64,000 nucleotides of DNA, taken from the NCBI RefSeq assembly GCF_023347535.1, contig NZ_CP094473.1, positions 620,001 to 684,000 of the forward strand. Reading direction: 5' to 3'. Position 1 is the first letter of the stretch, and every line of letters starts with the position of its first letter. Positions 1-64,000 of this stretch are shown here, one piece after another. The stretch comes from Faecalibacterium sp. HTF-F (lineage in GTDB: Bacteria > Bacillota > Clostridia > Oscillospirales > Ruminococcaceae). The position numbers and the translations under genes were made by a program. The notes under the pieces were generated by a model, which was not told the origin of the DNA, did not search any database, and was given only the letters and a program-made list of their open reading frames with translations.

Positions 1-485
1 AAGATGTTTTCTAACATGAAGAACCTCCTGATTTTAAATAAGAAGCCGTTTTTATAAACACAGCACACCGCCTGAAGGGGGGTGCCCGCATCCGTTCGGC
101 GCACCCTGCTTATAAACACAGCTCCCAAAACATCCCGCCGGTGCGTGCGGCGGGAAAGAACAAAAGCTATTGTAGCATGTTCCGCTTGTGTTTGTCCACA
201 AAATAAACACACTTTTTTCATTTTTTGTCCAAAAATCGCAAATGAGTATGACTTTAAACGTTTCCGGGAGATTTGCCACAGGTTTCGCGTGGAAAAATAC
301 ACTGCTTTCAAAAAATGACAGGATAACGTTGTTTAAAATACAACTTTGTTATACTGCAAGGACTTTTGCGAATTAAATATACCGTTCGGCCCTGAAAAAG
401 TACACCCTGTCGGAATGCGGCAGACGGTGGTATCCTTTTGCCATAGCCCAGCACATCGGGGCAGAAAGGAGCTGATACCCACACC
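1..485. other. Non-coding leader upstream of phage module
   Basis: No convincing gene lies here. A 12-nt stretch, TATAAACACAGC, occurs twice (about 53 and 111). A TATACT box at 350-355 could be the -10 of a promoter for the phage module, but the best -35 candidate (TTGTTT) is only 15 nt upstream, so this is weak. The region is more AT-rich than the genes that follow. Confidence 0.4.
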
Positions 486-767
486 ATGGGGCAGATAAAA
501 CAGGCCAAAGGGCTGGAAAGCCTGAGCCGGGCCACCGACACCCTGAGCACCCTGCTGGCGCAGGAGGTCCGGGAGCTGAATGCCCGCCAAAAGGCAGCAA
601 AGAAAACGGGCGCGGCAGACGGCAGCACCATCAAGGGCCTCAAGGAGGCCACGGCGGTGCTCAAGGATCTGGCCGCTGTGGCCAAGACCCTGAACGATCA
701 GGGCACGCAGACAGAGGGCACAGGATGCGGCGTGGTGATCCTGCCGCCCGTGGAGGAAGAAACATGA
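486..767 (+). CDS. Small phage protein preceding the terminase (possible small terminase subunit)
   Basis: A 93-residue protein, Ala/Lys-rich and predicted mostly helical, first in the phage head operon. Its stop overlaps the terminase start (ATGA at 764-767), so the two are translationally coupled. Its position before the large terminase and its small helical form suggest a small terminase subunit, but no DNA-binding motif is clear and this is inference from position only. A purine-rich AAAGGAG lies 14 nt upstream of the ATG, a long spacing. The reading frame opens only at 447, so no better start exists upstream. Confidence 0.6.
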   Translation: MGQIKQAKGLESLSRATDTLSTLLAQEVRELNARQKAAKKTGAADGSTIKGLKEATAVLKDLAAVAKTLNDQGTQTEGTGCGVVILPPVEEET

Positions 768-2212
768 GCACACAGGAAGCAAGAGCGCCGGTGGTCTGGC
801 GGCCACAACCCAGACAGGCCGAGTTCATGCGCCGCCCGGAGCCGGAAGCGCTGTACGGCGGTGCGGCAGGCGGCGGAAAAAGCGATGCGCTCATCATTGA
901 AGCGCTGCGGCAGGTGCATATCCCACACTACCGGGCGCTGATCCTGCGCAAGACCTACCCGCAGCTTTCCGATCTGGTGGACAAAAGCCAGATGTACTAC
1001 CGCAGGGCTTTTCCGCAGGCGCAGTACAACGCCACCACCCATGTGTGGAACTTCCCCAGCGGGGCAAAAATCTATTTTGGCTCCATGCAGTACACCAAGG
1101 ACCGCACCAACTATCAGGGCAAGGCCTTCGATTTTATCGGCTTTGACGAGCTGACCCACTTTGAATGGGAAGAGTACAGCTACATGATGAGCCGCAACCG
1201 TCCCACCGGCCCGGGCACCCGGGTGTACATGCGGGCCACCACCAATCCCGGCGGCATCGGCCACGGGTGGGTGAAGGCAAGGTTCATCACGCCGGCACCA
1301 CCCGGTACGCCCATTGTGGAGGAATACACAGTCAGGCTGCCGGACGGCACCGAGCAGAAACTGCAGCGCTCGCGGGTGTTCATCCCGTCCAGCATCTTTG
1401 ATAACCCCGCCCTGCTGGCCAACGATCCCGGCTACCTTGCAAGCCTTGCCAGTATGCCGGAGGCGGAAAAGCAGGCCCTGCTCTATGGCAGCTGGGACAG
1501 CTTCAGTGGTCAGGTGTTTACCGAGTGGCGCAACGACCCGGCCCATTATCAGGATCAGCGCTGGACGCATGTCATCGCACCCTTCACCATCCCGAAGCAC
1601 TGGACCATCTACCGGGGGTTCGATTTTGGCTTCTCGAAGCCCTTCTCGGTGGGGTGGTACGCTGCGGATGAGGACGGGCGGCTCTACCGTATCCGGGAGC
1701 TGTACGGCTGCACGGGCCGCCCCAACGAGGGCCTGCGTATCGACCCGGTGGAACAGGCCCGGCGCATCCGGGAGGCAGAGCAGAACGACCCTCTGCTGCG
1801 GGGCAGGGTGATCCACGGCATTGCTGACCCGGCCATCTTTGATGAGAGCCGCGGCGAGAGCATTGCTGCCATGATGGAGCGGGCACCCGGCTTTTTGCAC
1901 TGGGCCCCCGGCGACCACACCCGTCTGGCCGGAAAGATGCAGTTCCACTACCGGCTGAACTTTGACACGGACGGCAGGCCGATGCTGCAGGTCTTCAACA
2001 CCTGCAAACACTTCATCCGCACCATCCCGAACCTTGTGTACGATGAGAGCAATGTGGAGGACATCGACACCCGGCAGGAGGATCACATCTATGACGAGTG
2101 CCGCTATGTGCTGATGGAAAATCCCATCAGTCCACCCTGCCGCTGCGCTGCGCCGCCCCTGCAGGACGACCCGCTGGAGCTGCACAAACAGGCAAGATTT
2201 TACAGAATTTAA
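764..2212 (+). CDS. terL: Phage terminase large subunit
   Basis: A 482-residue DNA-packaging motor, which pumps phage DNA into the prohead using ATP and cuts the concatemer. Visible features are a Walker A loop (GGAAGGGKS, about residues 32-40), a Walker B (FIGFDE, about 124-129), the coupling-type segment ATTNPGG, and a C-terminal nuclease-like region beginning RGFDFGF with further acidic residues (IADPAIFDES). The ATG at 764 is chosen because GGAGGAAG lies just upstream and it overlaps the previous stop; an in-frame upstream ATG at 725 lies inside the previous gene. Length and motif order are normal and nothing is broken. It is followed 12 nt later by the portal gene. Confidence 0.93.
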   Translation: MSTQEARAPVVWRPQPRQAEFMRRPEPEALYGGAAGGGKSDALIIEALRQVHIPHYRALILRKTYPQLSDLVDKSQMYYRRAFPQAQYNATTHVWNFPSGAKIYFGSMQYTKDRTNYQGKAFDFIGFDELTHFEWEEYSYMMSRNRPTGPGTRVYMRATTNPGGIGHGWVKARFITPAPPGTPIVEEYTVRLPDGTEQKLQRSRVFIPSSIFDNPALLANDPGYLASLASMPEAEKQALLYGSWDSFSGQVFTEWRNDPAHYQDQRWTHVIAPFTIPKHWTIYRGFDFGFSKPFSVGWYAADEDGRLYRIRELYGCTGRPNEGLRIDPVEQARRIREAEQNDPLLRGRVIHGIADPAIFDESRGESIAAMMERAPGFLHWAPGDHTRLAGKMQFHYRLNFDTDGRPMLQVFNTCKHFIRTIPNLVYDESNVEDIDTRQEDHIYDECRYVLMENPISPPCRCAAPPLQDDPLELHKQARFYRI

Positions 2213-2224
2213 AGGAGAAACGCG

Positions 2225-4054
2225 ATGGACGATTATGAGAACGAGAGCCTGCCGGTGGGCGAAGCACAGGTGGCCGAGGCCATGCAGACGCTGCAGCGCT
2301 ACAAGGCGGGCAAGGCCGCGCTGGACAAGCGCATTGTGGACAACGAGCTGTGGTTCCGCATGGGCCACTGGAAGAATTACCAGAACCCCATGATGCCCGG
2401 CAAGGCCCAGCCCTCCAGCGGATGGCTGTTCAACAGCATTGCCAACAAGCATGCGGACGCCATGGACAACTACCCGGAGCCCAACGTGCTGCCCCGGTCG
2501 GCAGATGACGAGGACACCGCACGGGCACTTTCCAGCGTATTGCCGGTGGTGCTGGAACAGGCCGACTACGAGCAGGTGTACAGCGACTGCTGGTGGCGCA
2601 AGCTCAAGACAGGCACCGGCGTGACCGGCATCTTCTGGGACCCGGCAATGCGCGGCGGCATCGGCGACATTGCGGTGCGCAGCGTGAACCTGCTGATGCT
2701 CTACTGGGAGCCGGGCGCAGCAGATATTCAGGCGTCGCCGGACTTTTTCAGTCTGAGCCTTGAGGATACGGCCCAGCTGAGCGCCCGGTATCCGCAGCTG
2801 CGGGGCCGCACCGCCAGTGTGCTGGATGTGCCCCGGTACATCCACGATGAAGGGCAGGACACCAGCACCAAGAGCGTGGTGGTGGACTGGTACTATAAGC
2901 GGCCGGATGCCAGTGGACGCATGGTGCTGCACTACTGCAAGTTCTGCAACGGCGTGGTGCTGTACGCCAGCCAGAACGACCCGGCGCTGGCAGAAAGCGG
3001 CCTGTACGACCACGGACAGTACCCCTTTGTATTTGACCCGCTGTTCGTGGAGGAGGACAGCCCGGCGGGCTTTGGCTACATCGATGTGATGAAGGACTGC
3101 CAGACGGCCATTGACAAGATGAACCATGCCATGGACGAGAACGTGCTGCTGAGTGCAAAGCAGCGGTATGTGCTCAGCGACACGGCAGGGGTCAACGAGG
3201 AAGAGCTGGCCGATTTCAGCCGGGACATCGTGCATGTGGTGGGCCGTCTGAACGACGACAGCTTCCGTCCCCTGCAGACGGCCGGCCTGCAGGGCAACAG
3301 CCTGAGCTACCGCCAGAGCCGCATTGAGGAGCTGAAGGAGATCAGCGGCAACCGGGATATGACGCAGGGTGGAACTGCCGGCGGTGTGACCGCAGCCAGC
3401 GCCATTGCGGCCTTGCAGGAGGCAGGCTCAAAGCTTTCCCGCGATATGCTCAAGAGCGCCTACCGCGCCTTTGCCAAGCAGTGCTACCTGATCATCGAGC
3501 TGATGCGCCAGTTCTACGACGAACAGCGGGTGTTCCGCATCGTGGGCGAGAGCGGCGAGAACCGGTTCGTGCCCTTCTCGGCGCAGGCGCTGCGGGCTGT
3601 GCCCGGCGGCAGCGTGGGCGGCGTGGAGCTGGGCAGCCGGGAACCGGTCTTTGACATCGTAGTCAGTGCCGCCAAGAAGAGCACCTTCAGCCGCCTTTCC
3701 CAGAACGAGACCGCAAAAGAATGCTATCAGCTGGGCTTTTTCAAGCCGGAGAATTCCGATGCCGCCCTTGCGGCACTGGACATGATGGATTTTGAAGGCA
3801 TCGAGAAAGTGCGCCAGCGGGTGCGGCAGAACGGCACCCTTGCCCAGCAGCTGGCACAGCTGCAGGACCAGATGGTGCGGATGGCGGCGGTGATCGAGAT
3901 GCAGGGCAGCGGCCAGAGCGATGCCGATGGCCTGACCCGCAGCGTGAGCAGCGCGTTCACGCAGAAAAACGGGCAGGCTGCAGCCACAAAGCTGGCGGGC
4001 CTTGGCAGCGCACTGCCGGTGGCCGCTGCCGCAAGAGCCATGGATCTACATTGA
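2225..4054 (+). CDS. Phage portal protein (podovirus/P22-like type)
   Basis: A 609-residue protein in the usual portal position, directly after the terminase with AAAGGAG upstream. The N-terminal part has the YKAGKAALDKRIVDNELWF region followed by NSIANKHADAMDNYPEP, typical of long portal proteins of podovirus-like phages. The C-terminal third is Gln/Ala-rich and helical, like portal barrel or crown regions. Portals form the dodecameric DNA gate at one capsid vertex and recruit the terminase and scaffold. The assignment rests on length, position and overall sequence character. Confidence 0.85.
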   Translation: MDDYENESLPVGEAQVAEAMQTLQRYKAGKAALDKRIVDNELWFRMGHWKNYQNPMMPGKAQPSSGWLFNSIANKHADAMDNYPEPNVLPRSADDEDTARALSSVLPVVLEQADYEQVYSDCWWRKLKTGTGVTGIFWDPAMRGGIGDIAVRSVNLLMLYWEPGAADIQASPDFFSLSLEDTAQLSARYPQLRGRTASVLDVPRYIHDEGQDTSTKSVVVDWYYKRPDASGRMVLHYCKFCNGVVLYASQNDPALAESGLYDHGQYPFVFDPLFVEEDSPAGFGYIDVMKDCQTAIDKMNHAMDENVLLSAKQRYVLSDTAGVNEEELADFSRDIVHVVGRLNDDSFRPLQTAGLQGNSLSYRQSRIEELKEISGNRDMTQGGTAGGVTAASAIAALQEAGSKLSRDMLKSAYRAFAKQCYLIIELMRQFYDEQRVFRIVGESGENRFVPFSAQALRAVPGGSVGGVELGSREPVFDIVVSAAKKSTFSRLSQNETAKECYQLGFFKPENSDAALAALDMMDFEGIEKVRQRVRQNGTLAQQLAQLQDQMVRMAAVIEMQGSGQSDADGLTRSVSSAFTQKNGQAAATKLAGLGSALPVAAAARAMDLH

Positions 4055-4071
4055 AAAGGAGGTGAATTTTT

Positions 4072-5004
4072 ATGATGAAGGTTGTTTACAGCGAAATGGA
4101 TACCCCGGCCGGGATCAGTTGCCGGTTGGAAGCTGCCGGTCACGCAGGCTATGCGCCTGCCGGGCAGGACATCGTATGCGCCGGTGCCAGCACCGTGATG
4201 CAGGGGCTTGTGTGCCTGCTGGCAGGCGAAGAGAGTGCCCGCAGCGATGCCTTTGACGAGCCGGACGGCCCGCGTCTGGCGGTGCAGGCAGACGCGCCCT
4301 GCGCAGAATGGGTGCAGGGTGCCTTTGAACTGGCCAAGGCCTGCTTTGCACTGCTGGCTGAGCGCTACCCGGAGAATGTCCGCTTTGCGGATGTGAGCCG
4401 CCGGGGCGAGAAGAGCATGATGGACCTGCAGCTCTTTGCAGAAGGAGATGCCGCTCCTGCGCCCCCGGCCCTGAGCGAAGCACAGACCCGGCAGGCAGTC
4501 GCTTCCGGCACCATGAAGCCCGGTGAAGCCGCACCTGCCGTGCCCGCTGCGCCCCAGCCGGAACCGGAAGCCCGGCCTGAGCCGCCCGTTCAGCGCCCGG
4601 AGCTGCCACCGCTGTCCGGCCTTGCCTGCAGCACCCGGACGGCAGTGCAGGGCCTGCACGCCCGCTGGGCGGCAGAAGAAGCGGCCATGCGCCGCAGCCA
4701 GCCGGACTTCAATTTGCAGAAGGAACTGCGCAGCCCGGAAATGCGCCGTCTGATGCAGCTGCCCGGGATGCGGGTGCAGGACGCCTACCGCCTGACCCAT
4801 TACGATGAAAACCTGCGCACCGCTGCACAGGCGGTGGAACAGGGGGTGGTGGAGCGGATCCAGCAGCGCGCCGCACGGCCCACCGAAAACGGCATCCGTC
4901 CCGGCGGTGCGGCCACCGTCCGCCCGGACGTTGCCAGCATGACCCGCGCCCAGCGCGAAGCACTGGAACGCCGTGTGCTCCACGGAGCACAGATCGAACT
5001 GTAA
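4072..5004 (+). CDS. Fusion of Prp-type cysteine protease and phage scaffold protein
   Basis: A 310-residue protein with two parts. Residues 1 to about 115 match the Prp (YsxB) cysteine protease family, which trims ribosomal protein L27 in Firmicutes: the catalytic His is in GHAGYAP (H24) and the Cys in QDIVCAGAS (C36). Residues 117-125 (MDLQLFAEG) match the Prp cleavage site, with a cut expected after LQLFA. Residues 124-310 are Pro/Ala-rich then helical, as expected for a scaffold, and the gene lies between portal and capsid. The inferred order of events is self-cleavage to free the scaffold, then trimming of the capsid protein. AGGAGG precedes tandem ATGs at 4072 and 4075, and either could be used. 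Confidence 0.8.
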   Translation: MMKVVYSEMDTPAGISCRLEAAGHAGYAPAGQDIVCAGASTVMQGLVCLLAGEESARSDAFDEPDGPRLAVQADAPCAEWVQGAFELAKACFALLAERYPENVRFADVSRRGEKSMMDLQLFAEGDAAPAPPALSEAQTRQAVASGTMKPGEAAPAVPAAPQPEPEARPEPPVQRPELPPLSGLACSTRTAVQGLHARWAAEEAAMRRSQPDFNLQKELRSPEMRRLMQLPGMRVQDAYRLTHYDENLRTAAQAVEQGVVERIQQRAARPTENGIRPGGAATVRPDVASMTRAQREALERRVLHGAQIEL

Positions 5005-5032
5005 CGTTTTGACAAGAGAAAGGAACCAGACT

Positions 5033-6031
5033 ATGAACCACACTTTCAACATCCAGCTGTTTGCCGAGAACCTGAACACCACCGCGACCATGTCGCAGGA
5101 AATGAAGACCTTCTACGAGAAGCGTCTCATCGATCAGGCTGAGCCGCGTCTGGTGCACGACCAGTTTGCGGACTACTACCCGGTGCCCCAGAACGGCGGC
5201 AAGACCATCGAGTTCCGCAAGTATGACAGCCTGCCCAAGGCGTCCACTCCGCTGACCGAGGGCGTGACCCCCAATGGCCAGACCCTGAACGTGACCACCA
5301 TTACCAGCGACCTGCACCAGTACGGCGGCTGGACCCCGCTGACCGATGTACTGCAGATGACTGCCATCGACAACAATGTGGTGCAGGCCACCCGTGTGCT
5401 GGCAAGTCAGGCGGGCCGCACCATGGACAGCATCACCCGCGATGTGCTGGCAGGCGGCACCAACGTCATCTATGCGCCCAAGCTGGCGGCAGATGGTGCC
5501 GAGACTGCTGTGACCAGCCGCAAGGCGCTGGACAAGACCTGCACCCTGACCCCGAAGCTGTTCTTCCAGGCGGCGGCACAGCTGGGTGCCATGAATGCGG
5601 ACCCCATCGGCGACAGCTACATCGCCATCATCCACCCCTATGCCGCCTACGACCTCAAAACCAGCAAGGAGTTCATTGAGGTGCACAAGTACGCCGACCC
5701 GGACACCATGTTCCGCGGCGAGATCGGCAAGCTGGGCAATATCCGCTTTATCGAGACCAGCGAGGCCAAGATCTGGAAGGACGACACCTGCCCCACCGGT
5801 CTGGCTGTGTTCGGTACGCTGGTGCTGGGTGCCCATGCCTACGGTGTCACCGAGCTGGAGGGCGGCGGTCTGGAGCACATCGTCAAGCAGCTGGGCTACG
5901 GCGACGACCCGCTGAACCAGCGTGCTTCCGTGGGCTGGAAGGGCATGCGTGCGGCAGAGCGTCTGGTGGAGCAGTACATGGTGCGCATCGAGAGCGCATC
6001 CAGCTATTCCGCTTCGGCTGCTGCCAACTGA
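5033..6031 (+). CDS. Major capsid protein, N4-gp56 family
   Basis: A 332-residue coat protein. The segment from EMKTFYEKRLIDQAEPRL through QNGGKTIEFRKYDSLPKA and GVTPNGQTLNV is typical of N4-gp56-type major capsid proteins found in Firmicute prophages. The start at 5033 follows AGAAAGGAACC; an in-frame start at 4973 would lie inside the scaffold gene. The N-terminus, MNHTFNIQLFAENL, carries a Prp-type cleavage motif (NIQLFA), so mature capsid protein should begin near residue 12. That matches the protease domain encoded by the gene just upstream. Confidence 0.9.
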   Translation: MNHTFNIQLFAENLNTTATMSQEMKTFYEKRLIDQAEPRLVHDQFADYYPVPQNGGKTIEFRKYDSLPKASTPLTEGVTPNGQTLNVTTITSDLHQYGGWTPLTDVLQMTAIDNNVVQATRVLASQAGRTMDSITRDVLAGGTNVIYAPKLAADGAETAVTSRKALDKTCTLTPKLFFQAAAQLGAMNADPIGDSYIAIIHPYAAYDLKTSKEFIEVHKYADPDTMFRGEIGKLGNIRFIETSEAKIWKDDTCPTGLAVFGTLVLGAHAYGVTELEGGGLEHIVKQLGYGDDPLNQRASVGWKGMRAAERLVEQYMVRIESASSYSASAAAN

Positions 6032-6044
6032 GGAGGTGTGAACC

Positions 6045-6260
6045 ATGGCTGAAAAGAAAAATGTGCGTATCCGGCTGTTCAAGGACAACAGCCGCTACAA
6101 GGGCGACCTGTTCGTCAGCGTCAACGGCGTGAACTATAAGATCCGCCGGGGCGTGGAGGTGGAAGTGCCGCCCGAGGTGGCTGAGGTGCTGGAGCACAGC
6201 CAGATGCAGGACGAGCTGACCGCCGCCCGCATCGCGGCAGCGGAAAACGCCGCACAGTAA
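6045..6260 (+). CDS. Small phage protein downstream of capsid gene
   Basis: A 71-residue protein with a basic, beta-rich N-terminal half (NVRIRLFKDNSRYKGDLFVSVNG) and a helical Ala/Glu-rich tail. It starts 13 nt after the capsid stop with GAGGTG upstream. Small proteins of this size after the capsid gene are often head-decoration or completion factors, but I do not recognise a specific family. It is the last gene before an internal hairpin. Confidence 0.6.
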   Translation: MAEKKNVRIRLFKDNSRYKGDLFVSVNGVNYKIRRGVEVEVPPEVAEVLEHSQMQDELTAARIAAAENAAQ

Positions 6261-6273
6261 TCTGAAGAAAGGA

Positions 6274-6309
6274 AGCCCGGCTGGGAGCAGCTGCCCGGCC
6301 GGGCTTTTT
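6274..6309 (+). terminator. Stem-loop and T-run inside the phage operon
   Basis: An 8-bp GC-rich stem (AGCCCGGC pairing with GCCGGGCT) is followed by five T. It sits between the highly expressed head genes and the connector genes. The most likely role is partial termination that lowers expression of the downstream genes relative to capsid. Confidence 0.7.
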
Positions 6310-6328
6310 CAGAAAAGGAGTGAGATCT

Positions 6329-6712
6329 ATGACTGTAGGACAGGCGCTGGAGCGCGCCGAAGAGCTGCGCCCGGGCAGCCGCATTGCACTGTCTACCCGG
6401 CAGGCGTGGCTGCGGGAGGCAGATGCCATGCTGCGGGAACGCTTTTTCAAACACAGCATCACGGATGCCTACAACGATGTAGGCGCAGACCTTGCATGGG
6501 ATGACAGCCTGCAGGATGAAGATGTCCTGCTGGCTCCGGCACCCTTTGACGCAATGTATCCCCACTATCTGTGTGCCATGACCGATGCGGCCCTTGGGGA
6601 GACCGACCGCTATGCCGGGGAACAGGCGCAGTACAACAGTATTCTGGCCGACCTTGCGGCGTGGCTGCGGCGCACCTATCCGCCGCTGACCGCCGTTCAG
6701 TGGCGCTGGTAA
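6329..6712 (+). CDS. Phage head-completion/connector-like protein
   Basis: A 127-residue helical protein (TVGQALERAEELRPGSRIAL, then DAMYPHYLCAMTDAALGETDRYAGEQAQYN) of the size and position of head-tail adaptor proteins. AAAAGGAG precedes the ATG at 6329; an in-frame GTG at 6320 falls inside that ribosome site and is rejected. The stop is followed at once by the ribosome site of the next gene. Adaptor function is inferred from position and helical character. Confidence 0.6.
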   Translation: MTVGQALERAEELRPGSRIALSTRQAWLREADAMLRERFFKHSITDAYNDVGADLAWDDSLQDEDVLLAPAPFDAMYPHYLCAMTDAALGETDRYAGEQAQYNSILADLAAWLRRTYPPLTAVQWRW

Positions 6713-6725
6713 GGAGGTGGTGGAT

Positions 6726-8609
6726 ATGGTCCTTGCAAACCGGACAAAGCTTGCAAACAGCCGCAGCCTTGTGCGGGTGTTCGGCGGGCTGAACGAGACC
6801 TACGCCTGCTCGGAAGCAGAGTACAGCGCGGGTGTGAATTTTTCGGCAAGGGATTTTCCCGCCCTGAGCACCCGCAAGCCCCGCCGGAAGCTGCACGCAC
6901 TGACCGGCCTGAACGGCATGTACCACCTGAACGGTCTGCTGACCATCTGCGGGAAGGATATCATTTATACCCCGGACGATGCCGGGGCCGACACGGTGAG
7001 CTGCACGAATGCGGTATCCGACAGCCGCAAGGCGTTGGTAGGCATCGGCACAAAGATCCTGATCTTTCCGGACAAGCTGGCCTTTGATACGGCAGACGGC
7101 AGCGTTTCTGCGCTGGGCGCAGTATGGAAGGCAGAGGGTCAGAGCGTGCAGTTTACGCCCTGTGATGCTGCGGGCAAGACCTATCAGCCAGACAGCTATG
7201 GCAAGGAGGAACCGGAAAAGCCTGCAGACGGGCAGCTGTTTTTAAAGGTGGAGGATGAGGAACACCCGTGGAGCAGCACCGGCACGCTGGAGGTGTACAG
7301 CACATCCTCCGGCAACTGGACGGCAGTGCCGCTGGACTATTGCCGCATCACGGCAGCAGGTGCACAGAAGCTGTTTGCCCAGTGGGACACTGTGACGGTG
7401 TCGGGCACGGCGGCGCAGCAGGCCGGGATGTGGGAAGAACTGAACGGCGATCTGGTGGTGTATGATCTGCTGGAAAACGGCCTGCGGGTGAAGGTGACAC
7501 CGAAGGGTGAATGCTTTTACGGCACACTGGTGCAGGGCGCGGACAGTGCCCGGTGGACCAGTCTGGACGGCAAAGAGACCCGCAGCTTTGCGGTGAGCAC
7601 GCCGGTGCGGATAGAACGCCGCGTGCCGGATCTGGACTACATCACCGAGTGTGACAACCGGGTGTGGGGCTGCAGCAGCAAGGAAAACGTGATCTATGCC
7701 TGTAAACTGGGCGACCCCACCAACTGGTTCTCCTACCGGGGCATCGCAGCGGACAGCTATGCCGTCACGGTGGGCAGCGATGGGGCGTTTACCGGAGCGG
7801 CCACCTGCATGGGTTATGCGCTGTTTTTTAAGGAGAACACCCTGCACAAGCTCTACGGCTCCAAGCCCTCGGACTTTCAGCTCACATCCCTGCGCTGCAG
7901 GGGCGTGGCTAAAAACGCGGCCCGCAGCCTGTGTGTGCTGAATGAGACGCTGTATTATCTTTCGCCGGACGGCGTGATGGCATGGGACGGCAGCATCCCC
8001 ACCAAGGTGTCCGGTGTGCTGGATTCGGGACGCCTTTCTAATGTACAGAGCGCAGTGGGCGGCGCGCTGGATGGCCGGTATTACCTGCACATTGCCCGCG
8101 CGGCAGCGGGGGAAGGTGTGGCAAGGCTGCTGGTCTATGATACCGAACGTGCGCTCTGGAGCGAGGAGGATGTCTGCTCCTACGAAATGACCAGCACCGG
8201 CGGACAGCTTTACCTGTGGGACGGTCAGGCCCTGTGGGCCGCAGACCCCAGCCGCGAGACCGACTGGCAGAGTACGGACGGCGTGGAGGAAAAGCTGAAC
8301 TTTGAACTGGTCACGGGAGACATTGGTCTGGACGGTGCAGAGGACCGGTATCTTTCCCGGCTGACGCTGCGGCTGGATGCCGAATGCGGCAGCACGGTGA
8401 CGGTGGCGGCAAGCTATGACGGAGGCCCCTGGGAAACGGTGGCAGAGCTGGCTGCGCAGAATGTGCGCCGGAGCTACGATATGCCGTTCGTTCCCCGGCG
8501 GCACGGTACGTTGCGGCTGCGCCTGAAGGGCAGGGGACAGATCACCCTGCGCAGCATTGCAAAAACAGTGGCCGCTGCCAAAGGCGGCATTACAGGCGGG
8601 GAGGTGTGA
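6726..8609 (+). CDS. Phage structural protein, possible beta-propeller stabilisation/nozzle protein
   Basis: A 627-residue, beta-rich protein. Repeated blades with aromatic and Gly-rich turns are visible (LDYITECDNRVWGCSSKENVIY, ALFFKENTLHKLYGSKPSDF, LYYLSPDGVMAWDGSIP), ending with a jelly-roll-like region (VAASYDGGPWETVAELA). Podovirus stabilisation or nozzle proteins below the portal have this character and gene position. AAGGAGG precedes the ATG at 6726, and in-frame GTGs at 6717 and 6720 overlap that site. The role is inference from shape and order. Confidence 0.55.
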   Translation: MVLANRTKLANSRSLVRVFGGLNETYACSEAEYSAGVNFSARDFPALSTRKPRRKLHALTGLNGMYHLNGLLTICGKDIIYTPDDAGADTVSCTNAVSDSRKALVGIGTKILIFPDKLAFDTADGSVSALGAVWKAEGQSVQFTPCDAAGKTYQPDSYGKEEPEKPADGQLFLKVEDEEHPWSSTGTLEVYSTSSGNWTAVPLDYCRITAAGAQKLFAQWDTVTVSGTAAQQAGMWEELNGDLVVYDLLENGLRVKVTPKGECFYGTLVQGADSARWTSLDGKETRSFAVSTPVRIERRVPDLDYITECDNRVWGCSSKENVIYACKLGDPTNWFSYRGIAADSYAVTVGSDGAFTGAATCMGYALFFKENTLHKLYGSKPSDFQLTSLRCRGVAKNAARSLCVLNETLYYLSPDGVMAWDGSIPTKVSGVLDSGRLSNVQSAVGGALDGRYYLHIARAAAGEGVARLLVYDTERALWSEEDVCSYEMTSTGGQLYLWDGQALWAADPSRETDWQSTDGVEEKLNFELVTGDIGLDGAEDRYLSRLTLRLDAECGSTVTVAASYDGGPWETVAELAAQNVRRSYDMPFVPRRHGTLRLRLKGRGQITLRSIAKTVAAAKGGITGGEV

Positions 8610-8612
8610 AAA

Positions 8613-8798
8613 ATGGCAAGCGTAATGGGCATCAATAAGATCGGTCTGCCCAAGCTCAGTGAGAACATGGACCCGGAGGACGCCCGCGCACTGCGCAGCT
8701 ATCTGTACCAGCTGCAGGAACAGCTGCAATATGTGCTGAGCAATCTGGATACCGAAAACATGTCAGAGGAACTGCGTACCAGACTGCAGGATCTGTAA
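8613..8798 (+). CDS. Small phage coiled-coil protein
   Basis: A 61-residue protein with a heptad-like Leu-rich stretch (LRSYLYQLQEQLQYVLSNL). It begins 3 nt after the previous stop with GGGGAGG upstream and is followed by an AAAGGAG for the next gene. I do not recognise a family. Tight packing supports it as a real gene of the particle operon. Confidence 0.6.
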   Translation: MASVMGINKIGLPKLSENMDPEDARALRSYLYQLQEQLQYVLSNLDTENMSEELRTRLQDL

Positions 8799-8812
8799 GA
8801 AAAGGAGTTTTT

Positions 8813-10177
8813 ATGGCAAACAAAAAGAAACAGGACGAAGCGCTTGCTGCGGTGCAGGCACAGACGGAGGAAAATGGTCTGTCGGCGGCGCAAAGCGGTT
8901 ATTCGGCTGCGGGACTGGGCAGCCGCTCGGAGGTGGAAAATGCACTGGCAAATGCCAGCTATAAGCCCAGTCAGACGGTGACGAGTGCAGAGAATGCCCT
9001 GAAGGAATGGCAGACGAACCGCCCCGACGACTACGAGAGCCGCTATCAGGACAAGATCGACCAGCTTCTGGGCCAGTTGCTGCAGCGTGGGAGCTTCCAG
9101 TACAGCTACACCAAAGACCCGCTCTACCGTCAGTACGAGCAGAACTATCTGCAGAACGCCCACAACGCCAGTGCGGATGCTGCGGCACAGGCGGCAGCAC
9201 TGACCGGAGGCTACGGCTCCAGCTATGCCGCAAGTGTGGCGCAGCAGGCATACCAGCAGCAGATCGGCGCGCTGAGCAGTGCCATCCCTACGCTGTACAG
9301 TCTGGCGCTGGACACCTATACCAGCGGCGGCAACGAGCTGGTGAGCCAGCTGGACCAGCTGAACAGCAGTGAGCAGGATGCACAGCAGCTGTACAACGAC
9401 CGGCTGTCGGATTACTACACCCAGCTGCAGCAGAAGGGCGAAGCCTACAACAATGCATATGCGCAGGACTACGGACAGTATCAGGACTACCTGAACCAGC
9501 TGGGCACGCTGCACGACTACTACAGCGCACAGGAGCAGCAGCAGGCAGCACGGCGCCAGCAGACGTTCAACAATGTGGTGACTGCACTGGGTGTACTGGG
9601 CGATGTGGTGCAGATCGCCCTCAGCGGCACCACGGGTCTGGGTTCCATGGTCAGTGGACTGCTGAACACCGGCTACAACATCTATTCCGGCAACCGCCAG
9701 TACGAGGCAGACCGTGCCGACACCCAGTGGAACCAGCAGCTGCAGGAGCGGCAGTATCAGGACAGCCTGAGGCAGCAGCTCTATGAAAATGAGGCCAGCG
9801 AGCGGGAATATCAGGACAAGCTCAATCAGCAGAAGTTCAACAACGATGTCACCAGCCAGAAGCTGAACATTGCAATGGGCGAGTGGAATCTGAAAAAGAA
9901 CAATGCGGCCCAGAAGGCCAGCCGGGCGGGCAGTGCGGCATCCGGCACGGTGGCTTCCGGCAGCGCGGGCAGCGGCAGCTCTTCCGGTACGGCCAACCGC
10001 AGCACAAGCAGCGCCACCCGTCTGAGCAGCGACACCTCTCGGAACGTGACGGTGCCCTACATGGCGATGCTGATGCGCAGTCAGGGCAAAAATGATACCA
10101 GCATCAGCAGTGCGCTGCGCAGGGATGGCTATTCCAGTGCAGAGATCGCGCAGATCCTGCAGCAGATGAAGCGCTGA
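8813..10177 (+). CDS. Phage internal/ejection-type protein, Gln- and Tyr-rich
   Basis: A 454-residue protein, last of the module. Long helical tracts rich in Gln, Tyr and Ala alternate with one hydrophobic segment (about residues 255-285, VVTALGVLGDVVQIALSG). A Ser/Gly/Ala-rich linker precedes a short C-terminal helical domain (SSAEIAQILQQMKR). This composition is typical of podovirus internal or ejection proteins that enter the cell with DNA. The family was not recognised. A strong terminator follows 25 nt later. Confidence 0.55.
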   Translation: MANKKKQDEALAAVQAQTEENGLSAAQSGYSAAGLGSRSEVENALANASYKPSQTVTSAENALKEWQTNRPDDYESRYQDKIDQLLGQLLQRGSFQYSYTKDPLYRQYEQNYLQNAHNASADAAAQAAALTGGYGSSYAASVAQQAYQQQIGALSSAIPTLYSLALDTYTSGGNELVSQLDQLNSSEQDAQQLYNDRLSDYYTQLQQKGEAYNNAYAQDYGQYQDYLNQLGTLHDYYSAQEQQQAARRQQTFNNVVTALGVLGDVVQIALSGTTGLGSMVSGLLNTGYNIYSGNRQYEADRADTQWNQQLQERQYQDSLRQQLYENEASEREYQDKLNQQKFNNDVTSQKLNIAMGEWNLKKNNAAQKASRAGSAASGTVASGSAGSGSSSGTANRSTSSATRLSSDTSRNVTVPYMAMLMRSQGKNDTSISSALRRDGYSSAEIAQILQQMKR

Positions 10178-10202
10178 CTGCAATAAAGAAAAAGCGCTGA
10201 AC

Positions 10203-10264
10203 AAAAAAGCATGTGCAGACCCCGGGAAACCACAGTTTTCCAAAGGGCCTGCACATGCTTTTTT
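10203..10264 (+). terminator. Strong terminator closing the phage module
   Basis: A long stem (AAAAAAGCATGTGCAG pairing with CTGCACATGCTTTTTT, one bulge) with an AT-flanked loop. A-run and T-run on the two sides allow termination in either direction. It marks the end of the particle operon. Confidence 0.85.
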
Positions 10265-10288
10265 AGCAGAAAATATTGGCGCGGGGCA

Positions 10289-10310
10289 GAGTTCCACTGG
10301 GCACCCCGCC
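10289..10310 (+). repeat. Partial copy of tRNA-3'-end-like repeat
   Basis: This 22-nt stretch matches the last part of the two complete repeat units downstream, and also the T-arm and acceptor 3' side of the tRNA-His gene at 10641-10718, but on the opposite strand. It is probably the tail of a decayed unit. Confidence 0.55.
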
Positions 10311-10326
10311 GGAGAGAGTTCTCCCA

Positions 10327-10444
10327 CGGTAGACATTCCTACTGATTGGGACCCGCAGGCTAACCAACAGCCCACTGGGCTGTTGGTTGCTCTGCCGCTG
10401 ACGCGTCAGAGCCGCCTTGTTCTCGTCCCACTGGGCACCCCGCC
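10327..10444 (+). repeat. Structured repeat unit 1 with tRNA-like 3' end
   Basis: The unit starts GGTAGACATTCCTACT, continues ATTGGGACCCGC, then a perfect 12-bp hairpin (AACCAACAGCCC with loop ACT), and ends with a block resembling a tRNA T-arm plus acceptor (TCGTCCCACTGGGCACCCC). Unit 2 has the same order. The hairpin arms differ in sequence between the units but pair perfectly in both. It is not a tRNA: no cloverleaf or anticodon arm can be drawn. Confidence 0.65.
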
Positions 10445-10489
10445 AAATAAAAAATCCGCCGATGCAAAGCATCAGCATGGCGTCTCCCT

Positions 10490-10602
10490 TGGTAGACATT
10501 CCTACTAATTGGGACCCGCGGGCTAGTCAAAGCCATACTATGGCTTTGACTGCGTCGCTGCGCGCCGCCGCCCTGTTCGAGTCCCACTGGGTACCCCACC
10601 AA
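10490..10602 (+). repeat. Structured repeat unit 2 with tRNA-like 3' end
   Basis: This has the same order as unit 1: GGTAGACATTCCTACT, ATTGGGACCCGC, an 11-bp hairpin (GTCAAAGCCAT with loop ACT), then GTTCGAGTCCCACTGGGTA and CCCCACCA. With the tRNA-His 3' end just downstream it forms a large inverted repeat around the terminator hairpin at 10604-10638. Confidence 0.65.
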
Positions 10603-10603
10603 C

Positions 10604-10638
10604 AAAAAAAGTCCGCTGTGTTAAACAGCGGACTTTTT
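10604..10638 (-). terminator. Terminator of the tRNA-Arg/tRNA-His transcript
   Basis: The stem AGTCCGCTG/CAGCGGACT is flanked by an A-run and a T-run on both strands. It lies 3 nt beyond the CCA end of tRNA-His. It can also stop plus-strand transcription from the repeat units. Confidence 0.85.
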
Positions 10639-10640
10639 GG

Positions 10641-10718
10641 TGGGGTGCCCAGTGGGACTCGAACCCACGGTCTCCAGATCCACAATCTGGCGCGTTAACC
10701 GACTACGCTATGGGCACC
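10641..10718 (-). tRNA. tRNA-His (anticodon GTG)
   Basis: A cloverleaf reads on the minus strand with the extra G at -1 pairing with C73, the hallmark of tRNA-His. The anticodon loop is ATTGTGGAT-like with GTG centred, the T-loop is TTCGAGT, and CCA is encoded. It lies 7 nt downstream of tRNA-Arg and shares its promoter. Confidence 0.97.
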
Positions 10719-10725
10719 ACATAGA

Positions 10726-10799
<74 letters not shown>

Positions 10800-10863
10800 A
10801 CGTTGTTATCCCATTGGGTTCCTTTATGGCGGCAGCTGTGTGTCGGCACACGCTGCGAGAAGT

Positions 10864-10892
10864 ATAATACCATATGGTCCCCATTCTGTCAA
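10864..10892 (-). promoter_or_regulatory. Promoter of tRNA-Arg/tRNA-His operon
   Basis: On the minus strand a perfect -35 TTGACA, a 17-nt spacer and -10 TATTAT lie about 65 nt upstream of the tRNA-Arg 5' end. Confidence 0.85.
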
Positions 10893-10945
10893 GCATAAAA
10901 TGCAAAATTCTTTTCTCTTTTTTCAAAACCTGCCAGACCCGGCCT

Positions 10946-11476
10946 TTACAGCAGCCACATGCCCGCATAGCCCAACGCAAAACCCAGCACGGCTCCGCCG
11001 ACGACATCCCGGATGTGATGCACGCCGGTCAGCACCCGGCCGATGCAGATGAGCACGGTGATGCCCACCATCGCCCAGCCGGCTTTCGGGTAGAAGTACA
11101 TCCACACCATGGCCAGCACGGCGGCGCTCAGCGCATGACGAGAGGGAAAGGAGTGTCCCTTTGTTTCCTTGCGGCGCAAGGGCTCAAAGCCGGGCTGCTC
11201 ATAGGGGCGGGGCAGATTGAGCTTATCGCGCAGGATGGTGCCGCCCCAGAAGGTGAACCCCGGTACGAACACCGCACGCGCAATGGTCACCATAAAGTCC
11301 AGCGCAGCCTGACTGCCCAGCAGATGGAACAGCCGGACATTCAGCAGGCAAAGCAGCACGGGGTAGCATACAAAGGGGATGAGCGGCAGCCAGCGGTCCA
11401 GCGCCACCACACAGCGGCTGACAGCGGGATGGGCATCCATCCAGCTGTGCAGGGCGTGATAATGTTCTGCAGTCAA
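10946..11476 (-). CDS. PAP2-family membrane phosphatase
   Basis: A 176-residue integral membrane phosphatase. The three PAP2 signature blocks are visible: KLNLPRP (about residues 84-91), PSRH (about 110-114) and GRVLTGVHHIRDVVGG (about 144-160), with His residues of the catalytic triad. Several hydrophobic helices fit the family topology. Such enzymes hydrolyse phosphatidic acid, undecaprenyl pyrophosphate or related lipid phosphates; the substrate cannot be told here. The start is TTG with GGAGGGA upstream. It stands alone. Confidence 0.88.
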   Translation of the reverse strand: MTAEHYHALHSWMDAHPAVSRCVVALDRWLPLIPFVCYPVLLCLLNVRLFHLLGSQAALDFMVTIARAVFVPGFTFWGGTILRDKLNLPRPYEQPGFEPLRRKETKGHSFPSRHALSAAVLAMVWMYFYPKAGWAMVGITVLICIGRVLTGVHHIRDVVGGAVLGFALGYAGMWLL

Positions 11477-11523
11477 AACAGATCCCTCCGCATCAGGTCG
11501 GAATTTTTACAACAGGCAACAGG

Positions 11524-12087
11524 TCAAAAGCAGGTATCCAGATAGTTTTCCACATCAAAGGGTTCCGGGGTGGAATCCTTGCGCAGATACAGCGGATGAT
11601 GGGGATGTCCCTTTTTGCTGCGCCGGCCAAAGGTGACCCATGGGATCTCCCTTTCCCGGGTCAGGGCGACCATTTCCCGCATCAGGCCGGGCAGGTAGTC
11701 CCGCTTTTCGATCAGGGTGCCCCATGCCGCCCACATGGTGGGTTCGGTCTGGGCCAGAACTGCCCGGAGCCAGCGCAGATTTTCGTCGCACAGGGCACGG
11801 TCCGGCACGCGGTCCATATCGTTTGGGTCGGTGGCGCGCTGGGGATATACATTGAACATGATCCAGCTGTCAAAGCCGTTGGCGGCGGCAAGACGCTCCA
11901 CACTTTTCAGGGTAGGGTCCAGTGCGCCGGGCTGTGCGGTGCTGGGGTTGATGCCGATGCACACCAGCGGGTGCCGGCCCACACGGCCTAGCACATAGCG
12001 GTAGGGCTGGTATGTATGGGGCTCGTAATACCAGATGCCGCCGGGGTATTCGTCGGCCTTGAGAACGGGGATCTGTTCGGTCTGCAT
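11524..12087 (-). CDS. DUF1643-family protein
   Basis: A 187-residue cytosolic protein with the DUF1643 pattern: GINPSTA (about 45-51) followed by LDPTLKSVERLAAANGFD, NVYPQRATDP and WAAWG. The biochemical role of this family is not established as far as I know. TAGGAGC lies 10 nt upstream of the ATG. It reads away from the ParB/BMP gene with a 172-nt divergent spacer. Confidence 0.85.
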   Translation of the reverse strand: MQTEQIPVLKADEYPGGIWYYEPHTYQPYRYVLGRVGRHPLVCIGINPSTAQPGALDPTLKSVERLAAANGFDSWIMFNVYPQRATDPNDMDRVPDRALCDENLRWLRAVLAQTEPTMWAAWGTLIEKRDYLPGLMREMVALTREREIPWVTFGRRSKKGHPHHPLYLRKDSTPEPFDVENYLDTCF

Positions 12088-12259
12088 GGGTGAGCTGCTC
12101 CTATCATCAATTACTTTCTATTATCGTACCTGAAAGTGCAGGATAAATCAACTCTTTTGTGCGGAAAATCCTCCCATAAAATCAAATTTCATGGTATACT
12201 GAAGCAGGACGCTGCGGCAGCTGGCTGCAGCGCATTGCAGCTGAAAAAAAGGAGCAACT

Positions 12260-14185
12260 ATGCTGGAAGATTACAAGAACGCACTGAAGAGCGGCCAGCG
12301 TGCTTACCGCGCCTGCGTGGCGCGCGGCCAGTCGCCGTATCTGGCGGTGTTGGACGATATTCTGGTCAATGTGAACATTGTGGCGCAGGAGCCGCTGGGC
12401 CTTGTGGAGATCCCGGCGGAAAGCATCGTCGGCACAAAGACCAGCGGCCGTCACACCGCCTTTGCACCGAACTTTATGCCCCTGCTGGAGCCGGACACCG
12501 AGTTTGCAGGCAAGTGGTCGAACCTCTGCGATGCGCATTTGGACGAGGGCATCCACACTCCCATCATCGCCTACGAGTTCCTGAACAAATTCTATGTCCA
12601 GGAAGGCAACAAGCGGGTATCGGTGCTCAAGTATTTTGATGCGGTCAGGATCGCGGGCACGGTCACGCGGCTCGTCCCGGAACGGAACGACAGTCTGGAA
12701 AACCGTATCTACTACGAATTTCTGGATTTTTACAAGCTCTCCAAGGTTAACGATGTGCATTTCTCCCGTCTGGGGGGTTACGCAAAACTGCAGACGCTGG
12801 TGTGCAAGGCCAGCGGAGAAAGCTGGACGGATGATGACCGGCTGAGCTTTTCCTCCTTCTATACCATGTTCCGCCAGCAGTTTCTGGCTCTGGGCGGCGG
12901 CGGATTGAATCTGACTGCCGGCGATGCCATGCTGGTGTATCTGTCGGTCTACCGTTACGCGGACGCCTGCGAGAGCACGCCCAGCCAGATGAAGCAGAAT
13001 CTGGAAAAGCTGTGGGATGAAGTGAAGGTGCTCACCGAGCCGCAGGCCGTGGCCCTTTCGCTGGAGCCGAAGCAGGGCCCCGGCGAACCGCTGCTGGCAA
13101 AGCTGAACATCTTTACAAAGCCCAGCGAGCTGAAGGTGGTGTTTCTGCACGAGCACAACGCCGAAAACAGCGCATGGGTACGCGCCCACGACAAGGGCAT
13201 CGAAGCGCTGCAGCAGGCGTTCCCGGACCGGGTATTCATCACCCGCAAAGAGAACATCGAGCCCGAGGTGGATGCGGAGCAGGTGCTGGAGGATGTGGCC
13301 CACGACAATGCCGACGTGGTGTTCACCTCAAGTGCCCGGATGCATACCGCCTGCCTGAAGGTGGCGGCCCAGCACCCCAAGACCCGCATCCTGAACTGCT
13401 CGCTCAACGCGCCGCATCCGCTGGTGCGCACCTACTATCCCCGCATGTATGAAGTGACCTATCTGCTGGGAATGCTGGCCGGCGTGATGGCAAAGACCGA
13501 CCGCGTGGGCTATGTGGCGGCAAACCCGGTGTATGGCATCCCAGCGGCGGTAAATGCCTTTGCGCAGGGCCTGAAGACCGTGCGGCCGGAGGCAAAAGTG
13601 GTGCTGCGCTGGGCCTGCCTGCAGGACCCGGCGCATCCGCTGGATTTCTCCGACCGGCAGGATGTGGAGATCTTCTATGCCCGCGATAACCGCGAGCCGG
13701 AAGGCACCCATCGGGATTACGGCCTTGTGCGCCGCATGCCGGACGGCAGCTTGCAGCCGCTGGGCCTGCCCGTGTGGCGGTGGGATACGTTTTATATCGA
13801 GATCGTGCGTTCCATTTTTGACGGTGCATGGGACAGCGATGCTGCCGGTGCCCGGGCGGTGAATTACTGGTGGGGCATGCGCAGCGGTGCAGAGGAGATC
13901 GATTACAACAAAGACCTGCCCGCAGGCACCCTGCAGCTGCTGGATCTGATGGAAAAGATGCTGCACGAGGATGATCTGCGCATCTTCCCGGAAGATCTGT
14001 TCGCGCAGGGGCATGTGCTGCACTCGCCGGAAGCCACCCTCTACAGCCCCAAGGAGCTGATGGAGATGGACTGGCTGGACGAATGCGTGGAAGGCGGATT
14101 GCCCCACTACGATGAGCTGGATGTCAAAACCCATACGCTGATGTCCATTAACGGCCTCAACACCCTGAAAGGATTTGTAAAATAA
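12260..14185 (+). CDS. Cytosolic fusion of ParB-like domain and BMP-type ligand-binding domain
   Basis: A 641-residue protein without signal peptide or lipobox. Residues 1 to about 180 resemble ParB/Srx-type folds (FYVQEGNKRVSVLKYFDA), and residues about 290-520 resemble basic membrane protein (BMP) periplasmic-binding domains (ELKVVFLHEHNAENSAWV, RVGYVAANPVYGIPAAVNAF). BMP proteins normally bind nucleosides outside the cell as lipoproteins, so a cytosolic version fused to a ParB-like part suggests an intracellular sensor; this is inference. AAAAAAGGAG precedes the ATG. A phosphoesterase gene follows 37 nt later and is probably co-transcribed. Confidence 0.75.
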   Translation: MLEDYKNALKSGQRAYRACVARGQSPYLAVLDDILVNVNIVAQEPLGLVEIPAESIVGTKTSGRHTAFAPNFMPLLEPDTEFAGKWSNLCDAHLDEGIHTPIIAYEFLNKFYVQEGNKRVSVLKYFDAVRIAGTVTRLVPERNDSLENRIYYEFLDFYKLSKVNDVHFSRLGGYAKLQTLVCKASGESWTDDDRLSFSSFYTMFRQQFLALGGGGLNLTAGDAMLVYLSVYRYADACESTPSQMKQNLEKLWDEVKVLTEPQAVALSLEPKQGPGEPLLAKLNIFTKPSELKVVFLHEHNAENSAWVRAHDKGIEALQQAFPDRVFITRKENIEPEVDAEQVLEDVAHDNADVVFTSSARMHTACLKVAAQHPKTRILNCSLNAPHPLVRTYYPRMYEVTYLLGMLAGVMAKTDRVGYVAANPVYGIPAAVNAFAQGLKTVRPEAKVVLRWACLQDPAHPLDFSDRQDVEIFYARDNREPEGTHRDYGLVRRMPDGSLQPLGLPVWRWDTFYIEIVRSIFDGAWDSDAAGARAVNYWWGMRSGAEEIDYNKDLPAGTLQLLDLMEKMLHEDDLRIFPEDLFAQGHVLHSPEATLYSPKELMEMDWLDECVEGGLPHYDELDVKTHTLMSINGLNTLKGFVK

Positions 14186-14222
14186 GCGGCCCGCGGCCGA
14201 GAGAGAATGGAGCAAACCTGAA

Positions 14223-14876
14223 GTGAAAATTCTTGCAATTTCGGATGTGCCCTCTAAAGCGCTGTGGGATTACGGTACCCGGGAACATCTGGAGGGGATC
14301 GACCTGATCCTTTCCTGCGGAGACCTGCCGCAGAAGTATCTGGAATACCTTACAAACTTTACAGCAGCCCCTATTTTGTATGTCCACGGCAACCACGACG
14401 GCAGCTACCGCGAAAATGAGCCCGGCGGCTGCATCTGTGTGGACGACAGCGTTTATGTGTGGAAGGGCCTGCGCATCATGGGGCTGGGCGGCAGCATCCG
14501 CTACAACAACCGGGAGGACAGCTTTCAGTATACGGAACGGGAAATGCGCCGCCGTGCGCACAAGCTCTCGCGCAGGGCTCATCAGGTGGGCGGCATCGAT
14601 CTGCTGCTGACCCATTCGCCGGCAGCGGGTCTGAATGATAGTACAGACCGCGCCCACAAGGGGTTTGAATGCTTCAACGATCTGATGGACGAATACGAGC
14701 CGCAGTGGTTCGTACACGGGCATGTGCACCTGAACTATGATGCCAAGCTGCCGCGCGTGTGCGCCCGCGGCGGGACGACGGTCATCAATGCCACGGAGCG
14801 CTATGTGTTTGAGATCCCGGACCCGGACCCTGAGATCCAGAACCACCCGTTCTGGAAAAAGTGGTTTGGGGTATAA
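14223..14876 (+). CDS. Calcineurin-like metallophosphoesterase
   Basis: A 217-residue enzyme. The metal-binding motifs are in order: AISDVP (an unusual D-x-P in place of D-x-H, residues 5-10), SCGDLP (about 31-36), YVHGNHDG (about 55-62), LLTHSP (about 136-141) and FVHGHVHL (about 161-168). The family cleaves phosphodiesters or phosphomonoesters with two metal ions; the substrate is unknown. The start is GTG with GGAG about 12 nt upstream. Second gene of the ParB/BMP transcript, closed by a terminator 10 nt later. Confidence 0.88.
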   Translation: MKILAISDVPSKALWDYGTREHLEGIDLILSCGDLPQKYLEYLTNFTAAPILYVHGNHDGSYRENEPGGCICVDDSVYVWKGLRIMGLGGSIRYNNREDSFQYTEREMRRRAHKLSRRAHQVGGIDLLLTHSPAAGLNDSTDRAHKGFECFNDLMDEYEPQWFVHGHVHLNYDAKLPRVCARGGTTVINATERYVFEIPDPDPEIQNHPFWKKWFGV

Positions 14877-14884
14877 TACATCAA

Positions 14885-14923
14885 AAAAGCAGCCCTGCAT
14901 CGTGATGGTGCAGGGCTGCTTTT
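14885..14923 (+). terminator. Terminator after metallophosphoesterase
   Basis: A 13-bp GC-rich stem, AAGCAGCCCTGCA pairing with TGCAGGGCTGCTT, ends in four T. The upstream A-run also permits use from the minus side. Confidence 0.9.
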
Positions 14924-15015
14924 GCAATTGAAATGGAGCCATTTGTGGGAACGGAAGGCCCGCAGCGGAACAGGTGCGGAGTGCATCGCCGCAGGCCGGA
15001 AAAGCAAGGTGAAAA

Positions 15016-15333
15016 TTACAGCTCCAGCTTGCCGGAAACTTTATTGATGACGTAGTAGGCGGCACCTTCCTCAGGCTTGATATAGACCTTGCAGGACTGC
15101 ACGCCCACCTTGTGGGTGGCACGGTAATCGGCCTTGGCGCGGTCGATGATATCGGTCACGTTGTACTGCTTGCCGCTGAACTCCACGTACAGCTCCGGTG
15201 CAAGCGGGGGACGGCCGCGGCGTGCAGAGGCCTTGGCGGATTTGCGGGTCTTGGTCTCCTTCGTCTCCTTGGCCTCAGCGGCAGGAGCTTCCACAGCAGG
15301 AGCAGCCGCTGCGGTCTTTTTCTTTTCGGGCAT
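15016..15333 (-). CDS. DUF6465-type protein with Lys/Ala-rich N-terminus
   Basis: A 105-residue protein. Residues 1-45 are Ala/Glu/Lys-rich and probably disordered, including RRGRPP, an AT-hook-like patch. Residues 46-105 form a compact basic domain (YVEFSGKQYNVTDIIDRAKADYRATHKVGV) ending YVINKVSGKLEL. This matches small DUF6465-like proteins of Clostridia, of unknown function; the AT-hook-like motif hints at nucleic-acid binding. The ATG at 15333 follows AAGGAGGGG, so the longer in-frame start at 15396 is rejected. Confidence 0.75.
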   Translation of the reverse strand: MPEKKKTAAAAPAVEAPAAEAKETKETKTRKSAKASARRGRPPLAPELYVEFSGKQYNVTDIIDRAKADYRATHKVGVQSCKVYIKPEEGAAYYVINKVSGKLEL

Positions 15334-15412
15334 AGATGAACCCCTCCTTGATCGTATTTGGATGCTGCACAATGGGCTGCGCAGCATTGGCTCCATGAAA
15401 TATATTACTTAT

Positions 15413-15441
15413 ATAATATGTTTTTGGAAATGGTTTGTAAA
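15413..15441 (-). promoter_or_regulatory. Promoter of the DUF6465-type gene
   Basis: Minus strand: -35 TTTACA, 17-nt spacer, -10 TATTAT, about 80 nt before the start codon. The leader includes a GC-rich inverted repeat (GCTGCGCAGC). Confidence 0.7.
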
Positions 15442-15631
15442 GTCTTTTTTGCAAAAAACTTTCGGAAAAAGGCAGGAAATCGGGAAACAAACTGTCCGGA
15501 ATGCTTTTTGCGGACGCAGTGCCGTGCAAATGCCGCCAAAGCACAGAAAAAGGCAGACTTTTCACAGCACTTCCGAGGAAGCCGAAAAGTACAAACCTTT
15601 CGAGTTAAAAACGCGGTTTCCGGGTGCCGAC

Positions 15632-16111
15632 TTACTCCCGGCAAAGCTTTTGCGCATGCTGCACTACGGGAAGAAGAAGCTCCGCATCCCAGTCCTCTGC
15701 AAGGGTGAACAGCAGCTGATAAACGGCGGTCTGCGCCTGCCCCTGCGGGCGCTTCTGGGCCAGTGCGAATGCGGTGGAAAGCATTTGCAGTTTGAGGGTG
15801 CGGATCGTTTCCGGTGCGGCCCACAGGCGGGCAAGGTCGTAATCGTTCGTGTTGCCGCAGGGCATGGCGCAGGAGGCACAGCCCGGGGCAACGCGGTGCT
15901 TTTCGGTGCGTACGGTCTCCAGCATCCGGTGCAGCTTTTCCTCCGGGGCATCCGGCTGTGCGGCAAGACGGAGACCGGCGTTCAGCACCTCGTCGGTGTC
16001 GTCCGTTTTGGGCTCGCTGGTGGTGGCCCGGGCAAGCCCCACGAGGGCACCGAGAAGGGCATCTCTTGCCTGCTGGGCAGGGGTGACAGGCGCTTTTAAA
16101 AGTTCAGGCAT
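15632..16111 (-). CDS. Uncharacterised cysteine-motif protein
   Basis: A 159-residue, mainly helical protein with a distinctive C-x2-C-x3-C motif in CASCAMPCGNTNDYDL (about residues 78-93). The spacing suggests metal or iron-sulfur binding, but I do not recognise the family and no other cysteine cluster is present (one Cys near the C-terminus). AAAGGAAC precedes the ATG. It stands alone between the DUF6465 and sialic-acid regions. Confidence 0.65.
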   Translation of the reverse strand: MPELLKAPVTPAQQARDALLGALVGLARATTSEPKTDDTDEVLNAGLRLAAQPDAPEEKLHRMLETVRTEKHRVAPGCASCAMPCGNTNDYDLARLWAAPETIRTLKLQMLSTAFALAQKRPQGQAQTAVYQLLFTLAEDWDAELLLPVVQHAQKLCRE

Positions 16112-16218
16112 GGCACAGTTCCTTTCAATGGATCTTTCTGCGGAAAGTATAGCCGATTTTAACGGTATTTACAAGATGAATTGAGCCGATGCTGTTTGCG
16201 GTCGCGATCCCTTCCGTG

Positions 16219-16260
16219 AAAAATGCAATACCGGACAGACCGCAGTCTGTCCGGTATTGC
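16219..16260 (-). terminator. Terminator of the sialic-acid operon
   Basis: A perfect 16-bp stem (GCAATACCGGACAGAC and its complement) with a CGCA loop, followed on the minus strand by ATTTTT. It ends the operon after the esterase gene. Confidence 0.9.
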
Positions 16261-16315
16261 TCTAATAATTTCCGCTAAAGATGCTCAGAGCGGAGCTTTT
16301 AAAATCGTGCTCTGC

Positions 16316-16954
16316 TCAGATCAGGCCCGGCACTTCTTTTGCCAGCAGCTCCGCCAGCTGTGCGTGGCCCTTGCGGGTCAGGTGCATGAAGTCCACCTGA
16401 TTGAACTCGCAGTCCTTTGCGTCCAGGAAGTGCACGCCCTGCCGCTCGCAGATGATGCGGAGCTGCCCGGCCACACCGGCGGATTTTTCCACACAGCCAT
16501 CACCCATCACGGCGTCGTGGAAGCCTGCGCCGATGGGAGGAGGTGCCACCACCAGAATGTTGGGCTGCTTGGTGCCCCAGCAGTCCACGCTCTTGGCTTT
16601 GAGGATCAGCCGCTCCATGCCCGCAGCGATGCAGGCGGCGTTGGCACCAAAGCGCTCTTTGACGTCATTCGTGCCCAGCATGATGATAAGCAGGTCGATG
16701 ACCTCATGGCTCTTGAGCAGGGCATAGATGACGCTGAGGGCATCCATGGATTCGTGGATGGGGTCCACGAACACGGTGGTGCGGCCGGAAAGGCCCTCTT
16801 CCGTCACAAGATATTCCTCGCCCAGCGCTTTCTGCAGGCGGCAGGTCCAGCGCTCCTCTTCATTGAAGCGGATACCGTGGTCGGCGCAGTCGTTGGGGTC
16901 GGCACAGTAGCCGTGGGTGTTGGAATCACCCAGACAGAGGATATGTGTTTTCAT
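16316..16954 (-). CDS. SGNH/GDSL-family esterase, last gene of the sialic-acid operon
   Basis: A 212-residue hydrolase. The family blocks are visible: ILCLGDSNTHG with the nucleophile Ser near the N-terminus, MLGTNDVKE (block III Asn), and DFMHLTRKGH with the catalytic Asp/His near the C-terminus. No signal peptide, so it is cytosolic. In this operon it plausibly removes O-acetyl groups from imported sialic acid; that is inference from context. AAGGAG lies 9 nt before the ATG at 16954 and overlaps the end of the kinase gene. Confidence 0.82.
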   Translation of the reverse strand: MKTHILCLGDSNTHGYCADPNDCADHGIRFNEEERWTCRLQKALGEEYLVTEEGLSGRTTVFVDPIHESMDALSVIYALLKSHEVIDLLIIMLGTNDVKERFGANAACIAAGMERLILKAKSVDCWGTKQPNILVVAPPPIGAGFHDAVMGDGCVEKSAGVAGQLRIICERQGVHFLDAKDCEFNQVDFMHLTRKGHAQLAELLAKEVPGLI

Positions 16955-16960
16955 ATACAA

Positions 16961-17890
16961 TTACTCCTTTTCCATGGTCTGTCGGAAGTAGTACACTGCG
17001 CCCACCATACCGGCGTCGTTGTGCAGCTGAGCGGCACGCACTTCCAGCCCCTCTGCAAAGGCGGGCATGACCGATGCTTTCACCTTTGCGGCAATGGGTT
17101 CGATCAGCAGTTTCTGCTGCGCGCTCACGCCGCCGCCGATCAGAATGAGCTGTGGGTTGAAGATATGCACCATGCCGGCAAGGCCCTGTGCAATCTCGTC
17201 CGTCCATGCATCCAGCAGGGCAAGAACTGTTTCGTCGCCTACTTCTGCGGCAGCAAAGATGGCGCGGCCATCCTTCCAATCGGGGTTCTTTTCCTGTGCG
17301 GCACGCACCAGCGCGGTGGTAGCGGCGTAGCGTTCCCAGCAACCCTTTGCGCCGCAGGTGCAATCCACACCGTCCAGCGCGTGGGTGCGGTAGTGGCCCA
17401 GCTCGCCGCCAAGGCCCCGCGCGCCCTCCAGCAGACGGCCTCCGGTCAGGATGCCGCCGCCCACGCCGGTGCCCAGTGTCACGCCGATGACATCCGTACA
17501 GCCCTGTGCGGCACCGACCCACACTTCACCCAGCGTCATGCAGTTGGCGTCGTTGGCCACTGTGACGGGCAGGCCGAAGTCCTCTTCCAGCGCAGCTTTG
17601 ATAGGACTGCCGATGTAGTTGGGAAAGTTGCCGCAGGTACCGGCCACGATGCCCTTGCGGCTGTCGATCTGACCTGTGGCCGAAACGCCGATGCCCGCAA
17701 GACTTTCCACCGGGATGGAATTTGCGGTCAAAAACTCCTTTGCGGCCTTGCGCACGGTGGTGAGAACAGGCGTCTGGTAGCCGTCAAAGCTGACGCTCTC
17801 TTCGCCCTTGAGCAGCACCCTGCCGGTTTCGTCCACGATGCCCAGCTTGACGGCAGTGCCGCCGATATCAATGCCAAAATACTGTTTCAT
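16961..17890 (-). CDS. nanK: ROK-family sugar kinase, probable N-acetylmannosamine kinase
   Basis: A 309-residue ROK kinase. Features are the phosphate-binding DIGGTAVKLGIV at the N-terminus, the catalytic region GVTLGTGVGGGI, ELGHYR and the ROK zinc signature CTCGAKGCWE. Its place after nanE and nanA supports phosphorylation of N-acetylmannosamine, although ROK kinases for glucose or GlcNAc look alike. The ATG at 17890 is chosen because GGAG lies 8 nt upstream; an in-frame GTG at 17899 overlaps that site. Confidence 0.85.
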   Translation of the reverse strand: MKQYFGIDIGGTAVKLGIVDETGRVLLKGEESVSFDGYQTPVLTTVRKAAKEFLTANSIPVESLAGIGVSATGQIDSRKGIVAGTCGNFPNYIGSPIKAALEEDFGLPVTVANDANCMTLGEVWVGAAQGCTDVIGVTLGTGVGGGILTGGRLLEGARGLGGELGHYRTHALDGVDCTCGAKGCWERYAATTALVRAAQEKNPDWKDGRAIFAAAEVGDETVLALLDAWTDEIAQGLAGMVHIFNPQLILIGGGVSAQQKLLIEPIAAKVKASVMPAFAEGLEVRAAQLHNDAGMVGAVYYFRQTMEKE

Positions 17891-17905
17891 CCGGCACACT
17901 CCATT

Positions 17906-18610
17906 TTACTTTTTTGCAGCGTTGATGGCACCGGTAAAGCGGGCAGTGATCTCTGCCGGGCGGGTGATGGCACCGCCCACCACCAGTGCGAATGCACCGG
18001 CTTCCAGCGCCTTGACCGCCTGCTCCGGGTAGTGGATGTGGCCCTCGGCAATGACCTTTGCCGGGCACTCTGCGGCCAGCTTATGGACAAAATCAAAGTC
18101 GATATCGTCAATGCCCTTGGTCTCCGGGGTGTAGCCGCGCATGGTGGTGCCCACAAAGTCGGCACCGGCTTCGGCGCAGGCCATGGCGTTCTCAAAGTTG
18201 TCGCAGTCGGCCATCACCAGCTGGTCGGGGTACTTTGCCTTGATGGCGCGGATGAACTGGGCGGAGGTGGAGCCGTCCGGGCGCAGGGCACCGGTGCCCT
18301 GCACGGCAAGAATATCCACCCCGCAGGCCACCAGCTCGTCCACTTCCTTCATGGTGACGGTGATGTACATGGGCGTGCCGGGGTAATCCTTTTTGATGAT
18401 GCCGATGACCGGCAGGTCCACCACCTGCTTGATCTGGGTGATGTCCCGCACGGTGTTGGCGCGGATGCCCACAGCGCCGCTCATGGCGGCGGCTTTTGCC
18501 ATCAGCGGCATCACGCCGCCCTCTTTCGTGTACAGGGGCTCGGTCTCCAGTGCCTGACAGGAGACGATCAGACCGCCCTTGATCTGAGCAAACAGCTTTT
18601 CCTTATCCAT
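17906..18610 (-). CDS. nanE: N-acetylmannosamine-6-phosphate 2-epimerase
   Basis: A 234-residue TIM-barrel enzyme converting ManNAc-6-P to GlcNAc-6-P. Family segments are GGLIVSCQALETEPLY, GAVGIRANTV, IGIIKKDYPGTPMYITVT, MADCDNFENAMACAEAGADFVGTT, EGHIHYPEQA and VVGGAITRPAEIT. Length is normal. It lies 3 nt downstream of nanQ and 15 nt before the kinase. Confidence 0.95.
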   Translation of the reverse strand: MDKEKLFAQIKGGLIVSCQALETEPLYTKEGGVMPLMAKAAAMSGAVGIRANTVRDITQIKQVVDLPVIGIIKKDYPGTPMYITVTMKEVDELVACGVDILAVQGTGALRPDGSTSAQFIRAIKAKYPDQLVMADCDNFENAMACAEAGADFVGTTMRGYTPETKGIDDIDFDFVHKLAAECPAKVIAEGHIHYPEQAVKALEAGAFALVVGGAITRPAEITARFTGAINAAKK

Positions 18611-18613
18611 CGT

Positions 18614-19063
18614 TCAATCCTCCATCCGAATCTTTACAACAGCCTTGCGCACGCCCACACAGCCGTGCTGTACAAGGCCGGGTTTGTGCAGCTCTGTGGG
18701 GAAGAACAGCACAAAGCGTCCCTCACCCAGTGCACCGGTCACGACACTGGCGCTGTCCTGAAAACCGCAGTCGCCGGTAAAATCGCCGATCTCCCTGCCG
18801 GGGTTCGTGGTAAAGCCCCAGCCCTCGCTGCCGGTGATGTCGAGCTGCAGGTCAGCATACTTTTTGTGATATTCCGGGTGGTAGCCATCGTCCGAATGGA
18901 GCGTGGCATCCATCGTGTTGATAAAAACTTCTTCGCCATCCACCTCGGTGCGGCCCAGCGGCAGGCTGGCAGGATCGTGGGTCAGCAGGTAATCAATGGC
19001 CGTGTCGAGATTTTTGCAAAGGCCCTTGTAGCGTGTCAGGTGCTGCAGGGTATCACAGATCAT
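18614..19063 (-). CDS. nanQ: YhcH/NanQ-type sialic-acid anomerase
   Basis: A 149-residue protein of the YhcH/YjgK/YiaL family, whose E. coli member NanQ speeds conversion of alpha- to beta-sialic acid. Typical segments are MDATLHSDDGYHPEYHKKYADLQLDITGSE, GRFVLFFPTELHKPGL and VRKAVVKI, with His/Glu residues that bind metal. The ATG at 19063 has TGGAGGGA upstream; the longer in-frame start at 19132 lies across the terminator hairpin and is rejected. Confidence 0.88.
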   Translation of the reverse strand: MICDTLQHLTRYKGLCKNLDTAIDYLLTHDPASLPLGRTEVDGEEVFINTMDATLHSDDGYHPEYHKKYADLQLDITGSEGWGFTTNPGREIGDFTGDCGFQDSASVVTGALGEGRFVLFFPTELHKPGLVQHGCVGVRKAVVKIRMED

Positions 19064-19080
19064 AAAACGTCCCTCCAAAA

Positions 19081-19130
19081 ACAAGCGCCCGCTCTCCCCT
19101 CTGAAAAGAGACGGAGAGGGGCGCTGCTTC
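19081..19130 (-). terminator. Hairpin between nanA and nanQ
   Basis: On the minus strand AGCGCCC-TCTCC pairs with GGAGAG-GGGCGCT and is followed by TTGTTTTT, directly after the nanA stop. It is probably a partial terminator that sets nanA and transporter expression above nanQ, nanE and nanK. Confidence 0.75.
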
Positions 19131-19134
19131 AATT

Positions 19135-20064
19135 TTACAGTTTTGCGATGGCAGCTTCGATCATGGCCTGTGCTTCGGCCACGATGGCTTCATCTTCCGG
19201 GATCAGGCCGGGCATCGGCTCACGCACGCCGCCCAGCTCCAGACCGTACATCCGGCGCAGGATCTCCTTCTGCACGGCGTACAGGTTGCCGTGGGCTTCG
19301 CACATCTTGTAGATGATGCGGTCGGCCTCGTACTGGATCTCCTGAGCCTGCTTGATCTCGCCCTTGTTGATGTGATCGTTCATGGCCAGATACAGCTCGG
19401 GCATGACGGCGTAGGTGCCGCCGATGCCGCCGTCTGCGCCGATGACGCGGCCGGAAACAAACTGCTCATCGGGGCCATTGAACACCACAAAATTCCCCTC
19501 GCCGCGGGCGGCGATACCGGCATCCTTGAACATCTGGATGTCCTGGGTGGGCATGGAGCTGTTCTTCACTGCGATCACGTTGGGGTTCTTCAGCATTTCC
19601 TTCAGCAGGCTCATGGTCAGGCCGGTGCCTGCCAGCTGCGGGATGTTGTAGATGACGAACTCGGTGTTGGGAGCAGCAGCGGACATATCGTTCCAGTACT
19701 TTGCAATGGCGTACTCCGGCAGGTGGAAGTAGATGGGGGGAATGGATGCAATGGCGTCCACACCCACGCTCTCGGCATGGCGGGCCAGCTCTACGCTGTC
19801 GGCGGTGTTATTGCAGCCGACATGGGCGATGACGGTCAGCTTGCCCTTGGCTTCGCTCATCACGGCTTCCAGAACGGCCTTGCGCTCATCCACATGCTGG
19901 TAGATGCACTCGCCGGAGGAGCCGCCCACATACACGCCCTTGACGCCCTTGGCGATCAGATGGCGGGTGAGGGCCTTGACGCCCTCGGTAGAAATATTGC
20001 CCTCTGCGTCGTAGCAGGCGTAAAAGGCGGGGATGACACCCTGATACTTTGTAATGTCTTTCAT
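19135..20064 (-). CDS. nanA: N-acetylneuraminate lyase
   Basis: A 309-residue aldolase of the DapA/NanA family that splits sialic acid into ManNAc and pyruvate. Visible are GGSSGECIYQ (substrate carboxylate loop), IPPIYFHLPEYAIAKYW, FVIYNIPQLAGTGL (catalytic Tyr) and IAVKNSSMPTQD (Schiff-base Lys). The GGSSGE rather than GTTGE loop and the operon context favour NanA over dihydrodipicolinate synthase. Confidence 0.93.
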   Translation of the reverse strand: MKDITKYQGVIPAFYACYDAEGNISTEGVKALTRHLIAKGVKGVYVGGSSGECIYQHVDERKAVLEAVMSEAKGKLTVIAHVGCNNTADSVELARHAESVGVDAIASIPPIYFHLPEYAIAKYWNDMSAAAPNTEFVIYNIPQLAGTGLTMSLLKEMLKNPNVIAVKNSSMPTQDIQMFKDAGIAARGEGNFVVFNGPDEQFVSGRVIGADGGIGGTYAVMPELYLAMNDHINKGEIKQAQEIQYEADRIIYKMCEAHGNLYAVQKEILRRMYGLELGGVREPMPGLIPEDEAIVAEAQAMIEAAIAKL

Positions 20065-20081
20065 GGTTACATAATCCTTTC

Positions 20082-21056
20082 TTAGCCCTTAACAGCACCC
20101 ATTGCGATGCCTTTGGTAAAGTACTTCTGGAAAATGAGGAAGATGATGATGATAGGCACAGCAGCCAGTGCGGCACCTGCCATGATCAGGCCAAAGTCGG
20201 TGCTGTTCTCAGCCTGCAGCTTTGCAATGCCCAGAGAAATGGTCAGGTTGCTGGTGCTGGACAGCATGATCAACTGCATGAAGTAGTCGTTCCAGCTGTT
20301 GATGAAGGTGAAGATGGCCAGTGCACCGATGCCCGGCTTGACCATGGGCAGCACGATGTCGATAAAGGTCTTGGCCTCGCTTGCGCCGTCGATGCGGGCC
20401 GCTTCCAGCATCTCAGTGGGGATGCCCTCACTGAACTGCTTCATCAGGAACACGCCAAAGGGCCAGCCCACGATGGGGAAGATGACGGCCCAAATGGTGT
20501 TGTACAGATTCAAAGAGCTCATTTCGCGCAGCAGGGGGATCAGGATGACCTGCTTGGGCAGAGCCATTGCACACACGATAAGGGTGAACAGCAGCTTGCG
20601 GCCTACAAAGCGCTTTTTTGCCAGTGCATAGCCGGCCATGGCGGCGGTGATGCAGGTGAGGATCATGGACATGACGGCCATGAACACGGTGTTGATCATC
20701 CAGCGGATGGCAGCGGGAGCGGTGGGGCCTACCGAGAAGTAGATGGGCTCGCCGTTAGCGCTGAACTTGGAGCCAAAGGGCACAGCCAGCTGCCACAGCG
20801 GGGCGCTCTTGCCGGAGAACAGCTTCTGATAGTTGGTCAGCACCCACTGGCTGGGCCACCATTCGGGGGTGGTGGCGTTGATGGCGGCACCGGTCTTGAA
20901 GGAACCGGTGATGATCCAGTACAGCGGGAAGGCGAACAGCACCGCAACGATGCTGATGAGGATCAGCGTCAGGATCATGTAGGCGCTCATCTTCTTGAGC
21001 TTACTGGGGTGACGCTTCAACGGTTTTTGCTTTTTTGCAGTGGCATTTGCACTCAT
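20082..21056 (-). CDS. Sialic-acid ABC transporter permease (MalG type)
   Basis: A 324-residue inner-membrane protein with about six helices and the permease loop EAARIDGASEAKTFIDIVLPMVKPGI, where the ATPase docks. The basic N-terminus precedes the first helix (YMILTLILISIVAVLFAFPL). It pairs with the permease gene just upstream. Substrate is inferred from the operon. Confidence 0.9.
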   Translation of the reverse strand: MSANATAKKQKPLKRHPSKLKKMSAYMILTLILISIVAVLFAFPLYWIITGSFKTGAAINATTPEWWPSQWVLTNYQKLFSGKSAPLWQLAVPFGSKFSANGEPIYFSVGPTAPAAIRWMINTVFMAVMSMILTCITAAMAGYALAKKRFVGRKLLFTLIVCAMALPKQVILIPLLREMSSLNLYNTIWAVIFPIVGWPFGVFLMKQFSEGIPTEMLEAARIDGASEAKTFIDIVLPMVKPGIGALAIFTFINSWNDYFMQLIMLSSTSNLTISLGIAKLQAENSTDFGLIMAGAALAAVPIIIIFLIFQKYFTKGIAMGAVKG

Positions 21057-21071
21057 TGTCCGGCACCTCCT

Positions 21072-21995
21072 TTAATTATCCTGGTTGCCCAGCTTGAACT
21101 GAACAGCCGACAGAATGGCGATGATGACTGCCAGCACCACACCCATTGCGTTGCCGTAGCCGTAGCGGTACAGCTTGAAGGCGGTGTAGTAGATGTAGTA
21201 CATGATGGTATCGGTGCTGTGGTTGGGGCCGCCGGAAGTCAGCAGCTGGATCAGCGCAAAGCACTGGAAGGAGTTGATGGTGGTAATGACCAGAATGTAC
21301 AGGGTGGTGGGCATGATGGCGGGCCACTTGATCTTCCAGAAGCACTGGAAATCGGTGGCACCATCCACTTCTGCGGCTTCCACGATGGACTGGTCCACAT
21401 TGCCCAGAGCGGAAACGTACAGCACGATGGGCTGGCCCACAGAGGTGGTGAGCAGGATCAGGATGATGCAGCCCAGAGCAAAGCGCTCATCGCCCAGCCA
21501 GTTGATGTTCTTGTCAATGAGACCCAGAGTCTTGCCCAGATAGTTGAAGATGCCGTAGTAGTTGTTGTACATCCACTTCCACACCACGGTAACGGCCACG
21601 GAGCCGGTGACGACGGGCAGGTAGAACACGCAGCGGAAGAGGCTGGTGGCCCACTCGGGCAGGTCTACGATGGCAGAGGAGACCCACAGCGAGAAGGCGC
21701 AGGTGACGGGCACCGACACCACCACGATGATGAAGGTGTTCTTTAAGGCACCCAGAAAGATGGGGTCTGTGAACAGTTCCTTATAGTTTGCAAGCCCCAC
21801 AAAGATGTCGGCACGGTTCATGGTGGAATCGAAGAAGCTGGTCACCACGCACAGCACCATGGGATAGATGACGAAGCCCAGGAAGAAGATCAGGCTGGGC
21901 AGCAGGAAACAGTAGGAGGCAAAGGTCTCGCGCCGTACCAGCGCACTGCTGCGCTTGGGCTCTTTGATCGCCGTTTTTGCAGCCAAAAGAATCAC
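21072..21995 (-). CDS. Sialic-acid ABC transporter permease (MalF type)
   Basis: A 307-residue permease with about six helices (ETFASYCFLLPSLIFFLGFV) and the coupling loop VEAAEVDGATDFQCFWKIKWPAIMP. The start is GTG at 21995, with AAAGGA close upstream; a TTG nine bases later is also possible. No ABC ATPase gene is in the operon, so a shared MsmK-type ATPase elsewhere is expected. Confidence 0.9.
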   Translation of the reverse strand: MILLAAKTAIKEPKRSSALVRRETFASYCFLLPSLIFFLGFVIYPMVLCVVTSFFDSTMNRADIFVGLANYKELFTDPIFLGALKNTFIIVVVSVPVTCAFSLWVSSAIVDLPEWATSLFRCVFYLPVVTGSVAVTVVWKWMYNNYYGIFNYLGKTLGLIDKNINWLGDERFALGCIILILLTTSVGQPIVLYVSALGNVDQSIVEAAEVDGATDFQCFWKIKWPAIMPTTLYILVITTINSFQCFALIQLLTSGGPNHSTDTIMYYIYYTAFKLYRYGYGNAMGVVLAVIIAILSAVQFKLGNQDN

Positions 21996-22035
21996 CGTTC
22001 CTTTCCGGTCGAGATGTTATTTTGCATTTTTTACA

Positions 22036-22075
22036 AATAAAGCCCCTCCCTCGTCGGGATCTTCGAGGAAGGGGC
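22036..22075 (-). terminator. Hairpin between binding protein and permease genes
   Basis: GCCCCT-CCTCG pairs with CGAGG-AGGGGC, followed on the minus strand by TTTATTT. Such hairpins after the binding-protein gene keep its mRNA more abundant than the permease mRNAs. Confidence 0.75.
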
Positions 22076-22116
22076 GAAGAATCAGTAATTATCTGCCCCC
22101 GGCAGAGTGGATGGGC

Positions 22117-23466
22117 TTATGCCTGAGCAGCTGCGTTTGCGTTATCAACAAAGGTCTTGACGGCAGATTCAACGTCCTCACCGGAACCGACGCGCTGCAG
22201 CATGTTCCACCACTCGGTACGAGCAGTTGCCCAGCCCGGAGTGATCTGGTAGTAGTCGCCCAGATAAGCCATGAACTTGCTGTACTCGCTCATGATCTCG
22301 TTGTCGGCGTAGATATCGCCCACGCTGGTACGAACCGGGAAGTAGGTGGAAGCCAGCACGCTGTCCTTGACCTGATCGGGGTCGGCCGCGATGAAATCGA
22401 TGAAGGTCTTGGCTGCTTCGATCTTGGTCTCGTCACCGTTATCAAAGATGCCGAAGCCCCAGATGCCGCCGCACAGCTTCGGGTCGCCGCTTTCGGTGGG
22501 GAAGGCCATGGGGAAGATCTCGTCGCCATCGTTGGTCAGACCGGCGTCGTTGTTGTCGCTGTTGGCCTGCTGTGCAATGTTCCAGCAGAAAGCCATCTGC
22601 AGGGTGCCGTTGCGGAACAGGGTGATCTCGTCGCCGCCTGCGATGGAAGCGTCAAAGTTGATGCCCTTGGTGTCGTGCAGGGTCTGGATAGCCTTGATAT
22701 TCTCGGCGGAGTCGGCAGTGTACTTGGTGTGGGCTGCATCGGTAAAGGTGCCGCCGTACATGTTATTGATGATGGCGCGGGTGCCCTGGTCGCCGCCCTG
22801 ACCTGCGCAGTAGATGGCTGCAACGTTCTCGTAACCGCCGTTGTACAGGGCATCAACGGTCTTCAGGAAGCCGTCGGTGCTCCAGGTGTGCTTGTCGGTA
22901 TCGATGTACTGGTCAGCGCCCACTTCCTTGACCTTGGTCATGTTCACGGCCATGCAGTGTGCGGTCATGCACAGGGGGTACTCGTAGTAGTTGCCGGCGG
23001 TATCCTTGCAGGCAGACTCAACGGACTCATAGATGTCCTTCTTGGCATCGTCGGTCCACAGGTCGTTCAGCGGAGCCATGACGCCCTTTGCGCCCCAGTT
23101 TGCAACCAGACGCTCGGGACCTTCCATGATCAGGTCGGGTGCGCTGCCGCCCTCGATGGCGGTGTTCACCTGATCGTCGCCGTTGGTGTAGTCCAGATAC
23201 TCCACAGTGACCTTGATGTCAGGATACTTGGCGTTGAAGCTGGAAACGAGGTTCTGAACGGTCTCGTCATTGCCCCAGCCGCCGATGGGGTATGTCCACA
23301 GCTTGATACTGGTGGAGGAAGCGGCTGCGCCTGCAGCGGAGCTTGCGGGTGCAGAAGAAGCAGTGGTGGTAGAGCTGGAAGAACCGCCGCAGGCGGCCAG
23401 AGCGCCGGCTGCTCCCAGAATGCCAGCGGCCTTCAGGAACGAACGGCGGGAAATGCAGTTTTTCAT
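22117..23466 (-). CDS. Extracellular sialic-acid-binding lipoprotein
   Basis: A 449-residue substrate-binding protein of the sugar ABC type (family 1). The N-terminus has a twin-arginine-like motif SRRSFLK, a hydrophobic stretch and the lipobox LAAC, then a Ser/Ala/Thr-rich tether. Mature features include IKLWTYPIGGWGN and TIEGGSAPDLIMEG-like segments (AIEGGSAPDLIMEGPERL). First gene of the operon with its own promoter. The ATG at 23466 follows AAGGAG; a start at 23499 would add an unsuitable N-terminus. Substrate assignment rests on the neighbouring nan genes. Confidence 0.88.
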   Translation of the reverse strand: MKNCISRRSFLKAAGILGAAGALAACGGSSSSTTTASSAPASSAAGAAASSTSIKLWTYPIGGWGNDETVQNLVSSFNAKYPDIKVTVEYLDYTNGDDQVNTAIEGGSAPDLIMEGPERLVANWGAKGVMAPLNDLWTDDAKKDIYESVESACKDTAGNYYEYPLCMTAHCMAVNMTKVKEVGADQYIDTDKHTWSTDGFLKTVDALYNGGYENVAAIYCAGQGGDQGTRAIINNMYGGTFTDAAHTKYTADSAENIKAIQTLHDTKGINFDASIAGGDEITLFRNGTLQMAFCWNIAQQANSDNNDAGLTNDGDEIFPMAFPTESGDPKLCGGIWGFGIFDNGDETKIEAAKTFIDFIAADPDQVKDSVLASTYFPVRTSVGDIYADNEIMSEYSKFMAYLGDYYQITPGWATARTEWWNMLQRVGSGEDVESAVKTFVDNANAAAQA

Positions 23467-23543
23467 AGTAGTTTCTCCTTCGCATTCAAGATGCTTCACG
23501 TTGATGGCGGCCTGCCGTGCCAGCGGCCGCTCTTGATGGCTCC

Positions 23544-23572
23544 ATTATAGAAAAATATTTTCATTTTGTCCA
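23544..23572 (-). promoter_or_regulatory. Sialic-acid operon promoter with overlapping operator
   Basis: Minus strand: -35 TGGACA, 17-nt spacer, -10 TATAAT. The spacer holds a palindrome, GAAAA-ATA-TTTTC (23550-23562). Similar sites lie at 23711-23723 and 23743-23755. A regulator bound between -35 and -10 would block transcription. Confidence 0.75.
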
Positions 23573-23710
23573 TTCACGGGTTTCATAAATTTTCAGAACA
23601 GCAATATGCATGATGCACAAAAATGTGGGATATATGATAAAATGCAAAGAAAACTCCCTTTACTCTCCTAAATTTATTACAAAATGGTACAAACCCATCA
23701 CTTCTGTGGT

Positions 23711-23755
23711 GAAAAAGAATTTCTGAACAAAAATGTAAAATTGAAAAGGTTTTTC
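23711..23755. promoter_or_regulatory. Two further GAAAA-N3-TTTTC-like sites
   Basis: GAAAAAGAATTTC (23711-23723) and GAAAAGGTTTTTC (23743-23755) share the half-sites of the palindrome in the nan promoter. They lie between the two divergent promoters, so they may let the MurR/RpiR regulator loop DNA or control its own gene. Confidence 0.5.
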
Positions 23756-23831
23756 ACAAAATGGCCTGTTTTTCCATCAAAACTGTGTGCTCTGCACAGA
23801 ACTGCGGGCCAAAATGTGGGCAATGCGTCTC

Positions 23832-23860
23832 TTGCGAAGCGGGGGCGATTCTTTTATACT
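23832..23860 (+). promoter_or_regulatory. Promoter of the MurR/RpiR regulator gene
   Basis: -35 TTGCGA, 17-nt spacer, -10 TATACT. The predicted transcript starts near 23867, which argues for the ATG at 23941 rather than the in-frame ATG at 23872. Confidence 0.7.
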
Positions 23861-23940
23861 TTTTATAGAAGGTGAATGAAACGGTCGGCAGCGGTTCCGG
23901 GTCTGTGGACTGCTGCTCCGGAAAAGAGGAAAAAGAAAAA

Positions 23941-24786
23941 ATGGCAACGAATTTTTGGGAGCTGCTGCAGCAGCATCAAGGCGACCTGACAAAATCGGGC
24001 CGCACCGTGGCAGAGTACCTCCTGCAGCATGCGGGGGAAGCGCAGTACCTGTCCATTTCCTCACTGGCAAAGGAATGCTGCGTGGCAGAGGCCACCGTGT
24101 TCCGCTTCTGCCGGGCGCTGGGGTTTGAGGGCTACCACGAAATGCGCATTGCGCTGGCACAGGCCAATGCCACCGGTGCGCTGGTCAACCAGCGTGTGCC
24201 GGAACCGGACGCCGACACGGCCACCCTGTGTGAGCACGCCAGTGCCCTGCTGATGACCACCATCAACGGCACGCAGAATGCGCTCTCGCCGGAAGCGGTG
24301 GACAAAGCCTCGGAGCTGCTGCGCAAGGCGCGGCAGGTGTACTGTCTGGGTCAGGGCGGCAGCATGCTGATCGCCAACGATATCTGCGCACGATTCGCCT
24401 GCATTTCCACCAAGTTCCGCACGGCGGGCGACAGCCATCTGCAGTTGGTCACGGCCAGCCTGATGACGCCGGAGGATGTGGTGCTGTTCGTCTCCTATTC
24501 CGGTGCTACCCGGGATATGCTGGAGACCCTGCGCACAGCCAGGGCGGCAGGCGCAAAGATCATCCTGCTGACCCATTACGAGGACTCGCCCGGCGCAAAG
24601 CTGGCAGATGTCGTGCTGCTGTGCGGTGCACAGGAAAGCCCGCTGGACTCCGGCAACATCCCCATCAAGGTGGCACTGCTGTACGTGGCAGAGGTGCTTG
24701 TGCTGCGCTACACCATGGATGACCCCCAGAACGTCATGGATGCACAGGACCGCACCAGCGAAGCGCTGGCGGTGAAGATGCTGTAA
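23941..24786 (+). CDS. MurR/RpiR-family regulator of the sialic-acid operon
   Basis: A 281-residue regulator. The N-terminal helix-turn-helix domain (LSISSLAKECCVAEATVFRFCRALGFEGYHEMRIAL, about residues 37-72) is typical of the RpiR family, and the C-terminal SIS domain (VYCLGQGGSMLIANDICARF, VVLFVSYSGATRDMLETLRTARAAGAKIILLTH) binds sugar phosphates. It is divergent from the nan operon, and in other Firmicutes such regulators respond to ManNAc-6-P. AGAGGA lies 10 nt upstream. Confidence 0.9.
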   Translation: MATNFWELLQQHQGDLTKSGRTVAEYLLQHAGEAQYLSISSLAKECCVAEATVFRFCRALGFEGYHEMRIALAQANATGALVNQRVPEPDADTATLCEHASALLMTTINGTQNALSPEAVDKASELLRKARQVYCLGQGGSMLIANDICARFACISTKFRTAGDSHLQLVTASLMTPEDVVLFVSYSGATRDMLETLRTARAAGAKIILLTHYEDSPGAKLADVVLLCGAQESPLDSGNIPIKVALLYVAEVLVLRYTMDDPQNVMDAQDRTSEALAVKML

Positions 24787-24826
24787 GAGAAGGGCCGGCC
24801 GATCCGCGGCTCTCCCGGAAAAAACA

Positions 24827-24875
24827 AATGATCCGAACCGGTCACTCCATAAAGGGAGATCTGGTTCGGATCATT
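24827..24875 (+). terminator. Terminator after the regulator gene
   Basis: A 13-bp stem, AATGATCCGAACC pairing with GGTTCGGATCATT, closes a 23-nt loop. The T-run is weak. It may also end leftward transcripts that once passed through the native tRNA-Leu gene. Confidence 0.6.
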
Positions 24876-24888
24876 CTGGTTTATCGAG

Positions 24889-24941
24889 TGCCGATGGTGG
24901 GGGTCGAACCCACACGGTATTGCTACCAATAGATTTTGAGT
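24889..24941 (-). pseudogene. 3' half of the split native tRNA-Leu(CAA) gene (attL side)
   Basis: Read on the minus strand this begins with the core ACTCAAAATC (anticodon loop with CAA), then a long variable arm (GGTA-GCAA-TACC), T-arm GTGGG-TTCGACC-CCCAC and acceptor CATCGGC plus A. The 5' half lies 21.3 kb away at 46216-46255. Joining the halves at the shared 10-nt core gives a canonical type II tRNA-Leu(CAA). Confidence 0.85.
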
Positions 24942-24972
24942 TTTTATCCTCATCTTCCATCTGGTGTCATCC

Positions 24973-24992
24973 AGTGATATCTAGTGATATCT
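24973..24992. repeat. Tandem 10-bp repeat near the left island end
   Basis: AGTGATATCT occurs twice in tandem, 32 nt inside the left core. Short tandem repeats beside a core are typical integrase or excisionase arm sites; this use is inferred. Confidence 0.45.
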
Positions 24993-25111
24993 GGTTTCCA
25001 CTGTGCAAAGGCAAAATTCACGCCTCAACGAACAATAATTTGAAATATCCACGATTTTTCGATGCGTTTTCCCTCGACTCTGTTTTTTCGGTTTGGACCG
25101 CCCAAATGGAA

Positions 25112-25138
25112 ATTGGAGGGATGCTCAGGAGGGATGCA
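25112..25138. repeat. Left copy of a 27-bp end repeat
   Basis: It contains GGAGGGATG twice, 13 bp apart. A copy matching at 25 of 27 positions and in the same orientation lies near the right end at 46109-46135. Probably an arm-type recombinase site. Confidence 0.6.
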
Positions 25139-25189
25139 GGGCAAAATGCTCCTCTGCTTAGGCACAAAACGAAAGGAAAGTCAAGGATA

Positions 25190-25402
25190 ATGAATCAAAA
25201 TCAAGCAAAAGAGTATTATGAAAAATTATTTGTGAACTATCCTGATGTGCTGTCTGTCGAAGAAGCAACAACTTTACTCGGTTTCAAAAGCCAGACTGCC
25301 ATCATCAGAAGAATCCATCAACATAGAATTCGCTGCCTGAAAGTCGGACGATCTTTTATGATTCCGAAAGAATATCTCATAGATTATCTTTTAAGCGATT
25401 GA
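25190..25402 (+). CDS. Excisionase-like small DNA-binding protein
   Basis: A 70-residue protein with a winged-helix pattern of the excisionase/MerR-like type: LSVEEATTLLGFKSQTAIIRRIHQHRIRCLKVGRSFMIPKEYLIDYLL. Such proteins bend DNA and direct integrase toward excision. GAAAGGAAAG lies upstream. It is close to the left end of the island while the integrase remnant is at the right end. It appears intact although its partner is not. Confidence 0.75.
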   Translation: MNQNQAKEYYEKLFVNYPDVLSVEEATTLLGFKSQTAIIRRIHQHRIRCLKVGRSFMIPKEYLIDYLLSD

Positions 25403-25426
25403 TTCCATACCGACTATATATTACAT

Positions 25427-25475
25427 AGCGCACTGCTTTTTTCAATGTCAAGAAGCTGTGCGCTTTTATTTTTTC
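25427..25475 (+). terminator. Terminator after the excisionase-like gene
   Basis: AGCGCAC-GCTT pairs with AAGC-GTGCGCT, followed by TTTATTTTTT. Confidence 0.8.
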
Positions 25476-25492
25476 AGATGGGAGGTCAAGTT

Positions 25493-26057
25493 TTGCACAG
25501 CAATAAGAACAGAAAGTTGAAAAAACAGCATGATCCTTGATTATTTCTATGGGCAGTCCGGAGAACTGTTTTCGTTCTACCGCATTCCCAAGGCTCTGTT
25601 TCAGGAGCCACGGTTCCAGAGCCTGTCAACCGATGCCAAAACGCTGTACGGCGTCCTGCTGGACCGCATGAGCCTGTCCGTGAAAAACGGCTGGCTGGAC
25701 AAGCAGGACCGGGTGTTCATCCTCTTCACGATAGAGGATGTCAAGAGGGCATTGTGTTGCGCAGACAACAAAGCGACCAAGCTGCTCCGGGAACTCGAAA
25801 AGTTTGGTCTGATTGAACGAAAACGCAGAGGTCTGGGAAAGCCAAGTTTGGTGTATGTGAAGAACTTTTCAGCAGAATCGTCAAAATCAATATTCCAGAA
25901 TCGTGATTTTCACGATTCTGGAGGCTTCAAAAACGCAAGTCAAGACCCTTCAAAATCACGATGTAATAGGACTAAAGAGAATGATACTGAAATGAGTGAG
26001 ACTGATCCTTTCTATACCCAGACTACCGGAAGGCACGAGATGAGATGCAGGAGTTGA
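25493..26057 (+). pseudogene. Replication initiator A (RepA N-terminal type), frameshifted and truncated
   Basis: The main frame (from 25530) reads DYFYGQSGELFSFYRIPKAL, then LSTDAKTLYGVLLDRMSLS, KNGWLDKQDRVFILFTIEDV and LIERKRRGLGKPSLVYVKNF. This is the RepA N-terminal domain common on plasmids and integrative elements of Clostridia. The expected start (KKQHDP, from a TTG at 25493 behind GGGAGGTC) is in another frame and hits TGA, which indicates a small indel at about 25535. The C-terminus also loses the family pattern after SETDPFY and the next part reads in a different frame. The gene is probably dead. Confidence 0.75.
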
Positions 26058-26133
26058 TGAAAGCTCAGAAAAATGTAGAGATGTTTTTTGCAGAGGAAAA
26101 AACACAGCCGAAAAAGAGCCAACACGATAAACG

Positions 26134-26188
26134 AAATCCGCCGAGGATTCTTCCCGTTTTTTTCGGGAGGATTCCTCGGCGGATTTTT
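26134..26188 (+). terminator. Terminator after the replication-initiator remnant
   Basis: A long stem (AAATCCGCCGAGGA and its complement, plus TTCCCG/CGGGAG) with a T-rich loop and trailing TTTTT. It works on either strand. Confidence 0.85.
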
Positions 26189-26199
26189 GCTTTGAGTAG

Positions 26200-26450
26200 C
26201 TTGAGCGAGCGACAACCACCAGCTCCGCTGGTGGAGTAGAAAATGCTTTAGCTATAAGATTCGAGCAAAGCGAGATGACAAAGAAATTGTCATCTTAGAA
26301 GATGCACTTTGCAACATAGCTCGTTAGAGCGGTAGGGCAGGTAATGCAGATGAAAGACGCTTGCTCGAGGCCCCTTGAGGGGCTTTGCCAGTAGGATGCC
26401 CTTCTAGGGCTTACTCAAGCCACCGGCTTAGCCGGTGGTTTTGACTTGAA
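26200..26450. mobile_element. Structured non-coding remnant, possibly an IS200/IS605-type end
   Basis: About 250 nt without a gene but with five hairpins: CCACCAGC/GCTGGTGG (about 26215-26233), GACAA/TTGTC, GGCCCCTTGAGGGGC, GCCCTTCTAGGGC and AGCCACCGGCTTAGCCGGTGGT (near 26440). Serial short hairpins ending in a GCCACCGG stem resemble the transposase-less ends or guide-RNA region of IS200/IS605 elements in Firmicutes. No transposase or TnpB gene remains. The assignment is tentative. Confidence 0.4.
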
Positions 26451-26461
26451 AACTGATTTCT

Positions 26462-26710
26462 AAGAATGTGAATGCAAAGGCAGTGAGAAATCTGCTGGAC
26501 AGCTCCGGTGTTCGATGCATTTATCTTCCACCATATAGTCCTGATTTGAATCCTATTGAAAAGCTCTGGTCGAAGGTGAAGTCTTTCCTTCGTAAATTCA
26601 AGGCACGGACCCTGGATGCTCTTCCGAACGCGATACAATGTGCTTTTCAGACAGTTTCGCCTTCTGAATGCTCAGGCTGATTCCATTCCTGCGGCTATTC
26701 GCCTTATTTT
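26462..26710 (+). pseudogene. IS630-family transposase, C-terminal fragment
   Basis: It keeps the last DDE-domain block: VRCIYLPPYSPDLNPIEKLW, with the catalytic Glu in PIEKLW. The N-terminal two thirds are absent. Near the end an in-frame TGA at 26678-26680 replaces the Trp expected in the family pattern SGWFHSCGYS, which otherwise continues. A separate IS630 N-terminal piece is fused to the integrase remnant at 45405. Confidence 0.85.
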
Positions 26711-26745
26711 TGAAAATTGCTATAAGAGTCAAGAGAGGGAATACC

Positions 26746-26890
26746 ATGTATCAGAAAAAACTGGAAAAAGACATCCGCTGTCCTTTGGAATACGGTTTGA
26801 GCGTATTCGGCGGCAAGTGGAAATCCCGCATCATCTGTGTGCTGGCCGCCAAAGAAACGCTGCGATACAGCGCATGGAACATGGTGCGGC
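26746..26890 (+). pseudogene. HxlR-family regulator, N-terminal fragment
   Basis: The first 44 or so residues match HxlR winged-helix regulators: LEKDIRCPLEYGLSVFGGKW, KSRIICVLAAKETLRYSA. After that the frame loses the family pattern, so the gene is cut by a deletion. GAGAGGGA precedes the ATG. The original target gene is not visible. Confidence 0.75.
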
Positions 26891-27244
26891 CATCCAGATC
26901 TGCAACTATTCCGATAAACGATAAGTGCCGCACTCCAATTTTGATTTCGGAATGCGGCATTGACATCCGGCTTAACTCGCCTCTTATAGAATTTACCTTT
27001 TTAATCTTCTAGCCCATGGTTCCCAGCTACGTTCTTCAAATGTTCCTCCGGGGCACCGTTTAAAATCAATTCTGCACAGCCCCGTTGGTCCCTCACCGGC
27101 TTGACGGCATTGGTTCGAGTGTCCGCACTTCAATGCTTTCATTTTCAACGCCTATGCAGTTAGCGCGAGTACCTTTTGGACGGCTAATCTCAACAATTAT
27201 AAGTCACAACTAAATGTCCAGTTTCTGCTTTACAGGCTCCGTAT
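26891..27244. other. Intergenic stretch with no recognised feature
   Basis: This lies between the HxlR fragment and the end of the biosynthetic-type operon. No gene, tRNA or clear repeat is seen. It may contain decayed DNA left by past insertions. Confidence 0.4.
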
Positions 27245-28519
27245 TCAGACCCATACATTCAACAGAAGCAGCAGGACTCCAAGCACTGCGAGCGGAATCA
27301 TTGCACATGTAATAAAAACATACCGATATGTATCCCTCAAGCTGGTTTTCGCCAACTCGTTCGCAATGGCAACGCCAGTCGCATAGGGCATGGAATCTAA
27401 TCCGCCGGATGCAATCGCAGTAATCCGATGTATCAGTTCTTTGGAAAACGTAATCTGCGCGATCTGCCCCGAAAACAGCTTATAATAGAGCTGCAAGCTG
27501 GCCGTGGAAGAACCTGTCACTGCCGCGATCACATTAATGGCAAGAATACTTGTCAGCACCGGCGATGTGGATATACGGAGCAGTTGTTGCAGACAAAGCC
27601 GAAAACCATCGGTAGACTGCACAAGTGCTCCATAACCCATGATGCAAGATGTTGCAGCCAGTGTCTTTAACCCCTGCATCGAGCCTTCGTTGATGCTTTT
27701 CTGAACAGAAACACCGGGGCGCTTCAGCACGATGCAAACGCCGATTGCTGCCGCCATAGCAGCGGCCACTGCGGCCCGGCTTTCGATCCCGACCCGATTC
27801 AAAAAAAATGCAACGCCCCACAGACAGATACATGGCAAGAAGGAAAGATAATCTGCCGGGGCGCTTTTCATCTTGCCAGCAACTGACGGTCCTGTGCCGA
27901 CTGGCTGTTTTGCTGCGGTGGTATACCAAAAGTACAAATACCCTATGACACCAGTCAGCGCCGCTGCTACCGTGCCAAACAACGGCGCTGCATAGATGCT
28001 GGTGCCCAGAAAGCTGGTGGGGATCATATTCTGAATCGAAGGTGTGCCGGGCAACATCGTCATACACATCGTGGTTGGACAGAACAGCATTACAGCCGGC
28101 AGCAGATTTCTTGAAATATTCGCTTCTTGAAACAGTCTGGAAGCAATCGGATACACGGTAAATGCGATCACAAAGGTACCGATTCCCCCGTAGGAAAGTA
28201 CAAAAGAGACTGCCAGAACCGCCAAAATCACCCGGCCCCGGAATCGGGCGTAGATCACACGAGCCATTGCATCCGACAGCCCCATGTCCTGCATATACCT
28301 GCCAAAGGTTGTTCCCAGAAGAAACAAAAGCCACCAGCTGCCAGCAAACTCTGAAAATCCCAGCGTATAGCTTTCCGCAAAGCCTTTGAACAGATCCATC
28401 CGGTTAAACAGCAGAATCAGCACACTGGAAAGCACACTAGCTACCGCCATGTTCCATCCGCGGAAGGTCAGCAAAATAAAAAGGACTACCGAAACGATCA
28501 GTCCCACAAATCCCAGCAT
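27245..28519 (-). CDS. GntP-like membrane permease
   Basis: A 424-residue protein with about 11-12 hydrophobic segments, beginning MLGFVGLIVSVVLFILLTF, with the ILLFNRMDLFKGFAESYTLG loop and GLDSMPYATGV near the C-terminus. The layout resembles GntP/CitMHS-type carboxylate symporters. It is the last gene of the six-gene minus-strand operon, 6 nt after the HprK-like gene, and probably moves the substrate or product of that pathway. The substrate is unknown. Confidence 0.7.
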   Translation of the reverse strand: MLGFVGLIVSVVLFILLTFRGWNMAVASVLSSVLILLFNRMDLFKGFAESYTLGFSEFAGSWWLLFLLGTTFGRYMQDMGLSDAMARVIYARFRGRVILAVLAVSFVLSYGGIGTFVIAFTVYPIASRLFQEANISRNLLPAVMLFCPTTMCMTMLPGTPSIQNMIPTSFLGTSIYAAPLFGTVAAALTGVIGYLYFWYTTAAKQPVGTGPSVAGKMKSAPADYLSFLPCICLWGVAFFLNRVGIESRAAVAAAMAAAIGVCIVLKRPGVSVQKSINEGSMQGLKTLAATSCIMGYGALVQSTDGFRLCLQQLLRISTSPVLTSILAINVIAAVTGSSTASLQLYYKLFSGQIAQITFSKELIHRITAIASGGLDSMPYATGVAIANELAKTSLRDTYRYVFITCAMIPLAVLGVLLLLLNVWV

Positions 28520-28525
28520 ATCAAA

Positions 28526-29353
28526 TCATCTTCTTTCTGGATCAATGATCTCTTTCAGATACCATCCAATTTCTTCAAACGAACCGGATACGCTGAAAAA
28601 GGAATCAAATCCCGCCGCAAAGTCAAGCAGCTTTATCTGATACTGTTCTTTTTTGGCACAACCGAATATCTCATCGATCTGATATCGTTTTCCCTGAAAC
28701 ATCGGATCTTGCAAAAGATACTTTCCGCCGGACGCACGGCAGATAAGTTCCCGCCGCCGCTGTACCGACGATACAGGCGCACACCGCGCACCTGTACAGC
28801 CAAGCACAATACCGATTTTTTTAGCGGGTATCTGCTGCATCACACTCCCCTCATTGCGGGCATAACCCAGCATCTCCCGTTTTGCTCCGCGCAGGCGGCG
28901 TACCCGGTTGCCGGTGATGCAACCGCCTACCACAACATGATCATCTCCGATCAGAACGGCTCCTTGGAAAATTTTACAGAGCATATCTGCAAAATAAGAT
29001 TTCCCGCCGCCAGGTTCGGCAAACAGAAATACCTGTTGTCCCGCAGCAATTACTGCAGCGCAGTGCAGCGGTATACTGCCCCTGTCCAGTAAAATGCCAT
29101 CCGATGCTACCCGCAACACATAGCAAAAAGCCTCGGGTCCAAGGTCTGCCGGGAGTACGATTTCCCGGCTATCCGGCCGGACAGAAAATGTTTCTTTCCC
29201 GCTACAAAGCTGCCAGCAGTTCCAGTCAGGCAGCGCCGGCAGGAGCCAAAAATTCAGCTTTGTATTGACCGCATCAGAAGCAAGCAGTTCTGTTTCCTGC
29301 AGCGTTTCTGACAAGAGCTGCACCGGGCCGTCCCTCTCAACCAGAAGTTTCAT
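28526..29353 (-). CDS. HprK-like P-loop kinase
   Basis: A 275-residue protein with a P-loop AEPGGGKSY (about residues 112-120), preceded by IPLHCAAV (H97) and followed by VLIGDDHVVV, as in the HPr kinase/phosphorylase C-terminal domain and in its relatives found in peptide and small-molecule clusters. It lacks the HprK N-terminal domain, so true HPr phosphorylation is unlikely. The first 80 residues are unrecognised. Its start overlaps the radical SAM gene by 17 nt. The substrate may be a peptide or a small hydroxy compound; this is inference. Confidence 0.65.
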   Translation of the reverse strand: MKLLVERDGPVQLLSETLQETELLASDAVNTKLNFWLLPALPDWNCWQLCSGKETFSVRPDSREIVLPADLGPEAFCYVLRVASDGILLDRGSIPLHCAAVIAAGQQVFLFAEPGGGKSYFADMLCKIFQGAVLIGDDHVVVGGCITGNRVRRLRGAKREMLGYARNEGSVMQQIPAKKIGIVLGCTGARCAPVSSVQRRRELICRASGGKYLLQDPMFQGKRYQIDEIFGCAKKEQYQIKLLDFAAGFDSFFSVSGSFEEIGWYLKEIIDPERR

Positions 29354-30734
29354 CCCCGTTCCCCCAGTACAGCTGCTTTACACTGTAATTTTCCGGCTGA
29401 TGCCGCACATATGTTTCACACCGCGCAATCATTTCGTCCAGTGAATCCAGCGCAGACCCGCAGCTCACCTCGGAATCAATGTAGCAGGGATGCCCTTTTC
29501 CGTCAGCACCAATGGTAATATCATTTTCCTGCAGGCAGTTTTCGCAGCCAGCCCGGCATGAAAGGCGGTAGACTGCGGCCCGGATCACGCCATGTTCACC
29601 TGTCACTTCGTATATCGTCTTTTTCCGGGTCTGCTCTGCCAGCCTGCACTGGTACGTTCCATCGGTTCCTGTCAGCAGATTCTGAACGATCTCGTTCTGT
29701 GGACAGTAATACGCAAAAAGTTCCGTCTGTTTTCGGGTCAGAAGCAACTCCATAAGGTTAACTGCCGTGATCCCGTTTTCATCCGCGTAGCAAAGCAACT
29801 CACGCATTGCCTGCGGTGAACTGTTGATCCCGCGCAACACAGTAACATTGAGACGGCATTCTATCCCCTGCGCACGGAGGTTCCGAAACAGCAGATCATA
29901 GGTCTCCCGCGGAATGCTGTATCCGTAGATCTGCCCGAACTGCGCTTCTCTGACGCTATGAAACGAAATATTCAGTTTTATCTTTCCCGGATAGTGCTTC
30001 AGTACCTTAATGCGTTCTTCTGACCACAGCACGCCATTCGTCGCAATTTTGATCCTGGGCGGATGATCCCAGCTACCGCAATACCGCAGAATGTACTCAA
30101 CCGCCGGGAAGTACACGGCAGGTTCTCCACCCGTGATGGTAAGTTCTTCTAGGCAGGATTTTTTTGCCTGTATGAGGATACGCTCCAACTGCGGGAGCGT
30201 CAGGCTTACAGTCTGTGGGATGACAACTCCGTCATGATGGCAGAAGAAGCAGTTGAAATTGCAGGCATTCGTGATACTCAAGCGTAGCCGGATTGGTTTG
30301 TGCACTGTGTAACGGAGCAGTACTTTTATGCCGTCTCCGTGCCGTGTCTTGTCCGCGCCAATGATATCAAACCCTTTCCGAATCATGAGCCGCAGCATAT
30401 TGGGTTTGTAGTTATCCGTGTTGCCTGTTACGAACTGGTATCCCCTCCCGGCTGCCTGCTGGATCAGCCAATCGTAGAATTGTGAAAAAACACCCTTGGC
30501 CTGATATTCCGGCAGTGTCCCGCCTACCCAAGCATGATAGCGTTTTTCCTCTGGAAGATCAATGACAACACAGTATCCCAAAATTGTTTTTCCCTGAAAG
30601 AAACCAATGTTTGCCAAACGCTTGCCGTTCTCCCTTTTGCGCTGATAGCTTTCCAGCGGAAACGGTTCATCATAGATCAGCGGGTGCAGCTTCACCAGCT
30701 TTTCTACGGAAACATCTTCTCGAAACTCAATCAC
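29337..30734 (-). CDS. GNAT acetyltransferase fused to MoaA-like radical SAM enzyme
   Basis: A 465-residue two-domain protein. Residues 1 to about 140 are a GNAT domain with the acetyl-CoA loop EYQAKGVFSQF (about 76-86). Residues 150 to about 430 are a radical SAM domain with CNFNCFFC (C158, C162, C165), GGEP (202-205) and a C-terminal cysteine set, SCRAGCENC (C393, C397, C400) and C417 in ADGKGHPC, that recalls the second iron-sulfur cluster of MoaA. It may modify a sugar, nucleotide or peptide and acylate an amine. The stop/start overlaps on both sides show translational coupling. Confidence 0.8.
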   Translation of the reverse strand: MIEFREDVSVEKLVKLHPLIYDEPFPLESYQRKRENGKRLANIGFFQGKTILGYCVVIDLPEEKRYHAWVGGTLPEYQAKGVFSQFYDWLIQQAAGRGYQFVTGNTDNYKPNMLRLMIRKGFDIIGADKTRHGDGIKVLLRYTVHKPIRLRLSITNACNFNCFFCHHDGVVIPQTVSLTLPQLERILIQAKKSCLEELTITGGEPAVYFPAVEYILRYCGSWDHPPRIKIATNGVLWSEERIKVLKHYPGKIKLNISFHSVREAQFGQIYGYSIPRETYDLLFRNLRAQGIECRLNVTVLRGINSSPQAMRELLCYADENGITAVNLMELLLTRKQTELFAYYCPQNEIVQNLLTGTDGTYQCRLAEQTRKKTIYEVTGEHGVIRAAVYRLSCRAGCENCLQENDITIGADGKGHPCYIDSEVSCGSALDSLDEMIARCETYVRHQPENYSVKQLYWGNGDETSG

Positions 30735-31909
30735 AGAAACAGCCTCTCATATTCATGAATCCTTTCGATGTATCGATCGATCTGGTCATATTCTTCAAAT
30801 GTAAAGGTTGGGATATTGACGATCTGCGCATAGTACGACTGCGCATTCAGATATGTTCCGACCGGATGCTTGGTAAAGTGCCCAATGGGGAACCGATCCG
30901 GCGCAAACAGTGCATAATCCGGGATTGGACGAGATTTCGGGATACTTATCTGCAACTGCTGGTCATTCATCCAGCGGATAAAATGTTCCCGATCAACTTT
31001 ATATGCAGGGTCCAACCGTGGCATAAAGCCATACCACGCGCCCATTGACGTAACATAGTCGCGGCGGGCCATGGGCCGCAGAAAGGTACCCTGCAGCTGA
31101 GACTGAAAATATTCCAGTGTTCTGGCACGGGATTCAATCCAAGAAAAGCAATAGTTTTTCAGTTCGTGGTCGATCATCAGTGCAGCCAGCGGATGCATTC
31201 GGAGTTTCAGGCCATAGCCCGTCCGGTCAAGCGGCCGATAGATCTCATTTTTGACGCTCTGGGCAGGGCGCTTCAGATTATGCCCCAGAAGAACCGCCCG
31301 CTCGTAAAGATCCTGATCGTCTGTTAAAAGGATACCGCCCTCGCCGCCGGAAAGAAGCTTCCGCCCCTGCAGGCTCCAGCAGGCAACGTCTCCAAAAGTG
31401 CCGACATACCGACCCCCGTACTGCGCGAAATGAGCATGAGAACAATCTTCCACATAACGCAGGCCGTGTCGTCGGCACAATTCCAGCACCCGTTCCTTAT
31501 CACAAGGGTGTCCCCACTGGTCGTTCGTCACAATGGCCCGGGTCTTTGGCGTGATCAGCTGTTCGATCTGTGCAGTATCAATGTTGCCCGTATCCGGTTC
31601 CACATCACAAAACACGATCTTTACGCCAAAATGCAGCAGTGGTGCAGCTGTTGCATGATAGCTGAATGCCGTGCAGATAACTTCGTCCTCTTCTGAAAGT
31701 CCAAGGGCAAAATAGGCCGAATACAGCGCCATCGTACCGGAAGATACGGCTAACGCATATTTCCGGTGGTGCAGTTTCGCAAAGTCGCACTCCAACTCGT
31801 GGATGATCCCGCTTTCGTCCGGGATCGAAAGCGGCTTTCCCTGATCGATATAATCCTTTACGAGATCGCCCATTTCCGGGATATAAGGCGGCCATCTGTA
31901 TTTTTCCAT
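30731..31909 (-). CDS. DegT/DnrJ/EryC1-type aminotransferase
   Basis: A 392-residue PLP enzyme of the sugar aminotransferase family. Visible are ALAVSSGTMALYSAY (phosphate binding), IVTNDQWGHPC, YVEDCSHAHFAQYGGRYVG and the Schiff-base Lys in SLQGRKLLSGGEGG (K184). These enzymes transfer amino groups to keto-sugars or cyclitols, usually nucleotide-linked. It overlaps the next gene by four bases. The neighbouring NAD-dependent reductase fits an amino-sugar or aminocyclitol route. Confidence 0.88.
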   Translation of the reverse strand: MEKYRWPPYIPEMGDLVKDYIDQGKPLSIPDESGIIHELECDFAKLHHRKYALAVSSGTMALYSAYFALGLSEEDEVICTAFSYHATAAPLLHFGVKIVFCDVEPDTGNIDTAQIEQLITPKTRAIVTNDQWGHPCDKERVLELCRRHGLRYVEDCSHAHFAQYGGRYVGTFGDVACWSLQGRKLLSGGEGGILLTDDQDLYERAVLLGHNLKRPAQSVKNEIYRPLDRTGYGLKLRMHPLAALMIDHELKNYCFSWIESRARTLEYFQSQLQGTFLRPMARRDYVTSMGAWYGFMPRLDPAYKVDREHFIRWMNDQQLQISIPKSRPIPDYALFAPDRFPIGHFTKHPVGTYLNAQSYYAQIVNIPTFTFEEYDQIDRYIERIHEYERLFL

Positions 31910-31922
31910 AGATTTCTCCTTG

Positions 31923-32834
31923 TCAGTACGCCCTCAGACTCTCCTCAAAAGTCGGAAAGTCAAAGCCAAGTAGCCGCTCGGTCCGCGTGCAGTTCAGCGA
32001 AACATCCTTGGGACGGAGTTTATTTTCCGGGCCTTCTGGGCAGATGGTACCGGGATCAAGCCCATAATGCTGTGCAATAAGCTGACCCATCTCATACCGG
32101 CTGATACGGCCCTTGCCGCAGCAGTGCAGGATGCCGCAGGCCTGCTTTTCCAATACCGCATCCAGCTGACGGGCCAGAAGTTCCACATCTGTCGGGCTGA
32201 CAAATTCATCTCGGGGCAGAACGATTTCCTTTCTATGTGCAAGACAGTAGCGAGTCTGCTGGATGATATAGCCCTGTACCGCCAGTTCCCGCTGCGCTTT
32301 GATTGAATCAAAATAAGCAAGCTGTTCTTCAGGGATCCGGCCAAATACCAGAGCTGTGCGGCAGATTGCCGCATTAGGATTCGCCCGCAGCAGCTTCTCT
32401 GCTTTTATTTTAAGTTCCCCGTAGTAGTTGATTGCCTGCACCGGCGCATCCTCTGCAGAATTGGCCGTTGTGCCGGGAAACACCTGATCACTAGACAAAA
32501 AGACCATTTGGGCCCCGGCCCGCCGGGCCAGTGCATAAAGGTATTCTGTTGCCAGATAGTTGGTACGGTACGCTCTTTCTGGGTCGTTTTGACACTGGAG
32601 CAGTGATTTTTCTGCCGCAGTATGAAGAACTGCATCGATTGTGTGCTCTGCAAAAACACGCTGCAGCAATTCTGTATCGCAGATATCCCCCTGATAAAAA
32701 AGCCCATTTCCTGTTTTCGGGAAAGCACCCGGTGTCTTATCAATACCGATGATATGATACTTTTCTTTTACAAATCTGACAAACGCGCTGCCGATAAAGC
32801 CATTGCACCCTGTCACCAGAACCGTCTTTTTCAC
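31923..32834 (-). CDS. NAD(P)-dependent sugar reductase/epimerase (RmlD-like)
   Basis: A 303-residue short-chain dehydrogenase with a Rossmann motif GCNGFIG (about residues 9-15) and the catalytic YYGELK (YxxxK, about 137-142), plus FLSSDQVFPG, the RmlD-type Ser region. It probably reduces or epimerises a nucleotide sugar supplied by the first gene of the operon. The GTG at 32834 gives the usual KKTVLVTG start; an in-frame GTG at 32843 overlaps the previous stop and is also possible. Confidence 0.82.
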   Translation of the reverse strand: MKKTVLVTGCNGFIGSAFVRFVKEKYHIIGIDKTPGAFPKTGNGLFYQGDICDTELLQRVFAEHTIDAVLHTAAEKSLLQCQNDPERAYRTNYLATEYLYALARRAGAQMVFLSSDQVFPGTTANSAEDAPVQAINYYGELKIKAEKLLRANPNAAICRTALVFGRIPEEQLAYFDSIKAQRELAVQGYIIQQTRYCLAHRKEIVLPRDEFVSPTDVELLARQLDAVLEKQACGILHCCGKGRISRYEMGQLIAQHYGLDPGTICPEGPENKLRPKDVSLNCTRTERLLGFDFPTFEESLRAY

Positions 32835-32839
32835 TTTTC

Positions 32840-33568
32840 TCACCTGCTTAAAAATTGCTGCGTCTCTGCGGAGAAATCTTCTTTCCGGTAAGCGGTATTC
32901 ATCACAGAACCCGGCACTCCAGTGTGGGCACTTTGCCGTCTGCAGAAGTCTGCAACCGCACTCTGCAGCATCTGCACAAGTTCCCTGTCTTCCGGTTGCA
33001 TTCTTATTTCTGCCGGATTATACAGGAACTTGTTCAACAGCACTCCGGGGTAAAAGCTGCCTTCCCGGTAAAGCTGCGTCGGCAGGGTATAAAGCCGGAT
33101 GTTTTCCGGCAGTTCCCTGCACGGCTTTTGGTAAACGAGTTGTTTTGCATCAAAGCTGCAGTAAGTGTTTGTGCTGTTTTCTACCGCGTCTGTCACTTTG
33201 ATCCGGAAGCGGTCTTCTCCGGTAAAAGGCTCCTTTGCCAGCGCCCACAGATACTCCCGCGAAACAAAATCTGCCGAGATGTGAATGCTGTGTGCCACCA
33301 GCTTGGTCGAGACCATATCCGCAGTTCCGTTCTCAATCAGCTGCCGCGCAGCATTCCAATAACCGGGTCTCATGTACGGACACCGGTTCAGAGCCTGTGG
33401 GTCATCATAGATAAAGATGCAGTCCAGATCATCGCAGTCCGACAGAAACTCCGGATGCAAAAGTGCACTTTTATATCCCACCGAACCAACCGCCAGAAGC
33501 GAAACACCAGCTTGTTCTGCGTAGCAGCGCATTTCTCGGATCAGCGTCTGTGCATTTTCAATCTCCAT
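32840..33568 (-). CDS. Nucleotidyltransferase-fold protein, first gene of the cargo operon
   Basis: A 242-residue protein. Residues 25-52 carry a nucleotidyltransferase-like signature: AVGSVGYKSALLHPE followed by FLSDCDDLDCIFIYDD, i.e. GS then D-x-D on adjacent strands. The rest is not recognised. It may transfer a nucleotide to a sugar or other small molecule at the start of the pathway. The ATG at 33568 has TGGAG upstream and lies 46 nt downstream of an extended -10 promoter, so the longer in-frame start at 33670 is rejected. Confidence 0.6.
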   Translation of the reverse strand: MEIENAQTLIREMRCYAEQAGVSLLAVGSVGYKSALLHPEFLSDCDDLDCIFIYDDPQALNRCPYMRPGYWNAARQLIENGTADMVSTKLVAHSIHISADFVSREYLWALAKEPFTGEDRFRIKVTDAVENSTNTYCSFDAKQLVYQKPCRELPENIRLYTLPTQLYREGSFYPGVLLNKFLYNPAEIRMQPEDRELVQMLQSAVADFCRRQSAHTGVPGSVMNTAYRKEDFSAETQQFLSR

Positions 33569-33620
33569 TCTGTTCTCCATTTCCCACACGGATGTGCAGC
33601 TGATGCTTTTTTTGATAACA

Positions 33621-33651
33621 AGTATAGCATAATTTTCCGGTAAAGGAACAA
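33621..33651 (-). promoter_or_regulatory. Promoter of the six-gene cargo operon
   Basis: Minus strand: extended -10 TGC-TATACT with a weak TTGTTC -35 about 19 nt upstream. It lies inside the N-terminal extension of the longer alternative start of the first gene. Confidence 0.5.
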
Positions 33652-33787
33652 AACGTTCAAAAACCGTCATTCTGTCTGTGTATTCAAAAATTCTTCATGC
33701 AATTTGCCAAAGCCTTCTGCAAAGCCGACCATTTCCATATCAACTGTGCAGATTTTTATTCATTCTACACAAAATTGCAGATTTGCA

Positions 33788-33816
33788 TTGACACACTTTG
33801 AAGAAATCGCTACACT
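33788..33816 (+). promoter_or_regulatory. Promoter of the helicase/PIN/AAA operon
   Basis: -35 TTGACA, 17-nt spacer, -10 TACACT, 60 nt before the helicase ATG. A second AT-rich TATAAT lies nearer the gene (about 33840) without a good -35. Confidence 0.75.
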
Positions 33817-33875
33817 AGCCATAAGATTATAAGGTACTCTGTATAATAACACATTCCAGAAAAAGGAGCAAGCTT

Positions 33876-36800
33876 ATGGCAGGACCTGGTTCGATAAAAT
33901 TGATTATTGGGTTAGCGGGTGCTATCGTCACTGCCACCACAGGTGGTGTTCTACTTTCGGCTGTTGCAAATAAAAAGGAGGCATCGCCTTCTGATTCATC
34001 CGAAAACAATTGCGGCGATGCTCCCCGCAGTGACCCGCCTGAAGCAGCTGCACAGAATATCTCTCCGACTCCCGCTGCAAAGAGTCAGTCTCAATATGAT
34101 GCTCCCATAGCATCGGCTTTGCACCCCGACAAAGTTACGGAGCCGGTAAAAGAAGAACTCGTTGCTCCTCCACCTGCCCCTTTGCAGGACACTTCCCCCC
34201 AAACAGCCGCTGTACCGAGTGCAGCTTCCTCTGAAACAAGTTCCTCGGACGCTGTCGCAGCCACCGTTAAATACAGTGTTCCGGCAGATATCCCCCCTGA
34301 ATATACCGCAGACAGAAGTGAAGGTGGCAATATGGCCTATAACGAATCCATCGAGTTTGAAGTGTCCAATGGCGAAAATCCTGACGATGAAGCGTACGAA
34401 TACAACGACGATGAAGCATTCGATGAAGAGGACGAATATGAGGATGATGAGCCGGAGATCGATAACCGCTATTTGTCCTATCAGCGGCGGCCGATCTGTA
34501 TCCGGCTGAACATTAGTCCTCACAGCCGTCTGTCCCTCAGCGAAAGGCACCTGTGCCAACGGTTCCCAAATTTTAAGAAATTACAATATGAGAACCTGCT
34601 GCAGCGGGTCGTAGACGAAGTATTCCCGGACGGACTACAAAAACAAGTCTACATCACCAATCTTTCTTTTGAGTCTGACAAAGGTAACTTTCTGGGAATC
34701 CGCCCGGAGATCATAGATGGCGATTTTCTCAGCCGTCTTCTGCCGCCGGGTTATTCTCTACAGTTCCGGGGATACCCCAGCGGAAAAATGTTTGTTGTCG
34801 ATGCTGTCTACGATGTTGCAGACCAGGGACTTCTGTGCTATGAGATTCCAGCAACCGTTATCCCTTACTCTGACCAGGGCCGTGTAAATGATAACTTCCT
34901 GTATCACATTGTAGCAGACACTGATTCGCTTGTGAAATATACACAGGAAAACCTTACCGACTGGAATAACTATCTTGACTGGAAAGAACAGCTTGCCAGC
35001 GTACAGGTTAAAGGATGTAAATATTACAAGCTGACCTATGACGCTGAAAAGAACCGTCTGGTGTTCTGGCTGGCATGTCCGAGTCAGGAATATTTCCAGA
35101 AATTCAAAAAGTATCTGCACCGTGATATACAGGCTTTCAAAAACAATTACTCTTCCGACCCGTGGAAATTCCAGTTTGCAGATGATGCAGGCGCCGATAA
35201 GAATAAGAAAAAATGGGTTGACCGGGGCATAGAACTTGGCCGGTACCGAGGCATCGTAAAAGAATATGCTCTTGCACCGGCATCAGACGCAGAATTTTCG
35301 GACGATTCTGAACTGGAAGAAAGCGATTTCAATGATCCCACCCTCGCCGAAGCCGCCTTGCGCCATGCACTGAAAACCCCTTATATCGTTCAGGTGGCCT
35401 TTGAGTTGAACCGTGCCGATCAGGAGACGATCAACGAACTCAACCTACAGGGCAGCGAAATTGCCGATTATGTCCGAGATAATGTCATTGGAAATTATGA
35501 GTCCAACGGCTTCCTTGCGCTTTCGGCAATTGGCGACCTTGTGCTGATCAAACGTTTCCGGATGGCCATCCACCGCCTTGAAAACTATGAATGCACGGCT
35601 CCTACTCTGGCAGTCTGGCTGTTTAATGTCTCGCAGGCGCGTCTGCCCACGGAGAAAGAGTTCAAAGATCTGCAGATCCAACACTGGCTGAACCCGGCGA
35701 TTGCAGCGAACGAGAATCAGCAGGAGGCCGTGCGCAAAATGCTGGCCGCACCGGACCTCTGCCTGATTCAGGGGCCTCCGGGCACCGGCAAAACCACGGT
35801 GATTGCAGAAGCTATCTACCAGTTTGCTCTCCGGGGCAACCGCATTCTGGTAGCTTCCCAATCCAATGACGCCGTGGATAACGCGCTGGATCGTCTGGCC
35901 AATACGCCTGTGATCCGTGCTGTCCGCCTTGGCCAGAAGGGTCATCGTAAACGCAGAACAGACAAAGGTGTGGTGCAAAAATTTTCCGAAGACGCCGCGC
36001 TGGGCAATTATTATCAGGCACTTTCCCAGCAGATCTCGACAAACTGGCTGAACCCCTGGCAGGAACTGGACACAAACGCCAATGAGTACCAGAAAGCCAT
36101 CCGTGATGCAGAATATTTCAATCAGGACATTGATGAATTCAATCAGGAACTTGCCCTCTGCACAGAAAAGATCATTGCAGAAAAAAAGAACTATTCTGAC
36201 CAGAATGAAGCGCTGAAAAATGCTAATGAGGCAAATCAAATTCTTCAGGTAGAGCGCTTACAGCTGCAGCAACTAATCGATGTGATTCGGCAGGATGGCA
36301 AGGATACCATTCCGTTCTCCTTGACCGATGCTCAGCTGCAAATACTTCAGCCCATACTGGCCCCCGTTCTCTGTGCAGCCAAAGCACAAGGAATTTTCCT
36401 GATTCCTGCCGAGCAGACACTGGATACTGGAAATGCACAAGTCCAAAACGAGCTTCTCTCAACAGCGATCCGGCGTGGTTCCGCTCTTCCGCAGTTACTG
36501 GAAAAGGCCGAAGCCGCATCTGCTCATGGTTCGACAGCCAGTTCTGATTCTCAGGCGCTGCTCTTGCAGAAAGAATCCATTCAGGAGAAGATGGTTGCCC
36601 TTCTCAGCAGCGATGAAGATTTTGATCAACTTGCACGCCTGCGCAGTGAATTTCAGCGTATCCAGAAGATGCTCCAGGAGCAACATGGCGGCTCCGTCAT
36701 CGTGCTGCAAGGTGAGCAATGCTGGCTTTCGAAAGATTTGCAGGACGCTCTCAACAACGATCACCGCGACGAAGCGATTCGTGCCCTGCGCAGCGTAGAC

Positions 36801-38366
36801 ACCGACTGGAAAGCCGCACTTGAGCACAGCGTTGCGCAGCTGTCAGAGTGGTGTTCGGCACAGACTGCGCAGGATACTGCACCTATCCGGGAAGCCCTGC
36901 GCATTTCTGAGGGACGGCTGAAAACGCTGCAGAACAGTTTGAATGAACTAAATGATAAGATCCAGCGCAAGAAGAATACTCTTGCAGAACTTTCTGCGCG
37001 TTACGGCCTGACCGGAGCAGATATCGACTCTGTTCTCTCCGGGCTGCGCGCATTGCAGAAGAAGAACCTTGACCAGAAAGGACAAGTCTCTGATTTCCGC
37101 ACCGACTGGGAAAGCACTTTGCTGAAATTCCGGCAGAAACTGGATGATCCTGATACAGCCGTCTACGACCAGAAATATTACCAGAGCGACTACCTGCAGT
37201 CCTGCAACGTAGTGGGTATTTCCTGCACTGACGATATGCGCAATCTTTCCAGCATTAGCAGCAATTTTGACGCCTTTGATGTTGTGATCATTGACGAGGT
37301 AAGCAAGGCAACACCGCCGGAACTTCTCATCCCGCTGATGAGAGCCCGTAAGGCCATTCTAGTCGGCGACCACCGCCAACTGCCTCCCATGTTCAACGAG
37401 CACGAAAAGACCTATACCGAACTGCTTGACGATCCGGAAAACAGTCAGGAAGAACTGCGTTCCCTGCTGACGAAAGAGAACTTTGACCGCTTCAAGAAGA
37501 TGGTCACCGCCTCCCTGTTCAAAGAGTATTTTGAAAAGGCCGATGACCGGATCAAACATTCTCTTTTGACCCAGTACCGGATGCATTCTGACATTATGCA
37601 GATCATCAACCGGTTCTACGACAATCGCCTGCAAAACGGGCTTTCCCCGGCAGAAGAAGCTGTGCAGCGCAGCCATGGCCTCACCATCCCGGGTGTGGAT
37701 GGCAGCGCATTCATCCGCCCCGATAGCCATGCCTACTGGATTGATTCTTCCCACCTGCCTAACGGTAAAAATGTATATGAGACCTATCTGCGCGGCAGCA
37801 GTTCTGCCTGCAACCTGCTGGAAGTCGCCCTGATCATTGAACTGCTGAAAAAGCTTGCCGATGCCTGCCGGGCCGATTTTGCCGCTTCGGGCGTACCCCG
37901 CAGCGTAGGTGTGATCAGTTTTTACCAAATGCAGATCTCGGAACTGTGGCGCGCACTGCGAGACGAGCGGAAGCAGGGCTTTGACTTCAGTCCGCTTCAA
38001 ATCGATATGAACACGGTAGACCGTTTTCAGGGCAAAGAAAAGAGCATCATTATCACAAGTCTGGTCCGCAACAACTCCAAGGCACGGGCCGGCGAGCATG
38101 TTATTTCGTTTGAGCGCATCAATGTAGCCTTTTCCCGTGCGCAGAACCTGCTGATCATCGTCGGTGCCAAGCACTTATACGAACGGCTGCAGGTCAAGCT
38201 GCCCAATATGGACTCGCCTGGTTCCCATACTGTCCGGATCTATCAAAACATTATGGACGATTTGAATCGGAAGGCCAGCCTGGCAGGCAGCGAAAAACTC
38301 ATTACTCCGGAGTTGGAACAGCGCATCCTTGCGTGCATTCAAGAAAGCGGTGAAGCAGCAAAATGA
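33876..38366 (+). CDS. Large Upf1/DNA2-like SF1 helicase with N-terminal membrane segment
   Basis: A 1496-residue protein. A hydrophobic segment at about residues 8-29 is followed by a Ser/Pro-rich, then strongly acidic linker (about 165-200). Helicase motifs are I GPPGTGKTT (about 632-640), Ia ILVASQSNDAVDNAL, II IIDEVSKA (about 1134), III GDHRQLPP (about 1164), IV QYRMHSDI, V VDRFQGKE (about 1380) and VI NVAFSRA (about 1415). Between Ia and II sits an insertion of about 400 residues rich in coiled coil. The order is Upf1/DNA2-like. First gene of a five-gene operon, probably RNA or DNA processing or defence. AAAAGGAGC precedes the ATG. Confidence 0.88.
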   Translation: MAGPGSIKLIIGLAGAIVTATTGGVLLSAVANKKEASPSDSSENNCGDAPRSDPPEAAAQNISPTPAAKSQSQYDAPIASALHPDKVTEPVKEELVAPPPAPLQDTSPQTAAVPSAASSETSSSDAVAATVKYSVPADIPPEYTADRSEGGNMAYNESIEFEVSNGENPDDEAYEYNDDEAFDEEDEYEDDEPEIDNRYLSYQRRPICIRLNISPHSRLSLSERHLCQRFPNFKKLQYENLLQRVVDEVFPDGLQKQVYITNLSFESDKGNFLGIRPEIIDGDFLSRLLPPGYSLQFRGYPSGKMFVVDAVYDVADQGLLCYEIPATVIPYSDQGRVNDNFLYHIVADTDSLVKYTQENLTDWNNYLDWKEQLASVQVKGCKYYKLTYDAEKNRLVFWLACPSQEYFQKFKKYLHRDIQAFKNNYSSDPWKFQFADDAGADKNKKKWVDRGIELGRYRGIVKEYALAPASDAEFSDDSELEESDFNDPTLAEAALRHALKTPYIVQVAFELNRADQETINELNLQGSEIADYVRDNVIGNYESNGFLALSAIGDLVLIKRFRMAIHRLENYECTAPTLAVWLFNVSQARLPTEKEFKDLQIQHWLNPAIAANENQQEAVRKMLAAPDLCLIQGPPGTGKTTVIAEAIYQFALRGNRILVASQSNDAVDNALDRLANTPVIRAVRLGQKGHRKRRTDKGVVQKFSEDAALGNYYQALSQQISTNWLNPWQELDTNANEYQKAIRDAEYFNQDIDEFNQELALCTEKIIAEKKNYSDQNEALKNANEANQILQVERLQLQQLIDVIRQDGKDTIPFSLTDAQLQILQPILAPVLCAAKAQGIFLIPAEQTLDTGNAQVQNELLSTAIRRGSALPQLLEKAEAASAHGSTASSDSQALLLQKESIQEKMVALLSSDEDFDQLARLRSEFQRIQKMLQEQHGGSVIVLQGEQCWLSKDLQDALNNDHRDEAIRALRSVDTDWKAALEHSVAQLSEWCSAQTAQDTAPIREALRISEGRLKTLQNSLNELNDKIQRKKNTLAELSARYGLTGADIDSVLSGLRALQKKNLDQKGQVSDFRTDWESTLLKFRQKLDDPDTAVYDQKYYQSDYLQSCNVVGISCTDDMRNLSSISSNFDAFDVVIIDEVSKATPPELLIPLMRARKAILVGDHRQLPPMFNEHEKTYTELLDDPENSQEELRSLLTKENFDRFKKMVTASLFKEYFEKADDRIKHSLLTQYRMHSDIMQIINRFYDNRLQNGLSPAEEAVQRSHGLTIPGVDGSAFIRPDSHAYWIDSSHLPNGKNVYETYLRGSSSACNLLEVALIIELLKKLADACRADFAASGVPRSVGVISFYQMQISELWRALRDERKQGFDFSPLQIDMNTVDRFQGKEKSIIITSLVRNNSKARAGEHVISFERINVAFSRAQNLLIIVGAKHLYERLQVKLPNMDSPGSHTVRIYQNIMDDLNRKASLAGSEKLITPELEQRILACIQESGEAAK

Positions 38367-40837
38367 AAATCGATGATGTAAGCCTTTCCTATCCCTTTAT
38401 CCAGTACAGCGTAAGTGTTACGCACTTTACCGAACGGAAGCCAACGGCCATGGAATGGCTGATCTTGGAAGTGATCAAAACGGCCTCCGATAAACCCAAA
38501 ATGTATGCCGATGTTCCTTTCGCTACGCTTCTGGAAGGTATTTTCAACATCACGGACGCCAATCTCCTGATCCTGCCCCGCCTGCTCTCCCTGCAGGATA
38601 TGCAGGTGATCGAAGCCGATGGCTTGAGCGATGATACAGATCTCAGCCAGGTTTCCATGCGCACCCTACGTCTGACGCGCATCGGTGCCGAGATGCAGCG
38701 GACCGGTCAGTTGCCCACTAGACCCGGCAACGATGTTTTCTCTATCTTTTACGACCCCGTAAAGCACCAGCTGCTTGAGAGAGCTGACCGTACGGCTTAC
38801 CGGGATAATTTTTCCGGCATCCCGGTCATCGCAGAAGATGCTGTGTTGGAAACTGACTTTCCGCAAGGGACAATCATTCACTTTTTGCAGCAGAAACAGC
38901 AGGAAGCGGCCCGCGCTTCCCGGTTATCGTGGCTGATGCCCAACACCAGCATCAAACATATCGAGCAGGCCGCCGCTGCGCTGCGCTGGAAAACAGCGGT
39001 CAAAGCATTCCACATGGCTCCCGGGTTTGCCTGCTCTGCCGAAGGTATAGACGACCCGGAACTGAATGCTCGTATTCTGGACAGCCTTGCCTTAGAAGCC
39101 CCCTCTCCTGCACAGCCGCTTCCCCGTGCCAATTTCGAGGACCCGGATGCTGACATTCAGGAGATCGTGCCCTCGGACGAACAAAGTGCAAAGATTCGCG
39201 AGTTTTTGCGCAGTGCTGATTTCTGCATCGTCGCTCAGGATATTTATTCCGATTCAGCCTTCTGCCAGACGCACAAAAAGCGCCATCTCCGAATCGCTTT
39301 TCTATCGGGCGCGTCCGAGTTTCATCTGGAACTGCGTACAGACACCCTTGTGGTTTCTCTTCCGGAGCAGCTTCTGGCACCCGGCACGCTTTTCTGCAGT
39401 CCCTCGCAAACACTTTGTCAGGCAGTTTTCCCGCTGCACGTACAGGAGCATTCCCGGGAGGCAGTGTTTACTTATGTACCGGCGGCACAGCCTCCCCTCA
39501 ATGTGGCTGAAACCTGTGCAGCCTGCACTGATCGATACAGCCGCCAGGACCCACGCATCCTTCTGGTCCTGTACGAACTCGGCCTGAAAGATCTGTTTAC
39601 CGAAAAAGTAAAGGCTCTGGCTTCACAGCAGCCATCTTTGGCCGCTCGGGCCAAATTGATTGAAACGCTCAATCAGTCAAGCAAGGCCGTCTATTGCCAG
39701 AACTGCCTGACACCGGAACTGCTGGAAAGCCTTCTGTTGGATCCTGCAGCAATCCGTTCTGCGTGCACGAGCGTGGATGCGGCCATTGCTTTTCTGACCG
39801 AGTGCGAAGGCATCCGCGATTTCAAACTCTCGGATGCCTTATATCGAAATCTTCTGGAGCAGGTTTTAACCACACTGCCTGCTCCAGAAACTTCAGAAGA
39901 ACTCTATCGGCTTTGGGCACATATTCGTGCTTTCAAGGGTGCCCATCTGATCTGGGTGGGTCAGTCTGGCCGCTACCGCCCGCTGTACCGTGAAACCGTG
40001 ATCCAAAAGCTGCTGCTATCCTTTGATTCGGACACCTTTGGTGAAGAGTACACCCCGGTCGAGCAGGTCATCGGCCAGCTGCGGCGGGCATATCTCCGCT
40101 GTCAGGAGTTGCTGCCGGAATTAAACTTCAGCGCACCTCTCAGTGAAGAAAGCATCCGTGAAGCAGTACTGAACGACCACAGGGAGGAACTTCCGGCGCT
40201 GCGGGAAGAGCTCCGGCTCTGGAACGAGAATCTGGAACGATTCGCTACCCGGGTCGGTCCGGTGGATCACTTTACCGCAAATGCCCCGGCCTTTGCCTAT
40301 GCCATTACTGTAATGCAGCATTTAGCGGAAAGCATCAGCATCTTCTTTGATGATGCCGCCTTGAAATACAGCCGGGTCTGCATTGTTGACACCTGTGCTT
40401 TGATGAATGATCCGGAACTGCCGGCTCTGTTTTCTGACGGTATGTCCATGCTGATCGTCCCTCAGGTCGTGCTGCGGGAACTGGACGGGCTCAAACAGTC
40501 CGCAGACGAGGAAAAAGCTCTGGCCGCCCGGCGTGCCATTCGCAGCATCGAAAGCTATTCCCGTGCCGACTGGTTCAATCTGTCTGAAGAAGGACATCCG
40601 GAACTGCTCAGTCCCGATTTGGGCGACCCGCAGAGTTCAGACAATCTGATTCTCTCGGTCGCGTGCCGCTATATTGCCAAACGGCCGGTACTGCTGACGG
40701 ATGACACAAATCTTCGGAACAAAGCCGCATCTATGCACATTGATGCAATAGGCGGGCGAAGCTTCCGGTTGTCCAAAGAGCACGAGATGTCCGCGCAGCC
40801 GGATTGCCGCACCGAAAAAAAGAAGAAAAAACGCTAA
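38363..40837 (+). CDS. Large protein with C-terminal PIN nuclease domain
   Basis: An 824-residue protein. The last 140 residues or so are a PIN domain: CIVDTCALMNDPEL (first Asp, about residue 675), VVLRELDGLK (Glu), SSDNLILSVACRY and LLTDDTNLRNKA, i.e. four acidic metal ligands of an endoribonuclease. The first 670 residues are not recognised and lack membrane segments. Start and helicase stop overlap (ATGA), so the two are coupled. It is probably the nuclease effector of the operon; the target RNA is unknown. Confidence 0.82.
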   Translation: MKIDDVSLSYPFIQYSVSVTHFTERKPTAMEWLILEVIKTASDKPKMYADVPFATLLEGIFNITDANLLILPRLLSLQDMQVIEADGLSDDTDLSQVSMRTLRLTRIGAEMQRTGQLPTRPGNDVFSIFYDPVKHQLLERADRTAYRDNFSGIPVIAEDAVLETDFPQGTIIHFLQQKQQEAARASRLSWLMPNTSIKHIEQAAAALRWKTAVKAFHMAPGFACSAEGIDDPELNARILDSLALEAPSPAQPLPRANFEDPDADIQEIVPSDEQSAKIREFLRSADFCIVAQDIYSDSAFCQTHKKRHLRIAFLSGASEFHLELRTDTLVVSLPEQLLAPGTLFCSPSQTLCQAVFPLHVQEHSREAVFTYVPAAQPPLNVAETCAACTDRYSRQDPRILLVLYELGLKDLFTEKVKALASQQPSLAARAKLIETLNQSSKAVYCQNCLTPELLESLLLDPAAIRSACTSVDAAIAFLTECEGIRDFKLSDALYRNLLEQVLTTLPAPETSEELYRLWAHIRAFKGAHLIWVGQSGRYRPLYRETVIQKLLLSFDSDTFGEEYTPVEQVIGQLRRAYLRCQELLPELNFSAPLSEESIREAVLNDHREELPALREELRLWNENLERFATRVGPVDHFTANAPAFAYAITVMQHLAESISIFFDDAALKYSRVCIVDTCALMNDPELPALFSDGMSMLIVPQVVLRELDGLKQSADEEKALAARRAIRSIESYSRADWFNLSEEGHPELLSPDLGDPQSSDNLILSVACRYIAKRPVLLTDDTNLRNKAASMHIDAIGGRSFRLSKEHEMSAQPDCRTEKKKKKR

Positions 40838-40853
40838 TGGAGGTGTATATGTC

Positions 40854-41987
40854 ATGAGCCGATCCTATGAATATTCCTATGAACTGCAGCGTGCCGCAAG
40901 GCAGGCAGTGTTCAACGCCCGTGTCCGTGAGACTACAGAGCGGTTCTATCAGCGTTATCTGGAGCAGTTTCAGCAGATGCAACAGCAGGGGTACGAGGCC
41001 TATATTCCGGATGAGATGCAGCGCCTGCAGAACGATCTTTCCCTGATCCGCCATCTTCTTGTGACAGACCCTGCAGAGGCTCGGGAAATCAGCTTCACCG
41101 TCGGCAGCTATATCCGCTCGCTGTGGCCGCTGGGGCGGAGTGCAGCCGCTGAGTTTGCATTTGCAGAGCGCCAGCGCACCGAGGCCCGCCGTTTGGAAAA
41201 GCAGCAGACGCAAAACGCTTTGATGAATGAATATTACCGCTACATCGGCGCGATTCCGCCTGCTGTTGTTCACTTTGCGCAGAACGATCTGCTTGCTCTG
41301 CGGCAGAAACTTGAAAGCGGAGCAGGCGGTTCCGTGTCGGAACTTCAGCATCAGATCAGCGAGATTACACAGCAGGCAGAGCAGAAAGCCGCCGACTGGA
41401 AAAGACAAAAGATCCAGTCACACAAAAAGGCAGATCTTGCTTCCCGGCTGGAAGAAGTACAAGCATCCGTCCAACAGGAAAAAATTGAAGATCAGCAGGC
41501 AGCAAAGGAGTTTCTTGCCCGTTTGGAAAGCCTGCAGAACGATCTGGCCGGCGGCACCTGCTCTGTCGAAGCAGCCGAGCAGGAGATCTCACAGATCGAA
41601 ACACAAGTAGATGATGTTCTGATTACCGAAGAAGTTCGGCGTCAAACCGTCCGTTCCATCGTAAAGCAGCTCCGCAGTCAGGATTTCATGGTCAGTGCGC
41701 CTACGGTCATAAAAAACGACAGCGGCAGTTTTGTGTGTATCACTGCAAAAAAGCCTTCCGGAAAGCGTGCAGAATGTCAAATCGACCTGAAGGGTAAGAT
41801 TCGCTACAAATTTGATAAGTATGAAGGTATGACCTGCCTGAAGGATATTGAACGCTTCAATGTCGATCTGGATAAGATTTATTCTGTCAAACTCTCAGAC
41901 GAGCGCGTTTTGTGGAGTAACCCTGATCGTCTCAGCAAAGATGCTGATCAGATGCCCACGGGCAGCACAGAAAGGAGGCACCTGTAA
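40854..41987 (+). CDS. Coiled-coil protein of the helicase/PIN/AAA operon
   Basis: A 377-residue protein, with residues about 1-270 almost wholly helical and rich in Gln, Glu, Arg and Ala (coiled coil at about 100-270). A compact C-terminal domain (ICITAKKPSGKRAECQIDLKGKIRYKFDKYEG, about 295-330) follows. No enzyme motif is seen. It may be an adaptor between ATPase and nuclease. GGAGG lies upstream of the ATG at 40854, and the stop overlaps the AAA+ gene start (TAATG). Confidence 0.65.
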   Translation: MSRSYEYSYELQRAARQAVFNARVRETTERFYQRYLEQFQQMQQQGYEAYIPDEMQRLQNDLSLIRHLLVTDPAEAREISFTVGSYIRSLWPLGRSAAAEFAFAERQRTEARRLEKQQTQNALMNEYYRYIGAIPPAVVHFAQNDLLALRQKLESGAGGSVSELQHQISEITQQAEQKAADWKRQKIQSHKKADLASRLEEVQASVQQEKIEDQQAAKEFLARLESLQNDLAGGTCSVEAAEQEISQIETQVDDVLITEEVRRQTVRSIVKQLRSQDFMVSAPTVIKNDSGSFVCITAKKPSGKRAECQIDLKGKIRYKFDKYEGMTCLKDIERFNVDLDKIYSVKLSDERVLWSNPDRLSKDADQMPTGSTERRHL

Positions 41988-43828
41988 TGGCTCAAGAATC
42001 ATGTGATCTCTGGCTGGAGCGTTTCAAGCGGGAAGCCGGCATCAAATCGGCTGTGATTCTCTCCGGCAATACATCTGATATCATGCGGAACCCTCAAAAT
42101 AACGGTGTTTATCAGCCCGTCCTGCAGGTAGTGATCGACACCCTGCGAAGCTGTAAGTATACGTCTATCATAAAATGGGATCGTGTGGATGGTGTCGATC
42201 CCAGCCTTTCCGATCCGGTCATTCTCCTCAATACGCCGCCAGCCGCCAGCTCTGATACTTATGATTTGGGAGACGACCTTTCGGATACTTCCGGCAGCAG
42301 TACTCCTGCCTACCGGGATCCGGACGAGTTTTTTCCATATCTGCTTGATCTGATCCGGCATGGCACCGGAAAAACCGCCTTTATTCTGGATTATTCGGAC
42401 TATCTTTTCGGAAACGCCAATTCTCTCTCGGAAAAAGAACGGAACTATCTAGCTACTTTGGGCAAGGCTCTGCAGCTGGGACGTTCTTATGATATGCTCT
42501 CCACAGCAGAGGAAGCAGGAAACATTGTAGTGTTGGTCACAAAGAACAGTGCATCCATCCCGCCGTCTTTCTATCTGAACAATCCCCTCGTCAGCACGAT
42601 CAATATTCCGCTGCCCGGACATACGGAACGAGAAATGTTTACTAAGACTAACCTTTCTCTCCTGCGGATCGATCAGGATCTTACTCATGACATCACGCTG
42701 ATGGCAGATTTCATTGATGCTTTGGACGGCTTTACGTTGTGCGAGACCGCACAGCTTTTCCGTCTCTCCCGGCTGCTTGCCTCAAACTCCGACAGCCGCA
42801 TGACTTTTGAAAAGCTTATCAACCTGTATAAATATGGTGAGAAAACCAGCCCATGGGAGGAACTTTCCAAGGAGAAGCTGACGCAACTCGAGGAACGGCT
42901 GGGGCAGCGGGTAAAAGGGCAGAATGAAGCGATTCGCAAAGTCAAAGATGTAATCATCCGTGCATACACAGGTTTTTCAGGCCTACAGCACTCAACAAAA
43001 CAGCGCAAGCCCAAAGGCACGCTGTTCTTTGTTGGTCCCACCGGTGTGGGCAAAACAGAACTGGCTAAATCGCTTGCAGAATTTGTCTTTGGCGATGAGA
43101 CTGCCTGCATCCGCTTTGATATGTCGGAGTATAACCATGACCATAGCGACCAGCGATTGGTTGGTGCCCCTCCGGGCTATGTCGGCTACGAAGCTGGCGG
43201 CCAGCTGACCAATGCCGTCAAAGAGCGGCCATTCTGCGTACTCCTCTTTGACGAGATTGAAAAGGCCGATGGCAAAATTCTGGACAAATTTCTGCAGATT
43301 CTGGAGGACGGGCGTCTCACTGATGGTAAAGGAGAAACGGTTTCCTTCTCGGAATCCATCATCATCTTCACCTCAAATATCGGCGCAGCACATGTCAGTG
43401 CCGATTTGACTCCTTCTGCGGCTCGGAGTTATTTTATCCAAGAAGTACGGCAGCATTTTATTGAAAACCTGCATCGTCCGGAACTGCTCAACCGTATTGG
43501 CGATAATATTGTTGCATTCAATTTCATTGAAGATCCGGCAGTATTTGCCCAAATTGCAAAGAGCAAGTTCAAGGGTATTGAAAACTTTATCCGCGAACGA
43601 TACAAGGCTGAACTGGTATTTCGTGACGAAACTACGGCTTTTCAGGCAATCGCTGGTAAGGCGGGAAAAGAAAATGGTGGACGCGGCCTGCTGAACGTAA
43701 TGGAAAGCAGCATCATCAATCCCCTATCGGAATTCGTTTTCGAAAATTCCGAATCCTTAGCCGGACGTCAGATTGTGATCTGCCAGTTCGACCCTGCAAA
43801 AGCCTTTTTTACTTTTGAGTTGGAATGA
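41987..43828 (+). CDS. ClpB/ClpA-like AAA+ ATPase with a degenerate first ATPase module
   Basis: A 613-residue protein. Residues 1 to about 290 look like an AAA+ module that has lost Walker A (VILSGNTSDI at the expected place) but keeps an AAA-like core (TAFILDYSDYLFG, IPLPGHTEREMF). Residues about 300-613 are a full Clp-type module: LGQRVKGQNEAI, Walker A GPTGVGKTE (about 350), DMSEYNHDHSDQRLVGAPPGYVGY, Walker B LLFDEIEKAD and IIIFTSNIGAAH. There is no obvious ClpP-binding loop. It probably remodels or loads the operon's nuclease or helicase complex. Confidence 0.85.
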   Translation: MAQESCDLWLERFKREAGIKSAVILSGNTSDIMRNPQNNGVYQPVLQVVIDTLRSCKYTSIIKWDRVDGVDPSLSDPVILLNTPPAASSDTYDLGDDLSDTSGSSTPAYRDPDEFFPYLLDLIRHGTGKTAFILDYSDYLFGNANSLSEKERNYLATLGKALQLGRSYDMLSTAEEAGNIVVLVTKNSASIPPSFYLNNPLVSTINIPLPGHTEREMFTKTNLSLLRIDQDLTHDITLMADFIDALDGFTLCETAQLFRLSRLLASNSDSRMTFEKLINLYKYGEKTSPWEELSKEKLTQLEERLGQRVKGQNEAIRKVKDVIIRAYTGFSGLQHSTKQRKPKGTLFFVGPTGVGKTELAKSLAEFVFGDETACIRFDMSEYNHDHSDQRLVGAPPGYVGYEAGGQLTNAVKERPFCVLLFDEIEKADGKILDKFLQILEDGRLTDGKGETVSFSESIIIFTSNIGAAHVSADLTPSAARSYFIQEVRQHFIENLHRPELLNRIGDNIVAFNFIEDPAVFAQIAKSKFKGIENFIRERYKAELVFRDETTAFQAIAGKAGKENGGRGLLNVMESSIINPLSEFVFENSESLAGRQIVICQFDPAKAFFTFELE

Positions 43829-43838
43829 GGTTCCTAAT

Positions 43839-44405
43839 ATGGGATTTTTGAACCTTGCCTCAGTGCGCCCGTGCACAGAAGCCGAGGGCCCCGGAAAACG
43901 GTTTGCTATCTGGGTCCAAGGCTGCCGCCGCAAATGCCCCGGCTGCTGCAACCCCGAGATGCAGGAACTCCGCCGAAACACTATTGTAGACACGGCAGAT
44001 CTTATCCGCTTGATTCAGACTGCCCGCGAAAATCATGAGATCGAGGGTGTTTCCCTGATCGGTGGAGAACCGCTCCTGCAGGCCGAAGGCCTTTCTGAAA
44101 TCGCTGTCTGGTGCCAATCTGAGGGTCTGTCGGTACTCGTTTTTACAGGCTATACCTATCAGACGCTTCAAACATCCGAGGACAAATCCGTTCAGCTTCT
44201 TCTAAAGCATACCGACATTCTCGTAGATGGTCCTTTTTTACAGGAACTTTACGACGAAAAACGAACCTGGGTCGGTTCTCAAAATCAGCACGTGATCTTT
44301 CTGACAGATCGGTACACGCCGGGAGTCGAATATGAGTACTCTGATCGTACCATGGAACTACTTATTTCCGACAAAGATATCCTGATCAACGGCTGGCCGT
44401 TCTGA
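43839..44405 (+). CDS. NrdG-like radical SAM protein
   Basis: A 188-residue small radical SAM protein with CRRKCPGC (CxxxCxxC, about residues 29-36), GVSLIGGEPLLQ and VLVFTGYTY, as in the activating enzymes of anaerobic ribonucleotide reductase. No NrdD or other glycyl-radical partner is nearby, so its target is probably one of the operon's proteins or a nucleotide. The ATG at 43839 has GAGG upstream; an in-frame TTG at 43815 overlaps the AAA+ gene. Last gene of the operon. Confidence 0.82.
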   Translation: MGFLNLASVRPCTEAEGPGKRFAIWVQGCRRKCPGCCNPEMQELRRNTIVDTADLIRLIQTARENHEIEGVSLIGGEPLLQAEGLSEIAVWCQSEGLSVLVFTGYTYQTLQTSEDKSVQLLLKHTDILVDGPFLQELYDEKRTWVGSQNQHVIFLTDRYTPGVEYEYSDRTMELLISDKDILINGWPF

Positions 44406-44507
44406 CAATAGAAAACGATTCATCAAATTTCATCAAATTAAAGCATTGATATCATCACATAGCCTGTATCTCACGGATGCAGTTCAAGAGTTTGAGCGTT
44501 CCCGACA

Positions 44508-44548
44508 AGTATTTTTGCCTTATGATAGGCAGGGGCCTTTTTATTTTT
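44508..44548 (+). terminator. Possible terminator after the helicase operon
   Basis: A short stem (TGCCT/AGGCA) is followed by GGGGCCTTTTTATTTTT. The stem is weak but position and T-run fit. Confidence 0.35.
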
Positions 44549-44570
44549 CGCCAGCTTTTCCTACACCTTC

Positions 44571-44805
44571 TCAGATTGTCCGGTTCTGGCTTGTCGACTG
44601 CAGATTCACCATGTGGGCGTACAGCTCTGCCGGGCTGCCCTGCTCGGCCACGGTGCGGATCAGCCGGGAGAGCGCGGTCTGAATGAGGGTCTCATTTTCC
44701 ACGTCCAGACTGGCGGTGGCCTCATCCAGCAGGATGATGGGCGCATCTTTCAGGAAGGCGCGGGCAATGGAAATGCGCTGACGCTCGCCGCCAGAAGGAA
44801 TACCG
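44571..44805 (-). pseudogene. ABC transporter ATPase, C-terminal fragment
   Basis: The minus strand keeps the signature [20 protein letters not shown], Walker [13 protein letters not shown] and a degraded tail. Everything before the signature is missing: it joins directly to an unrelated hydrolase fragment at about 44805. A deletion fused the two remnants. Confidence 0.8.
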
Positions 44806-45335
44806 GAATATTCGTTTTGTCCGGTTCGTAGTGCATATTCAGTGCTTCTGCCAGATCCAGTTGTGTGGGAGAAAGGCTGACCGCACAAGTGTACAAACTA
44901 CCGTGCGGCTGTTCGTTGATAGCGTTGAACACGCCCACGCCGCCCTGTGAGTGACCGGAAAATCCGATGTGTTCCTCATCGAATTTCTGATAGAAGCGGC
45001 TGTCAGGATTCTCATTTTCATTCAGAAGCCATGCCAACGTCGTATCTGCCGAACTGCCAGAGCAAGTGCTTGGGTCTTCATTGCCAATGACGATGAATCC
45101 CCACGAAGCCAGATGCTTGAAGAGTGCTGGATATTTGGAGCTATACACACCCGTGCCATTCACCATCACCACAACAGGATAGCTTTTGGCGCTCTCTGTC
45201 AACTCCTTGGGGTAATAGACATTGATATTCCCCATTCTTCTTCGGTGGACACTTCCATATGTTCCACCTGCGAGGCACCCATCGCCAGATATTTTGCTTC
45301 CAGTTTGCCGTCTGTTTTAACAATCTGCGTGTATA
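44800..45335 (-). pseudogene. Alpha/beta hydrolase (chlorophyllase-like), broken
   Basis: Visible are YPVVVMVNGTGVYSSKYPAL, LASWGFIVIGNED and the nucleophile elbow GFSGHSQGGVG. The upstream part (KTDGKLEAKYLAMGASQVEH) is in another frame, with the break near 45235. The C-terminal part, with the catalytic His, is replaced by the ABC transporter fragment. Confidence 0.75.
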
Positions 45336-45404
45336 GCAATTTTCAATAATACAGCACAATACTTTAACTTTTGAGCAAAAAGAGGTATAACAGAGGCAAA
45401 GAAG

Positions 45405-45926
45405 ATGAGAACTATGCTGCACAATGAAGCTCGAAAATTGATTCTGGAAGCATATGACAAAGGCGTTAGCGTAAAAGAACTGACAAAGTGCTTTTCTGTA
45501 AACAACTGTTCGATATATCGTTTGCTGAAGCGTCGGAACGAAACAGGCAGCTACGAAACTCAAACGAATCTCCGTGGAAAGAAGCCCAAATTGTCAGATG
45601 TAGATCATCAGCACATCCTTTCGCTTCTGGAAAAACAGCCGGATGTAGACCCGATGGGGAAGCGGATTCGGCCCGACTTTCTGAGTCAGCATTTCCCGGA
45701 TTTTCTGGTAGCACACCAGATGAAGCGTATCCGCTTTCACGATCTGTGCCATAGTTGTGCCGGTCTGCTCTATGCCAATGGCGTGAGCCTGAAGGAAATC
45801 CAAGAGTGGATCGGTCACAGTGACATCAGCACAACAAGCAACATTTATACACATCTGGATTTCTCCAGTAAGGTGTCCTCGGCGAATGCAATCGTCAGTA
45901 TCTTCCCAGAAAACACCAAAGTATAA
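45405..45926 (+). pseudogene. Chimera of IS630 transposase N-terminus and integrase C-terminus
   Basis: One open frame of 173 residues. Residues 1 to about 80 ([35 protein letters not shown]) are the IS630 helix-turn-helix region. Residues about 82-173 are the end of a phage-type tyrosine recombinase: [39 protein letters not shown]. The integrase has lost its N-terminal domains and first catalytic Arg, and the Arg of the HDLR box is Cys, so it must be inactive. Its place next to the right end fits the island's former integrase. Confidence 0.85.
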
Positions 45927-45945
45927 GAAACTGAGCAGAAAAAGA

Positions 45946-45981
45946 AAAACAGCCAAAAATCTTTCGATTCTAAGCTGTTTT
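45946..45981 (-). terminator. Terminator of the island-borne tRNA-Leu
   Basis: Minus strand: AAACAGC pairs with GCTGTTT and is followed by a T-run, 10 nt beyond the tRNA 3' end. Confidence 0.65.
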
Positions 45982-45990
45982 ATGATGGAG

Positions 45991-46069
45991 TGCCGATGGT
46001 GGGACTCGAACCCACATGGTTTCCCGAACGATTTTGAGTCGTTTGCGTCTGCCATTCCGCCACATCGGC
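45991..46069 (-). tRNA. tRNA-Leu (anticodon CAA), carried by the island
   Basis: A complete minus-strand cloverleaf: acceptor GCCGATG/CATCGGC, D-arm GCGG, anticodon stem AACGA/TCGTT with loop CTCAAAA (CAA), variable arm CGGGAAACC, T-loop TTCGAGT and discriminator A; CCA is not encoded. It differs from the split native tRNA in the D, anticodon and variable arms, so it is not a simple duplicate. It lies 147 nt inside the right core and in the same direction as the native gene, downstream of the surviving native promoter. Confidence 0.95.
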
Positions 46070-46108
46070 TTATATTCAATTTTGGGACATTAGTACCGGT
46101 TTCTGAAG

Positions 46109-46135
46109 ATTGGAGGGATGTTCAGGAGGGATGTA
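46109..46135. repeat. Right copy of the 27-bp end repeat
   Basis: It matches 25112-25138 at 25 of 27 positions, in the same orientation, with the tandem GGAGGGATG pair. It lies 81 nt from the right core. Probably an integrase arm site. Confidence 0.6.
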
Positions 46136-46215
46136 AGAAATTCTGCTTCGACAAACTTTCAAAATTCAACGCACAATCGTGAATTTCTTGCACAGACAAG
46201 AAAAATCACGAAGCG

Positions 46216-46255
46216 GATTTTGAGTCTACATCGTCTGCCATTCCGACACATCGGC
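46216..46255 (-). pseudogene. 5' half of the split native tRNA-Leu(CAA) gene (attR side)
   Basis: Minus strand: acceptor GCCGATG, TG, D-arm TCGG-AATGGCAGA-CGA and the 5' anticodon stem, ending at the core ACTCAAAATC. Past the core the sequence is not tRNA-like, so this end does not rebuild a tRNA, unlike most tRNA-integrated elements. Confidence 0.85.
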
Positions 46256-46284
46256 TGATATCATGATTCTGAAAGAACATTGCT

Positions 46285-46313
46285 ATTATAGCGGATTTTC
46301 GGAACAAAATCAA
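46285..46313 (-). promoter_or_regulatory. Native tRNA-Leu promoter, now reading into the island
   Basis: Minus strand: -35 TTGATT, 17-nt spacer, -10 TATAAT, about 30 nt before the 5' half-tRNA. It can now transcribe the half-tRNA and then the complete island tRNA-Leu. Confidence 0.8.
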
Positions 46314-46465
46314 GACTGAGTTTCCTGCAGCTGCAAAAATCGAACGTCTGCCGAGAACGGCGGCACCCTGCGCCGTCAGCCGGAAACACTGCCGGAGAGC
46401 CGCCCTGCACAGGGAGCAGCTCTCCGGTTTCTTTGTGTCCGGGAGAAAAAACGAAAGCCCAGTCC

Positions 46466-46494
46466 TTGCCCGCGGGCGCAGGCTGTGTTACACT
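46466..46494 (+). promoter_or_regulatory. Promoter of the SpoIID/LytB-type gene
   Basis: -35 TTGCCC, 17-nt spacer, -10 TACACT, 35 nt before the start codon. A GC-rich inverted repeat lies in the spacer. Confidence 0.65.
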
Positions 46495-46528
46495 GTAAAA
46501 AACATGGGATACTAGGAGGAGATCACTT

Positions 46529-47578
46529 TTGAAACATCTGCATCGGTTTGTGCGCCGCGCGGCGGCGTTTGTGCTGGCGGCTGTACTGTGCGTTTGCGTA
46601 CTGGCCCCGGCGGCTTCGGCAGCGGTCACCATTGGCGGGGCGGATACCACCCTGATCCCTGCCGAGGAGGAAAACTGCCTTGCGTGGCTGTTCGGCTCTT
46701 CGGATACGATTACCATGCCCTACCTGAACATCAAGGGGCAGGGCCTGCGGCGCAACGTCACGCTGGATCTGGTGGACTGTCTGGTGGGCATCACCTACAC
46801 CGAGCTGGGGTCCATTGGCAGCTATGTCAGTGCCAGCGCCGCCCAGCAGGCGTGGAAGGCACAGGCGGTGGCCATCCATTCCTATCTGGAATACCACAAG
46901 CAGTACGGCTCCTCGTCCAATGCCCTCATCTACACCCCGGTGGATCAGATCCCGTCCTCGGCACGGGAGGCAATCCGCAGGGCGGTGGAGCCGGTGAAGA
47001 ACGAGGTGCTCACCTATAACGGCAGCGTCTGCGACGCCGTGTGGTCGGCCAGTGCGGGCTACAACACCCAGACCGGCGTGTACGGCACCTGTTCCAGCCG
47101 GGACGCATGGGGCACCGATGTGCCGTATCTGCAGAGCGTGGAGAGCCCCTACGAGGAGCAGTACCACAACAAGCTGCGCCGGGTCATCGGAAAAGACTAT
47201 ACCTATAAAGAGTACAACGACAGCCGTACCGGTGAGCCCTACGTCAGCGCCGACACCACCCACAAGGATCTGGGCGGCTTTGTGCAGTACAACACCTTTG
47301 TGTCCAATGGCCGCAGTTACCGCTATATCGGCCAGTTCGTTTCCTCCCGTTACTGCTTCGACTTTGGCGCGGACGAAAGCGGCACGCCCTGCATGACCTA
47401 CTACGGCTTCGGCCATGGCGTGGGCATGAGCCAGTGCGGTGCTGTGGGCTACGCACAGGAGCAGGGCATGGGCTACCGGGAGATCCTGCGCCACTACTAC
47501 ACCGGTGCAGGTATTTCCGCTTCCGGCAGCTCCGGTGATGGGTTCTTTGGCTGGCTGCACAGACTGTTCCACTGGTAA
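46529..47578 (+). CDS. Secreted SpoIID/LytB-domain protein
   Basis: A 349-residue protein with a signal peptide (hydrophobic core about residues 11-30, cleavage near ASA). The SpoIID/LytB domain is visible as AQAVAIHSYLEYH, DAVWSASAGYNTQTGVYG and the terminal GFGHGVGMSQCGAVGYAQEQGMGYREILRHYY. This family cleaves glycan strands of peptidoglycan (SpoIID in spores, LytB as amidase enhancer). No sporulation genes are near, so a general wall role is likely. The start is TTG behind AGGAGGA. Confidence 0.87.
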   Translation: MKHLHRFVRRAAAFVLAAVLCVCVLAPAASAAVTIGGADTTLIPAEEENCLAWLFGSSDTITMPYLNIKGQGLRRNVTLDLVDCLVGITYTELGSIGSYVSASAAQQAWKAQAVAIHSYLEYHKQYGSSSNALIYTPVDQIPSSAREAIRRAVEPVKNEVLTYNGSVCDAVWSASAGYNTQTGVYGTCSSRDAWGTDVPYLQSVESPYEEQYHNKLRRVIGKDYTYKEYNDSRTGEPYVSADTTHKDLGGFVQYNTFVSNGRSYRYIGQFVSSRYCFDFGADESGTPCMTYYGFGHGVGMSQCGAVGYAQEQGMGYREILRHYYTGAGISASGSSGDGFFGWLHRLFHW

Positions 47579-47708
47579 ACAGCGGAAACCGGCAAAGAAA
47601 TCCGGCAAAAACCTTCTCAAATCGTGCCGGATTTGGTATACTATAAATTGTGTGATTTTTTGAGAGATCATTTTAAGATAAAAAAGTTCCATAGGAGCGG
47701 AGATCGGA

Positions 47709-50132
47709 ATGGATCAGGAAAAAGAAACCAAACGACAGGCCGAGCGCTGCCGTGCACTGGCGCAGCGCATCGTGCGGGAGCTGACCCCCGCCAGCATTCA
47801 GGTGCTGGGCGGCAGCGGCGCACTGGCCGAAGCACTGGAAAAGACCGGCGCACAGCTGCTGCCGGAAAACGCAGAACTGGGCACCGCTGCCCTGCTGGTG
47901 GTGGAGGACCCGGAATGGGTGGATCTGCCCGCACTGCAGTGTGCACAGGTGCTGCTGGTATGCACCGATGCATCGGCCATGGCTGACTGTGCAAAGCAGC
48001 TGGCCGCACAGGGCCTTTACCGGGATTTTGAGTGGAAGAACCGCGGCAAAGCCCAGCAGACCGCGCTGTTCTGCCGCAGCGCCGCTGTGCAGGATGCACA
48101 GCAGCTGCTGGCAGGCTACGAGATGACGCTGGACGATCTGCGAGAGCGGATGCAGCAGGCCGAGCGCACTGGCGAAGAGCAGACCGCCCAGCTGGAACGC
48201 CTGCGCAGCGATCTTTCGCTGAGCCGCAGCCACGAGAAGGATCTGGAAAAGACGTTGAACAATGTGACCAGCTCTACTTTCTGGAAGATGAGCTGGCCGC
48301 TGCGCTACTTTGTCAGCAAGGGCCGTCAGCTGGCACACACCTTCCCGCCGTTCGTCTTTCTGGGCCAGCTGCGCCGGGTGGGCATTTCCGGCGTGCGTGC
48401 GCAGGCAAAGGCCAAAAAGGAATATGCGAAGCTGTTCCCGGGCAGGACCATGCGCGCCGACCGCTTTGCCAGCGCAGAGCTGCTGGTAAGGCAGGCGGCC
48501 GACCAGCCCGCCGCGCCGCGCATCAGCATCGTGGTGCCGCTGTACAATACGCCGCAGCAGTTTCTGGTGGAGCTGCTGGACTCGGTGCAGAACCAGACCT
48601 ATCAGAACTGGGAGCTGTGCCTTGTGGATGCCGGGCAGGACGAGACGGTGGGCCAGACCGTAGCAGCCCGTGCTGCGGAAGACCCCCGCATCCGTTACCG
48701 GAAGCTGGAAAAGAACGAGGGCATTGCGGGCAACACCAATCAGGGCTTTGCGCTGGCAACGGGTGAGTTTATCGCCCTGCTGGACCATGACGACATCCTG
48801 CACCCGTGTGCTCTGTGGTACGTGGCACAGGCCATTGCCGAACAGGGTGCAGACTTTGTGTACACCGATGAAGTGACCTTTGAGGGCGACATCGACCACC
48901 TGACGGTCTACCACTTCAAGCCGGATTATATGCTGGACAATCTGCGCTCCAACAACTATATCTGCCATCTGAGCGTGTTCAGCGCAAAGCTGCTGGCCGC
49001 TGTGGGCGGCGATGAGCGCGCGGCGTTCAACGGCAGTCAGGACTACGACCTCTATCTGCGTCTGACCGAAAAGGCGCACAAGATCGTGCATATCCCGCAC
49101 CTGCTGTACTACTGGCGCTCCAGCCCCACCAGCGTGGCAAGCAACATTTCGGCCAAGACCTACTGTCTGGAAGCTGCGGTCAAGGCCCTGTATGCCCACT
49201 ACGAGCGTATGGGCATCCCGGTGGACGAGGTGTCCATGATCCCGGGCACGCCGGGCTTTTACAAGACGGACTACACCATCACAAAGCCGGGCCGGGTCAG
49301 CATCCTGATCCCCAGCTGCGACCATTCCTCCGACCTGCGCACCTGCGTGGAGTCCATCTGCCGCAAGAGCACCTATGATGACTTCGAGATCATCGTCATT
49401 GAGAACAACAGCAGGGAGCCTGCCACCTTCCGCTGCTATGAAAGGCTGCAGAAGGAACACCGGAACCTGCGGGTGATCACATGGCAGGGCACCGGCTTCA
49501 ACTACAGCGCCCTGAACAACTTTGGCGCAAGGGAGGCCACCGGCGAATACCTGCTGCTGCTCAACAACGATACGGAGGTCATTTCTCCGCGCTGGATCGA
49601 AGAAATGCTCATGTACGCCCAGCAGGACCGTGTGGGCTGCGTGGGCGCAAAGCTGCTCTACCCGGACAACACCATCCAGCATGCGGGCATCGGTTTCGGC
49701 TTTTTGACCCTTGCGGCCCACATGCACAAGAACTTCCCGGTGGGCCACCCCGGCTATATGGGCCGTCTGGTCTATGCACAGGATGTGTATGCAGTCACTG
49801 CCGCCTGCCTGATGGTGCGCAAGAGCGTCTACGAGCAGGTGAACGGTCTGGACGAGAGCTTTGCCGTGGCCTTCAACGATGTGGACTTCTGCGTGCGCGT
49901 GCGCGAGGCGGGCTATACCAACGTGTTCACCCCCTTTGCCCAGCTGTACCACTATGAGAGCAAGAGCCGTGGTCTGGACGAGAACCCGGTCAAGCGCAAG
50001 CGCTTTATCTCGGAGGTGGAGCGCTTCCAGAAGCGGTGGGCAAAGCAGCTGGCCGCAGGTGACCCCTGCATGAACCCGAACTTTGACCTGATGAAAGAGG
50101 ACTTCAGCTTTGACATCAAACCGCTGGAGTGA
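47709..50132 (+). CDS. Large glycosyltransferase with two GT2 domains
   Basis: An 807-residue cytosolic protein. After an N-terminal region with a coiled coil (about 130-190) come two GT-A domains: RISIVVPLYNTPQQF (about 272) with LLDHDD as the DxD-type motif (about 358), and RVSILIPSCDHSSDL (about 528) with LLLNNDTEV (about 618) and NDVDFCVRVREAGY. Such tandem enzymes build rhamnose-containing cell-wall polysaccharides or O-antigen-like glycans. The dTDP-rhamnose genes lie downstream. A TATACT box at 47637-47642 is a probable promoter, and GGAGCGGAG precedes the ATG. Confidence 0.88.
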   Translation: MDQEKETKRQAERCRALAQRIVRELTPASIQVLGGSGALAEALEKTGAQLLPENAELGTAALLVVEDPEWVDLPALQCAQVLLVCTDASAMADCAKQLAAQGLYRDFEWKNRGKAQQTALFCRSAAVQDAQQLLAGYEMTLDDLRERMQQAERTGEEQTAQLERLRSDLSLSRSHEKDLEKTLNNVTSSTFWKMSWPLRYFVSKGRQLAHTFPPFVFLGQLRRVGISGVRAQAKAKKEYAKLFPGRTMRADRFASAELLVRQAADQPAAPRISIVVPLYNTPQQFLVELLDSVQNQTYQNWELCLVDAGQDETVGQTVAARAAEDPRIRYRKLEKNEGIAGNTNQGFALATGEFIALLDHDDILHPCALWYVAQAIAEQGADFVYTDEVTFEGDIDHLTVYHFKPDYMLDNLRSNNYICHLSVFSAKLLAAVGGDERAAFNGSQDYDLYLRLTEKAHKIVHIPHLLYYWRSSPTSVASNISAKTYCLEAAVKALYAHYERMGIPVDEVSMIPGTPGFYKTDYTITKPGRVSILIPSCDHSSDLRTCVESICRKSTYDDFEIIVIENNSREPATFRCYERLQKEHRNLRVITWQGTGFNYSALNNFGAREATGEYLLLLNNDTEVISPRWIEEMLMYAQQDRVGCVGAKLLYPDNTIQHAGIGFGFLTLAAHMHKNFPVGHPGYMGRLVYAQDVYAVTAACLMVRKSVYEQVNGLDESFAVAFNDVDFCVRVREAGYTNVFTPFAQLYHYESKSRGLDENPVKRKRFISEVERFQKRWAKQLAAGDPCMNPNFDLMKEDFSFDIKPLE

Positions 50133-50137
50133 ACGAC

Positions 50138-50929
50138 ATGGAACTTTCTGCTTGTATCGTAGTTTATAACGGCGCGGATGAAGCGCTCAGGGCGGCACAG
50201 ACCGTGCTGGACTGCACCCGCCGCCACCCGCTGATACTGTATCTGGTGGACAACGCCAGCCCGGACGGCAGCGGCCAGCGCCTTGCCAAGGCTGCGAAGG
50301 ACGGCACCCTGCACATCCGCGAGGACCAGAAGGTGGAGGTGCTCTGCCGCACAGAGAACGGCGGCTTCGGCACCGGACACAACACGGTGCTCAGCCTGCT
50401 GCACAGCCGGGTGCACTTCATCCTGAACCCGGACATCCAGCTGACGGAGGACACCCTCAGTGACCTTGCGGACTGGATGACGGCGCACCCCGGTGTAGTG
50501 ATGGCGCGGCCCGCACTTACCTTCCCGGACGGGCGGCCCCAGCGTCTGCCGCTGCGCCGGTGCAGCGTGCGGGCCATGGTATACCGCCAGCTGCCCTGCC
50601 TGAAATTCTGGGCCAGGTATAACGAGCGCTATCTGATGGCAGACAGGGACCTGACCAGCCCCACCGAGATCGAGTTCTGCACCGGCAGCTTCTCGGCGGT
50701 GGATACTGTAGCCTTCAAGGCCGTGGGCGGCTTTGATGAGGACTACTTCATGTATGTGGAGGACGCTGACCTGACCCAGAAGATGCGCACCCGGGGCAAG
50801 GCGTATCTGGTGCCCCAGTACACCGCCATCCATGCATGGCACCGCGCCGCGCACCGCAGCCTGAAGCCTTTTCTGTGGCAGCTGCACAGCCTGCTGCGCT
50901 ATTTTTCCAAGTGGGGCTTTGCGTGGTAA
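50138..50929 (+). CDS. Family 2 glycosyltransferase, rhamnosyltransferase-like
   Basis: A 263-residue protein with the GT-A start MELSACIVVYNGADEAL, LVDNASPDGSG, HFILNPDIQL and VGGFDEDYFMYVEDADLTQKMRTRGKAYLVP, a layout typical of rhamnosyltransferases such as RfbF/WbbL. The ATG at 50138 has GGAG 9 nt upstream; an in-frame GTG at 50129 overlaps the end of the large transferase. The two genes form one transcript, closed by the hairpin at 51024. Confidence 0.87.
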   Translation: MELSACIVVYNGADEALRAAQTVLDCTRRHPLILYLVDNASPDGSGQRLAKAAKDGTLHIREDQKVEVLCRTENGGFGTGHNTVLSLLHSRVHFILNPDIQLTEDTLSDLADWMTAHPGVVMARPALTFPDGRPQRLPLRRCSVRAMVYRQLPCLKFWARYNERYLMADRDLTSPTEIEFCTGSFSAVDTVAFKAVGGFDEDYFMYVEDADLTQKMRTRGKAYLVPQYTAIHAWHRAAHRSLKPFLWQLHSLLRYFSKWGFAW

Positions 50930-51023
50930 GCCGCAGTGCCTGCGGCAATGGCGGGACGGACGATTTAAAATGCGCTCCGCGTTCGCTTTGCGCATAAATA
51001 GCGGAAAAATTATTTTTGTTTTC

Positions 51024-51059
51024 GGGATAGCGGAACGCCTGCGGGCGTTCCGCTATCCC
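51024..51059 (+). terminator. Terminator of the glycosyltransferase transcript
   Basis: A perfect 16-bp stem, GGGATAGCGGAACGCC and its complement, with loop TGCG, followed by ATTTTC. Confidence 0.8.
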
Positions 51060-51133
51060 ATTTTCACGGGAGGGAATGTAACGGTAAGCGGCAGCTGTCG
51101 CGCTGGTTTCTTGCGGAAACATCCGCGCGGCGG

Positions 51134-51370
51134 GGTACCCTCTCCGTCATCGCTACGCGATGCCACCTCCCCCGAAAGGGGGAGGTTTCACTCTACTTAC
51201 CGGCAGATGGCGAAAAGCTCCTCCTTCGGGGGAGCTGGCTGCGAATGCAGTGAGCAGGCTGAGAGGGTTCGTTTCCAGCTCAACTGCAAAGTGTGCGGTT
51301 TCGCCAGAGGCTCTCCCTTTGGGAGAGCTGGCATCGAGCAGCGCGAGATGACTGAGAGGGCGAGGACGCT
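51134..51370. repeat. Cluster of intergenic hairpin repeats
   Basis: Three related elements sit in tandem. Each has a Pu/Py hairpin (CCTCCCCCGAAAGGGGGAGG near 51166; GCTCCTCCTTCGGGGGAGC near 51219; GCTCTCCCTTTGGGAGAGC near 51313) beside a variable GC stem (such as CATCGCTACGCGATG) and a CCCTCTC or GAGAGGG end. Units 2 and 3 are in the opposite orientation to unit 1. They resemble small non-coding mobile repeats frequent between genes of Faecalibacterium-type genomes. No gene is present in the 770-nt gap. Confidence 0.65.
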
Positions 51371-51501
51371 TGCAGTTTTGCAAAAAGCTCTCCCTGAGAT
51401 GATTCGTCCTCCATTGCCGCGCAGCGGCACATCATTTTGCGCATAGCGCAAACATCATTGTGCCAGCACCGCATTTCTGCGCAGCAAAACATCATTCCTC
51501 C

Positions 51502-51530
51502 TTGCATTTTATGTGAATTGATAGTAAAAT
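51502..51530 (+). promoter_or_regulatory. Promoter of the dTDP-rhamnose operon
   Basis: -35 TTGCAT, 17-nt spacer, -10 TAAAAT, giving a 5' leader of about 160 nt before rfbA. Confidence 0.7.
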
Positions 51531-51699
51531 AAAGTGAACTGCCATCCCATTTTGCCGTTCCGGGCAGGGGAGAGCAGCCCCAAAATCGTTTACAGCGGAC
51601 GCAGCTCCGCTTTGAATCCATACGTCATCCGGGCGGCCTTCCGTCTGGGCGGCGTACAGCTGCACAACTTTTCAATCTATTTTAAAGGAGTGCACAAAT

Positions 51700-52587
51700 A
51701 TGAAAGGCATTATTCTCGCCGGCGGTGCCGGCACACGGCTTTATCCGCTGACCATGGTCACCAGCAAACAGCTGCTGCCGGTCTACGACAAGCCGATGAT
51801 CTATTATCCTCTGTCCACGCTGATGCTGGCAGGCATTCAGGATATCCTGATCATCTCCACCCCGACCGATACGCCTCGCTTTGAGGCGCTGCTGGGTGAT
51901 GGCAGCCAGTACGGCATCCATCTGCAGTATAAAGTTCAGCCCTCCCCGGACGGTCTGGCACAGGCCTTTATTCTGGGCGAAGAGTTCATTGGCGACGACT
52001 GCTGCGCCATGATCCTGGGCGATAACATCTTCTACGGCAACGGCTTCTCCAAGATCCTCAAGACCGCCGCCGCCAATGCGGAAAACAAAGGCCGCTGCAC
52101 CGTGTTCGGCTATTATGTGCAGGACCCGGAGCGCTTTGGCATCGTGGAGTTCGACAAGGACGGCAAGGTGCTCAGCGTGGAGGAAAAGCCTCAGCATCCC
52201 AAGTCCAACTACGCCATCACCGGCCTGTACTTCTACAACAAGGAGGTCGTCCGGATGGCAAAGCAGGTCAAGCCCTCTGCCCGCGGAGAGCTGGAGATCA
52301 CCACCCTGAACGACATGTACCTGAAGAAGGACGAGCTGGATGTTCAGCTGCTGGGCCGCGGCTTTGCATGGCTGGACACCGGCACCATGGACAGTCTGGT
52401 GGAAGCAGCCGACTTTGTGCGCATGATCGAGAAGCGTCAGGGCATCAAGATCAGTGCGCCGGAAGAGATCGCATTCAAGTACGGCTGGATCGACCGCGAT
52501 ACCCTGATGGCAAGTGCTGAGCGCTATGGCAAGAGCCCCTATGGCCAGCACCTGAAGAATGTTGCAGACGGCAAGCTGCGCTACTAA
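51700..52587 (+). CDS. rfbA: Glucose-1-phosphate thymidylyltransferase
   Basis: A 295-residue RmlA, making dTDP-glucose from dTTP and glucose-1-phosphate. Visible are [66 protein letters not shown] and [13 protein letters not shown]. Length is normal. AAAGGAG precedes the ATG. First gene of the rhamnose operon. Confidence 0.96.
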
Positions 52588-52608
52588 GCAAAAGAGAGGC
52601 GTACCCAT

Positions 52609-53526
52609 ATGAAAATCATTGTTACCGGCTGCAATGGCCAGCTGGGCACCGAGATCATTAAGCAGCTGCACGAAGGTCGCAGCGAGATCGGCCCCATCCC
52701 GGATAAACTGCTCAACGCTACGGTGATCGCCGTGGACCTGCCGGATCTGGATATCTCCAACTATAAGATGGTGGACGAGTTCATCCGCCGCAACCGCCCG
52801 GACGTCATCATCAACTGCGCCGCCTACACCAATGTGGATGGCTGCGAGGTGAACCATGACGCCGCCTTCAAGGCAAATGCTCTGGGCCCCCGCAATCTGG
52901 CACAGGCAGCCGAAAAGACCGGTGCCCGTCTGGTGCACGTCTCCACCGACTATGTGTTCTCCGGCTGTGAGAACGGCGGCGTTGCACAGGACGAGGCCAC
53001 CATTCCCGGCCCCATCAGCGCCTACGGCTCCACCAAGCTCATGGGTGAAAAGTACGTGGAACAGTTCTGCCACCGCCACTTCATCGTGCGCACCGCATGG
53101 CTCTACAGCTACTACGGCAAGAACTTCGTCAAGACCATCGTGAACGCGGGCAAAAAGTTCGGCAAGCTGGAAGTGGTCAACGACCAGTGCGGCAACCCCA
53201 CCAATGCGGTGGATCTGGCCCACGAGATCCTGCAGCTGTGCGTCACCCACGAGTACGGCCTGTACCACTGCACCGGCGAGGGCATCTGCTCGTGGTATGA
53301 TTTCGCTTCCGAGATCATCCGCCTGTCCGGCGTGGATGCTACTGTGGCTCCCTGCACCAGCGAGGAATACAAGGCAAAGCACCCGGAAAGCGCCGACCGC
53401 CCCAAGTGGAGCGCACTGGACAACCGGATGCTGCGCTGCACCGTGGGCAACGACGTGCGCGACTGGAAGGATGCTCTGGCCTGCTTCTTCACCCACTGGG
53501 ACGGCGACAACGGCATGAAGGACTGA
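52609..53526 (+). CDS. rfbD: dTDP-4-dehydrorhamnose reductase
   Basis: A 305-residue RmlD that makes dTDP-rhamnose. Visible are the NAD(P) motif TGCNGQLGTEI, VIINCAAYTNVDGCE, LVHVSTDYVFSG, YGSTKLMGEKYV (YxxxK) and TAWLYSYYGKNFV. It lies 21 nt after rfbA. The order rfbA-rfbD-x-rfbB has no rfbC. Confidence 0.95.
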   Translation: MKIIVTGCNGQLGTEIIKQLHEGRSEIGPIPDKLLNATVIAVDLPDLDISNYKMVDEFIRRNRPDVIINCAAYTNVDGCEVNHDAAFKANALGPRNLAQAAEKTGARLVHVSTDYVFSGCENGGVAQDEATIPGPISAYGSTKLMGEKYVEQFCHRHFIVRTAWLYSYYGKNFVKTIVNAGKKFGKLEVVNDQCGNPTNAVDLAHEILQLCVTHEYGLYHCTGEGICSWYDFASEIIRLSGVDATVAPCTSEEYKAKHPESADRPKWSALDNRMLRCTVGNDVRDWKDALACFFTHWDGDNGMKD

Positions 53527-53535
53527 TGATGTATC

Positions 53536-53970
53536 ATGTTGGATGCGATTTTTAGCAGACCTGTTAAGGCTCTGAAGCTCCTTGCAAAGGTGCAGTGTGT
53601 GCTGGCGTTTGTGCTTTCGGTCATGCTGTACGGCTATGTTTATGAGGGGCTGAAATACTTCAGTTTCTTTGCAGCCATTGTGCTGGGGTTGGTAGCTGCT
53701 GTGGTGCTCTGGATGTTGCAGATGTTCCTTGCATGGGCGATGTACGCTTTTGCAGAGCTGGTGGAGTATACCAGAGCCACCCACGAAGAACTGAGCAACA
53801 TGAGCAGCGGTCTGGCAGAATATACCAAAGCAATGAGCAGGACGATCAATACCATGAACCGAGAGTTATGCGTGATTGCAAAGCACTATCATGCAGAGGA
53901 AGAAGCCAGAGACAACAACACCGCCAGTGCGCAAGCTGCGGCGGATACAAACGATATAGAGGAAATTTGA
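53536..53970 (+). CDS. Small membrane protein with C-terminal coiled coil
   Basis: A 144-residue protein. Two hydrophobic helices (VQCVLAFVLSVMLYGYVYEG and YFSFFAAIVLGLVAAVVLWM, about residues 20-68) are followed by a helical, polar tail (EELSNMSSGLAEYTKAMSRTI) ending in an acidic segment. No family is recognised. It lies between rfbD and rfbB, with 9 nt before it and 3 nt after it, so it is part of the operon. It may anchor the rhamnose enzymes or glycan machinery; that is speculation. Confidence 0.7.
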   Translation: MLDAIFSRPVKALKLLAKVQCVLAFVLSVMLYGYVYEGLKYFSFFAAIVLGLVAAVVLWMLQMFLAWAMYAFAELVEYTRATHEELSNMSSGLAEYTKAMSRTINTMNRELCVIAKHYHAEEEARDNNTASAQAAADTNDIEEI

Positions 53971-53973
53971 TTT

Positions 53974-55038
53974 ATGAAAACCTATCTGATCACCGGCTGC
54001 GCCGGTTTTATTGGTTCCAACTTTGTGCATTATATGCTCAAAAAGTACCCGGAGATCCTGCTGGTCAATCTGGATAAGCTGACCTACGCCGGCAATCTGG
54101 AAAACCTGAAGGACGTGGAGGGCGACCCCCGCCATGTGTTTGTGCAGGGCGATATCTGCGACAAGGAGCTGGTGGAAGGCCTGTTCCAGAAGTATGATTT
54201 CGATTACGTCATCAACTTTGCCGCCGAGAGCCATGTGGATCGCTCCATCAAGAACCCCGAGATCTTTGTGCAGAGCAACGTGATGGGCACCGTCAACCTG
54301 CTGCAGCGCGCCAAGGAGGCATGGTACGACGCCGACGCCAAGACCTGGAAAGAGGGCAAGAAGTACCTGCAGGTGTCCACCGATGAGGTGTACGGCGCTC
54401 TGGGTGCGGACGGCTTCTTTATGGAGACCACTCCGCTGTGCCCCCACAGCCCCTATTCTTCTTCCAAGGCTAGCGCCGATATGTTCGTTATGGCGTTCCA
54501 CGATACCTACGGTATGCCGGTGAACATCACCCGCTGCTCCAACAACTACGGCCCCTACCAGTTCCCGGAGAAGCTGATCCCCCTGATGATCAACAACGTC
54601 AAGCACCACAAGCAGCTGCCCGTCTACGGCGACGGTATGCAGATCCGCGACTGGCTGTATGTGGAGGATCACTGCAAGGCCATCGACATGGTGGCCAACG
54701 GCGGCAAGATCGGTGAGGTGTACAACGTTGGCGGCCACAATGAGCGCCCCAACATCTTCATCGTCAAGACCATCATCAACCAGCTGCACGACCGTCTGCA
54801 GGACGAGGGCATCAGCGAAGACCTCATCAAGCATGTGGCCGACCGTCTGGGCCACGACCGCCGCTACGGCATCGACCCCACCAAGATCAAGAACGATCTG
54901 GGCTGGTACCCCGAGACCCCCTTCGAGAAGGGCATCGTACTCACCATCGACTGGTACCTGAACCATCAGGAGTGGATGGACCACGTCACCAGCGGCGATT
55001 ACCAGAACTACTATCAGGATATGTATAAGAATAAGTAA
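53974..55038 (+). CDS. rfbB: dTDP-glucose 4,6-dehydratase
   Basis: A 354-residue RmlB, making dTDP-4-keto-6-deoxyglucose. Visible are TGCAGFIGSNFVHYML, NFAAESHVDRSI, VSTDEVYGALG, the catalytic YSSSKASADMFV (YxxxK), NNYGPYQFPEKLIPL and DHCKAIDMV. Length is normal. Last gene of the operon before a structured terminator region. Confidence 0.96.
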   Translation: MKTYLITGCAGFIGSNFVHYMLKKYPEILLVNLDKLTYAGNLENLKDVEGDPRHVFVQGDICDKELVEGLFQKYDFDYVINFAAESHVDRSIKNPEIFVQSNVMGTVNLLQRAKEAWYDADAKTWKEGKKYLQVSTDEVYGALGADGFFMETTPLCPHSPYSSSKASADMFVMAFHDTYGMPVNITRCSNNYGPYQFPEKLIPLMINNVKHHKQLPVYGDGMQIRDWLYVEDHCKAIDMVANGGKIGEVYNVGGHNERPNIFIVKTIINQLHDRLQDEGISEDLIKHVADRLGHDRRYGIDPTKIKNDLGWYPETPFEKGIVLTIDWYLNHQEWMDHVTSGDYQNYYQDMYKNK

Positions 55039-55112
55039 CAGCCTGTAGAGAAAAGCCCCTCTCATATGGGGCTGCCGCAAAATGCGGCGTTCTGAAACTG
55101 CTGTTCTGACAT

Positions 55113-55183
55113 CAAAGCAAGCGCAGCGCTTTTCATCAAAGACCGGAAATTTTTGATGGAGATGCGGGGCACTTGCTTTTTTG
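55113..55183 (+). terminator. Terminator region after rfbB
   Basis: AAAGCAAG-CGC pairs with GC-CTTGCTTT across a loop holding a second stem (TCATCAAA/TTTGATGG), followed by a T-run. A smaller stem, AGCCCC/GGGGCT, lies at 55054-55073. Confidence 0.65.
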
Positions 55184-55251
55184 TGTTGGCTATATCGTTT
55201 TGCGGCAAAGTGTGTTAGAATAGAGCTATCAACATTTCAGGAGGGTACCTC

Positions 55252-56091
55252 ATGCTCAAACGACTGCGCACTGCGCACCCGATCGTATTCTGTGTTCTGG
55301 CCGAAGTGGTCTTTCTGGCAAGCCTGTTTGTCACCGACCTGATCTTTACCATTGTGCTGGTGCTGCTCCGGGCAGATTTTTCTGCACTGGATACATACCT
55401 CTACAGCACCCTGCAGGAACTGGTGGGCGCATTGATAGCGGTGCTGTTTCTGGTGCGGACAGACCGTGCCGGGCTGCTGCGCCGCCGCGGCAGCGGCTTT
55501 TTCAACGGCCTGCTGGTGGGCATGTACCCGCTGGTGTTCATCGGCTACAACACCTTTGGCTCGCTGCTGCTGGGCCGGCCGGAGAATGGCACGCTGCAGC
55601 CCGCTGTGCGCATCTGCACCTTTCTGGCCAACATGGCCATGGTGGGCGTGGCGGAAGAGTTCATCTTCCGGGGCGTCATCGCCCAGACCCTGCTGGAACA
55701 CTTCGGCACCAGCCGCGCCGGTGTGTGGAAGGCCTGCCTGCTGTCCGGCGTGCTGTTTGGTGCGGCGCACCTGACCAATATTCTGGGCTCGGCACCTTTC
55801 GGCGTGCTGATGCAGTGCGTGTTTGCGGCTTCGCTGGGCACGCTGTTTGCCGCAGTCTACTTCCGCACCGGCAACCTCTGGGTGACGGTGTTCCTGCACG
55901 GCGCAATGGACATCTCCTCCATGCTCATCGGCGGGCTGTACGGCACCACCACGGTGGCCGAAGCCGTGAGCGGCTACGATGCCTCCATGCTTCTGTCGGT
56001 GCTGCTGTACCTGATCCCCACCGCATTTCTGCTGCGCAGGAAAAAGCTGCCGGAGGTGCAGCTGTATTGGCACCAGTACGTAAAAAAATAA
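55252..56091 (+). CDS. CPBP-family intramembrane protease
   Basis: A 279-residue membrane protein with about eight helices. The CPBP (Abi/CAAX protease-like) motifs are in order: VAEEFIFRG (EExxxR, about residues 132-140), FGAAHL (about 167-172) and FLHGAMD (about 216-222). This family includes Rce1-type proteases and bacteriocin self-immunity proteins. The substrate is unknown. AGGAGG precedes the ATG. It is a single-gene unit. Confidence 0.88.
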   Translation: MLKRLRTAHPIVFCVLAEVVFLASLFVTDLIFTIVLVLLRADFSALDTYLYSTLQELVGALIAVLFLVRTDRAGLLRRRGSGFFNGLLVGMYPLVFIGYNTFGSLLLGRPENGTLQPAVRICTFLANMAMVGVAEEFIFRGVIAQTLLEHFGTSRAGVWKACLLSGVLFGAAHLTNILGSAPFGVLMQCVFAASLGTLFAAVYFRTGNLWVTVFLHGAMDISSMLIGGLYGTTTVAEAVSGYDASMLLSVLLYLIPTAFLLRRKKLPEVQLYWHQYVKK

Positions 56092-56113
56092 AGGCAGGAT
56101 GCAAAAAATATCC

Positions 56114-56142
56114 TTGCATTTTGCACAGGGTTCTGGTATACT
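56114..56142 (+). promoter_or_regulatory. Promoter of rpsO
   Basis: -35 TTGCAT, 17-nt spacer, -10 TATACT. The leader of about 100 nt could hold the S15 autoregulatory structure. Confidence 0.8.
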
Positions 56143-56248
56143 GTATCTGTTACCGTGGTACGGGGCTGGGAGTATGCCCGCTTTTGGGAATGCCGTTTCC
56201 CGCCGCTGTTCCATTGGCACATAAAATTTTATAAAGAGGTATGTTACT

Positions 56249-56503
56249 ATGAACAAGCAGGAAGTTATGGCCAAAGTCGCTCTGACCGAGAAGGACACTG
56301 GCTCTCCCGAAGTCCAGGTCGCTCTGCTGACCGCTCACATCAACGAGCTGAACGAGCACCTGAAGAAGAACCCGAACGATCACCACAGCCGCCGCGGCCT
56401 GATGAAGATGGTTGGCCGCCGCCGCAATCTGCTGGCTTATCTCCAGAAGAAGGACATCGAGCGTTACCGTGCTCTGATCGCAACTCTGGGTCTGCGTAAG
56501 TAA
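56249..56503 (+). CDS. rpsO: 30S ribosomal protein S15
   Basis: An 84-residue S15, slightly shorter at the N-terminus than the usual 89. Visible are [40 protein letters not shown] and [20 protein letters not shown]. It binds 16S rRNA early in 30S assembly. AAAGAGG precedes the ATG. It is followed by a terminator and then pnp, the conserved rpsO-pnp order. Confidence 0.97.
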
Positions 56504-56514
56504 TTTAAACAGAG

Positions 56515-56550
56515 GGCAGGTACCGCAAAGGTGCCTGCCTTTTGCTTTTT
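56515..56550 (+). terminator. Terminator between rpsO and pnp
   Basis: GGCAGGTACC pairs with GGTGCCTGCC (one mismatch), followed by TTTTGCTTTTT. Read-through is probably needed for some pnp expression. The rest of the gap up to 56700 holds a palindromic leader stem (TGCCTGCAGGCA) before pnp. Confidence 0.8.
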
Positions 56551-56700
56551 ATATTTTCTGTACAAATGGCGGCGGCAGCGTGTTGCAGCAGTAAATCGAG
56601 CGCCTGTGCCTGCAGGCAGGGACGCTGGATTTATTGCTATGATGCGCGTGCCGCAGCCTTTGGAGAATAAAAGATCCGCAAAAACAAGGAGGCAAAAACA

Positions 56701-58848
56701 ATGGCAATTGAATTTGGTTCCCGCAAAGAGACCTTTGAAAACTTCAAGGTCTACGAGACCATGCTGGCCGGCCGCCCGTTCAAGGTAGAAATGGGCAAGA
56801 TGTGCGGCCTGTCCAACGCCAGTGCACTGATCCGCTACGGCGAGACCTGCGTCATGTGCAACGTGGTCATGAGCCCCAAGCCCCGCGAGGGCGTGGATTT
56901 CTTCCCCCTGAACGTGGAGTATGAGGAAAAGCTCTACGCCGCAGGCCGCATCCCCGGCAGCTTTATGCGCCGCGAGGGCCGCCCCGGCGAGCGCGCCATC
57001 CTGACCAGCCGCGTGGTGGACCGCCCCATGCGCCCGCTGTTCCCCAAGGAAATGCGCAACGACGTGTGCATCACCATGACCGTGATGAGCCTTGACCCGG
57101 ACTGCAGCCCCGAGATCGCCGGTATGATCGGTGCCTCTCTGGTCACTGCTGTGTCCGACATCCCGTGGAACGGCCCCATCGGCGGCGTGCAGGTGGGTCT
57201 GGTGGACGGCGAGATCGTGCTGAACCCCACGCAGGAACAGCGCAAGGTGAGCGATCTGGCCCTGACTGTTGCCGCCACCATGGACAAGATCGTGATGATC
57301 GAAGCCGGCGCCAACGAGGTGGACGAGGACACCATGCTGAACGCCATCAAGGCCGCTCACGTGGAGATCAAAAAGATCATCGAGTTCATCAACAAGATCG
57401 TGGCCGAGCGCGGCAAGCCGAAGATCGATTTTCAGGTGGTGGGTCTGGATATGGACGTGTTCCACGCCATCCAGAACAAGTATCTGGACGACTTCAAGGC
57501 CGCCATGGACACCGACGACAAGAACGTGCGTGACGCCGCCCTGCTGCCCATCATGGACCGCATCGCCGAGGAGTACCCCGACCTGACCGCTGCTGACCTC
57601 GACCTCGTGAGCTACAAGATGCAGAAGTTCGTGGTGCGCCGCTGGCTGCTGGATGAGGGCAAGCGTGTGGACGGCCGCGGCATCAACGAGATCCGCCCGC
57701 TGGCTGCTGAGGTGGGCATCCTGCCCCGCGTGCACGGCTCCGGCATGTTCACCCGCGGCCAGACCCAGGTGCTGACCACCTGCACCCTGGGCGGCACCAA
57801 GGACAACCAGCTGATGGACGATCTGACCGACGAGCAGACCAAGCGCTATATCCATCACTATAACTTCCCGCCGTACTCTGTGGGCGAGGCCCGCGCACCG
57901 CGCAGCCCCGGCCGCCGCGAGATCGGCCACGGCGCACTGGCAGAGCGTGCTCTGGTGCCGGTGCTGCCCTCTCTGGAAGAGTTCCCCTACACCATCCGCT
58001 GCGTGTCTGAGGTGCTCTCTTCCAACGGCTCCACCTCTCAGGCATCCATCTGCGGCTCTACGCTGGCACTGATGGACGCAGGCGTGCCCATCAAGGCACC
58101 CGTTGCCGGCATTTCCTGCGGCCTGATCACCGAGGGCGACCGCTGGATGACCATGCTGGACATTCAGGGCGTGGAGGACTTCCACGGCGATATGGACTTC
58201 AAGGTGGGCGGCACCCGCAAGGGCATCACCGCCATCCAGATGGACATTAAGATCGACGGCCTGACCTACGACATCATTGCCGAGGCCTTTGAGAAGTGCC
58301 GCAAGGGCCGCCTGTATATTCTGGACGAGATCATCAAACCGGTGATCGCAGAGCCCCGCCACGAACTGAGCCGCTACGCACCCAAGATGTTCAGCATGAT
58401 GATCCCCACCGATAAGATCAAGGACGTCATCGGCAAGGGCGGCAAGGTCATTCAGGACATCTGCGCTACCTGCAACTGCAAGATCGATGTGCAGGAGGAC
58501 GGCCATGTGTTCGTCTCTGCCGTGAATCAGGAGGACGCAAAGCGCGCCATCTTTACCATCAAGACCATTGTGGAGGACCCCGAGATCGGTGCCATCTACA
58601 AGGGCAAGGTGACCCGCCTGATGAACTTTGGTGCTTTCGTGGAGATCGCACCGGGCAAGGAAGGTCTGGTGCACATCTCCAAGCTGGACACCAAGCGTGT
58701 GGAGCGCGTGGAGGATGTTGTGGCCGTGGGTGATGCCATCGTGGTCAAGGTGACCGACATCGACCAGCAGGGCCGCATCAACCTGAGCCGCCGCGACGCC
58801 ATTCTGGCTCTGGAAGCCAAGCGCGCCGAGCAGCAGGCACAGCAGTAA
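56701..58848 (+). CDS. pnp: Polyribonucleotide nucleotidyltransferase (PNPase)
   Basis: A 715-residue 3'-5' phosphorolytic exoribonuclease. Two RNase PH domains are visible (EMGKMCGLSNASALIRYGET with FFPLNVEYEEKLYAAGRIPG; then GILPRVHGSGMFTRGQTQVL with FPPYSVGEA), then the KH domain (IPTDKIKDVIGKGGKVIQDI) and S1 domain (YKGKVTRLMNFGAFVEIAPG). Length and order are normal. GGAGG precedes the ATG. Confidence 0.97.
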   Translation: MAIEFGSRKETFENFKVYETMLAGRPFKVEMGKMCGLSNASALIRYGETCVMCNVVMSPKPREGVDFFPLNVEYEEKLYAAGRIPGSFMRREGRPGERAILTSRVVDRPMRPLFPKEMRNDVCITMTVMSLDPDCSPEIAGMIGASLVTAVSDIPWNGPIGGVQVGLVDGEIVLNPTQEQRKVSDLALTVAATMDKIVMIEAGANEVDEDTMLNAIKAAHVEIKKIIEFINKIVAERGKPKIDFQVVGLDMDVFHAIQNKYLDDFKAAMDTDDKNVRDAALLPIMDRIAEEYPDLTAADLDLVSYKMQKFVVRRWLLDEGKRVDGRGINEIRPLAAEVGILPRVHGSGMFTRGQTQVLTTCTLGGTKDNQLMDDLTDEQTKRYIHHYNFPPYSVGEARAPRSPGRREIGHGALAERALVPVLPSLEEFPYTIRCVSEVLSSNGSTSQASICGSTLALMDAGVPIKAPVAGISCGLITEGDRWMTMLDIQGVEDFHGDMDFKVGGTRKGITAIQMDIKIDGLTYDIIAEAFEKCRKGRLYILDEIIKPVIAEPRHELSRYAPKMFSMMIPTDKIKDVIGKGGKVIQDICATCNCKIDVQEDGHVFVSAVNQEDAKRAIFTIKTIVEDPEIGAIYKGKVTRLMNFGAFVEIAPGKEGLVHISKLDTKRVERVEDVVAVGDAIVVKVTDIDQQGRINLSRRDAILALEAKRAEQQAQQ

Positions 58849-58884
58849 ATAAAACCGGCTCTCCCTCTGGGAGGACCGCTGAAC

Positions 58885-58934
58885 AGGCAAAAAAAGCATC
58901 TGCAGTCATTACGGCTGCAGATGCTTTTTTGTTG
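58885..58934. terminator. Bidirectional terminator between pnp and the sortase gene
   Basis: AAAAAAGCATCTGCAG pairs with CTGCAGATGCTTTTTT. It lies between convergent genes and serves both strands. Confidence 0.9.
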
Positions 58935-58975
58935 AAAAACTTATTCCGTGCAAAGCCGCGGATAAAAGCGGCTCC

Positions 58976-59830
58976 TCAGTGCGTTTCGTGGGTTTTGTGC
59001 GTTTTGCCCTTTGCGGAGCTGCGTTTGCTGGGAGCGAACAGCAGCCAGAACAGCAGCACCAGAAGCAGGGGCAGTGCCATGATGGGCGCGGTGAGGATGG
59101 GCTCGATCTTGATGGCGTCGGAGGTCACACGGATGTGCTTGAGCTTGTCCGGCGTGGTGATGCGGCGTCCCCGCACCAGCAGCCGGTGGGTGTTGATGCC
59201 GTAGGGCGTGCAGGTCATCAGAGTGACGTAGTCCTTGCCCTCCGACACCTTCAGGCTGTCGGTCTCGGTGGGCAGGACGATGGAAATGTTGTCCACCTCG
59301 TAGGTGAGAGTCCGGTCCAGCACCGTGATGGTGAAGGTGTCGCCCACTTCCAGCTGATCCAGATTGGTGAACAGCTTGGCGCTGGGCAGGCCCCGGTGGG
59401 CCGAAATGACCGCGTGGGTGCTGGCACCGCCCACCGGCAGGCTGGTGCCCTCCAGATGACCGGCGGCCACCTGCAGCACGGCATCGCTGGTGCCGTGGTA
59501 GATGGGCAGCTCCACGCCGATCTTTTCAATGGTGATATAGCCCATGATGCCGGTTCCGGTCACGTCCAGCGTGCTCTCGTAGGACGGGAACCGGTCCGGA
59601 AAATACAGGGCATCCGGGTCTGCGGCGATCTGCGCATTGAAGGCATCGGCCGCTTCAAAATAGGCGGTGTAATCCGCATCCGACAGCTTATCCACATCGG
59701 CGGCGTAGTTGGCCACAGCACGGGTCTGGTGCAGCTGGTTGACATAGTCGCTGATGGTGGGGTATAACATCACGGATAGACCCACGAAAAAGACGAGGAT
59801 CAGGATGATGGTGCTTTTGTTCTTTTTCAT
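58976..59830 (-). CDS. Class C (pilin) sortase
   Basis: A 284-residue membrane transpeptidase that links pilin subunits. It has an N-terminal helix (STIILILVFFVGLSVMLYP), catalytic His in THAVISAHRGLP, catalytic Cys in YVTLMTCTPYGINTHRLLVRG with the Arg eight residues later, and a C-terminal helix (PIMALPLLLVLLFWLLFAP), as in class C sortases. It lies downstream of the LPSTG pilin gene, its probable substrate. Confidence 0.93.
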   Translation of the reverse strand: MKKNKSTIILILVFFVGLSVMLYPTISDYVNQLHQTRAVANYAADVDKLSDADYTAYFEAADAFNAQIAADPDALYFPDRFPSYESTLDVTGTGIMGYITIEKIGVELPIYHGTSDAVLQVAAGHLEGTSLPVGGASTHAVISAHRGLPSAKLFTNLDQLEVGDTFTITVLDRTLTYEVDNISIVLPTETDSLKVSEGKDYVTLMTCTPYGINTHRLLVRGRRITTPDKLKHIRVTSDAIKIEPILTAPIMALPLLLVLLFWLLFAPSKRSSAKGKTHKTHETH

Positions 59831-59864
59831 GGGCTGCTCCCTAATGTTATAAGATTAAGGAAAG

Positions 59865-59892
59865 GATGCGGAGGCCGCAAGACCTCCGCATC
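59865..59892 (-). other. Hairpin between pilin and sortase genes
   Basis: A perfect 10-bp stem, GATGCGGAGG/CCTCCGCATC. There is no clear T-run, so it may be an mRNA-stability or processing hairpin that keeps pilin mRNA above sortase mRNA. Confidence 0.5.
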
Positions 59893-59926
59893 TCCTGTTG
59901 CTATAGGACTTTTCCGGGGAGAAGAA

Positions 59927-61360
59927 TTACTTGTTCTCCATGCGTTTTTTGGTGACCAGCAGGACCACTGCTGCCACCATCAGGCCGCCGCCGATAACGT
60001 AGAACAGGGTGGTGCCCATGCCGCCGGTGGAGGGCAGGGTAGCACCGGTGTTGTTGGAAACGTATACGGTGCCGTTTTCAGCAGGGGAGACAACGCCTTC
60101 CTTGCTGATGGTAACGGTAACAGGGGCGGTCAGTTTGTTGTAGCCATCGGGAGCCTTAGTTTCTTCCAAGTAGTAGGTGCCAGCATCCAGACCGTTCAGA
60201 ACCAGTTCGGCTTTATCGTTGGAGGTCATCGTAACACCAGCAGCGGCAGCGTCGGTGGTCCAGCTGGTCAGCAGGCCGTTGGCATCGAACTGAGCATAGT
60301 AGTTTTTCCCGTTGACAGTCTTGTAGAGACGGAACTCTGCGCCGGGCAGCAGGTTCTCCTTATCAGTGCCAGCGTGCTTAAAGACCTTAAAGCCAAAGAC
60401 TTTGGTCGTGGTCTTCTCCCAAGTGCTGTAACCGTTTGTGCCGTAAGTCAGTTTGGCCTCATTGGTGTTGTCACCGTTGATCACAGCCGAGGAAGTGATC
60501 TGACCGTAGTAAGTAACAGTGACCACATCGTTGGACTTCAGAATGCCATCGTTGATCTTCAGTTCAAAAGCACAGCCATCAATGATGGGATCAATAAAGC
60601 CGTACTCTGTGGTGTTCAGAGTACGAGAGCCAACCTTGACCACAACAGGATGCTCAGTGTTGTTGACAAAAGTCAGGCCAGCGCTCATCTTATCGTGAAT
60701 CACGTAGTTGCTGGGCTGACCATCAATAACGTTAACGGTGATCTGGAACTGAACGTAATCGCCAATACCGGCAGTGTTGTTTTCAACAGTGTTGCTGTTT
60801 TCAACGATCTTCTTATCGATGGTAGGCTTACCATTCTTTTCGTTGATTTCAACATCAGGCTTGGTAGTGTCCAGAGAACAGACAACTTCTACAGCTTCAT
60901 CCCAGCCGGAAGAAACGACCAGATAGTAGCCCAGTTCCAAGTTGGTGAAATTCACCGTGCTGGAAGTGGCCGTGATGGCGGTGGCATCTGCTGTGATGTC
61001 AGTGTGAGCGCCCAACCATGCTTTTGCAGAAACAGCCAGCGCCTTGGCATCATCAGCGTTCAGACCATCCTTAACAGTAATGACACCATCATTGCCGACG
61101 GCAGTAAAGTATTTGGATTTGACGTCGGCGCTATTGATAAAGTTAGACCACTTATCATTCGTCTTATAAACAATGCCGGTGTATCCGTCATTGTGAGTAG
61201 CGATGTCCAGAATGCGGTAAACATTGTAAGTTTTACCGGAAACGGCATTGTTGATTGTGATGCTGCCCGGGGCATCCGCCGCAAACGCAGGCACCGCCAT
61301 GGCGCACAGCAGGGCAACAGCCAGCAGAGCCGCCATGAGTTTTTTGAACGTCTTCTTCAT
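59927..61360 (-). CDS. Pilin with isopeptide-forming domains and LPSTG anchor
   Basis: A 477-residue surface protein. A signal peptide (AALLAVALLCAMAVPAFA) is followed by beta-rich domains of the fimbrial type (KPTIDKKIVENSN, a likely pilin Lys region; GDYVQFQITVNVID; AEFRLYKTVNGKNYYAQFDA with a SpaA/Cna-like fold). The C-terminus has LPSTGGMGTT, a membrane helix and a positive tail (KKRMENK). Sortase C just downstream would polymerise it. Lys and Asn residues suggest internal isopeptide bonds. The start follows GAGAGGAG. Confidence 0.9.
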   Translation of the reverse strand: MKKTFKKLMAALLAVALLCAMAVPAFAADAPGSITINNAVSGKTYNVYRILDIATHNDGYTGIVYKTNDKWSNFINSADVKSKYFTAVGNDGVITVKDGLNADDAKALAVSAKAWLGAHTDITADATAITATSSTVNFTNLELGYYLVVSSGWDEAVEVVCSLDTTKPDVEINEKNGKPTIDKKIVENSNTVENNTAGIGDYVQFQITVNVIDGQPSNYVIHDKMSAGLTFVNNTEHPVVVKVGSRTLNTTEYGFIDPIIDGCAFELKINDGILKSNDVVTVTYYGQITSSAVINGDNTNEAKLTYGTNGYSTWEKTTTKVFGFKVFKHAGTDKENLLPGAEFRLYKTVNGKNYYAQFDANGLLTSWTTDAAAAGVTMTSNDKAELVLNGLDAGTYYLEETKAPDGYNKLTAPVTVTISKEGVVSPAENGTVYVSNNTGATLPSTGGMGTTLFYVIGGGLMVAAVVLLVTKKRMENK

Positions 61361-61561
61361 CGTTTGTAAAAACTCCTCTCAATTTTTGCTTTTGATTCCT
61401 ATATCGGGTCCACATACAGCGCAGGAATGATCTTGCCGCTGCGTAAGAAGGGTGCAGCCCTGCCCTCCACATCCGCACACTCTGCAGACCCAGCACACCA
61501 GAGCGGTAAGCGTTATAGCTGTGCCGTCTGCTGTTACAAAGTAATACCGGCCCCGCCGGGA

Positions 61562-62152
61562 CTAGGACATCAGCGAAAAACCGGACAAGGGCCAGACCCT
61601 CAGAAAGACCTTGCCCACGATCTGGCTTTTTTCCACCGAGCCGATCACACTGCTGCGGCTGTCGATGGAGGTGGCCCGATGGTCACCCAGCACAAAATAG
61701 CGGTTTTCCGGCACCTGATAGGGGAACTTGATGTCGCATTCCCCCAAGGCCAGCTCGTCCACGTATGGCTCGTCCAGCGTCTGACCGTTCACGGTGACAA
61801 CGCCGTCCTCATCCAGCGTGATCACGTCGCCCGGCAGGCCGATGACACGCTTGAGCAGAAGCTTGTTCTGCCAGTAAAAACCGCACAGGTCGCCGGTTTT
61901 CATGTCGCCGGTCTTGACCAGCAGGATGATGTCCTTATCCTGCAGGGTGGGATTCATGCTGTCGCCGGAGACCTGAAGCACCGGCAAAAACAGGGTGGCC
62001 AACAGCACCGCAACGGCTGCAACCACCAGCAGGGCATACACCGTGCTGCGCAGCACGCGGAGGTAGCGGCGGCGGTAAGCCAGTCGGTCACGCTCTGCCT
62101 TCACCTCGGCGGTGGAGGGGATAGGCGTGAACCTGATCTTTTGTTCTTTCAT
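61562..62152 (-). CDS. lepB: Signal peptidase I
   Basis: A 196-residue membrane protease. One N-terminal helix (STVYALLVVAAVAVLLATLF) is followed by the Ser nucleophile in VSGDSMNPTL, the Lys base in LLLKRVIGLPGD and the late block VLGDHRATSIDSRS. Signal peptidases in pilus loci often process pilins. It overlaps the coiled-coil gene by four bases, so the two are coupled. Confidence 0.93.
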   Translation of the reverse strand: MKEQKIRFTPIPSTAEVKAERDRLAYRRRYLRVLRSTVYALLVVAAVAVLLATLFLPVLQVSGDSMNPTLQDKDIILLVKTGDMKTGDLCGFYWQNKLLLKRVIGLPGDVITLDEDGVVTVNGQTLDEPYVDELALGECDIKFPYQVPENRYFVLGDHRATSIDSRSSVIGSVEKSQIVGKVFLRVWPLSGFSLMS

Positions 62153-62694
62153 TTGTCGGCACGCTCCTCCGGCAGGAACTCCGTGCTGTGGTAGCCGTCC
62201 AGCAGCTCGCTGGCGCGGCGGTCAAAAGCGGCCCAGCGCTGCCGAATCTCCTGCTGGGTCCGCGCAAGCATGACCTTGCAGTCGGCCTCGGTCTGGGCAC
62301 GGCTGCGCGCCGCAGCCTCTGCCTGCTCGTCACACTCTTTCCGGGTGCGAGCCTTCAGGTTCGCGGCTTCGGTCTGGGCCTGCGCAAGGATCTGCTCCGC
62401 CTCGGCCTCAGCCTGTGCCCGCAGGGCATTGGCAGCGGCATCAGTGTTTTTGTTTGCGGCGCGCACCGATGCAACATACTCGTCCGCAGCGGCCTGTGCG
62501 GCTTCAAACACCTTGTTCAGCTCCAGCGCGGCCTGCGCAATGGAACCGGCGTTTTCAATATGGATCTGACGCTCCTGCAGCTGGGCAGACAGGGCAGCGT
62601 TCTCTGCCCGGAGCCTGTCCTCGGTCTGCTTGAGGGCCAGAATGATCTCAACTAATTCGGCGCGGCGCATCCGCCGCAGTTCACGGTCTGGCAT
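62149..62694 (-). CDS. Coiled-coil protein of the pilus locus (DivIVA-like)
   Basis: A 181-residue protein, nearly all helical: RAELVEIILALKQTEDRLRA, then Ala/Glu-rich heptads (RAQAEAEAEQILAQAQTEAA) and a C-terminal QQEIRQRWAAF segment. The pattern resembles DivIVA-type or general coiled-coil proteins; no enzyme motif is seen. It may organise the secretion machinery at the cell surface. The ATG at 62694 has GGAG upstream at a long spacing (12 nt); the longer start at 62829 falls between the promoter and the gene. Confidence 0.6.
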   Translation of the reverse strand: MPDRELRRMRRAELVEIILALKQTEDRLRAENAALSAQLQERQIHIENAGSIAQAALELNKVFEAAQAAADEYVASVRAANKNTDAAANALRAQAEAEAEQILAQAQTEAANLKARTRKECDEQAEAAARSRAQTEADCKVMLARTQQEIRQRWAAFDRRASELLDGYHSTEFLPEERADK

Positions 62695-62831
62695 AATGGT
62701 CTGTTTCTCCGCAAAAGATGGTCTGAGCGACCGGAAAAAGCTGTCAAACACAAATTTTCCGTTGTGAAAATGACGGCTTTGAGATACCGTCATTCCACCG
62801 GACTGCGTATATTTAAAAGTCAAACGCACAA

Positions 62832-62860
62832 TCTATAGGATAGCATACGATGTGTAACAA
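62832..62860 (-). promoter_or_regulatory. Promoter of the coiled-coil/lepB/pilin transcript
   Basis: Minus strand: -35 TTGTTA, 17-nt spacer, -10 TATAGA. A phased direct-repeat pair begins 13 nt upstream of the -35. Confidence 0.6.
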
Positions 62861-62873
62861 TACTAACACACAA

Positions 62874-62893
62874 AGTGCAACAGAAGCGCAACA
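62874..62893 (-). promoter_or_regulatory. Phased direct repeats upstream of the pilus transcript
   Basis: On the minus strand TGTTGCGCT and TGTTGCACT lie 11 bp apart (one helical turn), 13 nt upstream of the -35. The same pair occurs at 63932-63951. The layout fits a LytTR-type response regulator site. Confidence 0.6.
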
Positions 62894-62994
62894 AAAAAGG
62901 GCTGATTTATGCGTCTTTCTGCAAAAATCATAAAAAATATTTTCCAATAAATGGAGTGCTGCTGCGAAAGATTGAAAGAATGGATGAAAACAAA

Positions 62995-63025
62995 AAGAAC
63001 TGTCCCCTAAACGAGAACAGTTCTT
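62995..63025 (-). terminator. Terminator after the MAM-like peptide gene
   Basis: Minus strand: AAGAACTGT pairs with ACAGTTCTT, followed by TTTG-TTTT. Confidence 0.8.
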
Positions 63026-63051
63026 GAAAATTACAGAAAACGCGGAGATGC

Positions 63052-63273
63052 TCAGAAGCCCTTCAGCAGGTCGCTCAGGGTCAGGAAGGACTGATAGATC
63101 ACGTTGACGTTGTTGATGATGGAGCTTGCACCCGAGAAGATGCGGGCGATGGCGTTGAACACCTTGCCCACATTCAGGAAGTTGTTGTACAGGTCGCTGG
63201 CACCGCCGTCCAGATAGACCATTTCCTCTTCGTTGATGACGGCGTAATTAGCAGGCAGTTTCATAACAGACAT
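63052..63273 (-). CDS. Double-glycine leader peptide resembling the Faecalibacterium MAM N-terminus
   Basis: A 73-residue peptide. The leader LPANYAVINEEEMVYLDGG resembles the start of the Faecalibacterium anti-inflammatory protein MAM as I recall it (PANYSVIAENEMTYVNGG) and ends in a Gly-Gly site used by peptidase-containing ABC exporters. The mature part (residues about 26-73) is hydrophobic and amphipathic (VFNAIARIFSGASSIINNVN), like a class II bacteriocin. AAGGAAG lies 8 nt upstream of the ATG. No exporter gene is in view. Function, bacteriocin or host-directed, is unknown. Confidence 0.75.
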   Translation of the reverse strand: MSVMKLPANYAVINEEEMVYLDGGASDLYNNFLNVGKVFNAIARIFSGASSIINNVNVIYQSFLTLSDLLKGF

Positions 63274-63327
63274 GGGGATCTTCCTTTCGATTGATGGTTT
63301 GATGAAGTGTAAGGCGAAAACAGGTTG

Positions 63328-63786
63328 TTACATAAAGGCAGCCACGGCCAGCGTGGTGAGCAGGGCACCGGCAACGGTAAGGATGCTCAGGGTCATGCCG
63401 TCATCCTGTTCCGTCTGCTCGGGCTGAGCGGGCTTGGAGGTGCTGGTGCTGCTGGAAGCGGCGGTGCTCTTGACGGTCCAGTGGGCATACACGGTGGTAT
63501 CCCCTGTGAACACCGTTGAAGTGGTGACCTTTGTGCCGCCCACCGTCTCGGTGTACCAGCCATCAAAGGTGTAGCCGTCCAGCGTGGGCTGGGCGGGCAG
63601 AGCGCTGAGCTTGCCGTTCAGGTTGGTGGTAACGGCTACAACAGAGCTGGTGCCGCCCATGGCATCCAGACCAATGGTGTAGATCTGTGCGTCCTTTTGC
63701 TCTGCGGCAAAGGCAGAGGGCAGTGCACAACACAGCAGCGCCGCACTGAGCAGGCCGAGAACCAGCATTTTCAGGATCTTTTTCAT
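63328..63786 (-). CDS. Secreted protein with an InlB-type B repeat
   Basis: A 152-residue protein. It has a signal peptide (MLVLGLLSAALLCCALPSAFA), one B-repeat of the Listeria-Bacteroides type (LDGYTFDGWYTETVGGTKVT then FTGDTTVYAHWT), a Ser/Thr/Pro-rich linker and a C-terminal hydrophobic helix without an LPXTG motif. It is likely membrane-anchored and surface-exposed. The ATG at 63786 follows GAGGAG. It is upstream of, and probably co-transcribed with, the MAM-like peptide gene (54-nt gap). Confidence 0.8.
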   Translation of the reverse strand: MKKILKMLVLGLLSAALLCCALPSAFAAEQKDAQIYTIGLDAMGGTSSVVAVTTNLNGKLSALPAQPTLDGYTFDGWYTETVGGTKVTTSTVFTGDTTVYAHWTVKSTAASSSTSTSKPAQPEQTEQDDGMTLSILTVAGALLTTLAVAAFM

Positions 63787-63931
63787 AGGACTCCTCACTT
63801 TCCTGACGAGTTGGGGGATGGTGCAGCCGACTGCGGAAACACCAGAACAGACCTCGTGTCTCCCCGCCACAGGGCAGCAGACGAAAAAGTCGGGATGAGG
63901 AGGTTTATTCAAATTTATTTTTACCACACAG

Positions 63932-63951
63932 AGCGCAACAAAAGTGCAACA
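63932..63951 (-). promoter_or_regulatory. Phased direct repeats upstream of the InlB-repeat/MAM-like transcript
   Basis: On the minus strand TGTTGCACT and TGTTGCGCT lie 11 bp apart, followed by TGTGTGG. It is the same arrangement as at 62874-62893, with the two variants in the reverse order. A -10/-35 pair downstream is not clear. Confidence 0.6.
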
Positions 63952-64000
63952 AATCGGGCGGATTTTGCTGCAGGAATGAAAAAAACCGCTTTTTTACAAA

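What the first reader, a model, noticed from the sequence alone, without database searches (positions are those of the whole stretch)
33876..44405. Five-gene operon of Upf1-like helicase, PIN protein, coiled-coil protein, ClpB-like AAA+ and NrdG-like radical SAM
All five genes are intact, in one direction, three of four junctions are overlapping or within 17 nt, and a consensus promoter precedes them. They are cargo of a tRNA-integrated island, a common place for defence systems. Helicase plus PIN nuclease plus AAA+ remodeler suggests recognition and cutting of RNA or DNA, and a radical SAM enzyme adds a chemical step that I do not know from any named defence system. I cannot match the set to a described system.
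Basis: partly seen in the sequence, partly recalled or inferred. Interest (0 to 1): 0.9.

Follow-up and report, generated by a model that had tools for sequence, protein, structure and literature searches.

The report
Mobile five-gene helicase–nuclease–radical-SAM system
A cluster of five genes, carried on a mobile island in a bacterial genome and found in the same order in very different bacteria, looks like a machine that cuts RNA and is controlled by a chaperone-like motor and a radical enzyme; it may defend cells against viruses or other invaders, but this has not been tested.

Summary
Five intact genes lie at 33876-44405: UPF1/Mokosh-like SF1 helicase; scaffold protein with PIN nuclease domain; coiled-coil protein (CC); ClpB-like AAA+ with a dead first ATPase domain; NrdG-like radical SAM (RSAM). 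The operon sits in a 21.1-kb island between copies of a tRNA-Leu 3' end. Catalytic residues are conserved, but 5 of 19 loci lack the PIN domain; four of these (all Treponema) have an Abi_2-family gene nearby. The modelled PIN domain is closest to SMG6, the endonuclease of eukaryotic nonsense-mediated decay; the helicase is of the SMUBP2/DNA2/UPF1 type and closest to Mokosh MkoA, but the Mokosh PLD nuclease is absent. AAA + RSAM recur elsewhere with FHA, kinase and phosphatase genes or with Hhe-like helicase-REase proteins, so with CC they look like an exchangeable control module. Best reading: a mobile system that degrades invader RNA, licensed by RSAM/AAA. Function, target and RSAM chemistry are inferred, not shown.

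The parts
24883..24918 (+). left copy of the tRNA-Leu 3' end (probable att site)
   Evidence: 36-nt direct repeat, 32 of 36 identical to 45985-46020, 21,102 bp apart
33788..33816 (+). promoter-like site TTGACA-17-TACACT
   Evidence: 10 of 12 consensus positions, but the number of such sites in the region is at chance level
33876..38366 (+). SF1B helicase (SMUBP2/DNA2/UPF1 and Mokosh MkoA type); low-complexity N-terminus with one hydrophobic stretch; long poorly conserved insert (about 745-1075) inside the helicase core
   Evidence: AAA_11/AAA_12; MkoA 2.3e-105; SMUBP-2 2.5e-31, DNA2 4e-27, UPF1 3.2e-22 in PDB; 107 residues invariant in 19 loci incl. GPPGTGKT 633-640, DEVSKA 1140-1145, GDHRQLPP 1164-1171
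38363..40837 (+). scaffold protein (mixed N-terminal part, helical middle about 380-660) with a C-terminal SMG6-like PIN nuclease domain (about 668-811) and a lysine-rich tail
40854..41987 (+). coiled-coil protein (CC) with a small C-terminal beta module and a YxGxxC stretch (Y323, G325, C328)
   Evidence: no Pfam family over cut-off; AF2 pLDDT 80, pTM 0.42: helices within 3-275, strands within 284-321, 323-329 pLDDT <50; Y323/G325/C328 invariant in 19 of 19
41987..43828 (+). ClpB-like AAA+ protein: degenerate first AAA-like domain without P-loop (about 1-288) and an active-looking ClpB D2-type domain with a GYVG pore loop
   Evidence: AAA_2 6.3e-50; P-loop 350-357, D422/E423, R503, G397-G400 invariant in 19 of 19; N-domain alignment (by eye)
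43839..44405 (+). NrdG-like radical SAM protein; the ORF can start at TTG 43815, the likely start is ATG 43839
   Evidence: Fer4_12 8.3e-35; C37, C41, C44 and GGEP 83-86 (numbering from TTG) invariant in 19 of 19; under the NrdG cut-off (108.4 of 126.1 bits)
45405..45926 (+). remnant of the island's tyrosine integrase (C-terminal part only, by my reading)
   Evidence: its part from 45643 on is 91.7% (G010) and 93.4% (G012) identical to relatives in which a long integrase-like ORF lies beside the same tRNA
45985..46069 (-). tRNA-Leu(CAA) (45990-46069) with the right copy of the repeat (45985-46020)
   Evidence: ARAGORN, repeat

Best explanation
A mobile, probably anti-phage or anti-invader, RNA-decay system. 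The SF1B helicase and the SMG6-like PIN protein are the effector pair: the helicase binds and moves along a target RNA and the PIN domain cuts it, much as UPF1 with SMG6 does in nonsense-mediated decay and as Mokosh is thought to do with a PLD nuclease. The coiled-coil protein, the ClpB-like AAA+ and the NrdG-like radical SAM enzyme form a separate control module that licenses or resets the effector: the radical enzyme modifies a partner, most likely the exposed YxGxxC stretch of the coiled-coil protein, and the AAA+ threads or remodels the modified protein. Shown: five-gene unit, joint inheritance, mobile location, conserved catalytic residues, recurrence of AAA+RSAM with other partners. Inferred: RNA as target, invader as trigger, physical complexes, radical SAM substrate and chemistry.
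For: Five genes in the same order in 19 loci of four named phyla (Bacillota, Actinomycetota, Spirochaetota, Pseudomonadota); distances correlate, rho 0.84-0.94, 0 of 2000 permutations reach any of the ten values; on plasmids, and in a tRNA-Leu island whose site holds another element in two relatives; rare and patchy: PIN gene in 1 of 150 relatives, CC in 2 of 391 genomes of the class. Helicase closest to the anti-phage MkoA family (352 bits; an Aulosira MkoA beside an MkoB scores 388) and to SMUBP-2/DNA2/UPF1. PIN domain nearest to SMG6 and Nmd4, catalytic acids kept in 14 of 14. AAA+RSAM recur with Hhe-type helicase-REase proteins in Aristaeella and Rhizobium and with FHA/PP2C/kinase. Abi_2-family gene beside 4 of 4 Treponema loci that lack the PIN domain.
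Against: No experiment. 5 of 19 loci lack the PIN domain and no other PIN-like ORF lies in the stretches held. SMUBP-2 and DNA2 are nearer than UPF1, so DNA is possible. Defence-type neighbours (DarT, HsdR-like, HsdS, ArdA) were read without a control. No relative of the PIN protein in 50,697 phage records at E 1e-5 and none of CC in viral contigs searched with one sequence, so no viral link. No complex was modelled.
Confidence: 0.5

Rival explanations
1. A stress-response RNA or protein quality-control system (NMD- or ribosome-rescue-like) that acts on the cell's own RNA and is spread by mobile elements without being defence.
For: UPF1-group helicase with SMG6-like PIN, ClpB-type domain with pore loop, lysine-rich tail on the PIN protein, AAA+RSAM linked to kinase/PP2C/FHA genes elsewhere.
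Against: Patchy presence, mobile location, helicase closest to a phage-defence family.
Confidence: 0.2
2. A DNA-targeting helicase-nuclease system (replication-fork or invading-DNA degradation) in which PIN acts as a structure-specific DNase.
For: SMUBP-2 and DNA2 are the nearest solved helicases; the helicase proteins beside AAA+RSAM in Aristaeella and Rhizobium carry REase_MTES_1575, a restriction-endonuclease-type domain; archaeal RuvB-like proteins are among the PIN matches.
Against: The best PIN match, SMG6, is an endoribonuclease (PMC5031192, passage), and many, not all, of the 50 listed matches are proteins of RNA metabolism.
Confidence: 0.15
3. A mobile-element maintenance or competition system (plasmid stabilisation, exclusion of other elements) not aimed at phages.
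For: Found on conjugative and other plasmids and in a tRNA island.
Against: No toxin-antitoxin-like size or architecture; about 10.5 kb is costly for maintenance (inference). Most of the other loci are contigs whose mobility I did not test.
Confidence: 0.1
4. Chance or decayed neighbours: five unrelated island cargo genes that happen to be adjacent.
For: Decayed-looking genes lie just downstream (44600-45926, by eye).
Against: Same order in 18 further loci, tight junctions, congruent distances.
Confidence: 0.01

Closest known systems
Mokosh type I (MkoA helicase + MkoB PLD nuclease), anti-phage
   Same: Gene 1 matches MkoA at 2.3e-105; helicase and nuclease as overlapping neighbours. The Aulosira plasmid shows an MkoA-MkoB pair by PADLOC; Cyanobacterium HL-69 shows a like pair by PLDc_2 only.
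   Different: No PLD match and no kinase match in the five proteins; the nuclease is PIN; three extra genes (CC, AAA+, RSAM). In a weakly supported tree the two cyanobacterial helicases group with each other, with Aliarcobacter L063 and with the long-branched L056, so their place relative to the five-gene helicases is open.
Eukaryotic nonsense-mediated decay pair UPF1 with SMG6 / Nmd4
   Same: SF1 helicase of the SMUBP2/DNA2/UPF1 group with a partner carrying an SMG6-like PIN domain behind a helical part.
   Different: UPF2/UPF3, SMG1 and 14-3-3-like parts do not appear among the five proteins' Pfam matches (not sought otherwise); sequence likeness of the PIN domain is weak (E 0.003); homology as a pair not shown.
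Hhe / PDC-S37 (DUF4011 helicase-REase proteins, anti-phage or candidate)
   Same: In Aristaeella and Rhizobium plasmids they sit in one gene run with an AAA related over its whole length to the two-domain type and a 4Fe-4S single-cluster protein.
   Different: Our helicase core profile matches them only weakly; nuclease is REase_MTES_1575, not PIN.
NrdG (anaerobic ribonucleotide reductase activase)
   Same: Small radical SAM protein, CxxxCxxC, GGEP.
   Different: Below the NrdG cut-off; no glycyl radical enzyme match in the operon; the genome has its own NrdD and, next to it, an NrdG over the cut-off.
AAA-DUF2997-RSAM cassettes of Actinomycetota plasmids (named here; function unknown)
   Same: AAA ATPase, a small protein with a GPxC motif and an NrdG-like RSAM in one run.
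   Different: AAA is of another type (PF00004, for L060); no helicase or PIN gene in the run.
vWA-MoxR / NTP-dependent conflict systems (PMC7159879, passages read)
   Same: Multi-gene modules that pair an ATPase chassis with exchangeable effectors; PIN domains and, in one subset, a radical SAM domain are mentioned.
   Different: No vWA or MoxR protein here.

Membership tests
Mokosh | MkoA-type SF1 helicase | tested here: met
   PADLOC MkoA 2.3e-105 over the helicase core
Mokosh | PLD nuclease (listed for types I and II in PMC10952713, passage) | tested here: not met
   No PLDc or MkoB match in any of the five proteins
Mokosh | protection against phages | not testable with these tools
   needs an experiment
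UPF1-SMG6 type RNA decay | UPF1-group helicase | tested here: met
   SMUBP-2 2.5e-31, DNA2 4e-27, UPF1 3.2e-22; the group is met, UPF1 itself is not the nearest
UPF1-SMG6 type RNA decay | SMG6-like PIN endonuclease with catalytic acids | tested here: met
UPF1-SMG6 type RNA decay | helicase binds the PIN protein | not tested
   no complex prediction was made
NrdG | over the family cut-off and beside NrdD | tested here: not met
   108.4 of 126.1 bits; the only NrdD found is elsewhere, with its own NrdG
radical SAM superfamily | CxxxCxxC cluster motif | tested here: met
   C37, C41, C44 invariant in 19 of 19
ClpB disaggregase | two active AAA+ domains and full-length profile | tested here: not met
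   ClpB profile matched only at 552-843 of 853, 274.3 of 1232.1 bits; no P-loop in the first domain (by eye)
AAA+ threading unfoldase | Walker A/B, Arg finger, aromatic pore loop | tested here: met
   350-357, D422/E423, R503, G397-Y398-V399-G400 invariant in 19 of 19; their roles are recalled from ClpB
DUF2997 (for the end of CC) | Pfam PF11211 match | tested here: inconclusive
   1 of 17 CC ends matches, E 0.014, while unrelated families reach 0.005-0.03 in the same scan; comparison with four DUF2997 sequences P 6e-4, probability 28%

The most novel reading that the evidence does not exclude
Bacteria have a mobile counterpart of the UPF1-SMG6 RNA-decay pair, and it is switched by radical chemistry: the NrdG-like enzyme makes a radical-dependent modification (glycyl radical or a modified cysteine) in the invariant YxGxxC stretch of the coiled-coil protein, which the AAA+ motor reads to arm or disarm the helicase-nuclease. 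The same CC-AAA-RSAM module arms other effectors (helicase-REase, kinase/PP2C/FHA networks), so it would be a general, unrecognised licensing device of bacterial conflict systems.
Probability: 0.2. Interest if true: 0.93.

Novelty: new variant of a known kind. Interest (0 to 1): 0.77.

Why it matters
A conserved five-gene system with two NTP motors, an RNase-type nuclease and a radical SAM enzyme has no named counterpart in the libraries and paper listings searched. If it is defence, it adds a radical enzyme to RNA-targeting immunity and shows an MkoA-type helicase working with PIN in place of PLD. [quoted passage not shown] The CC-AAA-RSAM module, seen in part with quite different effectors, is a lead to an unknown regulatory chemistry that can be tested with few constructs.

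Tried and rejected
Chance adjacency: rejected by synteny in 18 further loci.

RSAM as the cell's NrdG: rejected; own NrdD/NrdG lie elsewhere, and this one is below the cut-off. A glycyl radical partner in the operon: no Pfam match in the five proteins. L031 has an extra NrdG-like and an NrdD-like gene downstream (NrdD identity by eye); among the 12 loci only this one shows a second RSAM match.

PIN as the invariant core: rejected; absent in L033 and L039-L042. L033 and L071 are the same contig by length and gene layout (23,574 bases), counted once.

CC structure search: no PDB match with E below 0.001; the model has pTM 0.42, so this says little. The N-terminal part of the PIN protein shows no clear match, but those lists are filled by the PIN domain, so this is no evidence of a new fold. 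In one search a Thermus protein of unknown function (3ix7) ties with SMG6/EST1A at the top.

CC against the coiled-coil proteins of other AAA-RSAM loci: profile comparison with five of them gives P 0.003, probability 10.5%. Iterated HMM search of 1414 ORFs from 18 loci finds only the Geminocystis protein (E 6e-7); the next best match is 0.2-0.28. So the others (L066-L070, L076, L077) are equated with CC by position, look and a conserved cysteine seen by eye only; an automatic alignment did not line that cysteine up with C328. The 141-aa protein of the Actinomycetota cassettes does not match CC (P 0.82).

Profile search with the PIN alignment: 2 proteins only, so it did not show other effector domains. 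DUF2997 in 199 genomes of the phylum: 1 match, not followed. E. coli: no near match to the Moellerella locus in 20,395 records. Viral contigs: none with one CC sequence.

Helicase tree: only 6 of 21 inner branches well supported; L056, L063 and others have long branches that meet, so I claim no grouping. AAA searched whole is swamped by ClpB/ClpC-type matches.

Mended in this version: identity figures of the island site, the place of the Geminocystis CC-type gene, the wording on PIN matches, on DUF2997, on the helicase tree and on the Treponema neighbours.
Full report
WHAT IS THERE. The five ORFs are intact and at the stated places. Gene junctions are a 4-nt overlap, a 16-nt gap, a 1-nt overlap, and either a 14-nt overlap (TTG 43815) or a 10-nt gap (ATG 43839; the 12 aligned homologues begin within about three residues of it). 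Pfam gives AAA_11/AAA_12, PIN_4, nothing over cut-off, AAA_2, and Fer4_12/Radical_SAM. The promoter-like site 60 nt upstream exists, but such sites are at chance level in this region (8 found, 8.4 expected).

THE ISLAND. A 36-nt copy of the tRNA-Leu 3' end (24883-24918 against 45985-46020, 32 of 36 identical) lies 21,102 bp away. GC per kb is 0.433-0.545 between the copies and 0.505-0.670 outside. The integrase end plus tRNA is 91.7% identical in relative G010 (45643-46328) and 93.4% in G012 (45643-46261). There a long integrase-like ORF (498 aa in G010; 447 aa up to the end of the fetched stretch of G012; identity by eye) lies beside the same tRNA; the ORFs behind it look the same in the two relatives and do not match the window's island. 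The PIN gene is absent from both. So the site is a re-used integration point, and the window's integrase is a remnant.

CO-OCCURRENCE. A scan of one genome per species with a CC alignment gave 79 pattern matches, of which 12 encode a CC relative; all 12 loci have the five genes in one order on one strand. Plasmid searches gave 10 records with CC; I fetched one per organism, 5 of 10 records, and 5 of 5 are complete and in the same order. A search of 398 genomes of the phylum with the AAA N-domain gave 8 matches: the window, one further complete locus (G840, L064) and six weak ones discussed below. G165 (L071) is the L033 contig again. That makes 19 loci with the window. They were found through CC or AAA, so they show that in the CC-bearing loci seen the other four genes are present; they do not measure how often helicase or PIN relatives occur alone. 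The system is rare: PIN gene in 1 of 150 relatives at E 1e-6, CC in 2 of 391 genomes of the class at E 1e-5; yet 456 CC proteins were found in the large protein set, where only 7999 candidates were scored. Pairwise distances of the five families over the 19 loci correlate (Spearman 0.84-0.94; 0 of 2000 permutations reach any of the ten values). Related rows share history, so this shows joint inheritance, not contact.

CATALYTIC PARTS (19 loci). Helicase: 107 invariant residues, including the P-loop, DEVSKA and GDHRQLPP motifs. AAA: 151 invariant residues, including P-loop, D422/E423, R503 and pore loop GYVG; the first domain has no P-loop but keeps a Walker-B-like LDYSD in most rows (by eye). 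RSAM: 44 invariant, with CxxxCxxC and GGEP. CC: 17 invariant, with Y323, G325 and C328 in a stretch that AlphaFold2 models with low confidence, as it does the whole end from 344. PIN protein: only 3 invariant, because it diverges fast and the PIN domain is missing in L033 and L039-L042; in the 14 loci that have it, D676, E706, D760 and D781 are all kept. No other PIN-like ORF lies in the stretches held for those five loci.

PIN LOSS AND ABI_2. In 4 of 4 Treponema loci a gene of the Abi_2 family (Pfam match shown for L041; the other three are 58-71% identical to it) lies near the end of the operon on the other strand; the other 14 of the 18 loci tested have none in the stretches held. A second RNase family may stand in for PIN; equally, the four may share one old insertion site. 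Abi_2 as a HEPN RNase is recalled, not tested.

THE CONTROL MODULE. The six weak AAA matches each have an RSAM gene next to them or one gene away (6 of 6), and no match to our helicase, PIN or CC profiles in the 5.7-15 kb held. Of 12 neighbour genes that I scanned there, three loci show FHA genes, two of these also kinases, one also PP2C. Aristaeella has an Hhe/PDC-S37 helicase-REase protein, kinase, a 430-aa unknown protein, FHA, 4Fe-4S single-cluster protein, AAA and a phosphatase in one run; Rhizobium has AAA, 4Fe-4S single-cluster protein, a fused kinase-DUF4011-helicase-REase protein and a 452-aa protein. The Geminocystis plasmid has a protein with a CC-type end (E 6e-7 among 1414 ORFs) upstream of its AAA, with two toxin-antitoxin-like genes between and the nearest annotated 4Fe-4S single-cluster gene about 8.7 kb away, so that locus is looser. 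For the other loci the tie between their unknown proteins and CC is suggestive only (P 0.003; by eye). Actinomycetota plasmids have a further AAA-DUF2997-RSAM cassette; that the end of CC is DUF2997-like is a lead, no more (P 6e-4 at 28% probability; 1 of 17 in Pfam at 0.014, where unrelated families score alike). The AAA+RSAM pairing is well supported; CC as a third fixed member of a general module rests on the weaker ties.

MECHANISM. Proposed: (1) target RNA or an invader protein is sensed, by an unknown part; (2) RSAM modifies a partner, most likely the YxGxxC stretch of CC; (3) AAA engages CC through its pore loop and releases or loads helicase-PIN; (4) the helicase feeds RNA to PIN. Steps 1-4 are all inferred; the parts and their conservation are shown. 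A point against a glycyl radical is that hosts I recall as aerobic (Polaromonas, Acinetobacter, Leisingera) carry the system, and such radicals are oxygen-sensitive (recalled); cysteine chemistry or another substrate would fit better there.

PAPERS. Paper searches listed no description of this set; the lists of 67 (20 of 37 shown) and 82 (12 of 223 shown) were capped, and the library lacks most subscription papers and bioRxiv as such. Passages were read of PMC7159879, PMC4284462, PMC11291487, PMC10250203, PMC10952713, PMC5031192, PMC11463774, PMC10853773, PMC8297831 and PMC7641849; the rest were seen as listings. PMC11291487 states that Mokosh degrades foreign viral transcripts.

VERDICT. A real, conserved, mobile five-gene system without a name that I could find; probably defence by RNA decay (0.5); control by radical SAM chemistry is the most novel and least tested part.

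Noticed in passing
L039-L042, about 13.6-17.1 kb: Abi_2-family gene beside the system in all four Treponema loci, where the PIN domain is missing; in L040-L042 it is followed by two unknown genes of about 245-257 and 205-212 aa.
   Followed up: partly
window 33876-34000; L032, L034, L037: The helicase has an N-terminal hydrophobic stretch (mean hydropathy 1.8-2.0 over 19 residues) in 4 of 19 loci only; perhaps a membrane anchor.
   Followed up: partly
window 29337-33670, minus strand: Four-gene run: GNAT/radical SAM protein, DegT-like aminotransferase, NAD-dependent epimerase and a nucleotidyltransferase-like protein; other cargo of the same island (identities by eye).
   Followed up: no
window 24920-26057: Excisionase-like and RepA-like ORFs just inside the left repeat, so the island looks like a decayed integrative element (by eye).
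   Followed up: no
L077 11473-17733: A 2086-aa protein joins a kinase, DUF4011, an SF1 helicase and REase_MTES_1575 directly behind an AAA - 4Fe-4S single-cluster pair on a conjugative Rhizobium plasmid.
   Followed up: partly
L060, L073, L074, L075: AAA - 141 aa - DUF2997 - unknown/HHH protein - NrdG-like RSAM cassette on Actinomycetota plasmids, function unknown.
   Followed up: partly
window 44600-45235, minus strand: Fragments that look like an ABC transporter ATPase and an alpha/beta hydrolase between the operon and the integrase remnant (by eye).
   Followed up: no
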